In this document: positions 1-43,856 of the stretch, in pieces
How positions within the stretch are numbered: the first letter of the stretch is position 1
Layout of the letters: each line of letters begins with the position of its first letter
IMG/VR virus record: IMGVR_UViG_3300037540_000072
Location: 1 to 43,856 of that record
Direction: 5' to 3' (one strand)
Length of the DNA stretch: 43,856 bases
Source of the DNA: a virus
Notes under the pieces: generated by a model
Seen by the model: only the letters and a program-made list of their open reading frames with translations
Told to the model about the DNA's origin: nothing
Databases searched by the model: none
Position numbers and translations under genes: made by a program

Positions 1-127
1 GTCTCTGGCTTGAAATACCATTCTTGCCATCGGACGGTCTTTTCGCCTTAAGGAGATATTAATTTGCATTGCGTTTCCTTTTTAAAATAAAGTTGCGTTA
101 CTTTCCTGTAACAATTTAATTCTGATT
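1..127. repeat. Terminal direct repeat, left copy
   Basis: These 127 bases are identical to positions 43730-43856, read directly. The repeat lies inside the start of the basic 119-aa protein gene and the gap before rusA, so it has no gene boundary of its own. A length of exactly 127 matches the largest k-mer commonly used by de Bruijn assemblers, which leave such an overlap on circular contigs. It is therefore best read as the closure overlap of a circular or circularly permuted genome of 43,729 bp, not as a biological terminal repeat. Confidence 0.95.
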
Positions 128-552
128 TCCACGCGAGGTTTCCGATCATAAACCTTTTCAGTGAAGCCCTTACATACGATTGAATCATCAGTCCAGATTA
201 CCCCGGTAAGCGCATCCATGACAAGCTTGCTAAGGTTGTCAATGTCTGGCCTTTTCGTATGGAACACCGGAGCCGAGTCTTTGAGCTTGTCTGAATTTCT
301 GCCGGTCCCGTAATGGTACAGGGGACGCGGCATATAGAAAGTCGTATCAACTCTGATTGCCTGGTCGATAAGCTTCTCCGGAGCGAATTGTCTGGCAGAA
401 ACCGCAAATTCAAGCTTTGCTTTTGCCGATTTTGAAGGATCATAGACCGATACAAATGGCGGCCTATTGCCTTTAGGTTGGATGATCCGGGCTTTGGGCC
501 TACCCTGCGATACTGGCTCGCAGTCGATTGTAAATTCATAATCATAGTCCAT
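82..552 (-). CDS. rusA: RusA-family Holliday junction resolvase
   Basis: This 156-aa protein fits the RusA endodeoxyribonuclease family, whose dimers cut Holliday junctions and resolve branched replication or recombination DNA before packaging. The family signature is visible at about residues 100-125: a Lys, then PDIDN (acidic residues 103 and 105), then a DALTG helix and the TDDS pair at 121-124. These correspond to the catalytic Asp set and conserved Lys of RusA. The N-terminal GRPKAR segment is also typical. Its start overlaps the 3' end of the 57-aa gene by 11 nt. After circle closure it is followed by the 119-aa basic gene. With the Exo, ERF and NinB-like genes upstream it completes a phage recombination set. 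Confidence 0.92.
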   Translation of the reverse strand: MDYDYEFTIDCEPVSQGRPKARIIQPKGNRPPFVSVYDPSKSAKAKLEFAVSARQFAPEKLIDQAIRVDTTFYMPRPLYHYGTGRNSDKLKDSAPVFHTKRPDIDNLSKLVMDALTGVIWTDDSIVCKGFTEKVYDRKPRVEIRIKLLQESNATLF

Positions 553-715
553 GTCTCACCACCTTTGGCTTCATCAACTTTTTGGGTGTAAACTTAGAGT
601 AATCGTAAAGTTCCCCGCCCTGACTAAACGTATAGATCTCTTCTCTGCCGAGCTTTTCCCGCTGCGATTTTGATTGATCGTAAGTTTTTACTACTATTGG
701 TGTTTTGTGTGCCAT
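542..715 (-). CDS. Small basic protein, 57 aa, unknown
   Basis: A short open frame begins with an ATG preceded by AGAAAGGAACCAA, a good Shine-Dalgarno site. It ends inside the first codons of rusA, so the two are translationally overlapped by 11 nt. The protein is Lys-rich and starts MAHKTPIVVKTYDQSKSQ. It has no Cys and no membrane segment, and I do not recognise a family. Overlap with rusA, RBS and same-strand tiling support a real gene. Confidence 0.65.
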   Translation of the reverse strand: MAHKTPIVVKTYDQSKSQREKLGREEIYTFSQGGELYDYSKFTPKKLMKPKVVRHGL

Positions 716-736
716 TTGGTTCCTTTCTGATTATTA

Positions 737-1321
737 TTACCATTCTATACATTCATGCCATGTTTCGGGTGTCCAGTTAGGGTAGATGGCCTTCATCATG
801 GCGTAGTACTTTTCTCGCAAATGCCCTCGGCCTTGCTCGTTGTCGTATTCAACTCCTTCTGCGATAATATCATCCAAGCTAATGTCTTTGCCCTGCTCCA
901 CCCATACCCGCTTTATTGTTTTCTTGATTCTGATTAGTTCTTTGAAACAGCCGTTGGGACAGCAACGGTTCATTGGGAACTTCTTTATTCTTTCCGGCCA
1001 TTCAATGAATTTAGACCGGCTACCATCCGCCTCGTATGTAAATTGATACTTCCATTTACTCTCAATTGGATACCTATTAGTAAGTCTCGCCCTCTCCCTG
1101 ACGCATATAATGTCGCCGGGTTTCCAGCGAGGTTTGATTTCCTTATCTTCAACTTGTGGTATCAGTCTGTCGTAATCTTCTTTTGCCCACGGCTGGCTTT
1201 TTCCTATGATATCTCTATGGCAATGATCTGGCTGTGTTCTCATTAGAACGCGGTGTTGAGTTTGAATCCCATCAAGGATATTCTTCACTACGCTTTGGTT
1301 TGCTAATATACATTTTTCCAT
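737..1321 (-). CDS. ASCH-like phage protein, 194 aa
   Basis: The protein resembles the ASCH/PUA-like proteins common in phages. It opens with a segment of the type 'F..V..ILDG.QT..R' (residues 7-29, NQSVVKNILDGIQTQHRV), has WKPGDIICVRER at about 66-77, and a late 'I..EGVE' element after a Val/Glu strand. These match the usual order of the family, proposed to bind RNA or modified nucleotides; the exact role in phages is unknown. Internal CCPNGC may bind metal. It is in the left operon just before the 57-aa gene and starts by TAATG overlap with the Cys-rich 55-aa gene upstream. ASCH assignment is by pattern recall, so moderate confidence. Confidence 0.6.
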   Translation of the reverse strand: MEKCILANQSVVKNILDGIQTQHRVLMRTQPDHCHRDIIGKSQPWAKEDYDRLIPQVEDKEIKPRWKPGDIICVRERARLTNRYPIESKWKYQFTYEADGSRSKFIEWPERIKKFPMNRCCPNGCFKELIRIKKTIKRVWVEQGKDISLDDIIAEGVEYDNEQGRGHLREKYYAMMKAIYPNWTPETWHECIEW

Positions 1322-1488
1322 TATTGTTCCTTATGCCTTCTTTCTCTGTTGTCTATATTCCAAATACTTATCCTGCCACACCTTAGTAATAATAACTCCT
1401 TGCATACCGGTTCATTCGACCTATCTTCTAGGCAAAAAGCTATTCTCCCGCATTTACAGCGAAAGTTAGGCGGCTCACGGCGTTTCAT
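1321..1488 (-). CDS. Small Cys-rich protein, 55 aa
   Basis: A 55-codon frame starts by ATGA overlap with the stop of the 118-aa gene and ends by TAATG overlap with the ASCH-like gene, which is strong evidence for translation. The N-terminal half reads FRCKCGRIAFCLEDRS and then EPVCKE, like half of a zinc ribbon. The C-terminal half is less convincing. In another frame the same DNA encodes a more typical charged tail (KVWQDKYLEYRQQRKKA) ending at an in-frame stop, so a frameshift or sequencing slip near position 1400 is possible. Function unknown. Confidence 0.55.
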   Translation of the reverse strand: MKRREPPNFRCKCGRIAFCLEDRSNEPVCKELLLLRCGRISIWNIDNRERRHKEQ

Positions 1489-1841
1489 TTCAATTGCTCA
1501 TGTAGATATATCAACTCAAGGCCTATCCTGTCCCACTCTCTAGGAGTGAAGCCTTCGTTTATGTCGGCCTCAGTGTACCTGAACGGAGCAACGATATCAG
1601 CAACCGAAAAGACCGTGCAAGTCCCATCTTTCTTAGGTCTCCCAGTCCTACCTTTACGGAAATTGCCGACCCACAGGCACACTACGGCGTTGTTTTCTAT
1701 ACCAAGTGTAAATTTAGGCGTGCCGTTTTGTGTGCAATAATTCTTTTGCTCCTTCTGTCCTACCGGAAGCTTAGTCCTTGCCTCAAAGAGGGCTTGCGCT
1801 TCTTTTAGTACTGATGGGAAATCAAATATTTTAGTTTCCAT
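1485..1841 (-). CDS. Hypothetical protein, 118 aa
   Basis: The ATG follows AAAGGAGAACAATA, a strong Shine-Dalgarno site. The first 11 nt overlap the end of the coiled-coil gene upstream. The protein is soluble, with a central basic GRTGRPKKDGT loop and no recognised catalytic motif. It sits between the replication genes and the ASCH-like gene, so a nucleic-acid role is possible but only by position. Confidence 0.7.
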   Translation of the reverse strand: METKIFDFPSVLKEAQALFEARTKLPVGQKEQKNYCTQNGTPKFTLGIENNAVVCLWVGNFRKGRTGRPKKDGTCTVFSVADIVAPFRYTEADINEGFTPREWDRIGLELIYLHEQLK

Positions 1842-2301
1842 TATTGTTCTCCTTTTTGTCTTTTGAGAGGGCTATTGGGTTGATAGCAGAAGGGCCGTAT
1901 GTTCGAGTGCCCTTTACTTGCCACTTCTCCTTCTCGGCGTCTAGCTGGGCCTCAACCTCTAATAATAAAGCTCCCTGCCTCGCTACTGATTCCTGCATTT
2001 CGATATTGTCGAGCCGTTGCTTGTCTAGCTGGGCTTCAAGCCCTTTGTTTTCTTTTATCGTCTCTGCCCAAAGCTTGTGAAGTTCCTCATTGTCAATCTT
2101 AGCTTCTCTCAGTTTCGCACGTAAATCACTAATAACACTAAGCAGTTGCTCCATGTGCTGTTCGGGGTCTTTTGCATTCAAAGCCTCTTCCAGCTCCTTT
2201 ATCCGCTCCACAGCAAGCACTGACTCTGAGAAGCTGAAACCTACACGATCTCTTTTGATCTTCTCGATTACTTCGGTTAGTTTTTGTGCGTCATTACTCA
2301 T
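1831..2301 (-). CDS. Coiled-coil protein, 156 aa
   Basis: Residues about 25-130 are almost continuous charged heptads rich in Glu, Lys, Leu and Gln (ERIKELEEAL, ISDLRAKLREAKI, LEAQLDKQRL, LEVEAQLDAEKEKW), so a long coiled coil is expected. The tail is Asn/Lys-rich. It starts with GGAAGGATACGAA before ATG and overlaps the DnaC-like gene stop by ATGA, which suggests coupled translation with the helicase loader. No family is recognised; a structural or replication-accessory role is inference only. Confidence 0.75.
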   Translation of the reverse strand: MSNDAQKLTEVIEKIKRDRVGFSFSESVLAVERIKELEEALNAKDPEQHMEQLLSVISDLRAKLREAKIDNEELHKLWAETIKENKGLEAQLDKQRLDNIEMQESVARQGALLLEVEAQLDAEKEKWQVKGTRTYGPSAINPIALSKDKKENNNGN

Positions 2302-2978
2302 TTCGTATCCTTCCGCCGATCCCGGCCTGTAATTTCAATAGTCAAAAAAGTCCGCAACCTACCGCCGACTCTGCTGCCAAACGCATCACGTATGCTATCA
2401 GGGCTTAGATTGCTCGTTATGATCGTTGTTTTCTTTGCTTCGATTCTTCTGTCGATGATCTTCAAGAGTACGTCTTGATTGAAATCTGTCTGCATGGTAT
2501 CGCTCTTGCCGGTTCCCAGGTCCTCAATGCACAACAGGTCCGCATTGATATATCGCTGGTACACCATTTCGGCAGACGTGTGCTTGCTGAATGTGTCCTG
2601 TATTTTGTCAACGATATCCTTGAACCGTTCCCGTTGTGCTCGTTTTCCCCTGACAATGAAGTTTCGCATTATGGCACATGCAATATGAGTCTTACCCCTG
2701 CCCGGCATTCCCCAGAAGAATATTCCTTGCCCCCCAGCTTTGGTTTTAAGGTAATCTTTTACGTCTTTCGGAACCTGGAACAAGTGGGCTTCGTGGAATA
2801 GTTCCGGTATTGCTCTTTGTATCATTCTGTGCATCTTGTCTCTTTTTTCTAGGCGCTGATTCCTGTTATCTTTGATCTTTTCTTTTGCTTCACATTTCGG
2901 ACCCCATTTCGTATGGACCCATATACCAAACACCCCGACATATTTCGCCAGTCGTTCTTCTTCTCCGCATTCACACAT
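2298..2978 (-). CDS. DnaC/IstB-like helicase-loader ATPase
   Basis: An AAA+ ATPase of the DnaC/IstB type, which loads the replicative helicase on phage DNA. Visible motifs are a Walker A GMPGRGKTH (about residues 90-98), a Walker B LLCIEDLGT, a sensor-like TIITSNL and an SRVGGRL arginine-finger segment near the C terminus. An N-terminal CECG plus later Cys may form a zinc site. I chose ATG at 2978, preceded by AAAGGTG, which gives 226 aa and a 16-nt gap to the previous stop. An upstream ATG at 3098 would give 266 aa but a 104-nt overlap with the replication protein. No helicase gene is visible, so it probably recruits the host DnaB. Confidence 0.88.
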   Translation of the reverse strand: MCECGEEERLAKYVGVFGIWVHTKWGPKCEAKEKIKDNRNQRLEKRDKMHRMIQRAIPELFHEAHLFQVPKDVKDYLKTKAGGQGIFFWGMPGRGKTHIACAIMRNFIVRGKRAQRERFKDIVDKIQDTFSKHTSAEMVYQRYINADLLCIEDLGTGKSDTMQTDFNQDVLLKIIDRRIEAKKTTIITSNLSPDSIRDAFGSRVGGRLRTFLTIEITGRDRRKDTK

Positions 2979-2994
2979 TAACACCTTTGGCTGG

Positions 2995-3744
2995 TCAGTC
3001 TTCGTTGCTGGCTTTAAAGCCGTAGTCGCAGGTTTCTTTTGAGAAGTCGAGAGATTTTTGCTGATTTGTTTGAATTGTTTTTCCGTTATCGCGTCCATTT
3101 CGTTTTTCCCACGCTAAAATCGTATGATAATGAGATTTGTATTTCTTGCCTTTTGAGCCAATATACAGGTTTAATGACTCAATGCGGTCTTTTACCCCTG
3201 ATACTCCGAATTGTGCAACTAATTTGTCGTATTCTTCGGGTTTCAGTAGCACGTAATCTAAATGCTTTGTTTTACTGGACTTAGGAGACTTTCCGGGAAT
3301 TTCCGGAGAAGCCGGAGTTTTTCCGGCGCCTTGTGTTGGTTGAGTTGGTTGTATTGAGTTGAGTTGAGTTGAGTTGGTTAACCAGCCGACATTTTCACTA
3401 CACAATACATTTAGAGCGTTTTCAATTTGCTTTTCAGGCACGTCCAGAATGAAAGCTAAATCCGGAATCGTGGCTGGCTCGTCATTTTCGTTTAAAAGCG
3501 TCCCACGCATGCCCTTTGGTTGATTCCCGGAAATTTCCAGAAATTTACAGAAAATCCCGAAAACTTCCATTGCTTTAGCGCCAGCCGTACTTTTCATTCT
3601 CCGATAGCCAGTTCCTTGGCTGTGCCCGTAGACTTTCAGGCGTATGTATTGAAGTGGTCCCGCGCGAAGATCCTCGCCCGGTTTAGGCTCCCTGCCTTTA
3701 CTACTCACTTCGTATCGCTCATTCCATTCAGCTATTTTGAACAT
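2995..3744 (-). CDS. Phage replication initiation protein (O-like)
   Basis: Located just upstream of the helicase loader, as in lambda O-P. The C-terminal part (LLKPEEYDKLVAQFG...RIESLNLYIGSKGKKYKSHYHTIL) matches the conserved end of phage replisome-organiser proteins, with the IGSKGKKYKSHY core. The N-terminal part has a winged-helix-like region with PATIPDLAFILDVPEKQIENAL. The middle is a low-complexity Thr/Gln/Ser/Pro linker whose DNA is a tandem repeat (3334-3383), a possible origin. I prefer ATG 3744 (GGA upstream) giving 249 aa. A TTG at 3819 would add 25 residues. Confidence 0.72.
   Translation of the reverse strand: MFKIAEWNERYEVSSKGREPKPGEDLRAGPLQYIRLKVYGHSQGTGYRRMKSTAGAKAMEVFGIFCKFLEISGNQPKGMRGTLLNENDEPATIPDLAFILDVPEKQIENALNVLCSENVGWLTNSTQLNSIQPTQPTQGAGKTPASPEIPGKSPKSSKTKHLDYVLLKPEEYDKLVAQFGVSGVKDRIESLNLYIGSKGKKYKSHYHTILAWEKRNGRDNGKTIQTNQQKSLDFSKETCDYGFKASNED
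3334..3383. repeat. Iteron-like GTTGA tandem repeat, candidate replication origin
   Basis: Forward strand shows repeated GTTGA/GTTGG units, including a run of GAGTT pentamers between 3356 and 3375, flanked by GTTGGTT on both sides. It lies inside the O-like replication gene and encodes its Thr/Gln/Pro linker. In lambda and relatives the initiator binds iterons inside its own gene, so this is a reasonable origin candidate. The repeat itself is seen; the origin role is inference. Repeated TTTCCGG/CCGGAG words lie next to it at 3291-3328. Confidence 0.45.
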
Positions 3745-3832
3745 ATTTTTCCGTTCTATGTAGTTTTGTGCTTCCTTGTGGTGAGTTAGCTGATCACCAA
3801 CCTTCGCCGTTGTATTCAATATCTTGGCATTG

Positions 3833-3994
3833 TCAACATTGACCAGCTGCGATTTTCGGCTTACAAGGACATTGAATATCTTGGCTACCAGACCAGTAAT
3901 ACTCGGTCATTTGATCAAACGTCCAGCCGTAAGGCTTCCAGTTCCTCGGAAAATCCCAAAGTTTCCTGTACCATTTTCTGAAGAATTTGTGCAT
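3833..3994 (-). CDS. Small aromatic-rich protein, 53 aa
   Basis: The ATG follows GGAAGGTAGGTAATT, a strong ribosome site, and sits 6 nt after the stop of the 45-aa membrane peptide gene. The protein is rich in Trp, Tyr, Phe, Arg and Lys in its first half (HKFFRKWYRKLWDFPRNWK) and ends with a CPC...C cluster. Small protein of unknown function, possibly nucleic-acid binding from its charge. Confidence 0.6.
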   Translation of the reverse strand: MHKFFRKWYRKLWDFPRNWKPYGWTFDQMTEYYWSGSQDIQCPCKPKIAAGQC

Positions 3995-4000
3995 AATTAC

Positions 4001-4138
4001 CTACCTTCCTTGAGTTATTTCATTCAACATGTCTTTACGGCCTTTATCTTCGCCCATTTTAAAGCCAAGAGAATAAGCCCCGGATACTGAATAGCCTACA
4101 CATACCGCATAAATCAATAGTTTCCAAAAAATATCCAT
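4001..4138 (-). CDS. Small membrane protein, 45 aa
   Basis: Starts with ATG after AGAAAGGGGCTAATATA. Residues 3-25 form one hydrophobic segment (IFWKLLIYAVCVGYSVSGAYSLGF), followed by a charged tail (GEDKGRKDMLNE), consistent with N-in or N-out single-pass topology. It ends inside the ribosome site of the next gene. Function unknown; early phage membrane microproteins can affect host envelope or superinfection, but nothing here shows that. Confidence 0.6.
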   Translation of the reverse strand: MDIFWKLLIYAVCVGYSVSGAYSLGFKMGEDKGRKDMLNEITQGR

Positions 4139-4142
4139 TATA

Positions 4143-4232
4143 TTAGCCCCTTTCTGTACATAAAAAAAGCCCAAGGAGGCCGTATGCGACTACGAAAATT
4201 CCCTGAGCTATTATTATTGTTGATTGTCGCAT
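4143..4232 (-). CDS. Candidate membrane micropeptide, 29 aa (minus strand)
   Basis: ATG with AATAGGTTGT upstream; one transmembrane stretch follows (TIIIAQGIFVVAYGLLGLFL), then a polar CTERG end. It stops 4 nt before the start of the 45-aa membrane protein, whose Shine-Dalgarno site overlaps its last codons, so the two look like a unit. A weak promoter candidate lies upstream at 4249-4276. The start codon lies in one arm of a 9-bp inverted repeat. Confidence 0.42.
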   Translation of the reverse strand: MRQSTIIIAQGIFVVAYGLLGLFLCTERG

Positions 4233-4234
4233 AC
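4182..4234. repeat. 9-bp inverted repeat carrying two start codons
   Basis: GTATGCGAC at 4182-4190 and its reverse complement GTCGCATAC at 4226-4234 are separated by 35 nt. Each arm, read on its own strand, contains ATGCGA, the start of one of the two opposed micropeptide frames. In RNA from either strand the start codon would be inside the stem. Confidence 0.85.
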
Positions 4235-4273
4235 AACCTATTACCTATACTCTACCCTAATATTTCACGATAG
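4184..4273 (+). CDS. Candidate opposed membrane micropeptide, 29 aa (plus strand)
   Basis: On the opposite strand an ATG is preceded by AAGGAGG at ideal spacing, the best Shine-Dalgarno match in the region. The peptide has a basic start (MRLRKF) and a hydrophobic core (LLLLLIVAYNLLPILY), like a type I toxin or holin-like peptide. It overlaps almost the whole 29-aa minus-strand frame. No clear plus-strand promoter is visible, so expression is uncertain. Confidence 0.25.
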   Translation: MRLRKFPELLLLLIVAYNLLPILYPNISR

Positions 4274-4276
4274 CAA
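4249..4276 (-). promoter_or_regulatory. Weak sigma70-type promoter candidate
   Basis: Minus strand TTGCTA (4276-4271), 16-nt spacer, TAGAGT (4254-4249). Each hexamer matches 4 of 6 consensus bases. It would place a start site about 10 nt before the 29-aa micropeptide frame and would drive the small membrane genes and the replication genes. Intergenic space 4233-4340 holds nothing else that I can see. Confidence 0.3.
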
Positions 4277-4340
4277 GTAAAAACTCTAAATTTTAATAAA
4301 AAACTCGGGTATGTCTGCCGGGATTTGGCGAATAGGGTCA

Positions 4341-4703
4341 TTAAGCCAATCCTTTAAACCGCAACCACTTATCAATACTTGCTTGCGGTAGCTTATTGTA
4401 AGCTTCATCGCAACTACCACAAATAGCCGACACGAAAGCGTTGTAGTTGTCCTGTCCGCCAATCTTAGCAGCCTTATGCATGGCCTGAAAAGAGGCAATT
4501 TGGAACTTATCACGGTTTCTTCTCTTTACTGCTATAGCATTACGAGCCAGTCGATAGCCTCTTGTCGATGCGTTTTGGCATTCACGGCAGGAACTATGCA
4601 ATCCGTCACGGCTTTTTTTGCTGTTGCCGAAGTCAGACACGGGCGTGGAGTGATTGCCTAATTTGCAGTGTTTCTCGGTTATGTCTACTTTGCTTTTTTG
4701 CAT
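4341..4703 (-). CDS. Zinc-finger protein, 120 aa
   Basis: ATG at 4703 follows AAGGAACCAACC. The N-terminal region carries CKLGNH...VSDFGNSKKSRDGLHSSCRECQN, the phage zinc-ribbon pattern C-x-x-G-x-H ... S-x-C-x-x-C that often precedes HNH-like or DNA-binding modules. A second Cys pair (ICGSCDEAY) lies near residue 98. The C-terminal part is helical and charged. No full HNH catalytic set is visible, so I call it only a zinc-binding, probably DNA-binding, protein. Confidence 0.68.
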   Translation of the reverse strand: MQKSKVDITEKHCKLGNHSTPVSDFGNSKKSRDGLHSSCRECQNASTRGYRLARNAIAVKRRNRDKFQIASFQAMHKAAKIGGQDNYNAFVSAICGSCDEAYNKLPQASIDKWLRFKGLA

Positions 4704-4721
4704 GGTTGGTTCCTTAAAAGT

Positions 4722-4751
4722 CCCCCATCGACCCCGATAGCCGACAGGGGG
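4722..4751 (-). promoter_or_regulatory. Intercistronic GC hairpin upstream of a ribosome site
   Basis: CCCCC at 4722-4726 pairs with GGGGG at 4747-4751, with inner TCG/CGA or ATCG/CGAT pairing. On the minus strand the stem is followed by ACTTTTAAGGAACC and the ATG at 4703. One of several such hairpins placed between a stop codon and the next Shine-Dalgarno site. Confidence 0.55.
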
Positions 4752-4764
4752 TGAGGAGGGTGAT

Positions 4765-5019
4765 TTATCCTTGCTGTAACTTTCTGGGCTTCGGCTTAAT
4801 GTCGATAGTCGGCATCTTCTCAGTTCCTTCAAGGTATGGCATTGTAATCTTCATGCCACTGGCTTGTGCGATCTGAGCCGCAAGGATGCACTTCTGGGCG
4901 TTAATAATCTTTCCGAAGGTGTTATTGGCCTCGCAAGCCGTTTTAATGTCTATGCTACCGTCAAGCAGGCCTGCGACCATCTGTGATGCTACGTGTGTTA
5001 ATTCTGTCATGGTTTGCAT
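4765..5019 (-). CDS. Small conserved-type phage protein, 84 aa
   Basis: ATG follows AAAGGAGATTCAAAA. The pattern 'V...M..G..DIKTACEANNTFGKIINA.K..L' then 'MPYLEG' resembles a widespread family of short early phage proteins with two helices and an IPFL-like segment, of unknown function. The first 13 nt overlap the end of the 175-aa Lys-rich gene. It lies next to zinc-finger genes and the recombination block. Confidence 0.65.
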   Translation of the reverse strand: MQTMTELTHVASQMVAGLLDGSIDIKTACEANNTFGKIINAQKCILAAQIAQASGMKITMPYLEGTEKMPTIDIKPKPRKLQQG

Positions 5020-5534
5020 TTTTGAATCTCCTTTATTGTTCGCTCTAATATTATTTGCTGACGTTTAAACTCAAGTAAGTCACATGGCACATCTCTAGCC
5101 CTCAGCACGGGGTGGGTTTTTACTATTCGTTGTTTTACATAGCTATCAGAGATATTGTCATATTGTTTCTTTTTTGTTCTTTTATTTGTGTCTGAAACTT
5201 TTGATTTGTTTTTGTTCCGCCAAGACTTAACCTGTTTATTGATGCCTTTCCTATTGGCTGCGTCATATATTTTCCTGTACTCCTTGGTCTTGTCTTTCGT
5301 GTTGGCTCGGTATTCCTTGTAATATTTTTCGTTTTTACGGTAGAACTCTTTGTTGTAGACTCGCACTTTTTCTGTGTTTGCTAGGTAATAGCCTTTAGCG
5401 TACTCCAGGGATTCATCTCTATGGGCGTCATAGTGTGATTTTCTATATGTCTTTATTTTCGCCTTGTTGCTTTCCCTGTACCTCTTGTTACATGCTCGCC
5501 TCCGCTCTTTTCTTTCCGCTTCCGTCAAAGGCAT
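5007..5534 (-). CDS. Highly basic Lys/Tyr-repeat protein, 175 aa
   Basis: About 40 percent of residues are Lys, Arg or Tyr. The first 120 residues contain a loose repeat (K.YR..N..K.K.YRK..Y....) of the kind that links zinc modules in phage HNH-like proteins, here without Cys pairs. The C-terminal SDSYVKQRIV ... EFKRQQIILERTIKE helix resembles the tail of those proteins. A degenerate relative of HNH-associated DNA-binding proteins is my inference; it is surely nucleic-acid binding by charge. Confidence 0.6.
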   Translation of the reverse strand: MPLTEAERKERRRACNKRYRESNKAKIKTYRKSHYDAHRDESLEYAKGYYLANTEKVRVYNKEFYRKNEKYYKEYRANTKDKTKEYRKIYDAANRKGINKQVKSWRNKNKSKVSDTNKRTKKKQYDNISDSYVKQRIVKTHPVLRARDVPCDLLEFKRQQIILERTIKEIQKCKP

Positions 5535-5558
5535 TCTTTCATTCCTTAAATTAAGTTG

Positions 5559-6011
5559 TTATTCTTCCAGTTCTGGCGGGTCGTCAATGACAATGCCTAC
5601 GCCCGCTATAATCGTCCTGAATCGCTCAAAGAGGCTCGCGGCCTGTTGGGTGTCCATATCCCGTAAAGTCACCCTGTCGCCATCCTCGTTCGTTGTGGGG
5701 GCTATTACGTACATCAATTGGTGCAAGTAGTCAGGAGTTATGGCTTGGCCCTTTGGAATACTCTCGTTTAGCAGGTAAATCATCAAGTCGTCAACGCCGA
5801 TTCCAAGTTCTTCGGCCTGTAATACAGTATTAGCTATCATGTTGCCCCAGATTAGCCGGACTTGGGCGTTGCTTTTGCCTTTTCTCGGGATCGTCAGGGA
5901 GGTCTTAAAGGTCATTCCGTCCTTGACCCTGTCCCATTGCTTGCGCCTTTGCTCGGCTACAGCAGGGTCAAATACAGCTTTCCCGTTTAGTTTTCTGCCT
6001 ATAAAGTCCAT
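5559..6011 (-). CDS. NinB/Orf-like recombination protein
   Basis: ATG at 6011 follows AGAAGGAGTAAT, a near-perfect site, and gives 150 aa. Later features fit NinB (lambda Orf), a recombination mediator: a beta-rich start (MDFIGRKLNGKAVF), a basic RKGKSNAQVRLIWGNM segment where the family has SLPQNRLYWG, then helices (LLNESIP) and an LRDMDTQQAASLFERFRTI end that matches the STTEL-type C-terminal helix. It follows the Exo and ERF genes and probably works with them. Upstream in-frame sequence has no good start. Confidence 0.7.
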   Translation of the reverse strand: MDFIGRKLNGKAVFDPAVAEQRRKQWDRVKDGMTFKTSLTIPRKGKSNAQVRLIWGNMIANTVLQAEELGIGVDDLMIYLLNESIPKGQAITPDYLHQLMYVIAPTTNEDGDRVTLRDMDTQQAASLFERFRTIIAGVGIVIDDPPELEE

Positions 6012-6023
6012 ATTACTCCTTCT

Positions 6024-6064
6024 GCCCCGAAGCATTACGATCATCCCTGCTCGTACTCCGGGGC
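6024..6064 (-). promoter_or_regulatory. Intercistronic hairpin before the NinB-like gene
   Basis: GCCCCG (6024-6029) pairs with CGGGGC (6059-6064); an inner ACGA/TCGT pair strengthens it. It sits between the stop at 6085 and the AGAAGGAG ribosome site. Confidence 0.5.
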
Positions 6065-6084
6065 TTGTCGTCCGTGTATGTAAG

Positions 6085-6534
6085 TTAACATTTAAATAGT
6101 ACATGGGTTGGAGTGAGGACTTCGTAGCCGGGAAGCCAGAAAGTCGACATATCACCTTCTTCGTCTTTGTACATCCTTGGATCGGGATAGGCAGCAGGGG
6201 CATCTTCATACTTAAACCCGATGAAGTCAGCTTTATCTATCGCTGTTGTCACAACTCCACACGCATATCCTTCTGTTGGATGGTAATAAGCAAGTGTGCC
6301 CTTAGCGTCAGGCTTTACCGGATACTCCACCCACTCCTGTTCTTCGTACTCGGCCTTTAGCCGGTAAGTTGTGTGCTCATAGAAATGGCAAGTCGACGCT
6401 GAATTCCAGCCATTTGACACGCGATATTCAAAGTTCGGCTTCCCTATTGCCATGGCTTTTTCTCTTAAGGATACATCCAAGCCAGCAAATATAGTAAATT
6501 CGTTATTTTTCAATTCTTCAATTGTATCTTTCAT
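6085..6534 (-). CDS. Hypothetical protein, 149 aa
   Basis: ATG follows CAGGAGATAGACA. The protein is acidic and aromatic-rich, with no membrane segment and no motif I recognise. It lies between the ERF and NinB-like genes in the recombination block, so a role in DNA metabolism is possible by position only. Confidence 0.7.
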   Translation of the reverse strand: MKDTIEELKNNEFTIFAGLDVSLREKAMAIGKPNFEYRVSNGWNSASTCHFYEHTTYRLKAEYEEQEWVEYPVKPDAKGTLAYYHPTEGYACGVVTTAIDKADFIGFKYEDAPAAYPDPRMYKDEEGDMSTFWLPGYEVLTPTHVLFKC

Positions 6535-6565
6535 TGTCTATCTCCTGTAATAAGGGGTTAAAAGT

Positions 6566-6590
6566 CCCGCCCGACAACAAGCCGGACGGG
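6566..6590 (-). promoter_or_regulatory. Strong GC hairpin followed by ACTTTTAA
   Basis: On the minus strand an 8-9 bp stem (CCCGTCCG paired with CGGGCGGG, with one G-U) closes a CTTGTTG-type loop. It is followed by ACTTTTAACCCC and then the ribosome site of the 149-aa gene. It could be a weak terminator or an mRNA-stabilising or processing stem. The stretch 6535-6639 holds nothing else. Confidence 0.5.
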
Positions 6591-6639
6591 TCGCATTCGA
6601 GATAACCGCTTTAAAATTATCCCGTTAGTTGGTTTAGTT

Positions 6640-7434
6640 TCATTCCGGCTGGGCGTCGAGCCTGTACAGCTTGTCGTCTGCATAAGCGCCTGTTAGCCAC
6701 TCAGCAGCACCCGTTACATGTTCCATCTGGAGATTGTCACGGCATTTCTCAAGCAATATCGCCTTAACACAGCACTTATGCACAGCAAAGCCTTCTTTTG
6801 GAGGCAGGGCGTTACAGATAGCACTTATCACTTCTTGCTCGGCTGGGGAGGCTACCAGGGCTTTGGGTGGCGGTGGAGTGTCGTAAGCTCCGTTGCCGTC
6901 GTCCCCCATGTCATCGGTCGCAAGACCAACAGCAGCGAGAAGCGTTATTTGTTCAAGGTAGCTAATAGTGCTTTTGATTTGCTGTATGGGATTCTTCTTG
7001 CCTGAATCGTCAGGTGGCGCAAAGAGAGTAGTTTTTTCGCTATGGCCAAGCCTATGAGTCAAGAAGCAAGTGACATAAACCATACTTTCCTTTTGGTCAG
7101 GTTTCCAAGTCGCAGATAATCCATGCTCGCTCAGGGCTTTGCTTATTGTGGCGGTCACATTAGCTAAGCTTGAATATTTCGAGTCATATTGCTTATTATG
7201 CTTATCCTTGATGATTTTGGGTGGATTTTCCTTGAATGCCGCCATTGAAACGTGAAAAGCTTTTCTGGCTTCCTCGGCCTCGTAGTCTTTACGAATAGCA
7301 AACATTTCTTTCATCGTGGCAGTGTCGATCTCTGCTCCGTTAGCCAAAAGGTTTACCATCATTGCAAATGGTGATTCTTCTTTGGCTGTCAATGCCTGTG
7401 GCTCCTTTTTTACTATTTCATTGTCCATCTTCAT
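6640..7434 (-). CDS. erf: ERF-family single-strand annealing recombinase
   Basis: Matches the ERF superfamily of phage recombinases that anneal complementary single strands made by a partner exonuclease. Signature stretches are AFHVSMAAFKENPP, then KYSSLANVTATISKALSEHGLSATWKP (the ERF core 'Y.a.l..i...i...L..hGls'), a HRLGHSEKTTLFAPPDDSGKKNPIQ strand and ISYLEQITLLAAVGLATDDMGDDGN, equivalent to the conserved YA.ryaL...lgi...DDDgn. The third codon (ATG 7428) has better spacing from AAGGAG than the first. It is 6 nt downstream of the Exo gene, the usual pairing. Confidence 0.92.
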   Translation of the reverse strand: MKMDNEIVKKEPQALTAKEESPFAMMVNLLANGAEIDTATMKEMFAIRKDYEAEEARKAFHVSMAAFKENPPKIIKDKHNKQYDSKYSSLANVTATISKALSEHGLSATWKPDQKESMVYVTCFLTHRLGHSEKTTLFAPPDDSGKKNPIQQIKSTISYLEQITLLAAVGLATDDMGDDGNGAYDTPPPPKALVASPAEQEVISAICNALPPKEGFAVHKCCVKAILLEKCRDNLQMEHVTGAAEWLTGAYADDKLYRLDAQPE

Positions 7435-7440
7435 AACTCC

Positions 7441-8094
7441 TTAGAATGGGTTTGATTGTCTGATTTCCGCTAAAGCCTCCTGCTTGAAAGCCTCGCATTT
7501 TACTTGTAATTCTGCTATCGCCAGTTCGTCTCGTGGAACCCTGACTATCAAAAGACGTTCCTTTGGCATCTTATAGCGGGGATCGTAGCTTATCCAGTCG
7601 CACCACTTTGCACCTGCTAACCACATATTCCCCTGTATTTGCAAACGATATGTCGGGTCGAACCAAACCGGATTTTTGAGTAACATTCGACTATACCGGT
7701 ATTGAGTTGAACTGTCCGGGCATTTTACTTCGATTATGCCGTCTTCACCGACAAGTCCGTCAGGGCTTCCACCGATCCAGTCAGATAGCTCAATAAAGCC
7801 AACCCTGCGGACGATGACTTTTTGCGGTTGATTCTTGCTTTTGTTTTTCTCGTATTCAGATACTGCTTCGTCTTCGTGTTCTGTTCCCCAGTCCATCGCC
7901 CCATAAGTGCGATTGGGACCAGGTAAGCCCGTCTTTCTTTCAGAAATAACCTTATCCATGTACTTGCGTCTGCCATCACTTGGGCCACCGCTTCGACCTT
8001 TCGCGCAGACCGTTGGGAACTTACTGGAAGTCATTTTGCCGGACCTAGCCAACAACCATTCATCCGAACCTTGCTCCATCATGTGTATCTTCAT
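7441..8094 (-). CDS. YqaJ/lambda-Exo-like recombination exonuclease
   Basis: A 217-aa PD-(D/E)XK nuclease of the YqaJ/lambda exonuclease family, which digests one strand from double-strand ends to give substrate for the annealing protein. Visible motifs: QGSDEWLLARSGKMTSSKF (residues 8-26), WGTEHEDEA (69-77), the catalytic GGSPDG (108-113) and IIEVKCP (120-126, Glu-Val-Lys), and YRLQIQGNMW (149-158). Its start overlaps the HNH-like gene upstream by ATGA. It forms a Red-like pair with ERF. Confidence 0.93.
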   Translation of the reverse strand: MKIHMMEQGSDEWLLARSGKMTSSKFPTVCAKGRSGGPSDGRRKYMDKVISERKTGLPGPNRTYGAMDWGTEHEDEAVSEYEKNKSKNQPQKVIVRRVGFIELSDWIGGSPDGLVGEDGIIEVKCPDSSTQYRYSRMLLKNPVWFDPTYRLQIQGNMWLAGAKWCDWISYDPRYKMPKERLLIVRVPRDELAIAELQVKCEAFKQEALAEIRQSNPF

Positions 8095-8582
8095 GTTTTA
8101 ACCTTTCTATGTATAGCAACATGGCATGGGATACATTTCGCAATGACATCTAGCCAGTTTTCCTTAGCGTACCCTTTGTAATGATGGTACTGTTTCGCCT
8201 TCTCGCCGCAACTGCATATCAAGCTATCGGGACGAGGAATGGCACCTCGCCTTATGGCGCAGCGCACAGCCTCCATGGCTTGCACTTGCAGAGGATGGCC
8301 CTGTCTGAATATTTTTACATTTCTCCGTCTTGCGACCTTTCCTTTCTCGCTTCTTGTATAGCGAATAGAGATGGATTTGAGTATTTTTTTCCCTTCCTCT
8401 GTTTGGGCGTACTTTCTTTGATAATCTCTTAGTTTCTTTTTATTGCCTTCGTCAGCACAATAATTTACGTTGACAATCCTAGAGCAGGATTTACACTCGT
8501 ACCTATACCCACTTTTATGAGTATTGTGCCTGTAGAAGCTAGACAGGGGTTTTGATTCTTTGCATTTAGTGCATGTTTTCAT
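8091..8582 (-). CDS. Zinc-finger plus HNH-like endonuclease
   Basis: ATG at 8582 gives 163 aa. The N-terminal module is CTKCKESKPLSSFYRH ... YECKSC, a zinc ribbon typical of phage HNH proteins. The C-terminal module has ICSCGEKAKQYHHYKGY...W and a final CIPCHVAIHR, a compact treble-clef HNH variant (Cys pairs plus His-His and C-x-x-C-H-x-x-I-H). A DNA nicking or homing nuclease is likely. It has its own upstream promoter candidate and structured leader (8599-8722). It overlaps the Exo start by ATGA, so that promoter could also drive the Exo-ERF genes. Confidence 0.75.
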   Translation of the reverse strand: MKTCTKCKESKPLSSFYRHNTHKSGYRYECKSCSRIVNVNYCADEGNKKKLRDYQRKYAQTEEGKKILKSISIRYTRSEKGKVARRRNVKIFRQGHPLQVQAMEAVRCAIRRGAIPRPDSLICSCGEKAKQYHHYKGYAKENWLDVIAKCIPCHVAIHRKVKT

Positions 8583-8598
8583 GGTTTGATTCCCAATG

Positions 8599-8688
8599 AA
8601 AAAGCCAGTCAGAGTTGTTACGCAGCGGGCCTGTACGGCCGGAATGCCTCTGACTGACTTCAATTGATTGGATTGCACTGCGTAACAT
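8599..8688 (-). ncRNA. Candidate ~90-nt structured leader or small RNA with interleaved stems
   Basis: Predicted RNA starts near 8688 and ends in a U-run near 8599. Four arms occur in order: 8687-8678, 8656-8648, 8625-8616 and 8614-8606. Arm 1 pairs perfectly with arm 3 (10 bp) and arm 2 with arm 4 (9 bp), so the two stems interleave, as in a pseudoknot or mutually competing attenuator. The arm 2-4 stem is followed by GCTTTTTC, like an intrinsic terminator. It lies between a strong promoter and the HNH-like gene. Pairing and positions are seen; expression and function are inference. Confidence 0.5.
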
Positions 8689-8694
8689 ACCATA

Positions 8695-8722
8695 ATAATA
8701 ACCTATATTCCTGGAAAGTCAA
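8695..8722 (-). promoter_or_regulatory. Sigma70-type promoter upstream of the HNH-like gene
   Basis: Minus strand TTGACT (8722-8717), 16-nt spacer, TATTAT (8700-8695). The -35 region reads TTGACTTTC, shared with the promoters at 37472 and 41689. The start site would be near 8688. Confidence 0.62.
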
Positions 8723-8739
8723 GGGAAATTTATTTTTAT

Positions 8740-8997
8740 TTATTCATCGTAACCGGCTATCTGTGCCGATTCCATGTTTACGTATTCTACTTTGGCGTCA
8801 AGAGGGGTAATGTCTTGACAGGTCATATTCGTGATTACTTCCTCAAGCGGTTTCCTGCACAGGTCTTTGAGGGCTTGCGGGCAAGTGGCTTTGCCTTTTA
8901 CCTTTACGTCAACCATCAAGGATATGGTTACTTTGTATTCGCTCTGTTCTTTGCAAGGGCAATTCCCTTTGTCTGATCTGTCGTGTTGGCAACTCAT
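8740..8997 (-). CDS. Hypothetical protein with N-terminal Cys cluster, 85 aa
   Basis: N terminus has CQHDRSDKGNCPCK, a possible metal site, followed by an alternating strand-rich region (YKVTISLMVDVKVKGKATC). It starts by TAATG overlap with the 88-aa gene. No family recognised. Downstream lies the promoter for the HNH-like gene, so it may be the end of a transcription unit. Confidence 0.65.
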   Translation of the reverse strand: MSCQHDRSDKGNCPCKEQSEYKVTISLMVDVKVKGKATCPQALKDLCRKPLEEVITNMTCQDITPLDAKVEYVNMESAQIAGYDE

Positions 8998-9263
8998 TAC
9001 TTGGTTCCTTTCAAGGCTTGTTCGGCTTTTTTCATATAGTGGCCTATTTCCTTGTCAGTTAACTTATATGCCGAACATGGATTGTTCCCGTCCGCATCGT
9101 CTGGACAGTCGCCAGTTTCTAGCCCAGTGGAATATATACAGGTATGGCATTGGTGAATATCCCCCAACGCCTCCCGCAGAGCCTTGTTGTCGGCTTGGAG
9201 GGTGCGTATTTGCTCGTTCTTTTGGGCGTTGAGTTCCATTAACTCGCTCATGGCTTTATTCAT
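8997..9263 (-). CDS. Coiled-coil plus Cys protein, 88 aa
   Basis: ATG 9263 follows ATATTGAAAGGAAGATT. The first 40 residues form a coiled coil (MELNAQKNEQIRTLQADNKALREAL), then CHTCIYSTGLETGDCPDD...NPCSAYKL suggests a four-Cys metal site, and a charged helix ends the protein. This order (short coil then Cys knuckle) is common among small phage proteins of unknown role. Confidence 0.66.
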   Translation of the reverse strand: MNKAMSELMELNAQKNEQIRTLQADNKALREALGDIHQCHTCIYSTGLETGDCPDDADGNNPCSAYKLTDKEIGHYMKKAEQALKGTK

Positions 9264-9280
9264 AATCTTCCTTTCAATAT

Positions 9281-9307
9281 GCCCGACGACCTTTACAGCC
9301 ACCGGGC
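9281..9307 (-). promoter_or_regulatory. Intercistronic hairpin next to ATATTGAAAGG
   Basis: GCCCG (9281-9285) pairs with CGGGC (9303-9307). On the minus strand the stem is followed at once by ATATTGAAAGG and the ATG at 9263, a layout repeated near 41050. Confidence 0.5.
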
Positions 9308-9313
9308 TTGGGG

Positions 9314-9946
9314 CTATTCTGCCGGTTCTAGGGCGAAGTAGGGAATGTAATCAAACTCCCAATACCTATCTTTATCTGGTGCTGTTCGGACAGAGATTTT
9401 ACCGGGCTCAACCAAAAACACTTCAGTTACTTTTCCAAGCAGTACGTCTAGCCGGTTGTTCCATTTATGGTCATTAGGAAAGCCGCCTTCGCCTTGCTCA
9501 AACTTCCGTACTACCTTAACCATGCTACCACCTTCAATCCCATAATGCTCACACCACTGCTTCTGACATTCTACATAGGAGCCGGCGAAGACTGGCTTAG
9601 AGAAATAGGCTTTGGCGAGATTAACAGCATCTTCTCCTGAGTGAGTCCCGCCCATAGAATCGGTCTTTGCGATAAATTTAATACCACTACACCATTTTAC
9701 TTTAGGTATGCAACCGTCAGTGATCGCAATGCAGTCGCGCCAGTCTTCGTGCTGAAACACAATTCCCATGTGTTGGTCGCCGGACCACTCAAAGCTCACC
9801 ACATCCCCCACTTCCGGCACATAAGGGGCGGGGTCGGAGCTTCCACCACTGGCAGTCGCTTCGGATGTTTGCACTGTAGCTTTCTCCGCTTGCGAGGTCG
9901 ACGCCGAAACAGATTTTAGCTGGCGGGAAAAGGGCGGCAATCCCAC
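9314..9946 (-). CDS. Hypothetical protein, 210 aa
   Basis: Begins with GTG at 9946 and overlaps the 84-aa gene by 31 nt. Residues 1-40 are Ser/Thr/Ala-rich and probably disordered. The rest is strand-rich with Trp and Gly, including VGDVVSFEWSGDQHMGIVF, which resembles a small SH3-like or CHAP-adjacent barrel. No catalytic set is seen. The true start may be internal, because no clear ribosome site precedes the GTG. Confidence 0.6.
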   Translation of the reverse strand: MGLPPFSRQLKSVSASTSQAEKATVQTSEATASGGSSDPAPYVPEVGDVVSFEWSGDQHMGIVFQHEDWRDCIAITDGCIPKVKWCSGIKFIAKTDSMGGTHSGEDAVNLAKAYFSKPVFAGSYVECQKQWCEHYGIEGGSMVKVVRKFEQGEGGFPNDHKWNNRLDVLLGKVTEVFLVEPGKISVRTAPDKDRYWEFDYIPYFALEPAE

Positions 9947-10170
9947 TTTACATTGGTTATGTCACAGTCCTTAATTGCCTTAACCTCTGTCATGGCGTCA
10001 AACATAGCCAGTTCCTTCGTTGCTCCCTTGAACAGCTTTTCATCGAGGACGACATTCTCTTCGTCCTCAATAAGCATGTTCGTACCCTTGTGGGCTGTCT
10101 GGACGGTTTCAATCGCCGTGATCTTGTAGTTCCTTGTTTTCTTTACTGCTGCATACGTTGGTTCGCTCAT
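9916..10170 (-). CDS. Hypothetical protein, 84 aa
   Basis: ATG follows TAAAGGAAACGTATT. Soluble, mixed charge, with ATKELAMFDAMTEVKAIKDCDITNVKWDCRPF at the end. No recognised motif. Part of the run of small genes at the head of the left operon. Confidence 0.65.
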   Translation of the reverse strand: MSEPTYAAVKKTRNYKITAIETVQTAHKGTNMLIEDEENVVLDEKLFKGATKELAMFDAMTEVKAIKDCDITNVKWDCRPFPAS

Positions 10171-10207
10171 AATACGTTTCCTTTATTAAAAGTTATGGGT
10201 TTCCCCG

Positions 10208-10525
10208 TTAGTTAACTGCTTTGTCTTCCGGTAGGTGATTGTGGACTTCTTGCATATTCTCGCAAGCGAACCTCTTACCAGCATCAACCTTATTGCCGTT
10301 ATCCTTAAAGAGTACTATCCGTGGATTATTCGGTTCCCTGAACCCATAATCCCCATGCCTTATCTCCGGCTTCTGTTCCTCGGCAAGCGAAGCCTCCAGG
10401 TTCTTAATCTGAGAATCTATACCAATGATTTCATTAGCAAACTGATTAGCTATTTCATTCTTACAGTCTTTGGAGGCCTTAAGGACTTTGATCTGATCTT
10501 CTATTAGCTTCCTCTTTACGTTCAT
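10208..10525 (-). CDS. Coiled-coil protein, 105 aa
   Basis: ATG follows TAAGGAGCAGTAAA. Residues 3-52 form charged heptads (KRKLIEDQIKVLKASK ... IDSQIKNLEASLAEEQK). The second half is polar and strand-rich. Function unknown. Confidence 0.66.
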   Translation of the reverse strand: MNVKRKLIEDQIKVLKASKDCKNEIANQFANEIIGIDSQIKNLEASLAEEQKPEIRHGDYGFREPNNPRIVLFKDNGNKVDAGKRFACENMQEVHNHLPEDKAVN

Positions 10526-10585
10526 TTTACTGCTCCTTATAAATATGCTAATTTCATACTAATTCATGTCAAATTAGTAATTGAG

Positions 10586-10831
10586 TTATTTCTGGGCGTC
10601 CTCATAAGCTTCTTTGGCGATTTTAGTGATTGCCCTGCCGAAGTAGTGATTCAGTGATGGATTGTTTTCACTGAGACGAACGATCCTGCCGAGAGCAAAA
10701 CGAGCCTTGTCAAGCTTCTCTGTTTCAGTCAAGCCCATCTTAGAATGAGGGGTTCCCGGCGAATCCATTGCTGCCGCGATACCCCAAAAGAAAGAAGTGA
10801 CGACTTTCCGTGGCCATCTTAAAATGTTCAT
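10586..10831 (-). CDS. Hypothetical protein, 81 aa
   Basis: ATG follows GGAGAGCTAAA and is 1 nt past the stop of the 117-aa gene, indicating coupling. N terminus has a short hydrophobic patch (VVTSFFWGIAAAM), followed by an amphipathic charged region. Function unknown. Confidence 0.62.
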   Translation of the reverse strand: MNILRWPRKVVTSFFWGIAAAMDSPGTPHSKMGLTETEKLDKARFALGRIVRLSENNPSLNHYFGRAITKIAKEAYEDAQK

Positions 10832-10832
10832 T

Positions 10833-11186
10833 TTAGCTCTCCAGTCTTATCTTGTTTAGCTGTTTGAGCTTGGCGTAGAATTTGCGAGGGTATATCTGGT
10901 AATGGTGTTCCTTTTTATGGCAAGTCCGGAATGCATAATCTACTAGCTTCGCGGGACACTTAAAGCAATCTTGCCACGATAAATTGATATGTTTGGTGTA
11001 GCTACAGAAAAAACAATCATTCAGTATAGTTGCGTCGCGGAATCCATTAGCTTCGAGCCATTCACGTTTAAGTCTTATAACGTTTGCCTTGCACCATTGC
11101 CAAGATTTACCAAAGCATTGCCGACTTATCCACTTCCACATCGCCAAGCACTGTTTCCAAGTTTCATCGAGAGTTAGTTTTTTCAT
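10833..11186 (-). CDS. Four-Cys phage protein, 117 aa
   Basis: The order WKQCLAMWKWI ... LKREWLEANGF ... CFFCSYT ... CFKCPAKLVD is recalled from a family of small phage proteins with two Cys-x-x-Cys knuckles. The Trp-rich start and the WLEANGF element before CFFC are typical. It probably binds zinc and nucleic acid, but the function is unknown. The upstream gap holds a 12-bp perfect hairpin. Confidence 0.66.
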   Translation of the reverse strand: MKKLTLDETWKQCLAMWKWISRQCFGKSWQWCKANVIRLKREWLEANGFRDATILNDCFFCSYTKHINLSWQDCFKCPAKLVDYAFRTCHKKEHHYQIYPRKFYAKLKQLNKIRLES

Positions 11187-11207
11187 CTTTCTTTCCTTTC
11201 AAATAGC

Positions 11208-11253
11208 GAACCCGGGCGGCTGGATTGAGGGAGGAGGAAGACCGCCCGGGTTC
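11208..11253 (-). promoter_or_regulatory. 12-bp perfect intercistronic hairpin
   Basis: GAACCCGGGCGG (11208-11219) pairs with CCGCCCGGGTTC (11242-11253), loop 22 nt. On the minus strand it is followed by GCTATTTGAAAGGAAAG and the ATG at 11186, not by a T-run. A stability or processing element is more likely than a terminator. Confidence 0.7.
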
Positions 11254-11267
11254 TAACGGAGATTTAG

Positions 11268-11513
11268 TCATGCTTTTTCAAATGTAAAATGTCTTGTAAA
11301 GAACTGGACTACCTTGCCGTCAGGGGCGATAGCTTCAAACCAATCAACCCAGACAGGCCATCCGCCGGTGTCGTGAACAACACTCGGAGCCGTACTGAAC
11401 TCTTTGTATACCATAGCTTTTGCCGTCCGGTGGCTCTGGAAAGCGTATACAGTACCGTTCTTTACGGGCTTGCCGTTTAATCTAAATGCTTTGAATGTTT
11501 CGCCTAGTTCCAT
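11268..11513 (-). CDS. First gene of the left operon, 81 aa, unknown
   Basis: ATG 11513 follows GGAGCAAAGACT. Soluble, aromatic-rich (GGWPVWVDWFEAIAPDGKVVQFFTRHF), possibly a small beta barrel. It is the first gene after the promoter at 11548-11576, so it may be an early protein acting on the host. An upstream in-frame hydrophobic stretch lies in the promoter region and is not used. Confidence 0.62.
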   Translation of the reverse strand: MELGETFKAFRLNGKPVKNGTVYAFQSHRTAKAMVYKEFSTAPSVVHDTGGWPVWVDWFEAIAPDGKVVQFFTRHFTFEKA

Positions 11514-11547
11514 AGTCTTTGCTCCAATAAATAAATTAACTAAATAC

Positions 11548-11576
11548 AATATCGGGCATAAAAGCGAAAATGCCAA
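11548..11576 (-). promoter_or_regulatory. Promoter candidate for the left (early) operon
   Basis: Minus strand TTGGCA (11576-11571), 17-nt spacer, GATATT (11553-11548). It lies between the structural-operon terminator and the first gene of the left operon, where a promoter is expected. Confidence 0.5.
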
Positions 11577-11661
11577 CAACTTTTCCTCAACTTCGTGAAT
11601 AACAGCAGGATTGTGTTAATTGGGCGTGGTATTAGCTGTTTTGTGTTATTTTGTAATTAGC

Positions 11662-11693
11662 AAAAAAACCCCGCCAACCAGAAGTCAGCGAGG
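11662..11693 (-). terminator. Intrinsic terminator of the structural operon
   Basis: On the minus strand CCTCGC pairs with GCGGGG (one G-U), loop of 13 nt, followed by seven T. It comes just after the stop at 11724 and closes the structural operon. The remaining gap 11577-11661 shows no gene. Confidence 0.75.
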
Positions 11694-11723
11694 CTAAGAA
11701 AGATGAAAAGAAAGATTTGGGGA

Positions 11724-11969
11724 TTATTTCTTCTTGTCGACCTTATCGTCAACTTTAGTAACGGCTTTTTCGATACGATCAAGCGACTTGCTTATATTGC
11801 CCATTGCCTGCGTGAATACCTCTTTAGATACCTTTGTGTCGATATTGGCGGTATTGACCTCCTGCTGCCGCTGCATTGCGCCTATGGCGATACCTACGCC
11901 TATGAATAGCAAGACTAGGCCTGCTCCGATATGCCATCTCTTTAATTTTGGTTCTGTTTGATTTGCCAT
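11724..11969 (-). CDS. Membrane protein with coiled-coil tail, 81 aa
   Basis: ATG follows TAGGAGCAACACC. Residues 12-33 are one transmembrane helix (WHIGAGLVLLFIGVGIAIGAM). The rest is a coiled coil with a Lys-rich end (SKSLDRIEKAVTKVDDKVDKKK). This topology fits an inner-membrane spanin or a holin-associated protein, but no outer-membrane partner is adjacent. Last gene of the structural operon. Confidence 0.6.
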   Translation of the reverse strand: MANQTEPKLKRWHIGAGLVLLFIGVGIAIGAMQRQQEVNTANIDTKVSKEVFTQAMGNISKSLDRIEKAVTKVDDKVDKKK

Positions 11970-11997
11970 GGTGTTGCTCCTATTCCTGTGTTATAGT

Positions 11998-14214
11998 TTA
12001 AAATCCACGTCCACCAAAGCCTCGTTGTTGCTTAACAGTAGGCATTGATCTTGCTGTTTTGGCGGCTTTTGCTGCCCTAATAAGCTTTGCTCGTCTCTTA
12101 TCTTCAATTTTATCCATCTCTCTTAGTAGTTTGATTGCTCTTACTGCGTTTGGCACTGCTCCTGATGCACCTGGTTTCAATTTCAGTCCAGCAGTCAGGA
12201 ACTTAATTCCTTTCGGATTTGTCGCTAATCTTGCAAAAGCCATCGGCCCTAATGTTAGAGCTGCACCTGCCGTAAATCCTACAAAGTCCCCTTCTTTCCC
12301 GCTGTTATACATTAGGGGGATTCCCGCGATCTGTGCTCCGCGAGAGAACAGCGACGCTCCTGTTGGTGGAGATTTCCCAGCCTGTTCAAATAGTTGCTGG
12401 ACTTTTTTCACATTTCCTCTTACATCACCTTCCGGGAACATTTCCTTCAGTCCCTTTGCTCCGAGTTTGTTGAATACCCGATTAAAGACCTTTGGCTTTG
12501 CCACCCCTTCTTTTGTTGCTTGGTCCACAGCGTCAGCAAGCCATGCCTGTCTGAGTTGGTTCCATAGGGCTTTTCCTTTTGCACTTGGTTTGCCGGCTAT
12601 TGGCTTAACGAGCGATTCCCTTAGCAATCGTATTGCTTTTGGGTTATTTGCCGGAAATACCTCTTTTACGACACTTGAAGGATTCTTAAGTATTCGTTTG
12701 GCGAGAGTTTCTGAAAACGTTGTTTTTAAGCCCTGCTGTGCGGATTTATACAGAGAATTTGTATTCCTCAGTAGATTAAGAGCCTCTGGGCTCAACCCCT
12801 GTGTGGCTGCGGGGTTAAATATAGCATCGTCTGTTATTCCCGCAAGCTGCTTAATGATTCCTTGGCTCTGATCTACATCCCTAGCCATTTTCCGAGCATC
12901 TCTCAAGAAGGATGACCTTAGGGTTCGCATGTCAGCAAAGGAGAGTTTATCTTTCATTTCGGCAATAGAAGTCAGCTTGCTTTTTCCGGCCGGAGACAAA
13001 AACTGCCCATTCAGGCGCGTATCCGTTGCTAAATTTTTCTTCGCGAACCTTTTAAGGGTCCCCGTACTTACAGTAGGCGATAGCTTTATGGGCTGTAGTT
13101 CACGTGCGGCTTGAAATTTCCCCTTAGCCCCCCTGATTGCTGGGCCTCCCTTTTTTACTTGGCGGAATCCTATTTGTCTTCCACTTTGTGCTAATTCGTC
13201 AACCTGTTTATATAACGGGTCTATCAGGTCATCAAGGATCTTGAACACTCTGCCATCTGGTCTACTTATGCCTTGAGCGAAGACTTCCCCGATCTCTTCG
13301 GGGGTTTGGCGAGCGATCCCCTCTCCTATTGACTCCAGTATATTGTCAGCGTAAGCTAAAACAGCCTTGCCTTGTTTCTTTTCAAACTCTAAAAATGGCT
13401 TTTTTGCTCCAAATGAACCTCGACTAAACGCCTCGCTAACCCGTAAAGAGAATCTGCTATCGAGTTCTGTAGGAGAAAATGAACCGCCAACTTTTGCAAA
13501 GTCGTCTACCAGCGAAGCTGCTTCTGGGATTGTCTTTTTAATGAAAGGAGAAAACGCAAGCTTGCCTCCTCTTACGATACCCCGACCAGCCAATTCTGTG
13601 CCTGCCTCTACAGCAAATGCTTTAAGAGCCTCACGGCGCCCAATAAGCCGCTTCTCTTCTATTGCTGTCTGTGCCGCCTCTCCTGCTACGCCGCCTACTC
13701 CTGCCCCTCCTGCTGATGCGAGAGTAGCTAATATGATCGCGTCGTCTATTGGGCCGGGGATAAACCTGCCTGCGACGGCTGTTCCAGCAACGGCTCCACC
13801 GATTCCGCCCGCTGTACGTCCTACTCTGGGCCTGTCGAGTATGTTCTGGGTTTTCAAGGTCGCGTCTATTTGTTCCGGGGATAATCCTTGATCTATCAAC
13901 GACTGGAATGCTTGGCGTCTTGCTGTTTCGTCCCTGAATTTAGGATTGACTAACCGCGGGGCGCCGCCTATTCCCGTTCCGCCAAAACCAAACGTTGTCC
14001 CCGCTGCTCTGCCGGTGAACTTCGGAGGCAATGGGCCTTCGGACGGCAACTTACCTTTCATTGCTTCAAATAAGGGGACAAACGTTTCCTGTTGGGACGG
14101 CTGCATTTGCTGTAGCTGGTCAAGCTCTGATTGTTCCGCTTGCGACAATCCCTGCGCAGGTTGCATCCCTTGAAGTTGGGTTAATTCCGCTTGTTCTTCG
14201 GCTGTGAGTCCCAT
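11998..14214 (-). CDS. Large internal virion / ejection-type protein, 738 aa
   Basis: Starts with Gln/Leu repeats (EEQAELTQLQGMQPAQ, SQAEQSELDQLQQMQP). Then come Gly/Ala-rich hydrophobic stretches (VGRTAGGIGGAVAGTAVAG, ATLASAGGAGVGGVAGEAA) and long amphipathic helices. A basic tail ends it. This composition, its size, and its place after the tail nozzle fit podovirus ejection proteins (P22 gp16/gp20 or T7 gp15/gp16 type), which leave the capsid and form a channel. No lytic transglycosylase motif is seen. The stop overlaps nothing; the start touches the 370-aa gene. Confidence 0.65.
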   Translation of the reverse strand: MGLTAEEQAELTQLQGMQPAQGLSQAEQSELDQLQQMQPSQQETFVPLFEAMKGKLPSEGPLPPKFTGRAAGTTFGFGGTGIGGAPRLVNPKFRDETARRQAFQSLIDQGLSPEQIDATLKTQNILDRPRVGRTAGGIGGAVAGTAVAGRFIPGPIDDAIILATLASAGGAGVGGVAGEAAQTAIEEKRLIGRREALKAFAVEAGTELAGRGIVRGGKLAFSPFIKKTIPEAASLVDDFAKVGGSFSPTELDSRFSLRVSEAFSRGSFGAKKPFLEFEKKQGKAVLAYADNILESIGEGIARQTPEEIGEVFAQGISRPDGRVFKILDDLIDPLYKQVDELAQSGRQIGFRQVKKGGPAIRGAKGKFQAARELQPIKLSPTVSTGTLKRFAKKNLATDTRLNGQFLSPAGKSKLTSIAEMKDKLSFADMRTLRSSFLRDARKMARDVDQSQGIIKQLAGITDDAIFNPAATQGLSPEALNLLRNTNSLYKSAQQGLKTTFSETLAKRILKNPSSVVKEVFPANNPKAIRLLRESLVKPIAGKPSAKGKALWNQLRQAWLADAVDQATKEGVAKPKVFNRVFNKLGAKGLKEMFPEGDVRGNVKKVQQLFEQAGKSPPTGASLFSRGAQIAGIPLMYNSGKEGDFVGFTAGAALTLGPMAFARLATNPKGIKFLTAGLKLKPGASGAVPNAVRAIKLLREMDKIEDKRRAKLIRAAKAAKTARSMPTVKQQRGFGGRGF

Positions 14215-15326
14215 TACTTACCCGCTTTCTTTAGCAGTTCCTGCATTCTAGCCTCCTGCTGAGGGGTTCTTGCGTTCTGTGTTCCTCCTACTCCAAATTC
14301 ACTTGCGCCTTGCTGTAGCGATTGAGTCAGTGTAATAGGCGATGTCAGATCGAACGGTTTTGCTCCGCCGAATACAATCCTTTCGTTTAGTCCTATCTCT
14401 TTGGCTCTTGTGCCGAACTCAGCAAAGGCTTTGTTTGCTGTTATCTTTGATTCGTCCAGTAATCGCTGTGCCATCGTAACTAATGATTCTCTGTCAGTAT
14501 CCGTTAACTTCAATCCACCTTTCACTAATGCCTCAGCTCCGCCTATCAGCCTGTTAAGTGCTGCCGCTCCCTCTGGCGTTCTGATATACTCGCTCTGTCT
14601 TACTACTGAGGAAGGATCGAGCATCTTCTGGAATAGTACGCCTAATGCCTGATCAGAAGCAATACGGCTCTTACCGGTCCTGGATAGATTTAAAGCGGCC
14701 TTCATGCCCCTTTCGCTTCGTTCGATAATCTGCAAGTTTTTTATTCTTTCGTCAGCCCTAAATTCCTTAGCCTGCGTAACAGCTATTTTCGTCTTGTCGG
14801 CTGCTGTAAGCCCTTCGCCTCCGGCTTCTGATATTACTGTTACTTTTCCTTGAGGATCTGCTTGGAACACCGTTCCTGCCGCGAGACCTGTCGAGTCGTT
14901 TTCTTTTGCGACTTGCATCGCCCCTGCTTTGGGCTTTGGAGTAGCTGGTACGCTTGCTATTTGCTGTCCGCCAGCTTGGAACCTCTGCTGTCCCGGCCCC
15001 AACGTAAATCCCTCTGGCTGTTGCTGCACCCCTAAAGCCGATGTCCTCGCCTGCGTCAGTCCTAAATTAGCTAATGCCTGCTGTCGCTCTAGCTGACTTG
15101 GTTGACCCGCTAAAAAATTAGCTGCCTGTAATCCTATGCCCGGAGTCTGGAACTGAGGCAACGCCGGCGCACCGCCCTGTTGGGTTTGCTGTAGGAACTG
15201 CAAGAGGTTTTGGACGTCACCTGCTTGCTGTCTTTGCTGTTGTTGTTGCAACTGTCTTGCCCTGAAAGCTCGAATCGCTTCTGGTATGCCTGCTATCGGG
15301 TTAAATGCCGGTAATACTGTTGCCAT
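14214..15326 (-). CDS. Gln-rich internal virion protein, 370 aa
   Basis: Residues 20-75 are strongly Gln-rich (RQLQQQQQRQQAGDVQNLLQFLQQ). The middle is Gln/Gly/Ala-rich and the C-terminal half is helical (DERIKNLQIIERSERGMKAALNL ... ALVKGGLKLTDTDRESLVTMAQRLL). Its place between the 291-aa and 738-aa proteins, also low in complexity, suggests an ejection set of three. No enzyme motif. Confidence 0.62.
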   Translation of the reverse strand: MATVLPAFNPIAGIPEAIRAFRARQLQQQQQRQQAGDVQNLLQFLQQTQQGGAPALPQFQTPGIGLQAANFLAGQPSQLERQQALANLGLTQARTSALGVQQQPEGFTLGPGQQRFQAGGQQIASVPATPKPKAGAMQVAKENDSTGLAAGTVFQADPQGKVTVISEAGGEGLTAADKTKIAVTQAKEFRADERIKNLQIIERSERGMKAALNLSRTGKSRIASDQALGVLFQKMLDPSSVVRQSEYIRTPEGAAALNRLIGGAEALVKGGLKLTDTDRESLVTMAQRLLDESKITANKAFAEFGTRAKEIGLNERIVFGGAKPFDLTSPITLTQSLQQGASEFGVGGTQNARTPQQEARMQELLKKAGK

Positions 15327-15338
15327 GATTATTCCTTT

Positions 15339-16214
15339 CTATGCGAAAGCTCCTGCAATCTGAGCTATTTGACTTCCTATGCTTGGGCCTGGAGGCGTTA
15401 CTATATTTTCAAACCCTGGTATACCTAATCCTAGCGAGCCGAACATTGCCAGCAAGTTTTGTGGTTGCAATGCGCTTTGGTTCTGAGCCATCACCTGCTC
15501 GCCTGCAATACCCCTTTGCGTTCCCCCTGCGCTTAGTAATTGCTGGAGTATGTTTCCTGAGAGATTAGCGCCTTGTCCTGCTAGTTGACCGGGGATGCCC
15601 GAAAGCTGACCTGCCAATCCCGCGCCTTGGAACTGTTGGCCGGGAGCCTGCAAAGCTGCTTGTCCGATAAATGGAGCTTCTTGTGCTCTTAATCCTAATT
15701 GCAGATTGCCACCTGCTTGCGCCAATTGCTCCTGCAAGGCCCCTGAGCCGCCACTGGACGCCCCGAACCTTTCAAGTAAGTCTGGTATGGTTTGTTGCTG
15801 GAAGCGATTCATAGCTAACTGTCGGCTCGGCGCGAAGGCGTCAGAGATAGCCTGTGTGCCAACACCCTGCAAGCCTTGCTGTAAGGCTCCGCCTGCTTGA
15901 CCTAAGAATCCTTGAGCTTGAGACGGGTCGAACTGTCCCAATTGCTGTCCGGCGATACCGAAACCCTGCTGGCCTATTCCGCCAAGACCCCCAAACGCCT
16001 GTTGTTGGAGAGGGGCTGTTCCTGCTGACTGGAAGTTTACCGGCGTGAGACCTTGCTGGGTTAGCCCGCTTAATCCCCCTAATAGCTGATTAAGAAACGT
16101 TTCCTGTCCCGGAATCAGAGTCTTGGCTTGCTCAGTGCCACCACCTCTCGGATCGAAGAGGCTACTGCCAAATACTGACTCTACTGCATCGGTTGCAAAA
16201 TCAAAAATTCCCAT
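15339..16214 (-). CDS. Gly/Gln-rich virion protein, 291 aa
   Basis: Begins MGIFDFATDAVESVFG, an amphipathic start often seen in internal virion proteins. It is Gly/Gln/Ala/Leu-rich throughout with loose GLGQQG repeats, and has a PSRQLAMNRFQQQTIPDLLERFG...GALQEQLAQAG core seen in podovirus proteins of this position. Likely the smallest ejection or tail-associated protein. Assignment is by composition and position. Confidence 0.6.
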   Translation of the reverse strand: MGIFDFATDAVESVFGSSLFDPRGGGTEQAKTLIPGQETFLNQLLGGLSGLTQQGLTPVNFQSAGTAPLQQQAFGGLGGIGQQGFGIAGQQLGQFDPSQAQGFLGQAGGALQQGLQGVGTQAISDAFAPSRQLAMNRFQQQTIPDLLERFGASSGGSGALQEQLAQAGGNLQLGLRAQEAPFIGQAALQAPGQQFQGAGLAGQLSGIPGQLAGQGANLSGNILQQLLSAGGTQRGIAGEQVMAQNQSALQPQNLLAMFGSLGLGIPGFENIVTPPGPSIGSQIAQIAGAFA

Positions 16215-16226
16215 TATATTATTCCT

Positions 16227-16505
16227 TTATGCTGATATTGTAGACTTAGTTGTCCACGTTCCGCTTTCTTTTCTCTGTATCAGTAAATCTGTTCCTGATA
16301 TATGTAACCGCCAGTTACTGTCAGTTCCCGGCTTTGCATCAGCTGCTACTATTTCAACCGTGTCGTCTTTTATTCTGTCCTGCAACCAACTTACCCTGCG
16401 AGCTATCGGATCATAGATGCTTTCTTCTAGCCACCTGATAAGCCTGCTTAGTTTCTTGTCCTTATCTGGGAAGGTTTCAAATACTGGTAATTTTTCTATG
16501 CTCAT
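16227..16505 (-). CDS. Small structural-module protein, 92 aa
   Basis: N-terminal amphipathic helices (DKKLSRLIRWLEESIYDPIARRVSWLQDRI) followed by a strand-rich end (NWRLHISGTDLLIQRKESGTWTTKS). The start overlaps the nozzle gene by ATGA. A trimeric tail or connector accessory is plausible by shape; no family known. Confidence 0.65.
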   Translation of the reverse strand: MSIEKLPVFETFPDKDKKLSRLIRWLEESIYDPIARRVSWLQDRIKDDTVEIVAADAKPGTDSNWRLHISGTDLLIQRKESGTWTTKSTISA

Positions 16506-18601
16506 TTCACCCTCCCAGCAGGTTTAAACCACCATCGCATTGCGTGTATCACTGGCCTGTTGCTCGATGCGTTGTTTGTGATATTTGCGCTATGGAAACC
16601 CGCAGTGGCCCCGGAATACGCTGCATACCAAGCCTTTTCGTCCGACCCTTCTACTGCAGATGTCGTTATGGTCGTTGTGGAGTATTTTGTAGTGTCTGTA
16701 CCTAAGAATAATTCTACATCAAAACTAACGTCTGGATTTACAGTGCATAGAAATTCAACCTTCCAAAGCTTTGCTTTTTGGCCTTGATTATGGTAGGGAT
16801 TGAACCTCCCCGTTGTAGCGTTAAATTCAATATCTGTGCCAGCGTCACTTCCGCCTGTATTTAACTGAAACAATACGCCTGCATGGTTGCCGATAATAGT
16901 AAACGGAAAACCCGACACTGTGTTTAGTTGATTCCACGAGAAATCTATATCTTCCCATGCTTCATCTAAATCCCACGCCACATCGCTCTCTAGTGACGAA
17001 TATCCCATAGAGTGAATATCGTGAGAATGAACGGCCCAGTTCCTGTCTTCATAATTGAGTATCAAAGCCCTGTCTGGGTATTGGTTTCCGTCGCCATTGG
17101 TAGCTGATTCTGGCCTGGCGTAAGTGAAATATTTATGCCTCTCTTCTTCTAAGACCGCGCTTACGCTGTACGGAGCAGAGTCGGGATTCCACTCAAGGAC
17201 TACATCTGGTATTTTCTGGTCAATGTGACTTACTGAATTTCCGTTGTTTGCAAGTATTTTTGTTGGACCTATCGCTGTTTGAAGGTTATTCAATGTTGTC
17301 AATGACATTTGTGCGATAGTTCCGTCCTGTGCAGACACCCTCTGCCACTCAAACGGGTCCGCCGAGTCGCCTGTCCAGACAAACCTCCACACGCTGTTTT
17401 CAAACCACACATACAAATCGTCACCCAAGAAGTCAGCAGATACAATATAATCCTCTGTTGGTGCGTCCTTGGAATTAGCCGTAGGCCATGACTGAGGGTC
17501 TTTTACGGTCGACCACCTTGCCCGTTGCTTGTAATCAGTCCCACTTTCGTTTGTGCTGAATATTACAATTCTTTCCTTGACTACAAATATAAGCAAGGCA
17601 CTATTAACATCGTTTTGACCTGCTCTATTGCCGTCCGTTCCGATATCAATGAATAGCTGAGTGAGGTTTGTTCCGTCGTATATCTCGATAGGATCGTTGT
17701 TGTTGGTAATAAATGTCTTTGAAGCTCCACCAAGAGTCCAGTTCTCTGTCCAGAAAGAGTCGGTATTATCTCCGGTCCAGTTACTATCGTTACCTGCTGA
17801 AACTGCATCGCCTACAATATTAGCAGGCGTCCCGCTTTCAAATAACTGGCCTGTTCCATTGAATGTGCCTGTCACTGTCCCTCGCTGGAATATGATCGTC
17901 CCTACTGCGTCTGCTCCGCCGAAAGTACCATAATCCACTGTAATGACATCAACTGTCCCTGTGGCTCCACTGACGGCCTGCTCTATTGTATCCCCGTTAG
18001 CGGGAGTATATCCAGACTGAGCGGCGAAATTAAAGCGTATACGGTGCTTGGAGGCGTCTATGAATTGCTCCTGATTAACCTGGGAAGTCGTCCCCATCGT
18101 TTCCGCTACATAAGCACTTTCAATATCAAAGGTTGTTCCCGCCTTTGCTTCTACTCGGTAAGTGCCGTCATAATTGGTTGTATTACTTATCGTGACAATA
18201 TCGTCTGCTGCAAGTCCATGTCCTGTAGCTACTGTGAATCGAACGACATTAGGTGCACCACCGACATCAGCAACTGACAAAAGGATTACGCCTGAGACCT
18301 TGCTTGATACAAAAGTATTCATTCTCTCTTTGTCGAATACTATAAGCTCTTGCGTATTTCCTGATAGGTGGTTAAATACGCCCATGACGGGATTAGTCTG
18401 CAAGGTTGGGTTTTGCGTTGCAGTATCTACCTTGACTATCTGGCCTAGCTTAGATCGGCCATACCTCTTTTCAAGCTTACCCCTTTTCAGGTGGCAGTTA
18501 AAAAGTTCTGCGAATCCGTCAGGCGGTAAAAGCCATCTGTCGCGGCGTGTTACCTTGCCTTCTGTCAAGTCTGATATTAGATATGGTGTAAATTGTGCCA
18601 T
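16502..18601 (-). CDS. Tail nozzle / DNA-stabilisation protein (gp10/gp12-like)
   Basis: A 699-aa beta-rich protein. The opening (LTEGKVTRRDRWLLPPDGFAELFNCHLKRGKLEKRYGR) is typical of podovirus proteins that start by defining which samples or blades follow. Repeated strands with NHLSGNTQELIVFDKERMN, DDLYVWFENSVWRFVW and ILANNGNSVSHI fit the beta-propeller of P22 gp10 and T7 gp12. It forms the distal tail tube and plugs DNA after packaging. Overlaps: 1 nt with the fibre gene before it, 4 nt with the 92-aa gene after it. Confidence 0.75.
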   Translation of the reverse strand: MAQFTPYLISDLTEGKVTRRDRWLLPPDGFAELFNCHLKRGKLEKRYGRSKLGQIVKVDTATQNPTLQTNPVMGVFNHLSGNTQELIVFDKERMNTFVSSKVSGVILLSVADVGGAPNVVRFTVATGHGLAADDIVTISNTTNYDGTYRVEAKAGTTFDIESAYVAETMGTTSQVNQEQFIDASKHRIRFNFAAQSGYTPANGDTIEQAVSGATGTVDVITVDYGTFGGADAVGTIIFQRGTVTGTFNGTGQLFESGTPANIVGDAVSAGNDSNWTGDNTDSFWTENWTLGGASKTFITNNNDPIEIYDGTNLTQLFIDIGTDGNRAGQNDVNSALLIFVVKERIVIFSTNESGTDYKQRARWSTVKDPQSWPTANSKDAPTEDYIVSADFLGDDLYVWFENSVWRFVWTGDSADPFEWQRVSAQDGTIAQMSLTTLNNLQTAIGPTKILANNGNSVSHIDQKIPDVVLEWNPDSAPYSVSAVLEEERHKYFTYARPESATNGDGNQYPDRALILNYEDRNWAVHSHDIHSMGYSSLESDVAWDLDEAWEDIDFSWNQLNTVSGFPFTIIGNHAGVLFQLNTGGSDAGTDIEFNATTGRFNPYHNQGQKAKLWKVEFLCTVNPDVSFDVELFLGTDTTKYSTTTITTSAVEGSDEKAWYAAYSGATAGFHSANITNNASSNRPVIHAMRWWFKPAGRVK

Positions 18602-19602
18602 TATATTAGATAGTCTATTTTAATTCTGTAAGCGTTTCCTTGTAAGTTTGTTCCTACGGGGTCGAAAACTACATTCGTACCGTTGTAAATGACAATTATT
18701 TCGATAGCCCCGCTATTTGCACCTTGTCTAAATTCCTGAATCTGAAAACCCGAGTAAACTGTATCCTCATACCCATACGCTGTTACACTTAATATCTTAG
18801 TGATGCCATCGGCTATTCCGTGAGCTACAGTTGTCGAGGAGTCCGCGTCCAGCGTCCCTGTAAGGTACTTTGTGTAGACTTTTCGTTTTGTGCCATCAAC
18901 ATCGCAGTTATTGAAACCCCCTGTTGCATCGTGCATCAAATCGCCATCGCCATCCAAAATAGCAAACTTCTTAATTGAGTCAGAGCTTGCGACTGTATTA
19001 TCAGCCGCACCCGTCATTGTGTCACTATTGAGAAAACCGCCGTTAGTTGTCTCAAAAGTCGTAGGGTCGATGTTTCCGGTAACGTCCAACGTTCCTGCTA
19101 CCAGTGTGTTGCCGCTTGCTGCCGTCACTGTGAATTTATTCGTATTGACCGCAAAGTCACCTGTAACTCCTAGTGTACTACCGAACACACGTCCTGACGC
19201 CAGTAACGTAGCTATAACCTCCGTTGATACCGGTGTCCATGTTGGAGTTGTGGCAGTGAGAATATTACACTGATTATCTGGGGTTGAGTCGCTGTCAACC
19301 CACAACGAGCCTAAGTCCGTTGATAAGAAACCTGACCCGTCAATTCTTGTAGTCGGAGAGGCGGTTTGAAAGTAACACCTTGCAGAACCTTGCGTGTGAT
19401 CGCCCGTTTGGGTTCCCGCTGCTGTGCCTGTAAATATATGCTCATTATCCATCGCGGTCTGTATCTGAGACCAGTTTGCGAGTATTTCAGGGTTTGACGC
19501 CCTCAGCGATGTACTTGCAGCTGGTTTATCTTTATCGAAAGCTCCAAAAAAACAGGGGAGCCATGCTATTAAAATAACAAATGCTATTGTTTTCTTGTTC
19601 AT
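18601..19602 (-). CDS. Fibre-like virion protein with signal peptide, 333 aa
   Basis: Starts MNKKTIAFVILIAWLPCFFGAF, a clear Lys-start, hydrophobic core and small-residue cut site, so a Sec signal peptide. The mature part begins with PAASTSLRASNPEILANWSQIQTAM, which resembles tail-fibre N termini. It continues with a repeated beta structure (GRVFGSTLGVTGDFAVNTNKFTVTAASGNTLVAGTLDVTGNI) and ends with GTLDADSSTTVAHGIADGITKILSVTAYGYE. A tail fibre by content, but exported by its start. Confidence 0.7.
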   Translation of the reverse strand: MNKKTIAFVILIAWLPCFFGAFDKDKPAASTSLRASNPEILANWSQIQTAMDNEHIFTGTAAGTQTGDHTQGSARCYFQTASPTTRIDGSGFLSTDLGSLWVDSDSTPDNQCNILTATTPTWTPVSTEVIATLLASGRVFGSTLGVTGDFAVNTNKFTVTAASGNTLVAGTLDVTGNIDPTTFETTNGGFLNSDTMTGAADNTVASSDSIKKFAILDGDGDLMHDATGGFNNCDVDGTKRKVYTKYLTGTLDADSSTTVAHGIADGITKILSVTAYGYEDTVYSGFQIQEFRQGANSGAIEIIVIYNGTNVVFDPVGTNLQGNAYRIKIDYLI

Positions 19603-19616
19603 GGTATTTTCCCTTT

Positions 19617-20798
19617 TTATTTACTTAACATTTCTCTTGAACCAACTGTGTCTATTTCGTAATGCACATCAAAATCCAGTATAGCAACACCACCTGCATA
19701 GTTATCGCCTGATGCTGCAACACGTTTAATCCTGCAAAGCAACACTGATGATATCGTGTGGCCTGTGCCATCTATGCCCGCAGCTGTAATGTCACCTGCT
19801 TGGTGCATGTTGTCTGTGTTTACACCTGTTGATATGTCAATAGTTGACAGTGTTGTGTTTACAGCAAAGTCCTCCCCAATATCTACCCATGTATATTCAT
19901 ATTCAATACCAAAATTATCAGCAGGGCTTACATCTGAGGTACACATAAAATGGATATGTGGATATATGGTTGTGCCTTCTTTCCATTTATGAGGCATCTG
20001 GATTGTTATTAAAGATTCATCACCATCACTGAACACATAAGCATAAACCCCCTGACTGCTTGAACCATCATCAAATAGTTTTGTCAGTGCTGGGTTATTT
20101 GCTACACCATTCCAGTTATTGGGGCCAAGTGGTGTTACATAATCGTCCCAGACAGTTGCATCACCCTCCATCAAAAGTGTTTCTTCCTTAAGTTGTAACT
20201 CACCTACTGCCGTCAGTTCCATCTTTTTAGAATATGCACCTATGAAATGAGTGTCACCAACTTCAGTCCACCATGTAAATGGCTTGTTGCCATTGATAAT
20301 GAAGGCCGTACTACCATGCCCTGTGCTGTAATATGCAACCGAACTAGTCTCTACTACAGCATGATTTGTGCCAGCAATGCCCATTGATGCTCTGTGGCCG
20401 GAATCATTTATTACTTCTAATACACTCACACCTGTAGCTAGAGAATTTGTAACATCCAAAGAAAGCAGGCCTGCATTCCCCTGAAACAGGTAGCTCATGC
20501 CCAAACCGGGGTCACCAAACAAAACTCTGGGCGCGCCTGTAGTAGAATCGAAACTGATGAAGTCGCCGCTGGTTGCAAAAACCCGAAACGCATCATTATT
20601 GTTGTCGGCTATACGCCAGAACTTAGAACCGTCCGACATGTCGAGAGTGGCAGACGTCCCCTCAGGGACTCCCCACCATGCGCCGGAACCCTTGAGTTTC
20701 CAAGGCTCATCAAGTACATTGCTAGGATTGTATCGCCCTCTGTCCGCACCAAACACAACCGCTGTCAGCATTAGAAATATGAAAATGAGTTTTTTCAT
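19617..20798 (-). CDS. Fibre/adhesin-like protein with signal peptide, 393 aa
   Basis: MKKLIFIFLMLTAVVFGAD is a textbook signal peptide with a VFGAD cut region. The body is beta-rich with Gly/Thr/Asp; the C-terminal half (PHKWKEGTTIYPHIHFMCTSDVSPADNFGIEYEYTWVD) is like phage receptor-binding or decoration domains. No enzyme motif. The downstream gap to the 333-aa gene is 14 nt. Confidence 0.68.
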   Translation of the reverse strand: MKKLIFIFLMLTAVVFGADRGRYNPSNVLDEPWKLKGSGAWWGVPEGTSATLDMSDGSKFWRIADNNNDAFRVFATSGDFISFDSTTGAPRVLFGDPGLGMSYLFQGNAGLLSLDVTNSLATGVSVLEVINDSGHRASMGIAGTNHAVVETSSVAYYSTGHGSTAFIINGNKPFTWWTEVGDTHFIGAYSKKMELTAVGELQLKEETLLMEGDATVWDDYVTPLGPNNWNGVANNPALTKLFDDGSSSQGVYAYVFSDGDESLITIQMPHKWKEGTTIYPHIHFMCTSDVSPADNFGIEYEYTWVDIGEDFAVNTTLSTIDISTGVNTDNMHQAGDITAAGIDGTGHTISSVLLCRIKRVAASGDNYAGGVAILDFDVHYEIDTVGSREMLSK

Positions 20799-20799
20799 T

Positions 20800-21450
20800 T
20801 TAGAATCCTCGTGCTAATAGCTTTGAGTCTGCGTCCACGGTTGTAGGTACTATTACAATTACATCCGCACCCATAACGTCAATCCAAGCCTCTGCCACAC
20901 GGTTCCCTGTCGGACTTGAAGATGACCACGATTTTGCCCAGTCTGAGGAGGTAACGACTACTGTGTCCGCCATTTCGTAAGTCGCGGTAACAGATGCTTG
21001 CGTCCCTACAACCCACGCCAGCTTACCTGCATAAGCAAGTTCACAGTCTGCGGTTGTTGAGTCCCTATCTCTTTTACCGTCACCAAGAGTACCGAGGTAT
21101 ATTTCAACAACGTAATCCCCATCGTTTGTAATACCCTGCGCCCTGAATCTCACAGCATTCCAGCCTTTTGGGATGTCATAGATAGAAATCTCATCATCGC
21201 CCGACGCACCTGTCCCTTGTGCTGTTTTCACGGTTTGGTAGGTCCGCTCGGTCACCGCCAAATCTGTTGGCTCTGTGCCCGTACTCGATGTAGTGTCAAT
21301 GACAGTCCATACAGAATGAGTGGTATGAACCGCACCTGGATCAACTCGCGTCCCGCCTTTGTCTATAGGCGCAACCCTTGTCAGATCAGCAGCAAAACAT
21401 AAGCCAACTATTACGAGTAGCGATACAATTATCAATAATTTCTTTTTCAT
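20800..21450 (-). CDS. Signal-peptide virion-module protein, 216 aa
   Basis: MKKKLLIIVSLLVIVGLCFAAD is a signal peptide with an FAAD cut site (a Cys at -4 could also make it lipoprotein-like, but the lipobox is poor). The mature part is a single beta-rich domain (GWNAVRFRAQGITNDGDYVVEIYLGT) with Thr/Ser/Asp. It sits between the adaptor and the fibres. Function unknown. Confidence 0.66.
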   Translation of the reverse strand: MKKKLLIIVSLLVIVGLCFAADLTRVAPIDKGGTRVDPGAVHTTHSVWTVIDTTSSTGTEPTDLAVTERTYQTVKTAQGTGASGDDEISIYDIPKGWNAVRFRAQGITNDGDYVVEIYLGTLGDGKRDRDSTTADCELAYAGKLAWVVGTQASVTATYEMADTVVVTSSDWAKSWSSSSPTGNRVAEAWIDVMGADVIVIVPTTVDADSKLLARGF

Positions 21451-21461
21451 AGGTCTGTTCC

Positions 21462-22502
21462 TTAAATACTTGCCTTAGGCACTCTTGTTACTTGTTTTTG
21501 GCGGTATGTTCTGCCGTTAATAGTATTAACTAATTGTTTGAATTTGGGAGCTATATCTTGCGCTCCGGGCGTGTCCTGTTCGCCTATCAAGAACGAGATT
21601 GCCGCTCCGTAAGCGATAGCCTCACCCCATGACGCACTTGTCGGGATACTTGCATCGGTGGTTAGTTCGTCCGGTTTCTTGAGATAAGGTGCTTTCAATT
21701 CCCTGTAATCGTCCGATTTCTTCTCGACATACAAGCTTTGATCGTAAAATAACACCCAACCCGGTATTCCACGGCTGCTATTCCATCCATCGGTATATGT
21801 CGCTGTGACGCCCGCTGCGCTTAATTCGGTCGTTCCGGGTACAAACGTCCCTGATGTGTTGATTGCGGTCACATACCCCATTGCTGCCTTCGTGGAGTCC
21901 TCATTAGGCAAGCCCTGTACTGCAAGGCCTACCGTGGCGTATCCTGTGGCATTATCGCTCGCTGCTTGGATAGAAACCGTCCCGTCTGTGTTGATTTCAA
22001 GCCTCCATGCTCCGTACTTGCTCTGAGGGATCGTGCTTCCCGATAGTTCTGTTTCTGTATCCGCTGCCTCTGGATAAGCATTCCCGCCGATGTTGTACTG
22101 GAAGGCATTGCCATTCTTTACCGCAGAGGCACTTGTCGTACCAATCGCAAGACCAGCTCCGGCGTCATTTATAACAAACGAACCTGTGAAATTGCCCGGA
22201 AACTCCTCGAAAAACAACTTATCGTCCTCAGTGAATATCTGAACAGCACCGTTGATCTTTATCGGCTCTTTCACAACCAAAACGGACTCGTCAAGTGTGT
22301 AAATACCTGTATCAGTAGCAGTCAAGGCCTGAGTAAGCCATGCCATAAAGTAGCTATCGTCAATATCAAGAGGAAACTGGTTACGATAGTAGTCGTTTAT
22401 TTCGTCATTGATATCGCTGTTACTGATCTGTCCTGTTGTAGGGCGACCCGTCAGGCTTCTATACTTTGCCCTGATCTCAGCTAATGTCCACGTTTTTGCC
22501 AT
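21462..22502 (-). CDS. Head-tail adaptor protein, 346 aa
   Basis: The N-terminal helices (WTLAEIRAKYRSLTGRPTTGQISNSDINDEINDYYRNQFPLD) and C-terminal ASWGEAIAYGAAISFLIGEQDTPGAQDIAPKFKQLVNTINGRTYRQK match the helical adaptor fold of podoviruses (P22 gp4 / T7 gp11 class). These bind the portal and hold the nozzle. The middle has an unusual Thr/Gly/Ala-rich insertion of about 150 residues. The start overlaps the 46-aa basic gene by 26 nt. Confidence 0.7.
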   Translation of the reverse strand: MAKTWTLAEIRAKYRSLTGRPTTGQISNSDINDEINDYYRNQFPLDIDDSYFMAWLTQALTATDTGIYTLDESVLVVKEPIKINGAVQIFTEDDKLFFEEFPGNFTGSFVINDAGAGLAIGTTSASAVKNGNAFQYNIGGNAYPEAADTETELSGSTIPQSKYGAWRLEINTDGTVSIQAASDNATGYATVGLAVQGLPNEDSTKAAMGYVTAINTSGTFVPGTTELSAAGVTATYTDGWNSSRGIPGWVLFYDQSLYVEKKSDDYRELKAPYLKKPDELTTDASIPTSASWGEAIAYGAAISFLIGEQDTPGAQDIAPKFKQLVNTINGRTYRQKQVTRVPKASI

Positions 22503-22617
22503 TTTTCTTGTCTTTCTTATCTTTAAGGAACTTACGCAAGGGCTTGCCAGCTTTCTTGGCCTCCTTTATGTCCTGTCGTAATCGATGATGCCCGTGTCCA
22601 GGTGGTCGTCTTCGCAT
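22477..22617 (-). CDS. Small basic protein, 46 aa
   Basis: ATG follows GAAAGGTCAACTT, 11 nt after the stop of the O-antigen ligase-like gene. The peptide is mostly Arg, Lys and His (RRRPPGHGHHRLRQDIKEAKKAGKPLRKFLK). It overlaps the adaptor start by 26 nt. A DNA-binding or chaperone-like peptide; no family. Confidence 0.58.
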   Translation of the reverse strand: MRRRPPGHGHHRLRQDIKEAKKAGKPLRKFLKDKKDKKNGKNVDIS

Positions 22618-22628
22618 AAGTTGACCTT

Positions 22629-24107
22629 TCAATTTCGATTGAGTTTCTTTAAATTTACTTTTGCATCTTCAAACTCGGGGCAAATCTCAATCGCTTTTGC
22701 GAAAAACATCGCCGATTTACCCCTGCGACCTTCTATTCCGTATGCTATCCCTGCTCCGTTTAGTGCGTAGATATTATACGGGTTTTGGAGCTGTGCTCTC
22801 TTTAGTAGCGGTATTGCTTCGTTATACCTCTTTAACTCAAAGTAGCTCATCCCTTCCCACCATGCCCACGGCAGACCGACATGCGTAAGAGAGGAAAACG
22901 GAGAGTCACCCTCGCATAAATTGATAGCAACGTCCGGCTTTAGGTTGCCTCTCATCTTTCTATTCCATGTTGCCGATCTGTATCTGAATCCGAACACTAC
23001 TATGCAAAAGATTACCACCGTAACCCATAGCTTAGGTTGCTTGTAGCTTTTCATCGGACATGCCAAGGCAATGAACGTCATAAGCATCAATGTCGCAAAC
23101 GGGCGCTCATGCAGAGCCGAAAAACACGCTATCACCATGCCACCGAGTAAGCCGATAGCAAGGTATTTGCTGGCGTGTTTCAGGGCATATAAGAACATCC
23201 CAATATAGAATACCACACCAATCCCAATCTCTGACGCTATCCAAACAAAGTTATTGTGTGGGTGTCTGAATATGATTCTTGTGAATAAATCTTTATAATA
23301 AAAGTCGTCTGCGTATTCAGGGAACATAATCCACCAATTACCTGCGCCAACTCCCATCGGGTTAGCTTCAATCATTCTCAATGAAGCCTGCCATTGACCG
23401 AGCCTTTGACCTAAAGTGACAGAAGATATAAACTTATCACTAAGGCACAAAACGCTTAGTATCGCAATACCCGTAACCAAGAAAGCCATCCTAAGGTTCT
23501 TATGATAGATGAATACCAATAAACCAAACATGCCAACTGCTAAGATGACAGACCGTGTATTCAACAAAAGGATATTCAGTATCATCAAGGGCATAATCAG
23601 CAAAGCCGGTCTCTTCCAGAATCCTGACGTTACTGCATAGTAACAGAATGGAATTACCATAAACTGAGCGCACGCCCAGTAATTCTTTTGGCACATAAGC
23701 CCTTTACAGATATGAAACGAACCAACTTTGCTATACTCCCACCAGAAGTAAACGGTAAAGATTACGCCCAGTAGGAGCATAGCCTTGGTCAGTGTTTTCT
23801 CATCAACTCGTAAGACGGATATATACGACACAGCGAGCAAGGCCCTGCATGACGAATACACCCACTCGGACTTATTGACAGCAAAGAAGCCTGACAACAA
23901 AACAAACCCAAGATACCCAAACGCGAAGATGTGTATTTTACCTAATCTGATTTCAGTAGATACCAGAACCATAGCCAGAACCATAGCACACCACATAAGA
24001 TGGCGCGTAGTCAGAGACTTGTCATAGGCATAGGGCGATAGGATTATACCGCACAAAGGAATACCTATAACTGGAATCCACTTTAAAATAGTTTTGCTAT
24101 TAACCAT
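22629..24107 (-). CDS. O-antigen ligase/polymerase (Wzy_C-type) membrane protein with TPR tail
   Basis: A 492-aa polytopic membrane protein with about ten or more hydrophobic helices. Hallmarks of the WaaL/Wzy_C family are visible: an LLNTRS element in one helix (about residue 184), then GQRLGQWQASLRMIEANPMGVGAGNWW and the catalytic-type FRHPHNNFVWIASEIG (about 280-294). The last 80 residues form TPR-like helices (GMSYFELKRYNEAIPLLKRAQ, GAGIAYGIEGRRGKSAMFFAKAIE). In bacteria these enzymes join or polymerise surface glycans. ATG 24107 follows AGGAGCAAT. In a phage it could change the host surface and block re-infection. Confidence 0.85.
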   Translation of the reverse strand: MVNSKTILKWIPVIGIPLCGIILSPYAYDKSLTTRHLMWCAMVLAMVLVSTEIRLGKIHIFAFGYLGFVLLSGFFAVNKSEWVYSSCRALLAVSYISVLRVDEKTLTKAMLLLGVIFTVYFWWEYSKVGSFHICKGLMCQKNYWACAQFMVIPFCYYAVTSGFWKRPALLIMPLMILNILLLNTRSVILAVGMFGLLVFIYHKNLRMAFLVTGIAILSVLCLSDKFISSVTLGQRLGQWQASLRMIEANPMGVGAGNWWIMFPEYADDFYYKDLFTRIIFRHPHNNFVWIASEIGIGVVFYIGMFLYALKHASKYLAIGLLGGMVIACFSALHERPFATLMLMTFIALACPMKSYKQPKLWVTVVIFCIVVFGFRYRSATWNRKMRGNLKPDVAINLCEGDSPFSSLTHVGLPWAWWEGMSYFELKRYNEAIPLLKRAQLQNPYNIYALNGAGIAYGIEGRRGKSAMFFAKAIEICPEFEDAKVNLKKLNRN

Positions 24108-24202
24108 ATTGCTCCTGTTATCCATGGAACAAAGACAGTGGCTATGCCGGTCAAGACCAGCACCAAACAGCCTATGTCTTCTTTTGTTATCGGATTAGCC
24201 AT
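24083..24202 (-). CDS. Small membrane peptide, 39 aa
   Basis: ATG follows AACAGGATAAT, directly after the beta-helix gene. One long hydrophobic segment (CLVLVLTGIATVFVPWITGAIWLIAKLF) follows a short polar start. It overlaps the start of the O-antigen ligase-like gene by 25 nt, so the two are probably coupled. It could be an accessory peptide of that enzyme or a holin-like peptide. Confidence 0.58.
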   Translation of the reverse strand: MANPITKEDIGCLVLVLTGIATVFVPWITGAIWLIAKLF

Positions 24203-24203
24203 A

Positions 24204-25274
24204 TTATCCTGTTGGTGTAGCTGTTACAGTAGCGCCGTTCGATTCAATAGTACCTGAGAACTCATCGCCGTCTGTGTCGGTCAGGAAGTTGTTAATGAAT
24301 ACCATATCGTCACCTGTACGCATCGCCAAGGCGGTCGTAAGGTCGGCAATAATACGGTTATCCATAATCAGCCCAGACGAATCATCGGCGAAAGATATAC
24401 CAGCAACAGCGTTAATCTCACCGTCTCCACTCATAGTACCGTTAAACAGCGTATTGCCCTTAATGACCACATTCTCAACAAACTGCCCGACAGTGCCTTT
24501 AATGCACCCTGCCGAATAGTCGCCTTGAATATGATTACCGATAATGTCAAGACCTGCCGTACTGGATACAACATGGATCGCCTGAGTAGCGCCTGCGCCA
24601 CCGAGCCTGAACGTACAGCCAAGAATCAACCCATTATCAACATTGTCCTTAACATTGATCGAGGTTAGAAACTCGTCTGTGCCGGCTGTTTCAGCCCATC
24701 CAAACTCGCATCCGACAACCTGGAAATCATCACCTGCATCTTCGATGTCAATAGCCGCCGTAGTAGTATCAGAACTTGCTCTAAACCGAATATTCTCAAT
24801 TCTAATATTGGCAGCACCGATAACACACTCAGCAGCTACGGAATCAAAATCAATGGTCGGCTTAAGAGAACCGTTTCCAATACCTATGATGGTTATGCCC
24901 GAAATATCAGCGTCTATACCATCGGCAGCAGAGAGTCCTTCATTGTGGCCCTGCATTACATAGATAACATCACCTCTATCAGCGGTGCACAAAGCAATCG
25001 CGTCATCAATGGTCGGTACAGCACTTGCGGGAGTTGTCCCTACCGAAGTAGAGGAACCGCCTGCGTTGCTGTCAACATAGAAGACCTTACCTGTGCCCAA
25101 ATTGCTTCCAGCGTTGGCAATATCGGTATTATGCTGAGTAAACTTACCTCTAAGGAGCTTAACCAAGTCTTCGTCAGGATGAACAGTAGTGAGATTGATG
25201 TCTTTTACTGGAATTGTCGCGTAACTTACCGCAACAAACATTAAAACTAAGGCTATAATGATCTTATTTCGCAT
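24204..25274 (-). CDS. Beta-helix fibre with signal peptide, 356 aa
   Basis: ATG 25274 follows AAGGGGCAAAAG. MRNKIIIALVLMFVAVSYATIP is a signal peptide with SYA cut site. The mature body opens with FYVDSNAGGSSTSVGTTPASAVPTIDDAI, the usual entry to right-handed parallel beta-helices. Repeated rungs follow (ISGITIIGIGN, ANIRIENIRF, DDFQVVGCEF, NGLILGCTF, AGLDIIGNHI, ENVVIKGNTL). Such folds bind or cut polysaccharide in tailspikes. No catalytic residues can be assigned. Confidence 0.8.
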   Translation of the reverse strand: MRNKIIIALVLMFVAVSYATIPVKDINLTTVHPDEDLVKLLRGKFTQHNTDIANAGSNLGTGKVFYVDSNAGGSSTSVGTTPASAVPTIDDAIALCTADRGDVIYVMQGHNEGLSAADGIDADISGITIIGIGNGSLKPTIDFDSVAAECVIGAANIRIENIRFRASSDTTTAAIDIEDAGDDFQVVGCEFGWAETAGTDEFLTSINVKDNVDNGLILGCTFRLGGAGATQAIHVVSSTAGLDIIGNHIQGDYSAGCIKGTVGQFVENVVIKGNTLFNGTMSGDGEINAVAGISFADDSSGLIMDNRIIADLTTALAMRTGDDMVFINNFLTDTDGDEFSGTIESNGATVTATPTG

Positions 25275-25518
25275 CTTTTGCCCCTTTCTCGGCTTCCTTG
25301 GCCGCTTTCTTTGCTTTAGCCGCCGCATCTTTTTTTGCTTTAGCCGCCGCTTTCTTTTCTGCTTTTTGCTCGTCAGTCAGAGGTGCTTTCTTCTTAGGTC
25401 CAGCCATCTGCTCGACTTTAGCCTCTATCAGATTTACATTGTCGATAATTTTATTTAATGCCTTTGCAATTTCGTCTGACGTATCGACTTCATCAGACCT
25501 TACGTGTTTAATTGCCAT
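25264..25518 (-). CDS. Lys/Ala-rich histone-tail-like protein, 84 aa
   Basis: The first 45 residues are a helical segment (SDEIAKALNKIIDNVNLIEAKVEQM). The rest is nearly all Ala and Lys (KKAAAKAKKDAAAKAKKAAKEAEK), like histone H1 C termini. It may be a virion DNA-condensing protein, or a trimerising coil with a basic tail. It overlaps the beta-helix gene by 11 nt. Confidence 0.62.
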   Translation of the reverse strand: MAIKHVRSDEVDTSDEIAKALNKIIDNVNLIEAKVEQMAGPKKKAPLTDEQKAEKKAAAKAKKDAAAKAKKAAKEAEKGAKDAK

Positions 25519-25531
25519 GATCGGCCCTTTC

Positions 25532-26116
25532 TTACTTAAAGTTTCGTGTACCTAAATTACTCATCGTTTCTGCTGACAAGACAGGATTAAGCATAAACCT
25601 TGGCTTAATGACGGGTATATTACCGTTTTGCAGCCCTGAAGTAGCGTCAAATTGAGGTTTATTATCCCTGTACGTCTTCTTTTGCAGGTGTTCTATCACA
25701 CATAAAGGCAGTTGGTATGTCTCGCCGGGAATCAAGAAAAAGTTTGCCATCCTTGTTAATCCGTTCGGGTTCCGTTGCGGGTTCTTACGATCTCTAATGC
25801 CGTAACCACCATCATACGAGAACTTGAGCGGATTCTTCGGAAAGTCGAGCGGCTGGAAAGCGATCGCAAGTAGCTTTTCGTTAGGATCTCTTTCGAGAAA
25901 CAACTGAGCCGCTGCCTGATTAGTTTCCATCGCCGATGTTATACGAGATTCATGCACTCTTTGCAGAGTGTCACGAATGGCGTCAACGCCGACTTTGTTT
26001 TCAATGGTCAACTGAAATTCTTCAGATGCCAATGCAATCAATTCCTTTTTGTTCAGTCCCTTTATGCGTTCCATGAACGTAGAGGAAACCTGAGGTTCTA
26101 TAGTAGTTGCACTCAT
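25532..26116 (-). CDS. Structural-module protein, 194 aa
   Basis: The N-terminal half is helical (ERIKGLNKKELIALASEEFQL, VDAIRDTLQRVHESRI). The C-terminal half has RDRKNPQRNPNGLTRMANFFLIPGETYQLPLCVIEHLQKKTY, a beta-type segment also seen in proteins next to capsid genes in podoviruses. Perhaps a head-tail or capsid-associated protein. Preceded by a hairpin with a T-run at 26136-26155. Confidence 0.62.
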   Translation of the reverse strand: MSATTIEPQVSSTFMERIKGLNKKELIALASEEFQLTIENKVGVDAIRDTLQRVHESRITSAMETNQAAAQLFLERDPNEKLLAIAFQPLDFPKNPLKFSYDGGYGIRDRKNPQRNPNGLTRMANFFLIPGETYQLPLCVIEHLQKKTYRDNKPQFDATSGLQNGNIPVIKPRFMLNPVLSAETMSNLGTRNFK

Positions 26117-26129
26117 GTTTTTCCTTTCA

Positions 26130-26155
26130 AAAAATGGGGAGGACTAAGCCTCCCC
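26130..26155 (-). terminator. Hairpin with T-run between capsid-region genes
   Basis: GGGGAGG pairs with CCTCCCC (7 bp, 26136-26142 and 26149-26155), followed on the minus strand by ATTTTTTG. It has terminator form and lies directly before the GAAAGGAA ribosome site of the 194-aa gene. Partial termination here would make capsid mRNA more abundant than downstream mRNA. Confidence 0.6.
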
Positions 26156-26161
26156 TGTTAA

Positions 26162-26812
26162 TTAAGCATTGTCGTAGTTTGCCATGTCTCTGTCTGCGCT
26201 GACCTTATCAGCCGCATACGCGAACCATGCCCATTCGTCAGAGTCAGTTTGTCCAGTTGCGCCGAGAGTAAACCCTTTGACGCCTCTGTTTTCGACCTTC
26301 TCTTCTCGCATAGTCCAAACATTACTCTGGTCGTCAGTCACTGTTTTCCCAGCAACTGTCGGCCATGTAGGTTCTGTTCCATATACGCCTGTAGAGGTTG
26401 TACACTCAGCCACTAGGCCATTTTCGAGGCCTAGAGACGGTTTTGTCACCGTACCAAGCGCCGTCGATGTTCTGGCTGTAGGCTGTGCTGTGCCTGCTAC
26501 AAACGCACTCGGTAGAGAGGCCGCAAGGTCGTCTCCGCCAGCGGGATTAGGAAGCATTAAGCGATTTGCGGTCGTATCATATGTTGCGAATCCGTTTACT
26601 GCCGCCGCGTGCTTAGTCATTGTTCCGCCAGTGTTCAAAAGGCCAAACTGACCTTCTGCCGAAGCACTGTCAATTGCAGACCTAAACCAGTGGTGAGTCT
26701 GAGGGTTTGTTTCCTCTAACCCCTCTACCGCAAACACATAATCAGGTATAAAACCGACATCAACATTAACGGCATTACCGTCTGCTACGAATTGTCCTGA
26801 GTTAAATTTCAT
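26162..26812 (-). CDS. Head decoration or fibre-like protein, 216 aa
   Basis: Directly follows the major capsid gene. Beta-rich with many Gly, Thr and Ala (FIPDYVFAVEGLEETNPQTHHWFRSAID; MLPNPAGGDDLAASLP). It resembles small capsid-decorating proteins by position and composition, but has no family match I can name. Confidence 0.6.
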   Translation of the reverse strand: MKFNSGQFVADGNAVNVDVGFIPDYVFAVEGLEETNPQTHHWFRSAIDSASAEGQFGLLNTGGTMTKHAAAVNGFATYDTTANRLMLPNPAGGDDLAASLPSAFVAGTAQPTARTSTALGTVTKPSLGLENGLVAECTTSTGVYGTEPTWPTVAGKTVTDDQSNVWTMREEKVENRGVKGFTLGATGQTDSDEWAWFAYAADKVSADRDMANYDNA

Positions 26813-26827
26813 GGTAATGCTCCTTTC

Positions 26828-27760
26828 TTAGCCGTTAGTGCAAATAAGCACGAGAATATTAGCGTCGTTCAAGATGCGGGCAATTTGCCACATCTTCCAG
26901 CCGACAGTAGCTCTCTGATCGAGAGGGTCGCCGGTTCCTGCACTGCCCATACCCTTGACAATACTCTTCATATTGCCACCGCTAATATCAACAACGCCGT
27001 AAGCGTTCTTAGCGATAATAGGGTTAAGGTAGTTTGAGCCTGAGGTTGCGCCCTGAGTAGTGGTCAACCACCGGATATTGCCGGTAGAGCCATACTCAGA
27101 CACGTCTACGCCTCTTTGGGCTGCATAGTTTGTAACCTGCTTGAAACCTGAAACATCTTCAAGGTCGTCTTCGAGGTCAACGTGAGCCATACCAAAGAAT
27201 GCTTGCCTGATAGGTGCTGTTCCCTGTCCGGTTCCTGCTGCTATCATGTTACCAATGTAATCGGCATCGTTGCCGCGGAGTGTACCGCGAGCCGTGTCGA
27301 TATCGGTCTTATTCAACAGGGTTGCTGTTGGATCACCGTTGGAGCATGTCAAAGACGAAGCTGCATTAACCAGGATATCCCGGGTAAGCACGTCATTTGT
27401 GTTGTTCTGCTGATCTGCCTGCAAATCGACCTCGATTGTGATGTTCGGGTCTTCGACCGTCAAATCAACAACATCGGTAACAATTGCAAAATCGCCATAC
27501 TGCGAGGCAGTGGCAAGTAGATCAACTCTTGACTGTTTATGGCCGTTAGGTGTAATACCTTCGGTCAACGGAGTGGTCGCAGGTGCGTAACGTGAATACC
27601 TGCGCCACTTGATAGTAGTCCCGCTCTTTGCGCCGATGGAATACTTTTGTGCAAATCTGTTGTAGATATATTTAGGCCGGTTCTCTTTCAAGAGAGTCCT
27701 TTCGTAAAATATACCAACCGCAGGTGGCACTTGTGTGGTTGTGGTTAAATTGTCTGGCAT
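26828..27760 (-). CDS. Major capsid protein, N4-gp56 type
   Basis: A 310-aa protein with the hallmarks of the N4 gp56 / P22-coat-like capsid family: VGIFYERTLLKENRPKYIYNRFAQKYSIGAKSGTTIKWRRYSRYAP, then ATTPLTEGITPNGHKQSRVDLLATASQYGDFAIVTDVVDLTVEDPNI and DVLTRDILVNAAS. These make the HK97-fold N-arm, E-loop and spine. Immediately downstream of the scaffold. ATG follows GAAAGGACTTTAAA. Confidence 0.9.
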   Translation of the reverse strand: MPDNLTTTTQVPPAVGIFYERTLLKENRPKYIYNRFAQKYSIGAKSGTTIKWRRYSRYAPATTPLTEGITPNGHKQSRVDLLATASQYGDFAIVTDVVDLTVEDPNITIEVDLQADQQNNTNDVLTRDILVNAASSLTCSNGDPTATLLNKTDIDTARGTLRGNDADYIGNMIAAGTGQGTAPIRQAFFGMAHVDLEDDLEDVSGFKQVTNYAAQRGVDVSEYGSTGNIRWLTTTQGATSGSNYLNPIIAKNAYGVVDISGGNMKSIVKGMGSAGTGDPLDQRATVGWKMWQIARILNDANILVLICTNG

Positions 27761-27775
27761 TTTAAAGTCCTTTCT

Positions 27776-28633
27776 TTAATAGCCTGGTGTTCCGCCTTGC
27801 TGTATGATCGCCTGTTTATGGGCCTCGAACTCCTCATCAGACATTGCCCGTATTTGGGCTACTTTGTCGAGAGCAGCTCCCGTACCAACGGCAGAGATCG
27901 AAGTCATGGAATTGGCGTTGTTTATCGCCGCTTCCGCTGATTCTGCCTGTACCTGCGGGACGGGTTTAGCCGCCTCTGCAAGCTGCTGCTGGTATGTTGG
28001 ATCATTTATTGCGATACTGTAAGCAAGGCGTTTAGCTCCGGCGCCTGCATTTTGCAAGTCCGTCACTAATTGTGGGTTTTGTTGCATTGCTCTTAACAAC
28101 GGTGGAGCTGCTACGAATTGACCGGTCTGAGGATGGTTCGTGCCGACAACCAGAGCGAAGTCAGGGTGAGCAGTCATAAACTGATTCGTCTGATTCTCCT
28201 GGGTTGTCTGGTTCGTCCTAATCTCAGATACCCTGTCTATTACCTGTGCCATCTGTTCGGGGGTTGCGTAGTCCTTGTCAATGCCCATTTGTTCCATAAC
28301 CTGCAATGTCAAGCCCTGTTGAGCCTGCTGCTGCTGGACTGGCTGCTGGGGCGGTTGCTGTTTACTGAGAAGTTCGATATGCTCTTGTAATCGAGCATTT
28401 TCGTCTGCAAGAGTGTTCTTTTGCGTGTTGACCGCAGAAAACCTGTCGTATGGCACTGGTCCCTTTTGCTCTACCTGTTGTTCCGCCGGAGCAGCGGCAG
28501 CCTGCTGGGTAACGTCCCCAGTAGTCTGTTCTCCTGTGTCAGTCGTGACCTGACCTTCAACGATTGTGGGGGCTGCTTCCACTACGCCCGACTCCGTGAC
28601 GACCGGAGCTATGTTTACGTCGTTTAGTTCCAT
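27776..28633 (-). CDS. Scaffolding protein, 285 aa
   Basis: Acidic, Gln- and Ala-rich, low complexity, with a coiled coil at about 70-100 (VNTQKNTLADENARLQEHIELLSKQ) followed by a Gln-Pro tract and helical segments. It ends with ALDKVAQIRAMSDEEFEAHKQAIIQQG, a small helix-rich tail like the coat-binding part of P22-type scaffolds. Position just before the major capsid gene supports this. First gene after the terminator at 28677-28721. Confidence 0.78.
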   Translation of the reverse strand: MELNDVNIAPVVTESGVVEAAPTIVEGQVTTDTGEQTTGDVTQQAAAAPAEQQVEQKGPVPYDRFSAVNTQKNTLADENARLQEHIELLSKQQPPQQPVQQQQAQQGLTLQVMEQMGIDKDYATPEQMAQVIDRVSEIRTNQTTQENQTNQFMTAHPDFALVVGTNHPQTGQFVAAPPLLRAMQQNPQLVTDLQNAGAGAKRLAYSIAINDPTYQQQLAEAAKPVPQVQAESAEAAINNANSMTSISAVGTGAALDKVAQIRAMSDEEFEAHKQAIIQQGGTPGY

Positions 28634-28676
28634 TTTACTGTTCCTTTAATAAGTTATGCCTTTTGTAGGCGATTAA

Positions 28677-28721
28677 TAAAAAAACGCCCATATCAACCCC
28701 GTTAAGGGTAATATGAGCGTT
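28677..28721 (-). terminator. Intrinsic terminator before the scaffold gene
   Basis: On the minus strand AACGCTCATATT...CCC pairs with GGG...GATATGGGCGTT, about 14 pairs with G-U wobbles, followed by seven or more T. It splits the structural operon between the small membrane genes and scaffold-capsid. I could not find a convincing promoter in 28634-28676, so read-through is likely. The rest of 28634-28778 shows no gene. Confidence 0.78.
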
Positions 28722-28778
28722 CGATTTGTTCGTGTTGCTCTTTATTTAGTTGTTAGATGCTTATTTTAAGTCATTCGT

Positions 28779-29150
28779 TTACAGTTGTTTTATAATCCAG
28801 TCTGTGCCTTCCGGGTATTTGCAGTTATTGCAATACGTCTTGCCCCAATCACCTTCTATTTCCGCCACTTCGCCGCGGCCTAACTTTTCTATTTCAGGAT
28901 AACACGTAAGGAACCCGTAATAAGTCGTGCTGTATTGCGAGCTTTGCACTCTCGCTCCACCAGTACACTTCGGGCACGTCAAAAGCCAGCTTCCCGATGT
29001 ATCAATATCGTGTTTTTCGCACATCTCTAAGACAAAGTTACCTGTGTGCCATTCGTACTGTGATGTCTGTAGCTCTAATTCTTTCTCTTGCGAGGACCAT
29101 CTACCACAAAAGAAACTTAATGCGACTAATACAATCCAACAGTATTTCAT
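28779..29150 (-). CDS. Exported zinc-ribbon protein, 123 aa
   Basis: N terminus MKYCWIVLVALSFFCG is hydrophobic and looks like a signal peptide or anchor. The mature part has CEKH, CPKCTGG, C and CNNCKYPEG, giving two Cys-x-x-Cys knuckles that fit a zinc ribbon. Exported zinc-ribbon proteins are unusual in phages. It is next to a holin-like gene, so a lysis or envelope role is possible. Confidence 0.6.
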   Translation of the reverse strand: MKYCWIVLVALSFFCGRWSSQEKELELQTSQYEWHTGNFVLEMCEKHDIDTSGSWLLTCPKCTGGARVQSSQYSTTYYGFLTCYPEIEKLGRGEVAEIEGDWGKTYCNNCKYPEGTDWIIKQL

Positions 29151-29152
29151 AA

Positions 29153-29371
29153 TTATTCATTTCCTTTCTCGTTTGCCGAGTTCAAAGATTTAAAGTCGAT
29201 CCAGCCCTGCGCCAGAGTTCCGACTACTGCAATTATAGTTATACATACCGCAATGTCAAGAGTGACAGGCTTACGAGCCAAGCAAATTATAGCTACAGTT
29301 CCAAGTACAGCCTTTTTTGGCACTCTGTCCATTAGAGCGGTTATTGCGTTTGGTTTTGGGTTTTCGCTCAT
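29153..29371 (-). CDS. Holin-like protein, 72 aa
   Basis: Two hydrophobic segments (about residues 20-32, AVLGTVAIICLA, and 37-55, LDIAVCITIIAVVGTLAQGWI) linked by a short basic loop, with polar ends. Size and topology fit class II holins. It is next to the exported zinc-ribbon gene; the best muralytic candidate is far away at 42747-43421. Holin function is inference. Confidence 0.5.
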   Translation of the reverse strand: MSENPKPNAITALMDRVPKKAVLGTVAIICLARKPVTLDIAVCITIIAVVGTLAQGWIDFKSLNSANEKGNE

Positions 29372-29487
29372 TTCAAGTTACCTTCTTTATCTCTTTCCCA
29401 TACATTGAGCCGTGGTTTCCGAAAAGGCCAGTTCTTTGCGACCTTCTGTTCGTTACACGGGCGCCTTTTGTCGCCTTTACCGTTCAT
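29368..29487 (-). CDS. Small basic phage protein, 39 aa
   Basis: ATG 29487 follows GGTGGAATA. The sequence begins MNGKGDKRRPCNEQKVAKNW, matching a widespread small phage protein type (M-x-G-K-G-D-x-x-R-P). Function unknown. It overlaps the holin-like gene start by ATGA. Confidence 0.62.
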   Translation of the reverse strand: MNGKGDKRRPCNEQKVAKNWPFRKPRLNVWERDKEGNLK

Positions 29488-29536
29488 TATTCCACCGAGG
29501 CTATAAACATTATTAGCATTATTAGGGCGAAAGTGG

Positions 29537-29731
29537 TCATAGTTGGATACTTTCTTCAATATCAATGTCAATTTCTGTCCCATTGTCAGTCTGCAGACCT
29601 ATTCTCTCGGTTGCGTTACAGTGTACCGACTTTCGTGGGCCTTGCAGGTTAAAGACTATCTTGCCGTAAATATCTCCGCAATGGGCTATTATTATCTCGC
29701 CTGCTTGTTTTAGTGCTTCGTCTCTGGTCAT
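29537..29731 (-). CDS. Hypothetical protein, 64 aa
   Basis: ATG follows AAAGGACAACGA inside the end of the 37-aa gene (ATGA overlap). Soluble, mixed alpha/beta (ALKQAGEIIIAHCGDIYGKIVFNLQG), acidic end. No family recognised. Confidence 0.6.
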   Translation of the reverse strand: MTRDEALKQAGEIIIAHCGDIYGKIVFNLQGPRKSVHCNATERIGLQTDNGTEIDIDIEESIQL

Positions 29732-29841
29732 TCGTTGTCCTTTAGGTATTTTTCAATTACTTCGTCATCTTCCTTGCTCGATCCGCATAGCATTTCGGCC
29801 AGCTGCTTAGATTGCGATTCAGTTAGAATGATTTCACGCAT
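29728..29841 (-). CDS. Small acidic protein, 37 aa
   Basis: Its ATG directly abuts the stop of the 156-aa gene and its stop overlaps the next ATG (ATGA), so it is tiled into the operon. The peptide is helical (MREIILTESQSKQLAEML) with an acidic end (KEDDEVIEKYLKDNE). Confidence 0.55.
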   Translation of the reverse strand: MREIILTESQSKQLAEMLCGSSKEDDEVIEKYLKDNE

Positions 29842-30312
29842 TTAATTAGTCGCTCCATATACTATCGGCATTCCCTGAGAATCCCTGATTACTGACTCAT
29901 TTTCAACGCTTTTACCGTCATCCACTATCGGAATATCAGGCGGTAAGGCATAAACTCTTTCGATCGTTCCCGCTTTATTGTCCACTTTCATCAGGATATT
30001 AGCGATAAGCGGTACATTTGGAACCTGGAACGGCTCTAAGACCTGTATCGTGCAATGAGCAACCTTCAAGTCTGAGAAGTCACGTTCTGCCGTTTCACCG
30101 CGGAATCTGTCCTGTTTCTTGTCGACACCGTGGAGCAGTTCGTTGTTGTTGCCCATAGCTAAAGGCCCCTGATACCCGTCCTTTATCATTATCAACAGGT
30201 AATAGACGCGATCACGCTTCTGCTTTGCACTCATGATCTTGTCTATATTGGCGCACATATCGACATTGAATGCCTCTGCTATGTCGCCGTATTTTATGCC
30301 TTTAGTGTTCAT
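29842..30312 (-). CDS. Portal-adjacent protein, 156 aa
   Basis: Overlaps the portal gene stop by 4 nt. Mixed alpha/beta with no catalytic motif; IKYGDIAEAFNVDMCANID... may be a helical head. Its position between portal and scaffold hints at a head-assembly role but no family is known. Confidence 0.62.
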   Translation of the reverse strand: MNTKGIKYGDIAEAFNVDMCANIDKIMSAKQKRDRVYYLLIMIKDGYQGPLAMGNNNELLHGVDKKQDRFRGETAERDFSDLKVAHCTIQVLEPFQVPNVPLIANILMKVDNKAGTIERVYALPPDIPIVDDGKSVENESVIRDSQGMPIVYGATN

Positions 30313-32318
30313 TTCTGACCTCCGCTTGGTACAGGTTGGTTGAGTTTCTGCTGTTCAATACCCAGCTTGGAAATCTCAATAGCCGAGTTCAGCACGCTTG
30401 TTTGTATATCCACCTCAGCGCCGCTGGATTTAGCTTCGTTGAGTTCTGCAGCCGTAATGCTCTGGACTGCCTTTGCCTTGTTTAGTTCCGCAGTTGTCAT
30501 GTTCTTAGCCACATTTGACGGGGTTTCTGCTGCTTTTGCCTGAGCCTGCATAGCCTGAGACTTAAGTACCTCGATTGTAATATCCTGTACCTGCTGTTGT
30601 GACTGAGCCGCTCTCTGCCGCTGCTGTGTCTGAGCCTGCTCACGCTGTTTGATATTTTCAAGCTGTTTCTGCCCAATCTGCAATGAACCAAGCTGTAATA
30701 TCTCCACCCATGTCATCGGGAACGGGTCGCCTAATTCTTTACCAAGCCTTTTCAGGTTAATCGCCTCTTGGTACTGAGTGTTTATCTGAGTATTTGTTAA
30801 TGGTGCTTCGGATGTCGCGGCGTCAAACTTAGCTGTCTTTGCCTCCCTGAATCCCTGCGAAGGCTCACGTCCCAGTATCCGCGTAATCTTTTCCATTGGG
30901 TACTGCTGATACAGCTTAAGCAGCTTTGACCCGATAATGTTCTGTGACTGGCTTAAATCGTCAAATAAACCCCTTAACCCCACCATTCCAGACCCTATCC
31001 GGAGTTCCGAGAGTAGTCCGCTGATCTGAGCAGCGCCAGCGTCAGGAGGTAAGCCCATCATATCCGGATTAACATTGACAGTTTTCGGCATTAAATCAGT
31101 CAAGATGCTATGAAGCTCAAGCATTCCGCCCGGTAGAGGTGGAGTGACTCGATCCCTTGCACCGTCAAGCTTGCCCTCTTGGAACTTTCTTGGTCCTATA
31201 CCTGTCTTGAATGCGTCCTCTTCGTCAACCAGCGTGTTCTCTTCAAAGTCCAGCCCATTTCCCGCGCTGTTCTCAAACCACGCAACAGAAGCAAGTATTC
31301 GCTTTGTCTCGGCTCGCTGAATATCCTTCAGGCTTCTTACCATACCTTGTAACTTCCATTCCATCCTGTCGTATTCAGGAGTATAGAAGCACTGTATTGG
31401 CGTAGCTGAGTAATCACCTATCCCAAACGGGTCAATCTCTGTCTGGACATGCTTGCTATTGAGGAATGAAGATACCTTAATTGTCGGGACTGTTCTGGTT
31501 ATCGTGCTGATCGACTCAGGAGGCATACCCGTTGCCTGAATCAGGGCTGGTATGAACTCGTCAAGCTCTGCCTTTGTTCGCTTCCAGGGGACTTGCTTGC
31601 CAGACTGTCGCAGTATTATAATAATCTCTTCCTTGGTTGTCCGCTGTTGGAATTGGTCATAAGAGAACATCTTGTGCCCAAACTGGACCGGAGCTGTCAG
31701 GTTGGTAAACTTGCCATCTGACTGCACTTTATCGTCATCTACCTTGTTTATATCGCGGCTAAAGTCCTCCGGAAGTAGTATCTTTGCCTGCTCCTTAGTA
31801 ACGAACTTCCGCATCATCATGTAATTACAATCAGAAAGGTCCAGTTTAGTCCATGACGGATCCAAAAGGAACTGATTGTAGAAGTAATGATCGAGGCATG
31901 TGTCACTGTTAAGGTTATTAAACACGTCAACCAAGCAAAGGCCAGTGTTCAAGGCGTGCTCAAATGCCTTTGATATGACATTGTAACCCTTATTCCTCTG
32001 AATTACACCGGTATTGACCTCAGTAAAATCGTGAGCGGTCGCCACGTCACCGCCCTCGATAGGATCGTATTTAATGCCTTTGCGGTGGTCTGCCTGGAAT
32101 CCAGCAACCCATTTAACGATAGGTCGTATCAATGGAATGCTGAGAACGTCAGAGCCTCGGAGTTTGAGCTTTTGCCGCTCCTCTGCTGTCCAGATATCGC
32201 CGAGTGCGGCTTGAATGTCCTTCTTAGCGTCTGACTGCCACGGCCCGAAAGCGTGCCATGCGTGAGAGTATGCTTCGTCATATTCTTTTTCTATGTCTGA
32301 TCTGTCTGTATTAGGCAT
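30309..32318 (-). CDS. Portal protein (podovirus type), 669 aa
   Basis: The opening helices and LKLRGSDVLSIPLIRPIVKWVAGFQADHRKGIKYDPIEGGDVATAHDFTEVNTGVIQ match the P22/podovirus portal family (the 'R..l..N.i...v....G....n' region). Wing and stem regions follow (DHYFYNQFLLDPSWTKLDLSDCNYMMMRKFVTKEQAK). The C-terminal 120 residues are a Gln/Ala coiled barrel (REQAQTQQRQRAAQSQQQVQ). Twelve copies form the DNA gate. Downstream of terminase as usual. Confidence 0.88.
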   Translation of the reverse strand: MPNTDRSDIEKEYDEAYSHAWHAFGPWQSDAKKDIQAALGDIWTAEERQKLKLRGSDVLSIPLIRPIVKWVAGFQADHRKGIKYDPIEGGDVATAHDFTEVNTGVIQRNKGYNVISKAFEHALNTGLCLVDVFNNLNSDTCLDHYFYNQFLLDPSWTKLDLSDCNYMMMRKFVTKEQAKILLPEDFSRDINKVDDDKVQSDGKFTNLTAPVQFGHKMFSYDQFQQRTTKEEIIIILRQSGKQVPWKRTKAELDEFIPALIQATGMPPESISTITRTVPTIKVSSFLNSKHVQTEIDPFGIGDYSATPIQCFYTPEYDRMEWKLQGMVRSLKDIQRAETKRILASVAWFENSAGNGLDFEENTLVDEEDAFKTGIGPRKFQEGKLDGARDRVTPPLPGGMLELHSILTDLMPKTVNVNPDMMGLPPDAGAAQISGLLSELRIGSGMVGLRGLFDDLSQSQNIIGSKLLKLYQQYPMEKITRILGREPSQGFREAKTAKFDAATSEAPLTNTQINTQYQEAINLKRLGKELGDPFPMTWVEILQLGSLQIGQKQLENIKQREQAQTQQRQRAAQSQQQVQDITIEVLKSQAMQAQAKAAETPSNVAKNMTTAELNKAKAVQSITAAELNEAKSSGAEVDIQTSVLNSAIEISKLGIEQQKLNQPVPSGGQK

Positions 32319-32504
32319 TTACCATACCTTTCTGCATTTAGTACATTCGCCATAAGTACCTATTGGATAGCTTGACTCTGCTATTATCTTGCTTCCGCAA
32401 GTGCAGATGGCAGTTCGCGAAGCAAGCCCGCCTTGACGGTGCATGTATTCCAAGCCTGCCCAACAGATTGCTATGCCGATTATAAAGAGTAATACCTTTT
32501 TCAT
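32319..32504 (-). CDS. Small exported or anchored zinc-ribbon protein, 61 aa
   Basis: N-terminal hydrophobic segment (KKVLLFIIGIAICWAGLEYM), then CTCGSKIIAES ... GECTKCRKVW, a four-Cys zinc ribbon. A second protein in this operon with a membrane or export segment followed by a ribbon (compare 28779-29150). Confidence 0.6.
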   Translation of the reverse strand: MKKVLLFIIGIAICWAGLEYMHRQGGLASRTAICTCGSKIIAESSYPIGTYGECTKCRKVW

Positions 32505-32693
32505 TTACTTACCCCTCGTAACTGTCTGGAATTGCGGGTTAATAGAATTTAATCGCTGCTTTTGGGCTGATAATGAGGGTGAAGTGATCGGTAAGATATG
32601 CTGATGACCGGAGTTTACGGATATAATGATTTTTCGCCCCTTATATCCGTGCAAAAACCGCGTTTCTGTTGATCTACTCGCGTTTATACTCAT
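32505..32693 (-). CDS. Hypothetical protein, 62 aa
   Basis: ATG overlaps the terminase stop as TAATG. Basic and soluble (RSTETRFLHGYKGRKIIISVNSGH). It may be a packaging accessory by position only. Confidence 0.58.
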   Translation of the reverse strand: MSINASRSTETRFLHGYKGRKIIISVNSGHQHILPITSPSLSAQKQRLNSINPQFQTVTRGK

Positions 32694-34036
32694 TATGCGT
32701 ATTTCCTTTTTAGTTCCTGCCAACTAGACTGGCTTGCTCGGCTTGACTTCCTCGCAACTTTCGCGATTCCTGTTGTTAAGTATCGGAATGAGTCCGAGGG
32801 GTGAGAAGCCCAGTCATGTAATGGCTTGTCCATATAAACCCTTAAGTCCTCATTGTACGTCCTTCGGTAATGCTCAAGGGCTTCTATGCCTGTTTCGCAC
32901 TTTTCCTCATCAAACCAACAACGAGGCAGTGTCATAATCACCCTGTTTATGCCAAAATCTACGTTAATCTCTCTTTCGAGCTGTGTTACGTCAAAGCCAA
33001 GGTTCTCAACTGCCTTACTCAACGTTATACCACTTTGCATCTCTCTTTGGTTGGCGTCATGGGGCATAAAGAACTGACCGTATTCATATTTATACTTAAG
33101 TTTCTTTGCGTTAAGTACGCTTATGTAATGATTTATGGGCTTTCCCGTGTCATCGTAGAAGTCTATAACATGTATTTCCCTGCCTACTAGTTGAAAGAAC
33201 CATATTGCAGTACAATCAAACCCAACGTCCGCGACTAGATGGACAAGGCCAGCCGGATCGTGGGGCACAGAGCATATCTGCTCCCTTTTTCGCAAATGAG
33301 ACATACTGCGAGCATAATAAGACGCTTCTAGGTCAATCTCTGCGTGGTTATTCATTACATATTGTTGGTATTTTGCCGGAGAGTCAGTTTCCATCCGTTT
33401 TAGGTCATCCGTAAAGTCCTTCGGTAGGTTCTCCCAATTATCAAAGCTCGTTGCCTCTGTGCACGCATACCCCTCTTGAGGGGATTTAATCCATTTCTTC
33501 CAGCACCAATTATGCCCATTACTGTTGGCTATAACCATTCCTTGTCTTAGTCCTCCCGGTGCATCCCTCAATGCCGCCAACAGACCATAGAACTCGCTAT
33601 CTTTATAAATAGGGTAATCAGGGTTGACGGCCAGCTCTCGCCTTAAACGGCCCCTCAGGAGCGTGAACTGTGTATCAGAAGGAAATTCTTCGGCTTGCTC
33701 AATATAAAACCACCCAAGGTTGACATTTTGCAGCCCTGACAACTCTTTTGCGTGCCTGAATAAGATAGTTGACGTTCCTACTTTAGCCTCCTTAGTGCCT
33801 TGTGGCACATGAATGCCCGTATATCGCTCAAAATCCTTCATTGTCGAGTCTCTTAGGTCGGTAAACTTTGATCTTATAATACAACCCAAATTGTTATCGT
33901 AGAACTCAGACAACAATATACCCTTTTGTAGAGCACACATCGTCTTTCCTGTCCCCCACGCTGCTATCATCGAGGGAAATCTCTCTGTGCTCTCAAAAAA
34001 CTCGCATTGATAAGGCTCTAAGTCTACCGCCGGCAT
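32693..34036 (-). CDS. terL: Terminase large subunit
   Basis: A 447-aa packaging motor. The ATPase domain has Walker A AAWGTGKT (25-32), Walker B GWFYIEQAEEF (108-118) and a coupling-type ANSNG. The nuclease domain starts with VHLVADVGFDCTAIWF, continues with HVIDFYDDTG and has FMPHDANQREMQSG near the C terminus, the RNase H-like acidic set. It cuts and pumps DNA with the small subunit upstream, whose stop overlaps this start by 1 nt. Confidence 0.93.
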   Translation of the reverse strand: MPAVDLEPYQCEFFESTERFPSMIAAWGTGKTMCALQKGILLSEFYDNNLGCIIRSKFTDLRDSTMKDFERYTGIHVPQGTKEAKVGTSTILFRHAKELSGLQNVNLGWFYIEQAEEFPSDTQFTLLRGRLRRELAVNPDYPIYKDSEFYGLLAALRDAPGGLRQGMVIANSNGHNWCWKKWIKSPQEGYACTEATSFDNWENLPKDFTDDLKRMETDSPAKYQQYVMNNHAEIDLEASYYARSMSHLRKREQICSVPHDPAGLVHLVADVGFDCTAIWFFQLVGREIHVIDFYDDTGKPINHYISVLNAKKLKYKYEYGQFFMPHDANQREMQSGITLSKAVENLGFDVTQLEREINVDFGINRVIMTLPRCWFDEEKCETGIEALEHYRRTYNEDLRVYMDKPLHDWASHPSDSFRYLTTGIAKVARKSSRASQSSWQELKRKYA

Positions 34037-34401
34037 TACTTTTTCTTCCTTCCCAGGATTATACGTTGATCTATTTCCCCGGTTACGTGTTGATTTTGAG
34101 TCTCATTCATTCCGTGATTAGCTGATAACGCCATACATGCTACCTTTGCGGAATACTCACCTCTTAAGCTTCCATTAAGTAACTGATTCTTACTAATTTG
34201 CTTAATCCTCTTGACGGCTACAGAGAACTCAGGTCTTTTTCTTTTCCATTCTTGTATTGTTTCCTCACATACCTCTAGATAAACAGCTAGCCCACAAAGA
34301 CTTACGATATCTTTTCTTTTTTCGCAGTATTCTACGAACTTCGCTATAAATTCCGTTGTTGCGTATTCTTCTTTATATTTTGTTGGTTGCCCGCCTGGCA
34401 T
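34036..34401 (-). CDS. terS: Terminase small subunit
   Basis: A 121-aa helix-turn-helix protein with GGQPTKYKEEYATTEFIAKFVEYCEKRKDIVSLCGLAVYLEVCEETIQEWKRKRPEFSVAVKRI, the typical small-terminase HTH (L-x-V-x-x-x-T-I-x-x-W-x-x-x-x-P-E-F). It binds the packaging site. The C-terminal part is short and basic (LGRKKK). Directly before the large subunit. Confidence 0.85.
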   Translation of the reverse strand: MPGGQPTKYKEEYATTEFIAKFVEYCEKRKDIVSLCGLAVYLEVCEETIQEWKRKRPEFSVAVKRIKQISKNQLLNGSLRGEYSAKVACMALSANHGMNETQNQHVTGEIDQRIILGRKKK

Positions 34402-37275
34402 TTAGTTTCCTATCAAAGTATCAATATAAGCTGTTATGTCCGATGCAGTCATTACGCCGGTCATGTCAAGGTCGTAAATTGTACCGTTTAGTCCGTTTGC
34501 TGCGTCTTTATCGCCCCATCGGACCTTGATATCAGCAAGCCCAAATCCAACATGATCAGCATTTGCACTGGCAACTGTCCTGATTGTCCGACCATTTCCA
34601 ATACTCATTTTTAAAGTGTCCGCACCAGCTATCCCAAGTTGAATTGCAAAGATTAATGCTTGGCCTTTCTTGAACCATACTCCATTAACTTCACTAGGTG
34701 TAATTGACGCAGGATCCATTGTTGCCCCTGCATCGTCTGATGTGAACGCATTTGTTGTGTCCCATGTCCCTGTAATTGTTCCTGTAATTGTCGTAGGCGT
34801 AGTGGCTGTAACCGTTAATGTCGCATTTGAAACGGCTTGTGTTAGTACGTCACCTACAGCCGGTGCAGTTGTCATTATTGGAACTGTCAGCGTAAGAAGG
34901 GTAGCCGTAGTCAAAACCTCGTTCGTGCCAGCATCTACAACATTTAGGCTAAACGCCCTGTCTGCGGCTGTGGCAGATGAAGTGTAGTATAATTCCGCAT
35001 AAGCTGTTGCGCTAACTCTCCATGACCTGATGTAGTAGTTGCCGGGATTTGCATCATACCAAGACGACTGAGCAAATGGCGTGAAGCTGAATATGTGTGT
35101 TGCTTTTTCTGGCGTTTGCCAGTTTACGTCATATTTTGCCGCTGCCCGTGCCGTTCCGCCTACCTGCCATGAGGTCGATTGCTCCCCGTCTACTGATATT
35201 TGTACGTTATCAATGAGAATGTCGGTATTTGTACCAACGTCAACACCAGCACCAACTCTTATCCCCACAATATCGCCGTCAGACCCCACCGCTGCAATAG
35301 TCATGGGTTTTATATAAAGTGTTTTCCATTCACCTGGTCTTAGTGTTGCGTTTGTTATAGTTCCATTTGCTGTAGTTGCGTTGGTTGAAGCAGCTCCATC
35401 GTCTTTATTGAATCTAGCAGATATGGTTGTAGCCTTTGCTGTTGTAGGCAAACCAACCATGACTGAGCCTGATATTATTTCATTTTCTGCCGCCGCTATA
35501 CCATAGGCCACCCCATCTGGACTGGTGACATTTGAGACCGAATTTCCTGCTTTAGTGATCCTTACAGCATAAGTCCCGTTTGGTATTGATGGCACACCTG
35601 CTGTATCTGCTGTGACCTGTGCCACTGTACCATCAGAAAGTGCATAAGTAGCAAAACTTGCATCTTCAAATGAGGACTTTGCTGCAGTAGTAATCTGGTT
35701 GGCTATGGCCTGCTCGCAAGTAATACCCCGCTTTTTGGCTGATATTCCGCTTGGAGGCGTAATTGTTGTATGCCATACACGGTTAGCGGAGTCTGCATCC
35801 GCTGTCAACACACTGGCTAGTATCTTGCCATCGAAAGGGACTAGTGTTTGTGGACCAATAGACGCATCTGCCTGTACTCGATAGATGGCCGTCCAGTTCA
35901 CAAGGTCTGATGTTGCGTAAATAGCTACTGTCGAACCTGCAGCACTGGCAGTTAGATCATAAGTACCTGCGTAAATAATGCCATCAACTTGAGTCAATGT
36001 GAAGAAATACCCTCTCAGCCCTGTCCGGTCCTGGTCTTTGAATATGGAAGTTACTTCTCCACTAATAACATCCAGCAAGAATAAGCCTTCCAGCTTGTCT
36101 GATCCACAAAGCAGCTTTGTAGGATGTCCGATATCCAGCAAAGCAATTGGCTGTAGTACGCCCTCACCTGCTGTAAGTAGCGCAGCCCATGTAATTCCGT
36201 CATCGTCTGAATAATAAACATTGGATTTAGCATTATCACCAGCACATGCCACAATTCTTCCAGTTGCCAGATTTTGCCCCATGCCGTGCCAATGAGTGAT
36301 TACACCAGCTCCCGGGTCTAGTACCTCTGTAAAGGTTGCTCCTTTGTCGGTAGATCGGTAAATATAACGACCATTGGTCAGGTATTCACTGATAAGATTT
36401 GTACCAGCAGCGGTTAATAAATGGCTCCAAGCGGCTGTACGAGTCCCAGAAGTTAAGGCAAAGTCACCGCCCCCAAGCTGCGATTTTGCAAAGGCCATAG
36501 ATGTAGTGCCCTCAGTCCATGTGCCATACACAACCTTAGCTGGATTGGTTGACCCATCAGAAGCGATGCAGTTACCGAAATTGTCAGCTTTGAACAGATA
36601 CGCTATCGTGGTAAGGTCTGTGGCTTGTCCATGCTGAGCGTAAGGCAGGGAGTTATCTAGAGAGCTTCCTATTCGATTACTGCCGTTTCTACCCGCAAAC
36701 GTTCTCTCGGCTGCCAGCCCGGTCACTGTGTAGGCGGTATTCATCGGAAGATTGCCTATGAATGCAATATTGCTTTCGTCCATAGATGAGATCATGCCAG
36801 CTACCGGCATTTGCTTGTCTTTGATCTCATTGATCTCAAGCGATGTTTGTTCTGTACTGGCGATGCTGTTCCTGGAATAATTCCCCGTAAACACCCGATC
36901 GTCGGAAGTTATCAAAATTGCGTCAATGTCAGGTAAAACAGCAAATCCCATACCATTGCCAGACTTAGCCAGCGTCACCGTACCTTCAACCAATTCAAGC
37001 ACGTCCACGTAGTCAGTATCGAGCAAAACTGTCTCGGACATCGTGTATGTACCGGGCGAAAGCAACAATGATCTGCGGTTTGTTGCTGATAATGTGCCCA
37101 TCGGCCCGTCATTGCTAGCTGATTTGAGCCAATCATACTCGTTTTGGAGGTTGTTGCTAAGAGTTACTACATTTGCGTTGCTGTCTACTGTCACCCCGTC
37201 GTATCTGCCCCTACTGCCTAATGCCACGCTGCCTGACAAAACCAGTGCTAAAACTATCAAGATTGCTTTCTTCAT
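34402..37275 (-). CDS. Giant BNR-repeat adhesin with signal peptide, 957 aa
   Basis: Signal peptide MKKAILIVLALVLSGSVALGS. Residues about 60-250 are beta-rich. About 290-500 carry BNR/Asp-box elements (IYRSTDKGATFTEVL, YYSDDDGITWAALL, ...DLVNWTAIY), a sialidase-type beta-propeller. Then comes a galactose-binding-like beta sandwich (FEDASFATYALSDG), Ig-like Thr-rich repeats, and a last element DLDMTGVMTASDITAYIDTL that looks like one dockerin repeat. It begins the structural operon, before terminase, and probably binds host glycans. No sialidase Arg triad is evident. Confidence 0.72.
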   Translation of the reverse strand: MKKAILIVLALVLSGSVALGSRGRYDGVTVDSNANVVTLSNNLQNEYDWLKSASNDGPMGTLSATNRRSLLLSPGTYTMSETVLLDTDYVDVLELVEGTVTLAKSGNGMGFAVLPDIDAILITSDDRVFTGNYSRNSIASTEQTSLEINEIKDKQMPVAGMISSMDESNIAFIGNLPMNTAYTVTGLAAERTFAGRNGSNRIGSSLDNSLPYAQHGQATDLTTIAYLFKADNFGNCIASDGSTNPAKVVYGTWTEGTTSMAFAKSQLGGGDFALTSGTRTAAWSHLLTAAGTNLISEYLTNGRYIYRSTDKGATFTEVLDPGAGVITHWHGMGQNLATGRIVACAGDNAKSNVYYSDDDGITWAALLTAGEGVLQPIALLDIGHPTKLLCGSDKLEGLFLLDVISGEVTSIFKDQDRTGLRGYFFTLTQVDGIIYAGTYDLTASAAGSTVAIYATSDLVNWTAIYRVQADASIGPQTLVPFDGKILASVLTADADSANRVWHTTITPPSGISAKKRGITCEQAIANQITTAAKSSFEDASFATYALSDGTVAQVTADTAGVPSIPNGTYAVRITKAGNSVSNVTSPDGVAYGIAAAENEIISGSVMVGLPTTAKATTISARFNKDDGAASTNATTANGTITNATLRPGEWKTLYIKPMTIAAVGSDGDIVGIRVGAGVDVGTNTDILIDNVQISVDGEQSTSWQVGGTARAAAKYDVNWQTPEKATHIFSFTPFAQSSWYDANPGNYYIRSWRVSATAYAELYYTSSATAADRAFSLNVVDAGTNEVLTTATLLTLTVPIMTTAPAVGDVLTQAVSNATLTVTATTPTTITGTITGTWDTTNAFTSDDAGATMDPASITPSEVNGVWFKKGQALIFAIQLGIAGADTLKMSIGNGRTIRTVASANADHVGFGLADIKVRWGDKDAANGLNGTIYDLDMTGVMTASDITAYIDTLIGN

Positions 37276-37294
37276 GCCGTTTCCCTTTTTTCAG

Positions 37295-37465
37295 TTAGAG
37301 TGCCTTTTCGATTTCCGTTAGTTCATATCTTGTGATTTCTTCCAGATCGCCGATTGTTCTTTCGATCAGGAAGCCTGCGTCTGTGCTCTGTCCTGCTCTT
37401 AATGCGTCAAGCTTGTCGATTCCGTTGTTGATATCGTCAATTACTTCTTGAATCTTTGCATTCAT
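37295..37465 (-). CDS. First gene of the structural operon, 56 aa (leaderless start)
   Basis: MNAKIQEVIDDINNGIDKLDALRAG... is a small helical protein. The ATG at 37465 has no Shine-Dalgarno site and lies 6 nt from the TATATT -10 box, so the mRNA would begin at or next to the start codon. Upstream in-frame ATGs fall inside the promoter and cannot be used. It precedes the giant adhesin gene by 19 nt. It might regulate the operon. Confidence 0.6.
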   Translation of the reverse strand: MNAKIQEVIDDINNGIDKLDALRAGQSTDAGFLIERTIGDLEEITRYELTEIEKAL

Positions 37466-37471
37466 GTTGAA

Positions 37472-37499
37472 AATATACATCATAGTTGTAGAAAGTCAA
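37472..37499 (-). promoter_or_regulatory. Structural (late) operon promoter
   Basis: TTGACT (37499-37494), 16-nt spacer, TATATT (37477-37472) on the minus strand, with the same TTGACTTTC block as at 8722 and 41716. Predicted +1 falls on the ATG of the 56-aa gene. Confidence 0.7.
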
Positions 37500-37610
37500 C
37501 GCTTATTTCGGTTTATGTTGTTATATTTCATCATTATTTTATTTATTTGCTGTTTTATTGGCCGTAAAGACGGAAACTTATTATTTTTAATTCTTTTTTT
37601 CTCGGATTGC

Positions 37611-37639
37611 TTGACTTTTTATGTTTTATTGGGTATAGT
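37611..37639 (+). promoter_or_regulatory. Divergent plus-strand promoter
   Basis: TTGACT (37611-37616), 17-nt spacer, TATAGT (37634-37639), the best sigma70 match in the window. It faces away from the structural promoter, 110 nt distant, and starts the only plus-strand cassette. The T-rich, AT-rich stretch 37500-37610 between them shows no gene. Confidence 0.78.
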
Positions 37640-37646
37640 GTTTACT

Positions 37647-37754
37647 ATGAAAGCGACCACTTATCAATCGAAACAAAGAGCCTCTATTGCTGAATCTCCC
37701 TCAATTCTTGGTCGTTTTCTGGGCGTGCTGGCTTTAGAGGTTCTTTTTGATTAA
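37647..37754 (+). CDS. Small leaderless protein, 35 aa
   Basis: The ATG lies 8 nt after the -10 box, at the expected +1, with no ribosome site. The peptide is polar then hydrophobic (ILGRFLGVLALEVLF). Its stop overlaps the AAGGAG of the next gene, so it may be a leader peptide that couples to it. Composition alone does not prove it. Confidence 0.42.
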   Translation: MKATTYQSKQRASIAESPSILGRFLGVLALEVLFD

Positions 37755-37765
37755 GGAGTTTTATT

Positions 37766-38047
37766 ATGATCACAGATGGAACATGGGAATTTAGCACAGG
37801 CGACCCAGACAAGCGGAATTATGGCATTTATTCTTCAGAAGGCGGTAGGATAGCGGAAGTATTAGATCAAAATAGCGACAACGCCCGCCTGATCGCCGCC
37901 GCTCCTGAGTTATTGACGGCATGTAAATGGCTACAAGATACGATGGATAAAGACAGCAATATTTGGCTTGCGATTCGCGAGCACGAAGAGTCTAGCGAGT
38001 GGGCAAAGGGACTTAAGGGCGCCGTGGCTAAAGCAGAAAACAGCTAA
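37766..38047 (+). CDS. Phage protein with ARLIAAAPELL motif, 93 aa
   Basis: ATG follows AAGGAGTTTTATT. TDGTWEFSTGD...EVLDQNSDNARLIAAAPELLTACK matches a widespread small phage family (G-x-W-x ... A-x-L-I-A-x-A-P-x-L). The gene at 42384-42647 (TKGEWEVQD ... AHLIASAPAM) belongs to the same family. Function unknown. On the opposite strand to almost all other genes. Confidence 0.8.
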   Translation: MITDGTWEFSTGDPDKRNYGIYSSEGGRIAEVLDQNSDNARLIAAAPELLTACKWLQDTMDKDSNIWLAIREHEESSEWAKGLKGAVAKAENS

Positions 38048-38075
38048 CCGCCCCGCTTTAGGGGTTCTTTTCTTT
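38046..38075 (+). terminator. Weak terminator inside the plus-strand cassette
   Basis: CCCC (38051-38054) pairs with GGGG (38061-38064), with a flanking G-T pair, then TTCTTTTCTTTT. It overlaps the stop codon of the 93-aa gene and precedes the ribosome site of the next, so it may attenuate rather than stop transcription. Confidence 0.42.
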
Positions 38076-38089
38076 TAAGGGATATTATT

Positions 38090-38341
38090 ATGAAAAAACC
38101 ATCAGAACTTGCAAAGATACAGCCTTTTAGCTCTGCTGTGCAGAAATTAGAACTTGAGTTCTTAGCTAAGAGCATTATGGACGTTTTAGCTCGAACAGGG
38201 GACACTTTCAGGCTTCTATCATTTGAGGAGTACGACAAAAAATGCCAAAGCAGTTTTACAGATAAGCAAACTTTTGATAGAGTTGCTGGTTATTGCGTGT
38301 CCGCTGAAAAAGCAGCTAAATTCTCTAAGTACTGGAAATGA
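38090..38341 (+). CDS. Hypothetical plus-strand protein, 83 aa
   Basis: ATG follows AAGGGATATTATT. Helical, basic, with FSSAVQKLELEFLAKSIMDVLARTGD and a Cys in the CQSSFTDKQTFDRVAGYCVSAEKAAKF part. Not recognised. It might be a regulator, given the divergent promoter placement, but I see no clear HTH. Confidence 0.66.
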   Translation: MKKPSELAKIQPFSSAVQKLELEFLAKSIMDVLARTGDTFRLLSFEEYDKKCQSSFTDKQTFDRVAGYCVSAEKAAKFSKYWK

Positions 38342-38384
38342 CTAACCCCCGCCCTCCCCAGTGGAGGCTCTTGTTAAGGAGATG

Positions 38385-38414
38385 GCCCTGCTGTTTATTC
38401 AGTGGGGCTTTCAC
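38385..38414 (+). terminator. Plus-strand cassette terminator
   Basis: GCCCTGCTG (38385-38393) pairs with CAGTGGGGC (38400-38408) with two G-T pairs, loop TTTATT, followed by TTTCACTTT. It lies between the convergent ends of the plus-strand cassette (38341) and the minus-strand genes (38411). A second small hairpin, GCCCTCC/GGAGGC, is at 38351-38370. Confidence 0.5.
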
Positions 38415-38641
38415 TTTCGCCTCATTTTCTTAACTTCTTCTTCATCGCCCCCGTCGTTGTATTCAAAATCAAACTTCGTGCCCCAGTCGTCATTACCAAG
38501 CTCTTTTGAATCTGCGTTGAGTATGTCCGAATCTGGATCGAACTTCAACAGTTCTTTTATTTTGCGCATCTCACGCCTGCTATTTGACTTATTCCGGGGC
38601 TTACTGCTGTTTATTATGGCTTTTTTGGTGCTTCTGGTCAT
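38411..38641 (-). CDS. Charged protein, 76 aa
   Basis: ATG 38641 follows AAAGGACCGAAAAG. The first half is basic (KKAIINSSKPRNKSNSRREMRK), the second acidic (DPDSDILNADSKELGNDDW ... DGGDEEEVKK), a bipolar charge layout. Last gene of the minus-strand run before the convergent terminator. Function unknown. Confidence 0.58.
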   Translation of the reverse strand: MTRSTKKAIINSSKPRNKSNSRREMRKIKELLKFDPDSDILNADSKELGNDDWGTKFDFEYNDGGDEEEVKKMRRK

Positions 38642-38654
38642 CTTTTCGGTCCTT

Positions 38655-38831
38655 TCATTCCACAATCTCCTTCATAAAGTCCCGGCAAAGCATAGCGATT
38701 TGAAGATCGTCCGAATAGTCGCCGGGTTTCGTCAGGTCGTTTCGTTTTCTAGCGTCCGTCACCATCCAGTTTAGCGTGTGGTTGATGTGTGGAGCCATTT
38801 CTACCAGTTGGTCTATTTGTTCTTGGGTCAT
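38655..38831 (-). CDS. Hypothetical protein, 58 aa
   Basis: ATG follows GAAGGGGATTTGAA, 1 nt past the HExxH-protein stop. All-helical (EQIDQLVEMAPHINHTLNWMVTD...; DLQIAMLCRDFMKEIVE). Tiled between two genes with proper ribosome sites. Confidence 0.62.
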   Translation of the reverse strand: MTQEQIDQLVEMAPHINHTLNWMVTDARKRNDLTKPGDYSDDLQIAMLCRDFMKEIVE

Positions 38832-38832
38832 T

Positions 38833-39198
38833 TCAAATCCCCTTCACTTGAGTAATTCCCTTTGTCATATCAAATACGTGCTGTAAGAAATATGCGTAAG
38901 CTTCCTCTGATGAGTTATCCACGAGGCACAAGCCTCTGTTTTGCAAGACGCTATGAGTTAAATGGAAACATTCATGCACTAAGTCGCCGATACTGGCTTT
39001 TTCTGATAACCAGATAACATGTACCGGCGTTCCTTTGTATTCATAAACGGCATAAGTGGCTTTATACGAACCGTCTCTGTGTGGAATATCTTTGTTGAAC
39101 TCCCGCTTTACCAGCTTCAAGAAATATTGACGGCTGCATTTGATATACCAGACGTTTGCTTTGTATAGTTCTATGAATGCTGTCTTGAATTTTCTCAT
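38833..39198 (-). CDS. Putative HExxH zinc metallopeptidase-like protein, 121 aa
   Basis: ATG 39198 follows AAAGGGTGTGAA. At residues 75-79 it has HECFH after a GDLV strand, the HExxH zinc site, with SSEEAYAY (97-104) downstream as a possible third ligand. This short layout resembles phage and toxin-antitoxin-linked minimal metallopeptidases (ImmA/SprT-like size class). Fold and activity are inference. Confidence 0.62.
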   Translation of the reverse strand: MRKFKTAFIELYKANVWYIKCSRQYFLKLVKREFNKDIPHRDGSYKATYAVYEYKGTPVHVIWLSEKASIGDLVHECFHLTHSVLQNRGLCLVDNSSEEAYAYFLQHVFDMTKGITQVKGI

Positions 39199-39199
39199 T

Positions 39200-39346
39200 T
39201 CACACCCTTTCATCCAGCTTACGCCGAAGATCAATAATCTCATTATCAAGCTCAGCCTTCCTCTCACCGGCCAGAACGCAGCAGGTTAGAAAGCCGAGGA
39301 AAAAGCCGATCATCATTCCGATTGTTACTGCTATTGGGGTATTCAT
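39200..39346 (-). CDS. Membrane plus coil peptide, 48 aa
   Basis: One transmembrane helix (IAVTIGMMIGFFLGFLTCCVL) followed by a charged coil (GERKAELDNEIIDLRRKLDERV). The stop is 1 nt before the HExxH gene. Topology fits a small inner-membrane anchor. Confidence 0.58.
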   Translation of the reverse strand: MNTPIAVTIGMMIGFFLGFLTCCVLAGERKAELDNEIIDLRRKLDERV

Positions 39347-39349
39347 TTG

Positions 39350-39610
39350 TTAGTTTCCTTTATATTTTTCCCATAAACCTTTTTCTTTTAATTCTCGCTC
39401 GCACCATTCATCCCACGGGTATTCCTCGCAGAATCCTCGCCTGTCAGCGTAGGCGGTACAACACTTATTTTCGTGGTCAAACACTGAGCAATCGTCTGGC
39501 TCGGGGTTGTTTTCGTCATAGTCGGAGTTGTCCCGCAAATCACCCCTGCCTTGACAACATAAGCCGCATCTTTGGCACTTATGAGGGGTTGTTCGTTTAA
39601 ATTCATTCAT
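39350..39610 (-). CDS. Cys-cluster protein (YkgJ-like), 86 aa
   Basis: The start has KCQRCGLCCQGRG (C-x-x-C-G-x-C-C), then DDCSVFDHENKCCTAYADRRGFCEEYPW, the order of the YkgJ zinc/iron-chelating family. It overlaps the radical SAM gene by ATGA. Perhaps it serves metal handling for that enzyme, but this is inference. Confidence 0.72.
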   Translation of the reverse strand: MNEFKRTTPHKCQRCGLCCQGRGDLRDNSDYDENNPEPDDCSVFDHENKCCTAYADRRGFCEEYPWDEWCERELKEKGLWEKYKGN

Positions 39611-40380
39611 TTCTTCACCCTGACCTTAGCCATTACGTCCCGAATAGACTCTTTCCACTTGATAAGCGGCTTACCATCAAGAACAGAGAATATCTGCTTG
39701 ACGACTGAATCCTGTATTGCTGCCTTTAGCGGGTCAACGTACGTGGACATTTCCGAATCGGTAACACCATCAAGGATTACCCGGCTGTTAAAGTGCCTCA
39801 GTTTGCCGATCCAGAAACTTTCGGTAACCCATTCCTTGCATGCTTCATAAGTGTACGCCGGGTGAGGATCCAAATACGGCTCACAGCTGATAGAAGTCTT
39901 GTACCCTGCCCGATAAGCGTATTTCAGACAAGACAATCTTTCCTCGAAGTTCGGTGCCCCTGGTTCCCAAAACTTTAAGATATCGCTGTTTGTCGATCCG
40001 ATGGTGAAACGGAACATGATTTGATCTTTGAACGCTTTGAATGTTTCGCATATTTTAGTGATACATTCCCAGTGAGGTTTGCTGACGATCAGCACGTTAT
40101 TATCAGCGTGAAGCAGTTTTGACAGGACAACCATGAAATCGTACAGGATGTCTGGGGTGATATCATGTGACGAGGGAATCATAATCGTACCCTGCTTCTT
40201 GCCTTGGCTGGCATTGACTACTTTTTTGTTTACCTTGGAAACTAGCCAGTCCTCCGGTGATATCTGCTTGAACCGGTCGACTAGCATATTTCTCGCATAG
40301 CAATATCTACAATTGTGAGAGCAACCCTTTGCCATGTTCATGGTTGTTTCTGCCCATTCTTTCGTACCTGATTTTCTCAT
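39607..40380 (-). CDS. Radical SAM protein (SPL/gp37-68-like), 257 aa
   Basis: Cys 20, 24 and 27 in AKGCSHNCRYCYAR form the C-x3-C-x2-C site for a 4Fe-4S cluster. The sequence then follows a TIM-barrel-like order with TIMIPSSHDITPD, NVLIVSKPH and FRFTIGSTN, and YKTSISCEPYLD near the C terminus. This resembles spore photoproduct lyase and phage Gp37/Gp68-type radical SAM proteins. Substrate unknown; nucleic acid is plausible because a DNA methyltransferase is next to it (3 nt apart). Confidence 0.82.
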   Translation of the reverse strand: MRKSGTKEWAETTMNMAKGCSHNCRYCYARNMLVDRFKQISPEDWLVSKVNKKVVNASQGKKQGTIMIPSSHDITPDILYDFMVVLSKLLHADNNVLIVSKPHWECITKICETFKAFKDQIMFRFTIGSTNSDILKFWEPGAPNFEERLSCLKYAYRAGYKTSISCEPYLDPHPAYTYEACKEWVTESFWIGKLRHFNSRVILDGVTDSEMSTYVDPLKAAIQDSVVKQIFSVLDGKPLIKWKESIRDVMAKVRVKK

Positions 40381-40383
40381 GAT

Positions 40384-41037
40384 CTACTCTCTTTCTTGGT
40401 TCTGAAGGCTTTTTATAAATTCCTTTGCGATGTATTTCGAGTAAGCTGGCGGTATCGCTTGCGAAAGCTCCTTGCCTGTCATCCATTGAATGCCCATCGC
40501 GTCCTTACGGTCTTGTGTTGAAAAGAATGTAATCCCATCCCTTTTAGACCTACCGCCGGCGTTCCCATAAACTCCGATCGTTCGTAATTTACTATGTATG
40601 CACCTTGGCTGATGGACCCGGAAAGATGTCTCAAATAGCCTGTGACGCCTAAGCTGATTATAGTTTTTTGTCTGCAATCCAAACATTGACCCACATAAAG
40701 TGACCGGCTTCATAAGCGGAGCGCCTATTACGTTTTCAATTACATAAGGAACGCCGCTTTCGATTAGCCTCTGCCGTACAGGGTTAATTAGATCGGGGTG
40801 ATTGTCCTGCCTGTCCCATCGTTTTGTCATAGTGGAATGTCTCTGACAAGGTGGGGAAGCCCAGATAAAATCGAATGATCGTAAGAATTCAAGCGAAAGA
40901 CCAATTGCATCAGCCTGGATAAATTCATATGGATATCGCTTTTGTGGTTCAATGTCCACGCCAGTTACTTCAAATCCAGCATCAGCAAGCCCTCTACTCG
41001 CTCCGCCAGCTTTGCAAAATAAATCTAAAGCCTTCAT
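40384..41037 (-). CDS. DNA cytosine-5 methyltransferase, compact
   Basis: A 217-aa Dcm-type enzyme. Motif I is LDLFCKAGGASRGLADAG (4-21), motif IV SPPCQRHS (61-68, catalytic Cys 64), motif VI ENV (101-103), motif VIII-like QLRRHR (128-133). It is much shorter than typical enzymes (over 300 aa) and has a very small target-recognition region, as in many phage orphans. It may protect against host restriction. ATG follows GAAAGGGAAATT. Confidence 0.9.
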   Translation of the reverse strand: MKALDLFCKAGGASRGLADAGFEVTGVDIEPQKRYPYEFIQADAIGLSLEFLRSFDFIWASPPCQRHSTMTKRWDRQDNHPDLINPVRQRLIESGVPYVIENVIGAPLMKPVTLCGSMFGLQTKNYNQLRRHRLFETSFRVHQPRCIHSKLRTIGVYGNAGGRSKRDGITFFSTQDRKDAMGIQWMTGKELSQAIPPAYSKYIAKEFIKSLQNQERE

Positions 41038-41055
41038 AATTTCCCTTTCAATATT

Positions 41056-41101
41056 AGCCCCTGCCCGGCAACATGATTCGCGGCATGGTCAGGCAAGGGC
41101 T
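41056..41101 (-). promoter_or_regulatory. Intercistronic hairpin before the methyltransferase gene
   Basis: AGCCCCTGCC (41056-41065) pairs with GGCAAGGGCT (41092-41101), 10 pairs on the minus strand with one G-U. It is followed by AATATTGAAAGGG and the ATG at 41037, as near 9290. Confidence 0.6.
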
Positions 41102-41111
41102 TGTGCTGTGA

Positions 41112-41594
41112 TTATTTAAAATTTAAACTTGCAAATTCGCCGTAATACTTTTTCGCCGCCTTATCATACGCTTTAGCGGCCTTTAGAAGGCAAGTAAAAT
41201 ATCCAAGATGCTTTGTTTTGCCTTCTACGCCTATACAAGACGTCCATTTATTATTGCATTTCGCCCACGACACTCCTTTGTATCCGCTTTTGTTGGTTCG
41301 GAGCATTGGTCTATTTTGCATGTTCTGTGCGTGCGTACATAGCCTTAAATTGCTTCTCTGGTTATTAAGACCATTTCCATCTTTATGGTCAATTTCCATC
41401 CCAGGCTCCCCTCCTATTATAGCAAAGTGCATCCATCTTCTATTTACTCCCTTCCCTTTGATAGTATAGAATGTACTGCCTTTGCCGGGTTTCACCTTGC
41501 TCCATTTATCCTTATTGATTTCTGCGTAATCGCTGTCATCTACCAAAGCAAAGCTATTTGGGTACTTCGGAGTGCTAATGTCAATCTTTTTCAT
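41112..41594 (-). CDS. HNH homing endonuclease with AP2 domain
   Basis: 160 aa from ATG 41594 (AGAGGTATTAAA upstream). N-terminal strands, then EPGMEIDHKDGNGLNNQRSNLRLCTHAQNMQNR, the HNH core (His 70, Asn 77-78, Asn 82). C-terminal KSGYKGVSWAKCNNKWTSCIGVEGKTKHLGYF and YDKAAKKYYGEFASLNF form the AP2 DNA-binding fold. Free-standing enzymes of this kind spread by cutting related genomes. An in-frame ATG at 41684, at the predicted +1 of its promoter, could add 30 basic residues. Confidence 0.9.
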   Translation of the reverse strand: MKKIDISTPKYPNSFALVDDSDYAEINKDKWSKVKPGKGSTFYTIKGKGVNRRWMHFAIIGGEPGMEIDHKDGNGLNNQRSNLRLCTHAQNMQNRPMLRTNKSGYKGVSWAKCNNKWTSCIGVEGKTKHLGYFTCLLKAAKAYDKAAKKYYGEFASLNFK

Positions 41595-41629
41595 TTTAAT
41601 ACCTCTCATAGTATTTCTCAGGAAAATAA

Positions 41630-41687
41630 TGTATGGCAGGGACGGCTGAGATGTCCGTCTTTTTCGGTCGCTAAACCTAGCCATACA
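41630..41687 (-). promoter_or_regulatory. Structured 5' leader of the HNH-AP2 gene
   Basis: TGTATGGC (41630-41637) pairs with GCCATACA (41680-41687); inside, GACGG (41641-41645) pairs with CCGTC (41655-41659). With the predicted start near 41682-41684, at least five outer pairs are in the RNA. The structure precedes the ribosome site by about 25 nt. Confidence 0.52.
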
Positions 41688-41688
41688 C

Positions 41689-41716
41689 AATATACCACGT
41701 AACTCGCGAAAGTCAA
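41689..41716 (-). promoter_or_regulatory. Promoter of the HNH-AP2 gene
   Basis: TTGACT (41716-41711), 16-nt spacer, TATATT (41694-41689), with TTGACTTTC as in the 8722 and 37499 promoters. It lies in the gap after the lipoprotein-like gene stop. Confidence 0.66.
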
Positions 41717-41719
41717 GTA

Positions 41720-42013
41720 TCATTTCTCTGCGTTAGTCGCTGTTTTTATTTTAAATGAATGCGTCAATGGATCGTACTCGAGCTCGATGTTGCTTGGAAT
41801 GCCGGTATACTTGTCGACCTCAAAGAATCCATTGTTGGGATCGTAGTAAAAACCGTCGAACTCTACCGACTTCAAGAATGTATTGATCTGCAAGCGGTCC
41901 TTTTCGAGTATTATTTGGGTGCACCCTGACAGTGCGAAGATCACAAACAGAATGATCACGCCCACGCAAATACCTATGAATACTTGCAATGCTGTGTTGT
42001 AGTGCTTATTCAT
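41720..42013 (-). CDS. Lipoprotein-like membrane protein, 97 aa
   Basis: A hydrophobic start (LQVFIGICVGVIILFVIFALSGCTQ) ends with a LSGC lipobox, so a lipoprotein is likely, although the signal is long. The rest is strand-rich and soluble. It might be a superinfection-exclusion or spanin-type protein; nothing decides this. Starts by 1-nt overlap with the 124-aa gene. Confidence 0.66.
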   Translation of the reverse strand: MNKHYNTALQVFIGICVGVIILFVIFALSGCTQIILEKDRLQINTFLKSVEFDGFYYDPNNGFFEVDKYTGIPSNIELEYDPLTHSFKIKTATNAEK

Positions 42014-42387
42014 TATCTTTCCTCCACTTCACAGATAGCAGCGGCTTGGAGGTAGTGTTTGGGCTTGGCCTTGCAAAGTATCGCAGTCAGTATTTGCTCG
42101 CCATTGTCGCACATCACAACCCTCAATGCTCGAATAAATGTCAGTATCCCCCACTTCTCCACAGCCCTATCTCTGTATTTAACTTGGTTGTCGGGGGTGA
42201 GGGCTACGGGAGTGACCCTAGTGCAGTCATGGTATATCGGCTTGTCTAAGTTCATATTTGCCCCGCACTCGCACTCTCCTCTTAGCCACTTATGTTTTGC
42301 CGCTACGTTATTTAACACCTCGCCTAAAATCTTAGGCAACTCTGTCTCGCTGGCTTGGAGGATTGTTTCTGGGGTTACTTTAGTCAT
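42013..42387 (-). CDS. Hypothetical protein, 124 aa
   Basis: ATG follows AAGGAGAATCCAA. It has CECG early, and the end KPKHYLQAAAICEVEE resembles the C-terminal helix of some small phage proteins. Overlaps neighbours by 4 and 1 nt. Function unknown. Confidence 0.64.
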   Translation of the reverse strand: MTKVTPETILQASETELPKILGEVLNNVAAKHKWLRGECECGANMNLDKPIYHDCTRVTPVALTPDNQVKYRDRAVEKWGILTFIRALRVVMCDNGEQILTAILCKAKPKHYLQAAAICEVEER

Positions 42388-42647
42388 TTGGATTCTCCTT
42401 TGGCTTGAGCAAGGGTTTTATTCCTTAAGTCCCACATGTAGCCGGGCATTTCGTCTTTATGGAGGCTTTGGATGAACTCATGCATAGCCGGAGCACTGGC
42501 TATTAGGTGGGCAATCTTAGGGTCATAACACCATGCTAGATACTCTAAATCTCCATCAGCCCTTTTCTCTGCCACGAGATACCGAAGACTTGTTTCGCAT
42601 GGGCCTGTGTCTTGTACTTCCCATTCGCCTTTTGTAAATTCACTCAT
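42384..42647 (-). CDS. Paralogue of the 93-aa ARLIAAAPELL protein, 87 aa
   Basis: TKGEWEVQD ... YDPKIAHLIASAPAMHEFIQSLHKDE shares its order and key words with the plus-strand gene at 37766-38047. ATG follows ATATTGAAAGGAAAGAGAA. Function unknown. Confidence 0.74.
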   Translation of the reverse strand: MSEFTKGEWEVQDTGPCETSLRYLVAEKRADGDLEYLAWCYDPKIAHLIASAPAMHEFIQSLHKDEMPGYMWDLRNKTLAQAKGESK

Positions 42648-42745
42648 TTCTCTTTCCTTTCAATATAAGCCTGCACCCCGCCCAGAGCCAAAGCAAGTAA
42701 GCACAGCATTGCGCCGGAGTAGATTAGGGTTTGGATTAGGTACAT
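42644..42745 (-). CDS. Membrane micropeptide, 33 aa
   Basis: One hydrophobic segment (LIQTLIYSGAMLCLLALALGGVQAY), charged end (IERKEK). Its stop overlaps the next ATG (ATGA) and its start is 1 nt past the stop of the papain-like gene. Adjacent to the muralytic candidate, it could be a holin-like partner. Confidence 0.52.
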   Translation of the reverse strand: MYLIQTLIYSGAMLCLLALALGGVQAYIERKEK

Positions 42746-42746
42746 G

Positions 42747-43421
42747 TTAATCGTCTTTAATTAAAGGCTTGGTTTTATACCCAAGCTGTGTGAGTTTCCA
42801 CCAAAGCTTGATTGGTGACCATATTCGCCATTTAGTAAACATTCCAGCCATCCAACAAAAGCCTTGTACCGCGACTGAGCATATATTCTGCTCATTCTCT
42901 TTGGGTTTCTGGGTTGGCCTTAGTGGGTTGAAGAAATTACCGATGGTTTTCTTGTTGTAGCCGAGGTTGTTGTCGGCTTGGTCTTTTGCCCACTTCTTTG
43001 CTCTAGTAATCTGGATTGCTTCTCGCGGGATCGTCATTATATCCCATCTTCTAGGATACCTCAATACCTCTTTTGCTTCTCGGATTACAGTACCATCGTC
43101 TTCGTCTCTCATCGTACTTGTGAACATTTCGCCCCGCCACAAGGGATACCTCATCTGCTTGTCACCTTCCCATACTGTATAACCAACAGAGACATTTTCT
43201 TCGTTACCATGCCCAACATAGAACCTGCCGTCTTTATCTCCCCACCACACCTCTACATGACTGTACCGGTTCTTAAATGCCTTCCATGCAAGCTTGAATT
43301 GACCAATACACAAAAGGCCAATTACGTTTACAGCGGTTGTGTAGAGCGATATTCCATCGTCAACCCATTTGCCATCACCGAGTTTTGCTTTGTAAAATGC
43401 TATGATAAAATAATCCTGCAT
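42747..43421 (-). CDS. Permuted papain-like (NlpC/P60, YaeF-like) enzyme, candidate endolysin
   Basis: 224 aa. The order of conserved elements is that of circularly permuted NlpC/P60 enzymes: a His in NRYSHVEVWWGD (His 55), GHGNEENVSVG, later WDIMTIPREAI, then LGYNKKTIGNFF where the family has YDWLG, and a C-terminal NICSVAVQGFCWMAG with Cys 181 as the likely nucleophile. Such enzymes cut amide bonds in cell walls or lipids. A membrane micropeptide follows. It could be the endolysin; no other muralytic gene is visible. Confidence 0.68.
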   Translation of the reverse strand: MQDYFIIAFYKAKLGDGKWVDDGISLYTTAVNVIGLLCIGQFKLAWKAFKNRYSHVEVWWGDKDGRFYVGHGNEENVSVGYTVWEGDKQMRYPLWRGEMFTSTMRDEDDGTVIREAKEVLRYPRRWDIMTIPREAIQITRAKKWAKDQADNNLGYNKKTIGNFFNPLRPTQKPKENEQNICSVAVQGFCWMAGMFTKWRIWSPIKLWWKLTQLGYKTKPLIKDD

Positions 43422-43438
43422 GGTATTCTCCTTATAAG

Positions 43439-43798
43439 TTAAACTATTGAAAAGCCAAAAGGCGTGTTATGTTTTATTGTCGGTTCCAGTATTGGGGGTT
43501 TATGTGCTTGAGTCATAAGCAAAGGTTTCGGTACCGGTTTCGGTTCTCTGGCTTTGCGTGCTTTCAATCTTTTCGACTTGTAAGCTTCCATTCGCCGTTT
43601 ATTTTCTGCTTCAATTTCAACCTTATCTGCAATATTCAATCCCTTGACGATCTTCTCTGCGAACTTTTCCGATACATACTCAGCCATCTTGGTTTTACCC
43701 TTGAGGACTTTGTAGTACTTAACTCTGCCGTCTCTGGCTTGAAATACCATTCTTGCCATCGGACGGTCTTTTCGCCTTAAGGAGATATTAATTTGCAT
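43439..43798 (-). CDS. Basic protein, 119 aa (crosses the terminal repeat)
   Basis: ATG follows AAAAGGAAACGCA. Helical and Lys/Arg-rich (KVEIEAENKRRMEAYKSKRLKARKAREPKP), with a Pro-rich end. No family known. Its start lies in the 127-bp terminal repeat; in the circle it is the gene after rusA with a 12-nt gap. Confidence 0.62.
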   Translation of the reverse strand: MQINISLRRKDRPMARMVFQARDGRVKYYKVLKGKTKMAEYVSEKFAEKIVKGLNIADKVEIEAENKRRMEAYKSKRLKARKAREPKPVPKPLLMTQAHKPPILEPTIKHNTPFGFSIV

Positions 43799-43856
43799 TG
43801 CGTTTCCTTTTTAAAATAAAGTTGCGTTACTTTCCTGTAACAATTTAATTCTGATT
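43730..43856. repeat. Terminal direct repeat, right copy
   Basis: Exact second copy of positions 1-127. Removing one copy joins the rusA gene at 82-552 directly to the 119-aa gene at 43439-43798. That gives a continuous minus-strand operon across the contig ends. Confidence 0.95.

Follow-up and report, generated by a model that had tools for sequence, protein, structure and literature searches.

A promoter-linked RNA leader with two interleaved stems and a start codon at its predicted 5' end, found before nuclease, methylase and replication genes of phages: a putative gene switch

The element ahead of the HNH gene

The window, by which we mean the whole stretch of 43,856 nucleotides that was analysed (IMG/VR virus record IMGVR_UViG_3300037540_000072), carries on its minus strand the genes for an HNH endonuclease, an exonuclease and an Erf-like annealing protein, and ahead of these an element at 8722-8599 (copy 1; Table 1), the sense strand of which is likewise the minus strand. 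The predicted RNA is ~90 nt long, with arms in the order 1-2-1'-2'. The original prediction had described four perfect interleaved arms, a U-run on the second stem and a TTGACT-16-TATTAT promoter placing +1 at the first arm. These parts were recovered: a repeat search returned the interleaved pairs 8616-8625/8678-8687 (10 nt, 100%) and 8602-8614/8648-8660 (13 nt, 92%), the U-run occupies 8603-8599, and the promoter (8722-8695, minus strand) has a consensus score of 10/12 and a predicted +1 at ~8688, where the first arm begins. The layout was nevertheless incomplete, as three things had escaped notice: between the arms lies a small hairpin, an AUG at +1 opens a frame of 40 codons, and the window has two further copies.

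Table 1. Positions of the leader copies, their parts and the adjoining genes in the window
Feature	Position	Strand	Remark
-35 box TTGACT, copy 1	8717-8722	-	homologous box in L116
-10 box TATTAT, copy 1	8695-8700	-	spacer 16 nt
Leader frame, copy 1, 40 codons	8566-8688	-	AUG 8688-8686, 6 nt behind -10 box
Stem 1, 5' arm	8676-8687	-	starts inside AUG; covariation
Stem 2 (terminator-like), 5' arm	8648-8661	-	covariation
Small hairpin GGCC-loop-GGCC between arms	8628-8640	-	folding and reading of alignment
Stem 1, 3' arm	8616-8627	-	1 nt ahead of stem 2, 3' arm; covariation
Stem 2, 3' arm	8601-8614	-	covariation
U-run behind stem 2, terminator-like	8599-8603	-	
HNH endonuclease gene	8091-8582	-	zinc ribbon and HNH, phrog_2340; first gene behind leader, ATG 8582
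Exonuclease gene	7441-8094	-	4-nt overlap with HNH stop
Erf-like annealing protein gene	6640-7434	-	behind exonuclease gene
Copy 2 promoter TTGACT-17-TATAGT	37611-37639	+	
Copy 2 stem 1, 11 bp	37649-37659/37709-37719	+	
Copy 2 stem 2, 12 bp	37675-37686/37735-37746	+	followed by U-run
Copy 2 leader frame, 35 codons	37647-37754	+	AUG 7 nt behind -10 box
Copy 3, whole	4168-4276	-	relaxed descriptor; weak promoter 4276-4249
Copy 3 stem 1, 13 bp	4238-4226/4190-4178	-	
Copy 3 stem 2, 10 bp	4209-4200/4177-4168	-	followed by U7
TTGACTT-N14-16-TATNNT sites	8722-8695	-	
	37499-37472	-	
	37611-37639	+	
	41716-41689	-	

With extension of the ends and G-U pairs, stem 1 reaches 12 bp (TGTTACGCAGTG/CGCTGCGTAACA) and stem 2 reaches 14 bp (GAAGTCAGTCAGAG/CTCTGACTGGCTTT), with estimated duplex energies of about -18 and -21 kcal/mol, respectively. 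The loop lengths of 14, 20 and 1 nt would allow both stems to form in one molecule, and given that the 3' arms of the two stems are nearly contiguous, the 5' end would sit at the helix junction. Folding of the single strands, a method unable to form the knot, already yielded z = -3.3 for the minus and z = -1.6 for the plus strand. The GGCC hairpin pairs in the homologues L116 and L178 (see below) as well, with the register shifted by one. The AUG of copy 1 coincides with the predicted +1, which would make it a leaderless start, and its frame shares the last 17 nt with the start of the HNH gene. The position of the element fits the earlier proposal that it controls entry to the HNH-exonuclease-ERF block (same strand, 4-nt overlap between the first two genes); a specific tie to the exonuclease and ERF genes does not hold up, as unrelated genes follow the design elsewhere.

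Homologues, covariation and recurrence of the design

The combination of promoter, interleaved stems and U-run at 8722-8599 is real. Searched for with a strict descriptor comprising exactly these three parts, it was absent from 40 dinucleotide-shuffled versions of the window; within 3.3 Mb of scanned loci plus the window it was found only at copy 1, its homologue and copy 2. A scan of IMG/VR for stem-1-like arms yielded two true relatives, L116 and L178, which were also the only true matches of the fixed-arm pattern scans (most others were coding repeats), and a third, L527, came from a search around HNH-AP2 genes. The four sequences align without gaps and show the compensatory changes that the original prediction expected in related phages: 7 of the 24 pairs changed on both sides (4/12 in stem 1 and 3/12 in stem 2), as in the replacement of GTTACGCAG/CTGCGTAAC by GGAACGCAG/CTGCGTTCC in stem 1 of L527. 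In this sample of four, 97.9% of the alignment cells are paired, against only 27-43% in slid registers, and in none of 500 shuffles was the pairing, the number of double changes or the covariation score as high as in the real alignment. Judged by the alignment, both stems of an H-type (interleaved) pseudoknot are kept via compensatory change. The three relatives precede HNH genes of another type (HNH_3 with AP2), so that the leader was not inherited together with one gene. The element is absent upstream of relatives of the HNH gene of the window.

Other searches returned no kin. BLAST against deposited phages and plasmids gave no relatives, and tblastn with the leader peptide gave nothing convincing. 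A covariance model (R1) run on ~600 bacterial genomes had as its best matches L433-L438, which visual inspection ruled out because they lacked stem 1 or lay inside genes. Rfam 15, in which the Infernal models leave out pseudoknot pairs, gave no match at copy 1 even at E<=10, and none at the homologues or the other scanned members. HDV-like ribozymes have a similar arm order, but no ribozyme model in Rfam matched copy 1; compared with such ribozymes the element has no P4 and a long first junction. Within the open papers, which cover the literature incompletely, the design is not described, and relative to these and to Rfam 15 it appears to be novel.

A relaxed descriptor, consisting of two interleaved stems and a U-tail and using neither promoter nor codons, recovered the two further window copies and about 22 in other phages (~25 members). 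With a promoter filter its background amounted to 2 weak matches in 3.2 Mb; 1.27 Mb around HNH-AP2 genes contained about a dozen more members with promoters, versus 0 in 0.62 Mb of shuffled sequence. The arm sequences of the members are mostly unrelated, even within one phage, as are those of copy 2 and copy 1. The genes behind the members include about ten HNH endonucleases, Dam-type methylases, an MmcB-like protein, probable replication initiators (judged by inspection) and, for a single member, a tRNA. In that last case (L467, 6651-6845 +) the member ends directly at the tRNA gene (6770-6845) and no protein gene adjoins; with a 7-nt loop along 16 bp (L467 +6686) it is borderline for coexisting stems. 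The phages G602 and G606 have a divergent leader pair in common (L459 +11912/-11802; L469 +2729/-2619), a two-way promoter region with one knot per side.

Nearly all members sit in uncultured phages. P1 (half), P4, N15, HK022, PAJU2, BcepC6B and parts of further deposited phages contained no strong member, and no cultured example of the design was present among the deposited phages scanned; a weak candidate was seen in a deposited metagenomic phage (L589, MW202520.1, ~15806 -). Since the design recurs with different sequences in many phages and before varied genes (those for nucleases, methylases and replication among them), it probably represents a gene switch that has gone unrecognised. The earlier suggestion, an attenuator or a pseudoknotted regulatory RNA that has a promoter to itself, gains support from the conserved promoter, the covariation, the absence of an Rfam match and this recurrence.

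A putative leaderless frame across the knot and how it might act

Predicted promoters, here consensus matches, accompany the design. A score of at least 9/12 at 0-16 nt upstream was found for 16 of the 22 matches scoring at least 24, compared with 3.2% of random positions, a contrast that is somewhat inflated as these matches come from member-bearing sequences picked via promoter-filtered members. The promoter family TTGACTT-N14-16-TATNNT occurs four times in the window versus 0.09 expected (Table 1). At the site that starts at 37499 on the minus strand, a leaderless small gene opens with an ATG that follows the -10 box by 6 nt, and the knot is absent.

The first AUG follows the -10 box at a distance of exactly 6-7 nt, which puts it at +1, in 13 of 25 members (p ~3e-12 in a simple binomial that ignores relatedness, the members being partly non-independent). 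When the frame is set by the first ATG 3-13 nt behind the -10 box, it continues without a stop beyond stem 2 in 17 of 20 cases, and the two remaining frames do so in 4 and 5. The leader frames of the members have 30-44 codons and cross the knot; their stops usually fall within about 25 nt of the start of the next gene (11 nt ahead of the next ATG, 37766, for copy 2), and several overlap it as ATGA. Exceptions in AUG or open frame are L463, L499, L486 and copy 3 of the window, the AUG of which is inside stem 1 and away from +1; in L451 (-13981) the stop codon precedes the end of stem 2 by 8 nt. In most members stem 1 starts inside or beside the AUG, and folding would thus bury the start codon. 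The substitutions among the four homologues are without third-codon-position bias, and ten leader peptides had no significant match in Pfam or PHROG. Both observations indicate that openness is kept and the peptide is not; the open frame appears to matter and the peptide sequence appears unimportant. For lack of a codon-position bias, the leader frame was rejected as a conserved protein.

The frame that runs from +1 across the knot, overlooked earlier, changes the mechanism that is most likely. Given the stems, their covariation and recurrence and the statistics of promoter, AUG and frame, we favour, at about even chances, the reading that the leader attenuates transcription and that translation of the leaderless mini-ORF within it acts as the gate; start site, termination, translation and regulation are what we infer from these data. 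A Sigma-70-type polymerase would start at the A of the AUG. A ribosome that loads at once on the 5'-terminal AUG would trail the polymerase and prevent pairing of stem 1 and of the 5' arm of stem 2, by which the terminator would be blocked and the downstream gene transcribed, and, judging from the positions of frame and stop, it would finish at or over the next start codon and so couple translation. If no ribosome has loaded before ~75 nt are made, stem 1 would pair the region of the AUG with what will become the terminator loop, stem 2 and the U-run would then form, and the transcript would end after ~90 nt with its AUG locked.

The leader has two features of a leader-peptide attenuator in that a predicted promoter lies directly upstream and a short frame overlaps the predicted terminator. 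The stems interleave without shared bases and there is no competing antiterminator helix. For this reason we do not count it among the classical attenuators, and since the stems are not mutually exclusive by pairing, the antitermination step would depend on the ribosome alone. Stem and U-run are present in every member by construction of the search, and the terminator loops are long (~33 nt). Long terminator loops usually weaken termination.

More tentatively, with somewhat less than even chances, the members may form a widespread class of phage switches defined by structure, with a leaderless +1 AUG inside a pseudoknot of which stem 2 is the terminator; it would work as a once-only, irreversible race between ribosome and folding and be attached to mobile HNH, methylase and replication genes. 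If true, this would be a modular phage leader that ties transcription to prompt translation and needs no Shine-Dalgarno site, peptide signal or protein factor. It would account for terminators directly behind the promoters of selfish phage genes and give leaderless initiation a clear role. With its free arm sequences such a leader would be hard to find by sequence-based RNA discovery and could be common, and it might serve as a compact, programmable part.

Other readings have to be weighed. The knot could sense a protein, in the style of T4 gp32, or a metabolite, and thereby set termination or translation. The compactness of the interleaved knot, its place at the start of the message, the recombination genes behind copy 1 and some unpaired bases that are invariant across the four homologues agree with this, but arms and loops vary within one phage and the genes behind are unrelated, unlike a single-ligand site or an autoregulator, and the +1 AUG and open frame are left unexplained; we consider such sensing unlikely. 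An equally unlikely reading takes the terminated ~90-nt RNA itself as a trans-acting or antisense product, like the immunity RNAs C4 of P1 and CI of P4 that phages are known to employ. The small RNA of the original prediction is possibly this terminated product, the terminator-like end lies directly behind the promoter, and arms that differ between copies would give specific, orthogonal RNAs. Nevertheless, the P1 region with c4 and the P4 genome yielded no promoter-linked match to the design, and an RNA product does not predict a frame that reaches the next gene.

Quite improbable in our view is an insulating terminator embedded in the promoter region, which would stop transcripts from upstream and let its own pass as only these carry a 5'-terminal AUG. 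It would explain the terminator directly behind the promoter, and it agrees with the upstream genes on the same strand and the position of copies before separately promoted genes (e.g. HNH and methylase); it makes the same sequence predictions as the attenuator gated by the mini-ORF, but stem 1 would be needless for simple insulation. That the region merely encodes a real small protein, with incidentally complementary arms, is very improbable: the frame stays open and the peptides of the four homologues have 14-21 of 30 residues in common, yet the substitutions are spread evenly over the codon positions and occur in compensating pairs, perfect interleaved stems persist in members with unrelated peptides, and the ten peptides were without database match. 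Chance repeats, common as short inverted repeats are, can practically be dismissed on the shuffles, background scans and covariation.

Comparison with known leader RNAs

One Rfam family has a layout like that of the element. The window contains a single match to the int-alpA RNA (RF02996, 41616-41687 -), located at the +1 of the promoter TTGACTTT and followed by a U-rich end and an HNH_3-AP2 gene (ATG 41594); elsewhere (L479, 9773-9841 +) this RNA again lies ahead of an HNH-AP2 gene. Judging by its name it is presumably known from between int and alpA. Promoter, RNA at +1, U-rich end and HNH gene are thus held in common, but the int-alpA RNA has an outer stem around two hairpins and a conserved CUAG...GAAAA, and the element scores below the RF02996 gathering threshold. 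Membership of the same family was rejected, as bacterial int-alpA copies have no AUG at +1. In the int-alpA RNAs (L557-L583 and the window copy) the loop of the second hairpin is, by eye, the complement of bases that follow the U-rich end (CCTTC, CCCTG and CCTCAAC versus GAAGG, CAGGG and GTTGAG) and the two covary across loci. This is possibly a pseudoknot with a ribosome-site-like sequence, absent from the Rfam structure line shown.

Like C4 of P1 and CI of P4, the element is a phage leader RNA with complementary arms and a short frame in one operon; those are processed antisense RNAs within longer leaders. With the leader-peptide attenuators of the trp/his type it has in common a promoter-proximal stem and U-run, here terminator-like, and an overlapping short frame before the gene behind it. 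It differs from these in the start codon at +1, the lack of a Shine-Dalgarno site and of a run of regulatory codons, the interleaved instead of competing side-by-side stems, and a frame that crosses the terminator to the next start codon.

The gene 32 mRNAs of T4, T2 and RB69 contain a pseudoknot near the 5' end, to which gp32 binds to block translation, with an A+U-rich tract that extends up to the ribosome site (PMC3014915). Both are 5'-proximal knots in phage messages for DNA metabolism, but a terminator and a leaderless frame are not described there (PMC3014915), whereas the element has a terminator-like stem and a putative leaderless frame. The element moreover occurs in several copies per phage, and its sequence is not kept.

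Follow-up and report, generated by a model that had tools for sequence, protein, structure and literature searches.

What would a short-tailed phage do with a putative O-antigen ligase whose gene sits among its virion genes? The window, i.e., the whole stretch of DNA analysed here, is the 43,856-base virus record of an uncultivated short-tailed phage. As an exact 127-bp direct repeat is found at both of its ends (positions 1-127 and 43730-43856), the record was treated as full-length, and it looks like a complete phage genome. It encodes a portal of the P22 type (Pfam PF16510, 3e-48), a major head protein (phrog_1357, 2e-39) and a small terminase subunit (GP3_package match), together with RusA, ERF, YqaJ and an IstB/DnaC-like ATPase (Pfam/PHROG). 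No integrase or lysogeny module was found among the ORFs scanned against Pfam and/or PHROGs, i.e., all but a few small and some conserved virion ORFs, nor did the genome show a recognisable second component for seroconversion. A radical SAM protein (39607-40380; PF04055, 1.8e-8) adjoins a C-5 cytosine methylase-like gene.

The wzy-TPR gene and its neighbours

The gene of interest, referred to as wzy, lies on the minus strand like the virion gene run in which it sits. The region comprises the following features, in the order in which they are read:

24204-25328, minus strand: fibre/beta-helix-like gene upstream of wzy (weak PF13229; homologues in the relatives L002, L004, L046 and L049)
24083-24202, minus strand: putative 39-aa single-TM peptide ORF (sequence features)
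22629-24107, minus strand: wzy-TPR, an O-antigen-ligase-like GT-C membrane enzyme (Pfam Wzy_C, 7TPG match, AF2 and Foldseek, L046 orthologue)
23220-23588, minus strand: Wzy_C domain proper, the HMM-matched stretch, holding R185, R235 and H284 (Pfam HMM)
22656-22844, minus strand: C-terminal TPR-like tail, about residues 422-484, predicted to be periplasmic (Pfam, PDB profiles, model helices, helix parity with 13 TM)
22477-22617, minus strand: putative basic 46-aa ORF at the wzy-adaptor junction, overlapping the adaptor start (ATG 22617)
21462-22502, minus strand: putative gene for a head-tail adaptor, downstream of wzy (relatives have homologues that lie downstream of their fibre gene)

The ATG at 24107, which lies six codons into the ORF listed as 22629-24125, is preceded by a well-spaced AGGAG and is the likelier start of wzy; it yields a product of 492 aa, compared with 498 aa from the alternative ATG at 24125. 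An earlier note on this DNA had placed the gene within a phage virion module, between an adaptor and a beta-helix fibre, and this position is borne out. The names of the two neighbours are less firm. The beta-helix match of the fibre gene is weak (PF13229, E 0.0029, under the cut-off), and the adaptor, for which no convincing Pfam or PHROG match was obtained, is named by its position and by homology among relatives.

The 39-aa membrane peptide described in the same note does exist as an ORF: it starts one base past the fibre stop, is preceded by AGGA and shares 25 nt with the start of wzy. The peptide itself is only putative, and Pfam and PHROG searches gave no family match. Homology with a 37-aa membrane ORF that adjoins the L046 orthologue of wzy found no support, as the likeness did not exceed that expected by chance (611 of 5000 shuffles). 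A family search with a TTG-started version of the 46-aa ORF was likewise without a match.

Domains, active site and fold

Pfam reports Wzy_C (PF04932) in the product at 6.9e-12, with 45.8 bits against a curated cut-off of 31.7. Aligning 16 phage Wzy_C proteins gave a family profile that matched the solved O-antigen ligase WaaL (7TPG) at 2.3e-17; the same structure was also found with a two-sequence profile (3.7e-4). Counted along the profile alignment, Arg191, Arg265 and His313 of 7TPG correspond to R185, R235 and H284. In WaaL, these residues are responsible for binding the lipid diphosphate and for activation of the acceptor (PMC10920833). The TRS and HPHNNF elements pointed out previously are present at residues 184-186 and 282-287, respectively, numbered from ATG 24107. 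All 16 phage proteins share R235, G252 and G256, and none of these three residues was part of the pattern by which the proteins were searched, while the invariance of H284, N285, E293 and G295 is partly circular, as these residues belonged to it.

An AlphaFold (AF2) model built from the 16-protein alignment is of medium confidence (pLDDT 72.5, pTM 0.70). Its sole PDB match at E<=0.001 in Foldseek is again 7TPG (E 1.4e-5, prob 1.00, TM 0.45/0.54), and nothing in a fold library of viral proteins matched at the same threshold. Topology was assigned by hand from this model; the 13 TM helices would place R185, the large loop with R235 and H284, and the C-terminal tail all on the periplasmic side. 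Neither a missing Wzy_C match nor a predicted fold lacking the periplasmic His/Arg site, either of which the earlier note had named as refuting its proposal, was found. Judged from sequence and model, the protein is very probably a Wzy_C/WaaL-type enzyme of the GT-C_B O-antigen-ligase superfamily, as had been proposed. It shares with WaaL (GT121) the Wzy_C domain, the two Arg and the His in the same order and the GT-C_B fold as best PDB match, but identity in the fold alignment is only about 13%, and, unlike WaaL, it has a TPR-like tail and is phage-borne in a virion gene run.

That tail had been called TPR. TPR-like is the wording that stands: for residues 421-493, matches to solved TPR proteins reach about 2e-6 (TPR matches in the PDB overall range from about 1e-6 to 1e-9) and five helices close the C-terminus of the model, but the Pfam scores remain slightly under the cut-off (TPR_1, 25.8 vs 27.8 bits).

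Whether the enzyme would act as a ligase or as a polymerase can be approached through the His. According to a CAZy analysis, ligases carry His where polymerases of clan GT-C1 mostly carry Asp/Glu (PMC10920833). The product has His284 at the place of the Asp/Glu in the BP-Pol (GT-C1) polymerase signature, which favours ligase-type chemistry. This criterion is not decisive, since Wzy-beta of phage D3, an O-antigen polymerase, has a Wzy_C domain in which His300 is essential (PMC4815439).

Protein as the acceptor has to be weighed as well. The 16-protein profile also matches the solved oligosaccharyltransferase 9RMK (1.1e-8), and a simple heuristic assigns Sec-type signal-peptide-like N-termini to five late genes of the window (within 18601-21450, 24204-25328 and 34402-37275), two of the five being called from internal Met codons, compared with one such gene along 25 kb of phage D3. 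The products of such genes would encounter the enzyme once in the periplasm, so that a PglL/PilO-like protein O-oligosaccharyltransferase glycosylating phage-encoded exported proteins would be conceivable, and signal-peptide genes also flank the Wzy_C genes in the lineage L024-L026. We regard this reading as unlikely: the WaaL match is far stronger than that to 9RMK, Pfam reports neither PglL_A nor Wzy_C_2 in the wzy product at E<=0.1, relatives of the phage that do not have wzy carry similar signal-peptide-like exported proteins, and the contigs L028 and L039 have a wzy gene with zero signal-peptide matches.

Expression context and comparison with temperate phages

Promoter-like sites in the region number 5 (7.8 in shuffles) and terminator-like sites 3 (3.2 in shuffles), i.e., without excess, and the coding strand just upstream of wzy has no promoter-like site. 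The simplest reading of the sequence is that wzy would be read through from the late unit. Given the place of wzy among the virion genes, with which it is probably co-transcribed, its product would act late in infection. GC content and codon usage of wzy are unexceptional for the genome; a recent foreign insertion was rejected on account of this ordinary codon usage and of a syntenic orthologue.

Temperate phages are the obvious comparison, and the earlier note had referred to their serotype conversion. This part of it fits less well, since no integrase was found among the scanned ORFs. The functionally studied phage Wzy proteins that we found are all from temperate phages (PMC4815439, PMC9241936), and a temperate phage altering the O-antigen of its lysogen, as D3 or epsilon15 does, would be the classical explanation. 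Against it, the apparently full-length genome has no lysogeny module among its scanned ORFs, and wzy lies inside the virion unit, on the same strand and with no promoter signal of its own, whereas wzy-beta of D3 runs opposite to the neighbouring tail gene. Lysogenic conversion is thus, in our opinion, quite improbable here.

The individual systems resemble ours only in part. D3 encodes a Wzy_C-type protein with an essential His (PMC4815439), but is temperate, has an integrase and carries wzy-beta grouped with iap and oac. Neither BLAST nor hhalign revealed similarity between Wzy-beta and our protein, so that the analogy holds at the superfamily level only. The putative O-antigen ligase VG_p25 of phage VarioGold is likewise a phage Wzy_C membrane protein whose neighbours have TM segments or a signal peptide; VarioGold, however, is temperate, and the gene belongs to a moron-like cluster opposite in orientation to the late genes (PMC9658991). 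WzyPh1 of Acinetobacter is also phage-encoded and changes the surface polysaccharide, but it is a prophage-borne capsule polymerase, and the text of the paper mentions no Wzy_C motif (PMC9241936).

Phage Wzy_C proteins are already known from the temperate phages D3 and VarioGold, where the genes lie outside the virion operon. Among open PubMed Central papers, what is new is the TPR-like fusion, the place in a virion unit without detected lysogeny genes, the conservation of this place in a diverged phage and the recurrence of such genes. The gene had been called unusual, and we agree: besides its place, tblastn with the window protein gave no match in 50,697 phage records, nothing even at E<=10.

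The fibre/adaptor slot in related phages

In six relatives (L002/L003, L004, L005, L049, L052 with L053, and L054), the adaptor nearly abuts the fibre gene, with no Wzy_C protein between them. A seventh, L051, has other ORFs in this place, one of them matching Cpn10 (L051 5648-6058), so that the gap between fibre and adaptor behaves as a cargo slot. The late region of L051 also encodes a family-2 glycosyltransferase (12592-13923). In L046, the slot holds a full-length orthologue of wzy, followed by the adaptor; it shows 41% identity over its length including the TPR-like tail, reaches 64.4 bits for Wzy_C, and its ATG overlaps the stop codon of the fibre gene (TAATG). Present in L046 and absent from seven other relatives, wzy can be described as a maintained accessory cargo that is dispensable in general.

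An insertion hotspot that is empty in six relatives and differently filled in L051 could also harbour a passenger without any function for the phage. This explanation seems quite unlikely to us: the orthologues of two phages are full-length and have kept all catalytic residues at only 41% identity, where decay would be expected without selection, and Wzy_C genes recur in the virion modules of several unrelated lineages. The structural genes of the window are closer to L002 than to L046 (adaptor, 75% vs 40%; gp16502, 80% vs 72-73%). Both a loss of wzy in the L002 line and an exchange of the fibre-wzy block are possible.

Recurrence in other lineages

A motif search with the pattern H-x-H-N...E-x-G revealed 25 viral contigs with such genes; Pfam found Wzy_C in those tested, most of them exceeding the cut-off. 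L024, L025 and L026 have the Wzy_C gene and head, portal or tail genes on one stretch (phrog_371, phrog_1216), the head gene of L025 being named by its likeness to those of L024 and L026 and not by a PHROG match of its own. The Wzy_C gene also shares a stretch with such genes in L029 and L037 (phrog_1357, phrog_371) and in L028, L039 and L041 (phrog_334, phrog_156, phrog_376). Apart from the lineage of the window, at least three uncultivated lineages thus have Wzy_C genes within their virion modules. L031 and L033 were not counted separately because they have the same proteins as L029 and L025, respectively; L030, L043, L045, L047 and L036, which may be bacterial or prophage flank, stand outside this count.

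Two of the contigs show peculiarities. L029 has a tandem pair of Wzy_C-like genes (2986-5210) upstream of presumed scaffold and MCP genes, of which the first, with YAHN in place of HAHN, does not reach the Pfam cut-off. The Wzy_C gene of L035 (320-1578) is split over two overlapping frames, perhaps by a frameshift or a sequencing error.

Like the window protein, the members from L026, L037 and L039 gave no tblastn match in the 50,697 phage records, and single-protein pattern scans of viral and genome contigs for close relatives of wzy found none. A pseudo-alignment with a hand-typed family-like fragment served only to steer the pattern search and yielded one bacterial protein, L007. In the tree, the window protein and that of L046 pair at 100/100, apart from the other phage groups; its bacterial sample consists of one phylum of small genomes and is too narrow to place the origin of the gene or the host. 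An AU test marginally rejected a single phage clade (p 0.042). Independent acquisition of Wzy_C genes by the phage groups is suggested by these results, and no more than suggested because of the long branches. A still wider statement, namely that phages without lysogeny genes from several unrelated uncultivated lineages took O-antigen-ligase-type enzymes into their virion operons independently of one another for late surface remodelling, may be put forward tentatively, and we consider it possible but somewhat doubtful.

Proposed function

The wzy product would be an inner-membrane GT-C_B glycosyltransferase with its active site facing the periplasm. By homology, the two Arg would bind an undecaprenyl-PP-linked glycan by its lipid diphosphate, and the His would activate the acceptor. 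A lipid-linked glycan of the host would then probably be transferred or re-linked to an acceptor, the simplest candidates being lipid A-core and a growing O-chain, while the TPR-like tail may dock a partner or the acceptor in the periplasm. The surface glycan recognised by the phage's own fibre would thereby be changed, which would stop further adsorption (superinfection block) and/or keep progeny off the lysing cell and its debris. A surface change brought about by a phage Wzy_C enzyme has a precedent in Wzy-beta of D3 (PMC4815439).

The same chemistry could serve another end. If undecaprenyl-PP-linked glycans were diverted late, wall and O-antigen synthesis would be starved and lysis aided, the glycan product being unimportant. 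Both Arg of the undecaprenyl-PP site are conserved and late expression would fit, but such a hijacking of the carrier leaves the TPR-like tail and the absence of the gene from relatives unexplained, and we hold it to be very unlikely. Late remodelling of the host surface glycan, taken as a complete functional account, has in our estimate about an even chance of being correct.

The earlier suggestion that late surface remodelling might free the progeny appears reasonable from the gene's sequence and setting. Llp of phage T5, which blocks the receptor, has a comparable purpose. Phage Wzy and ligase enzymes have been described in lysogenic conversion, which benefits the prophage. If a ligase-type enzyme is co-expressed with virion genes, phages would also rebuild the host glycan during assembly, and such remodelling would be a testable route by which superinfection and the loss of progeny on debris may be avoided. 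As genes of this type recur in several lineages, the question is a general one and goes beyond one odd case.
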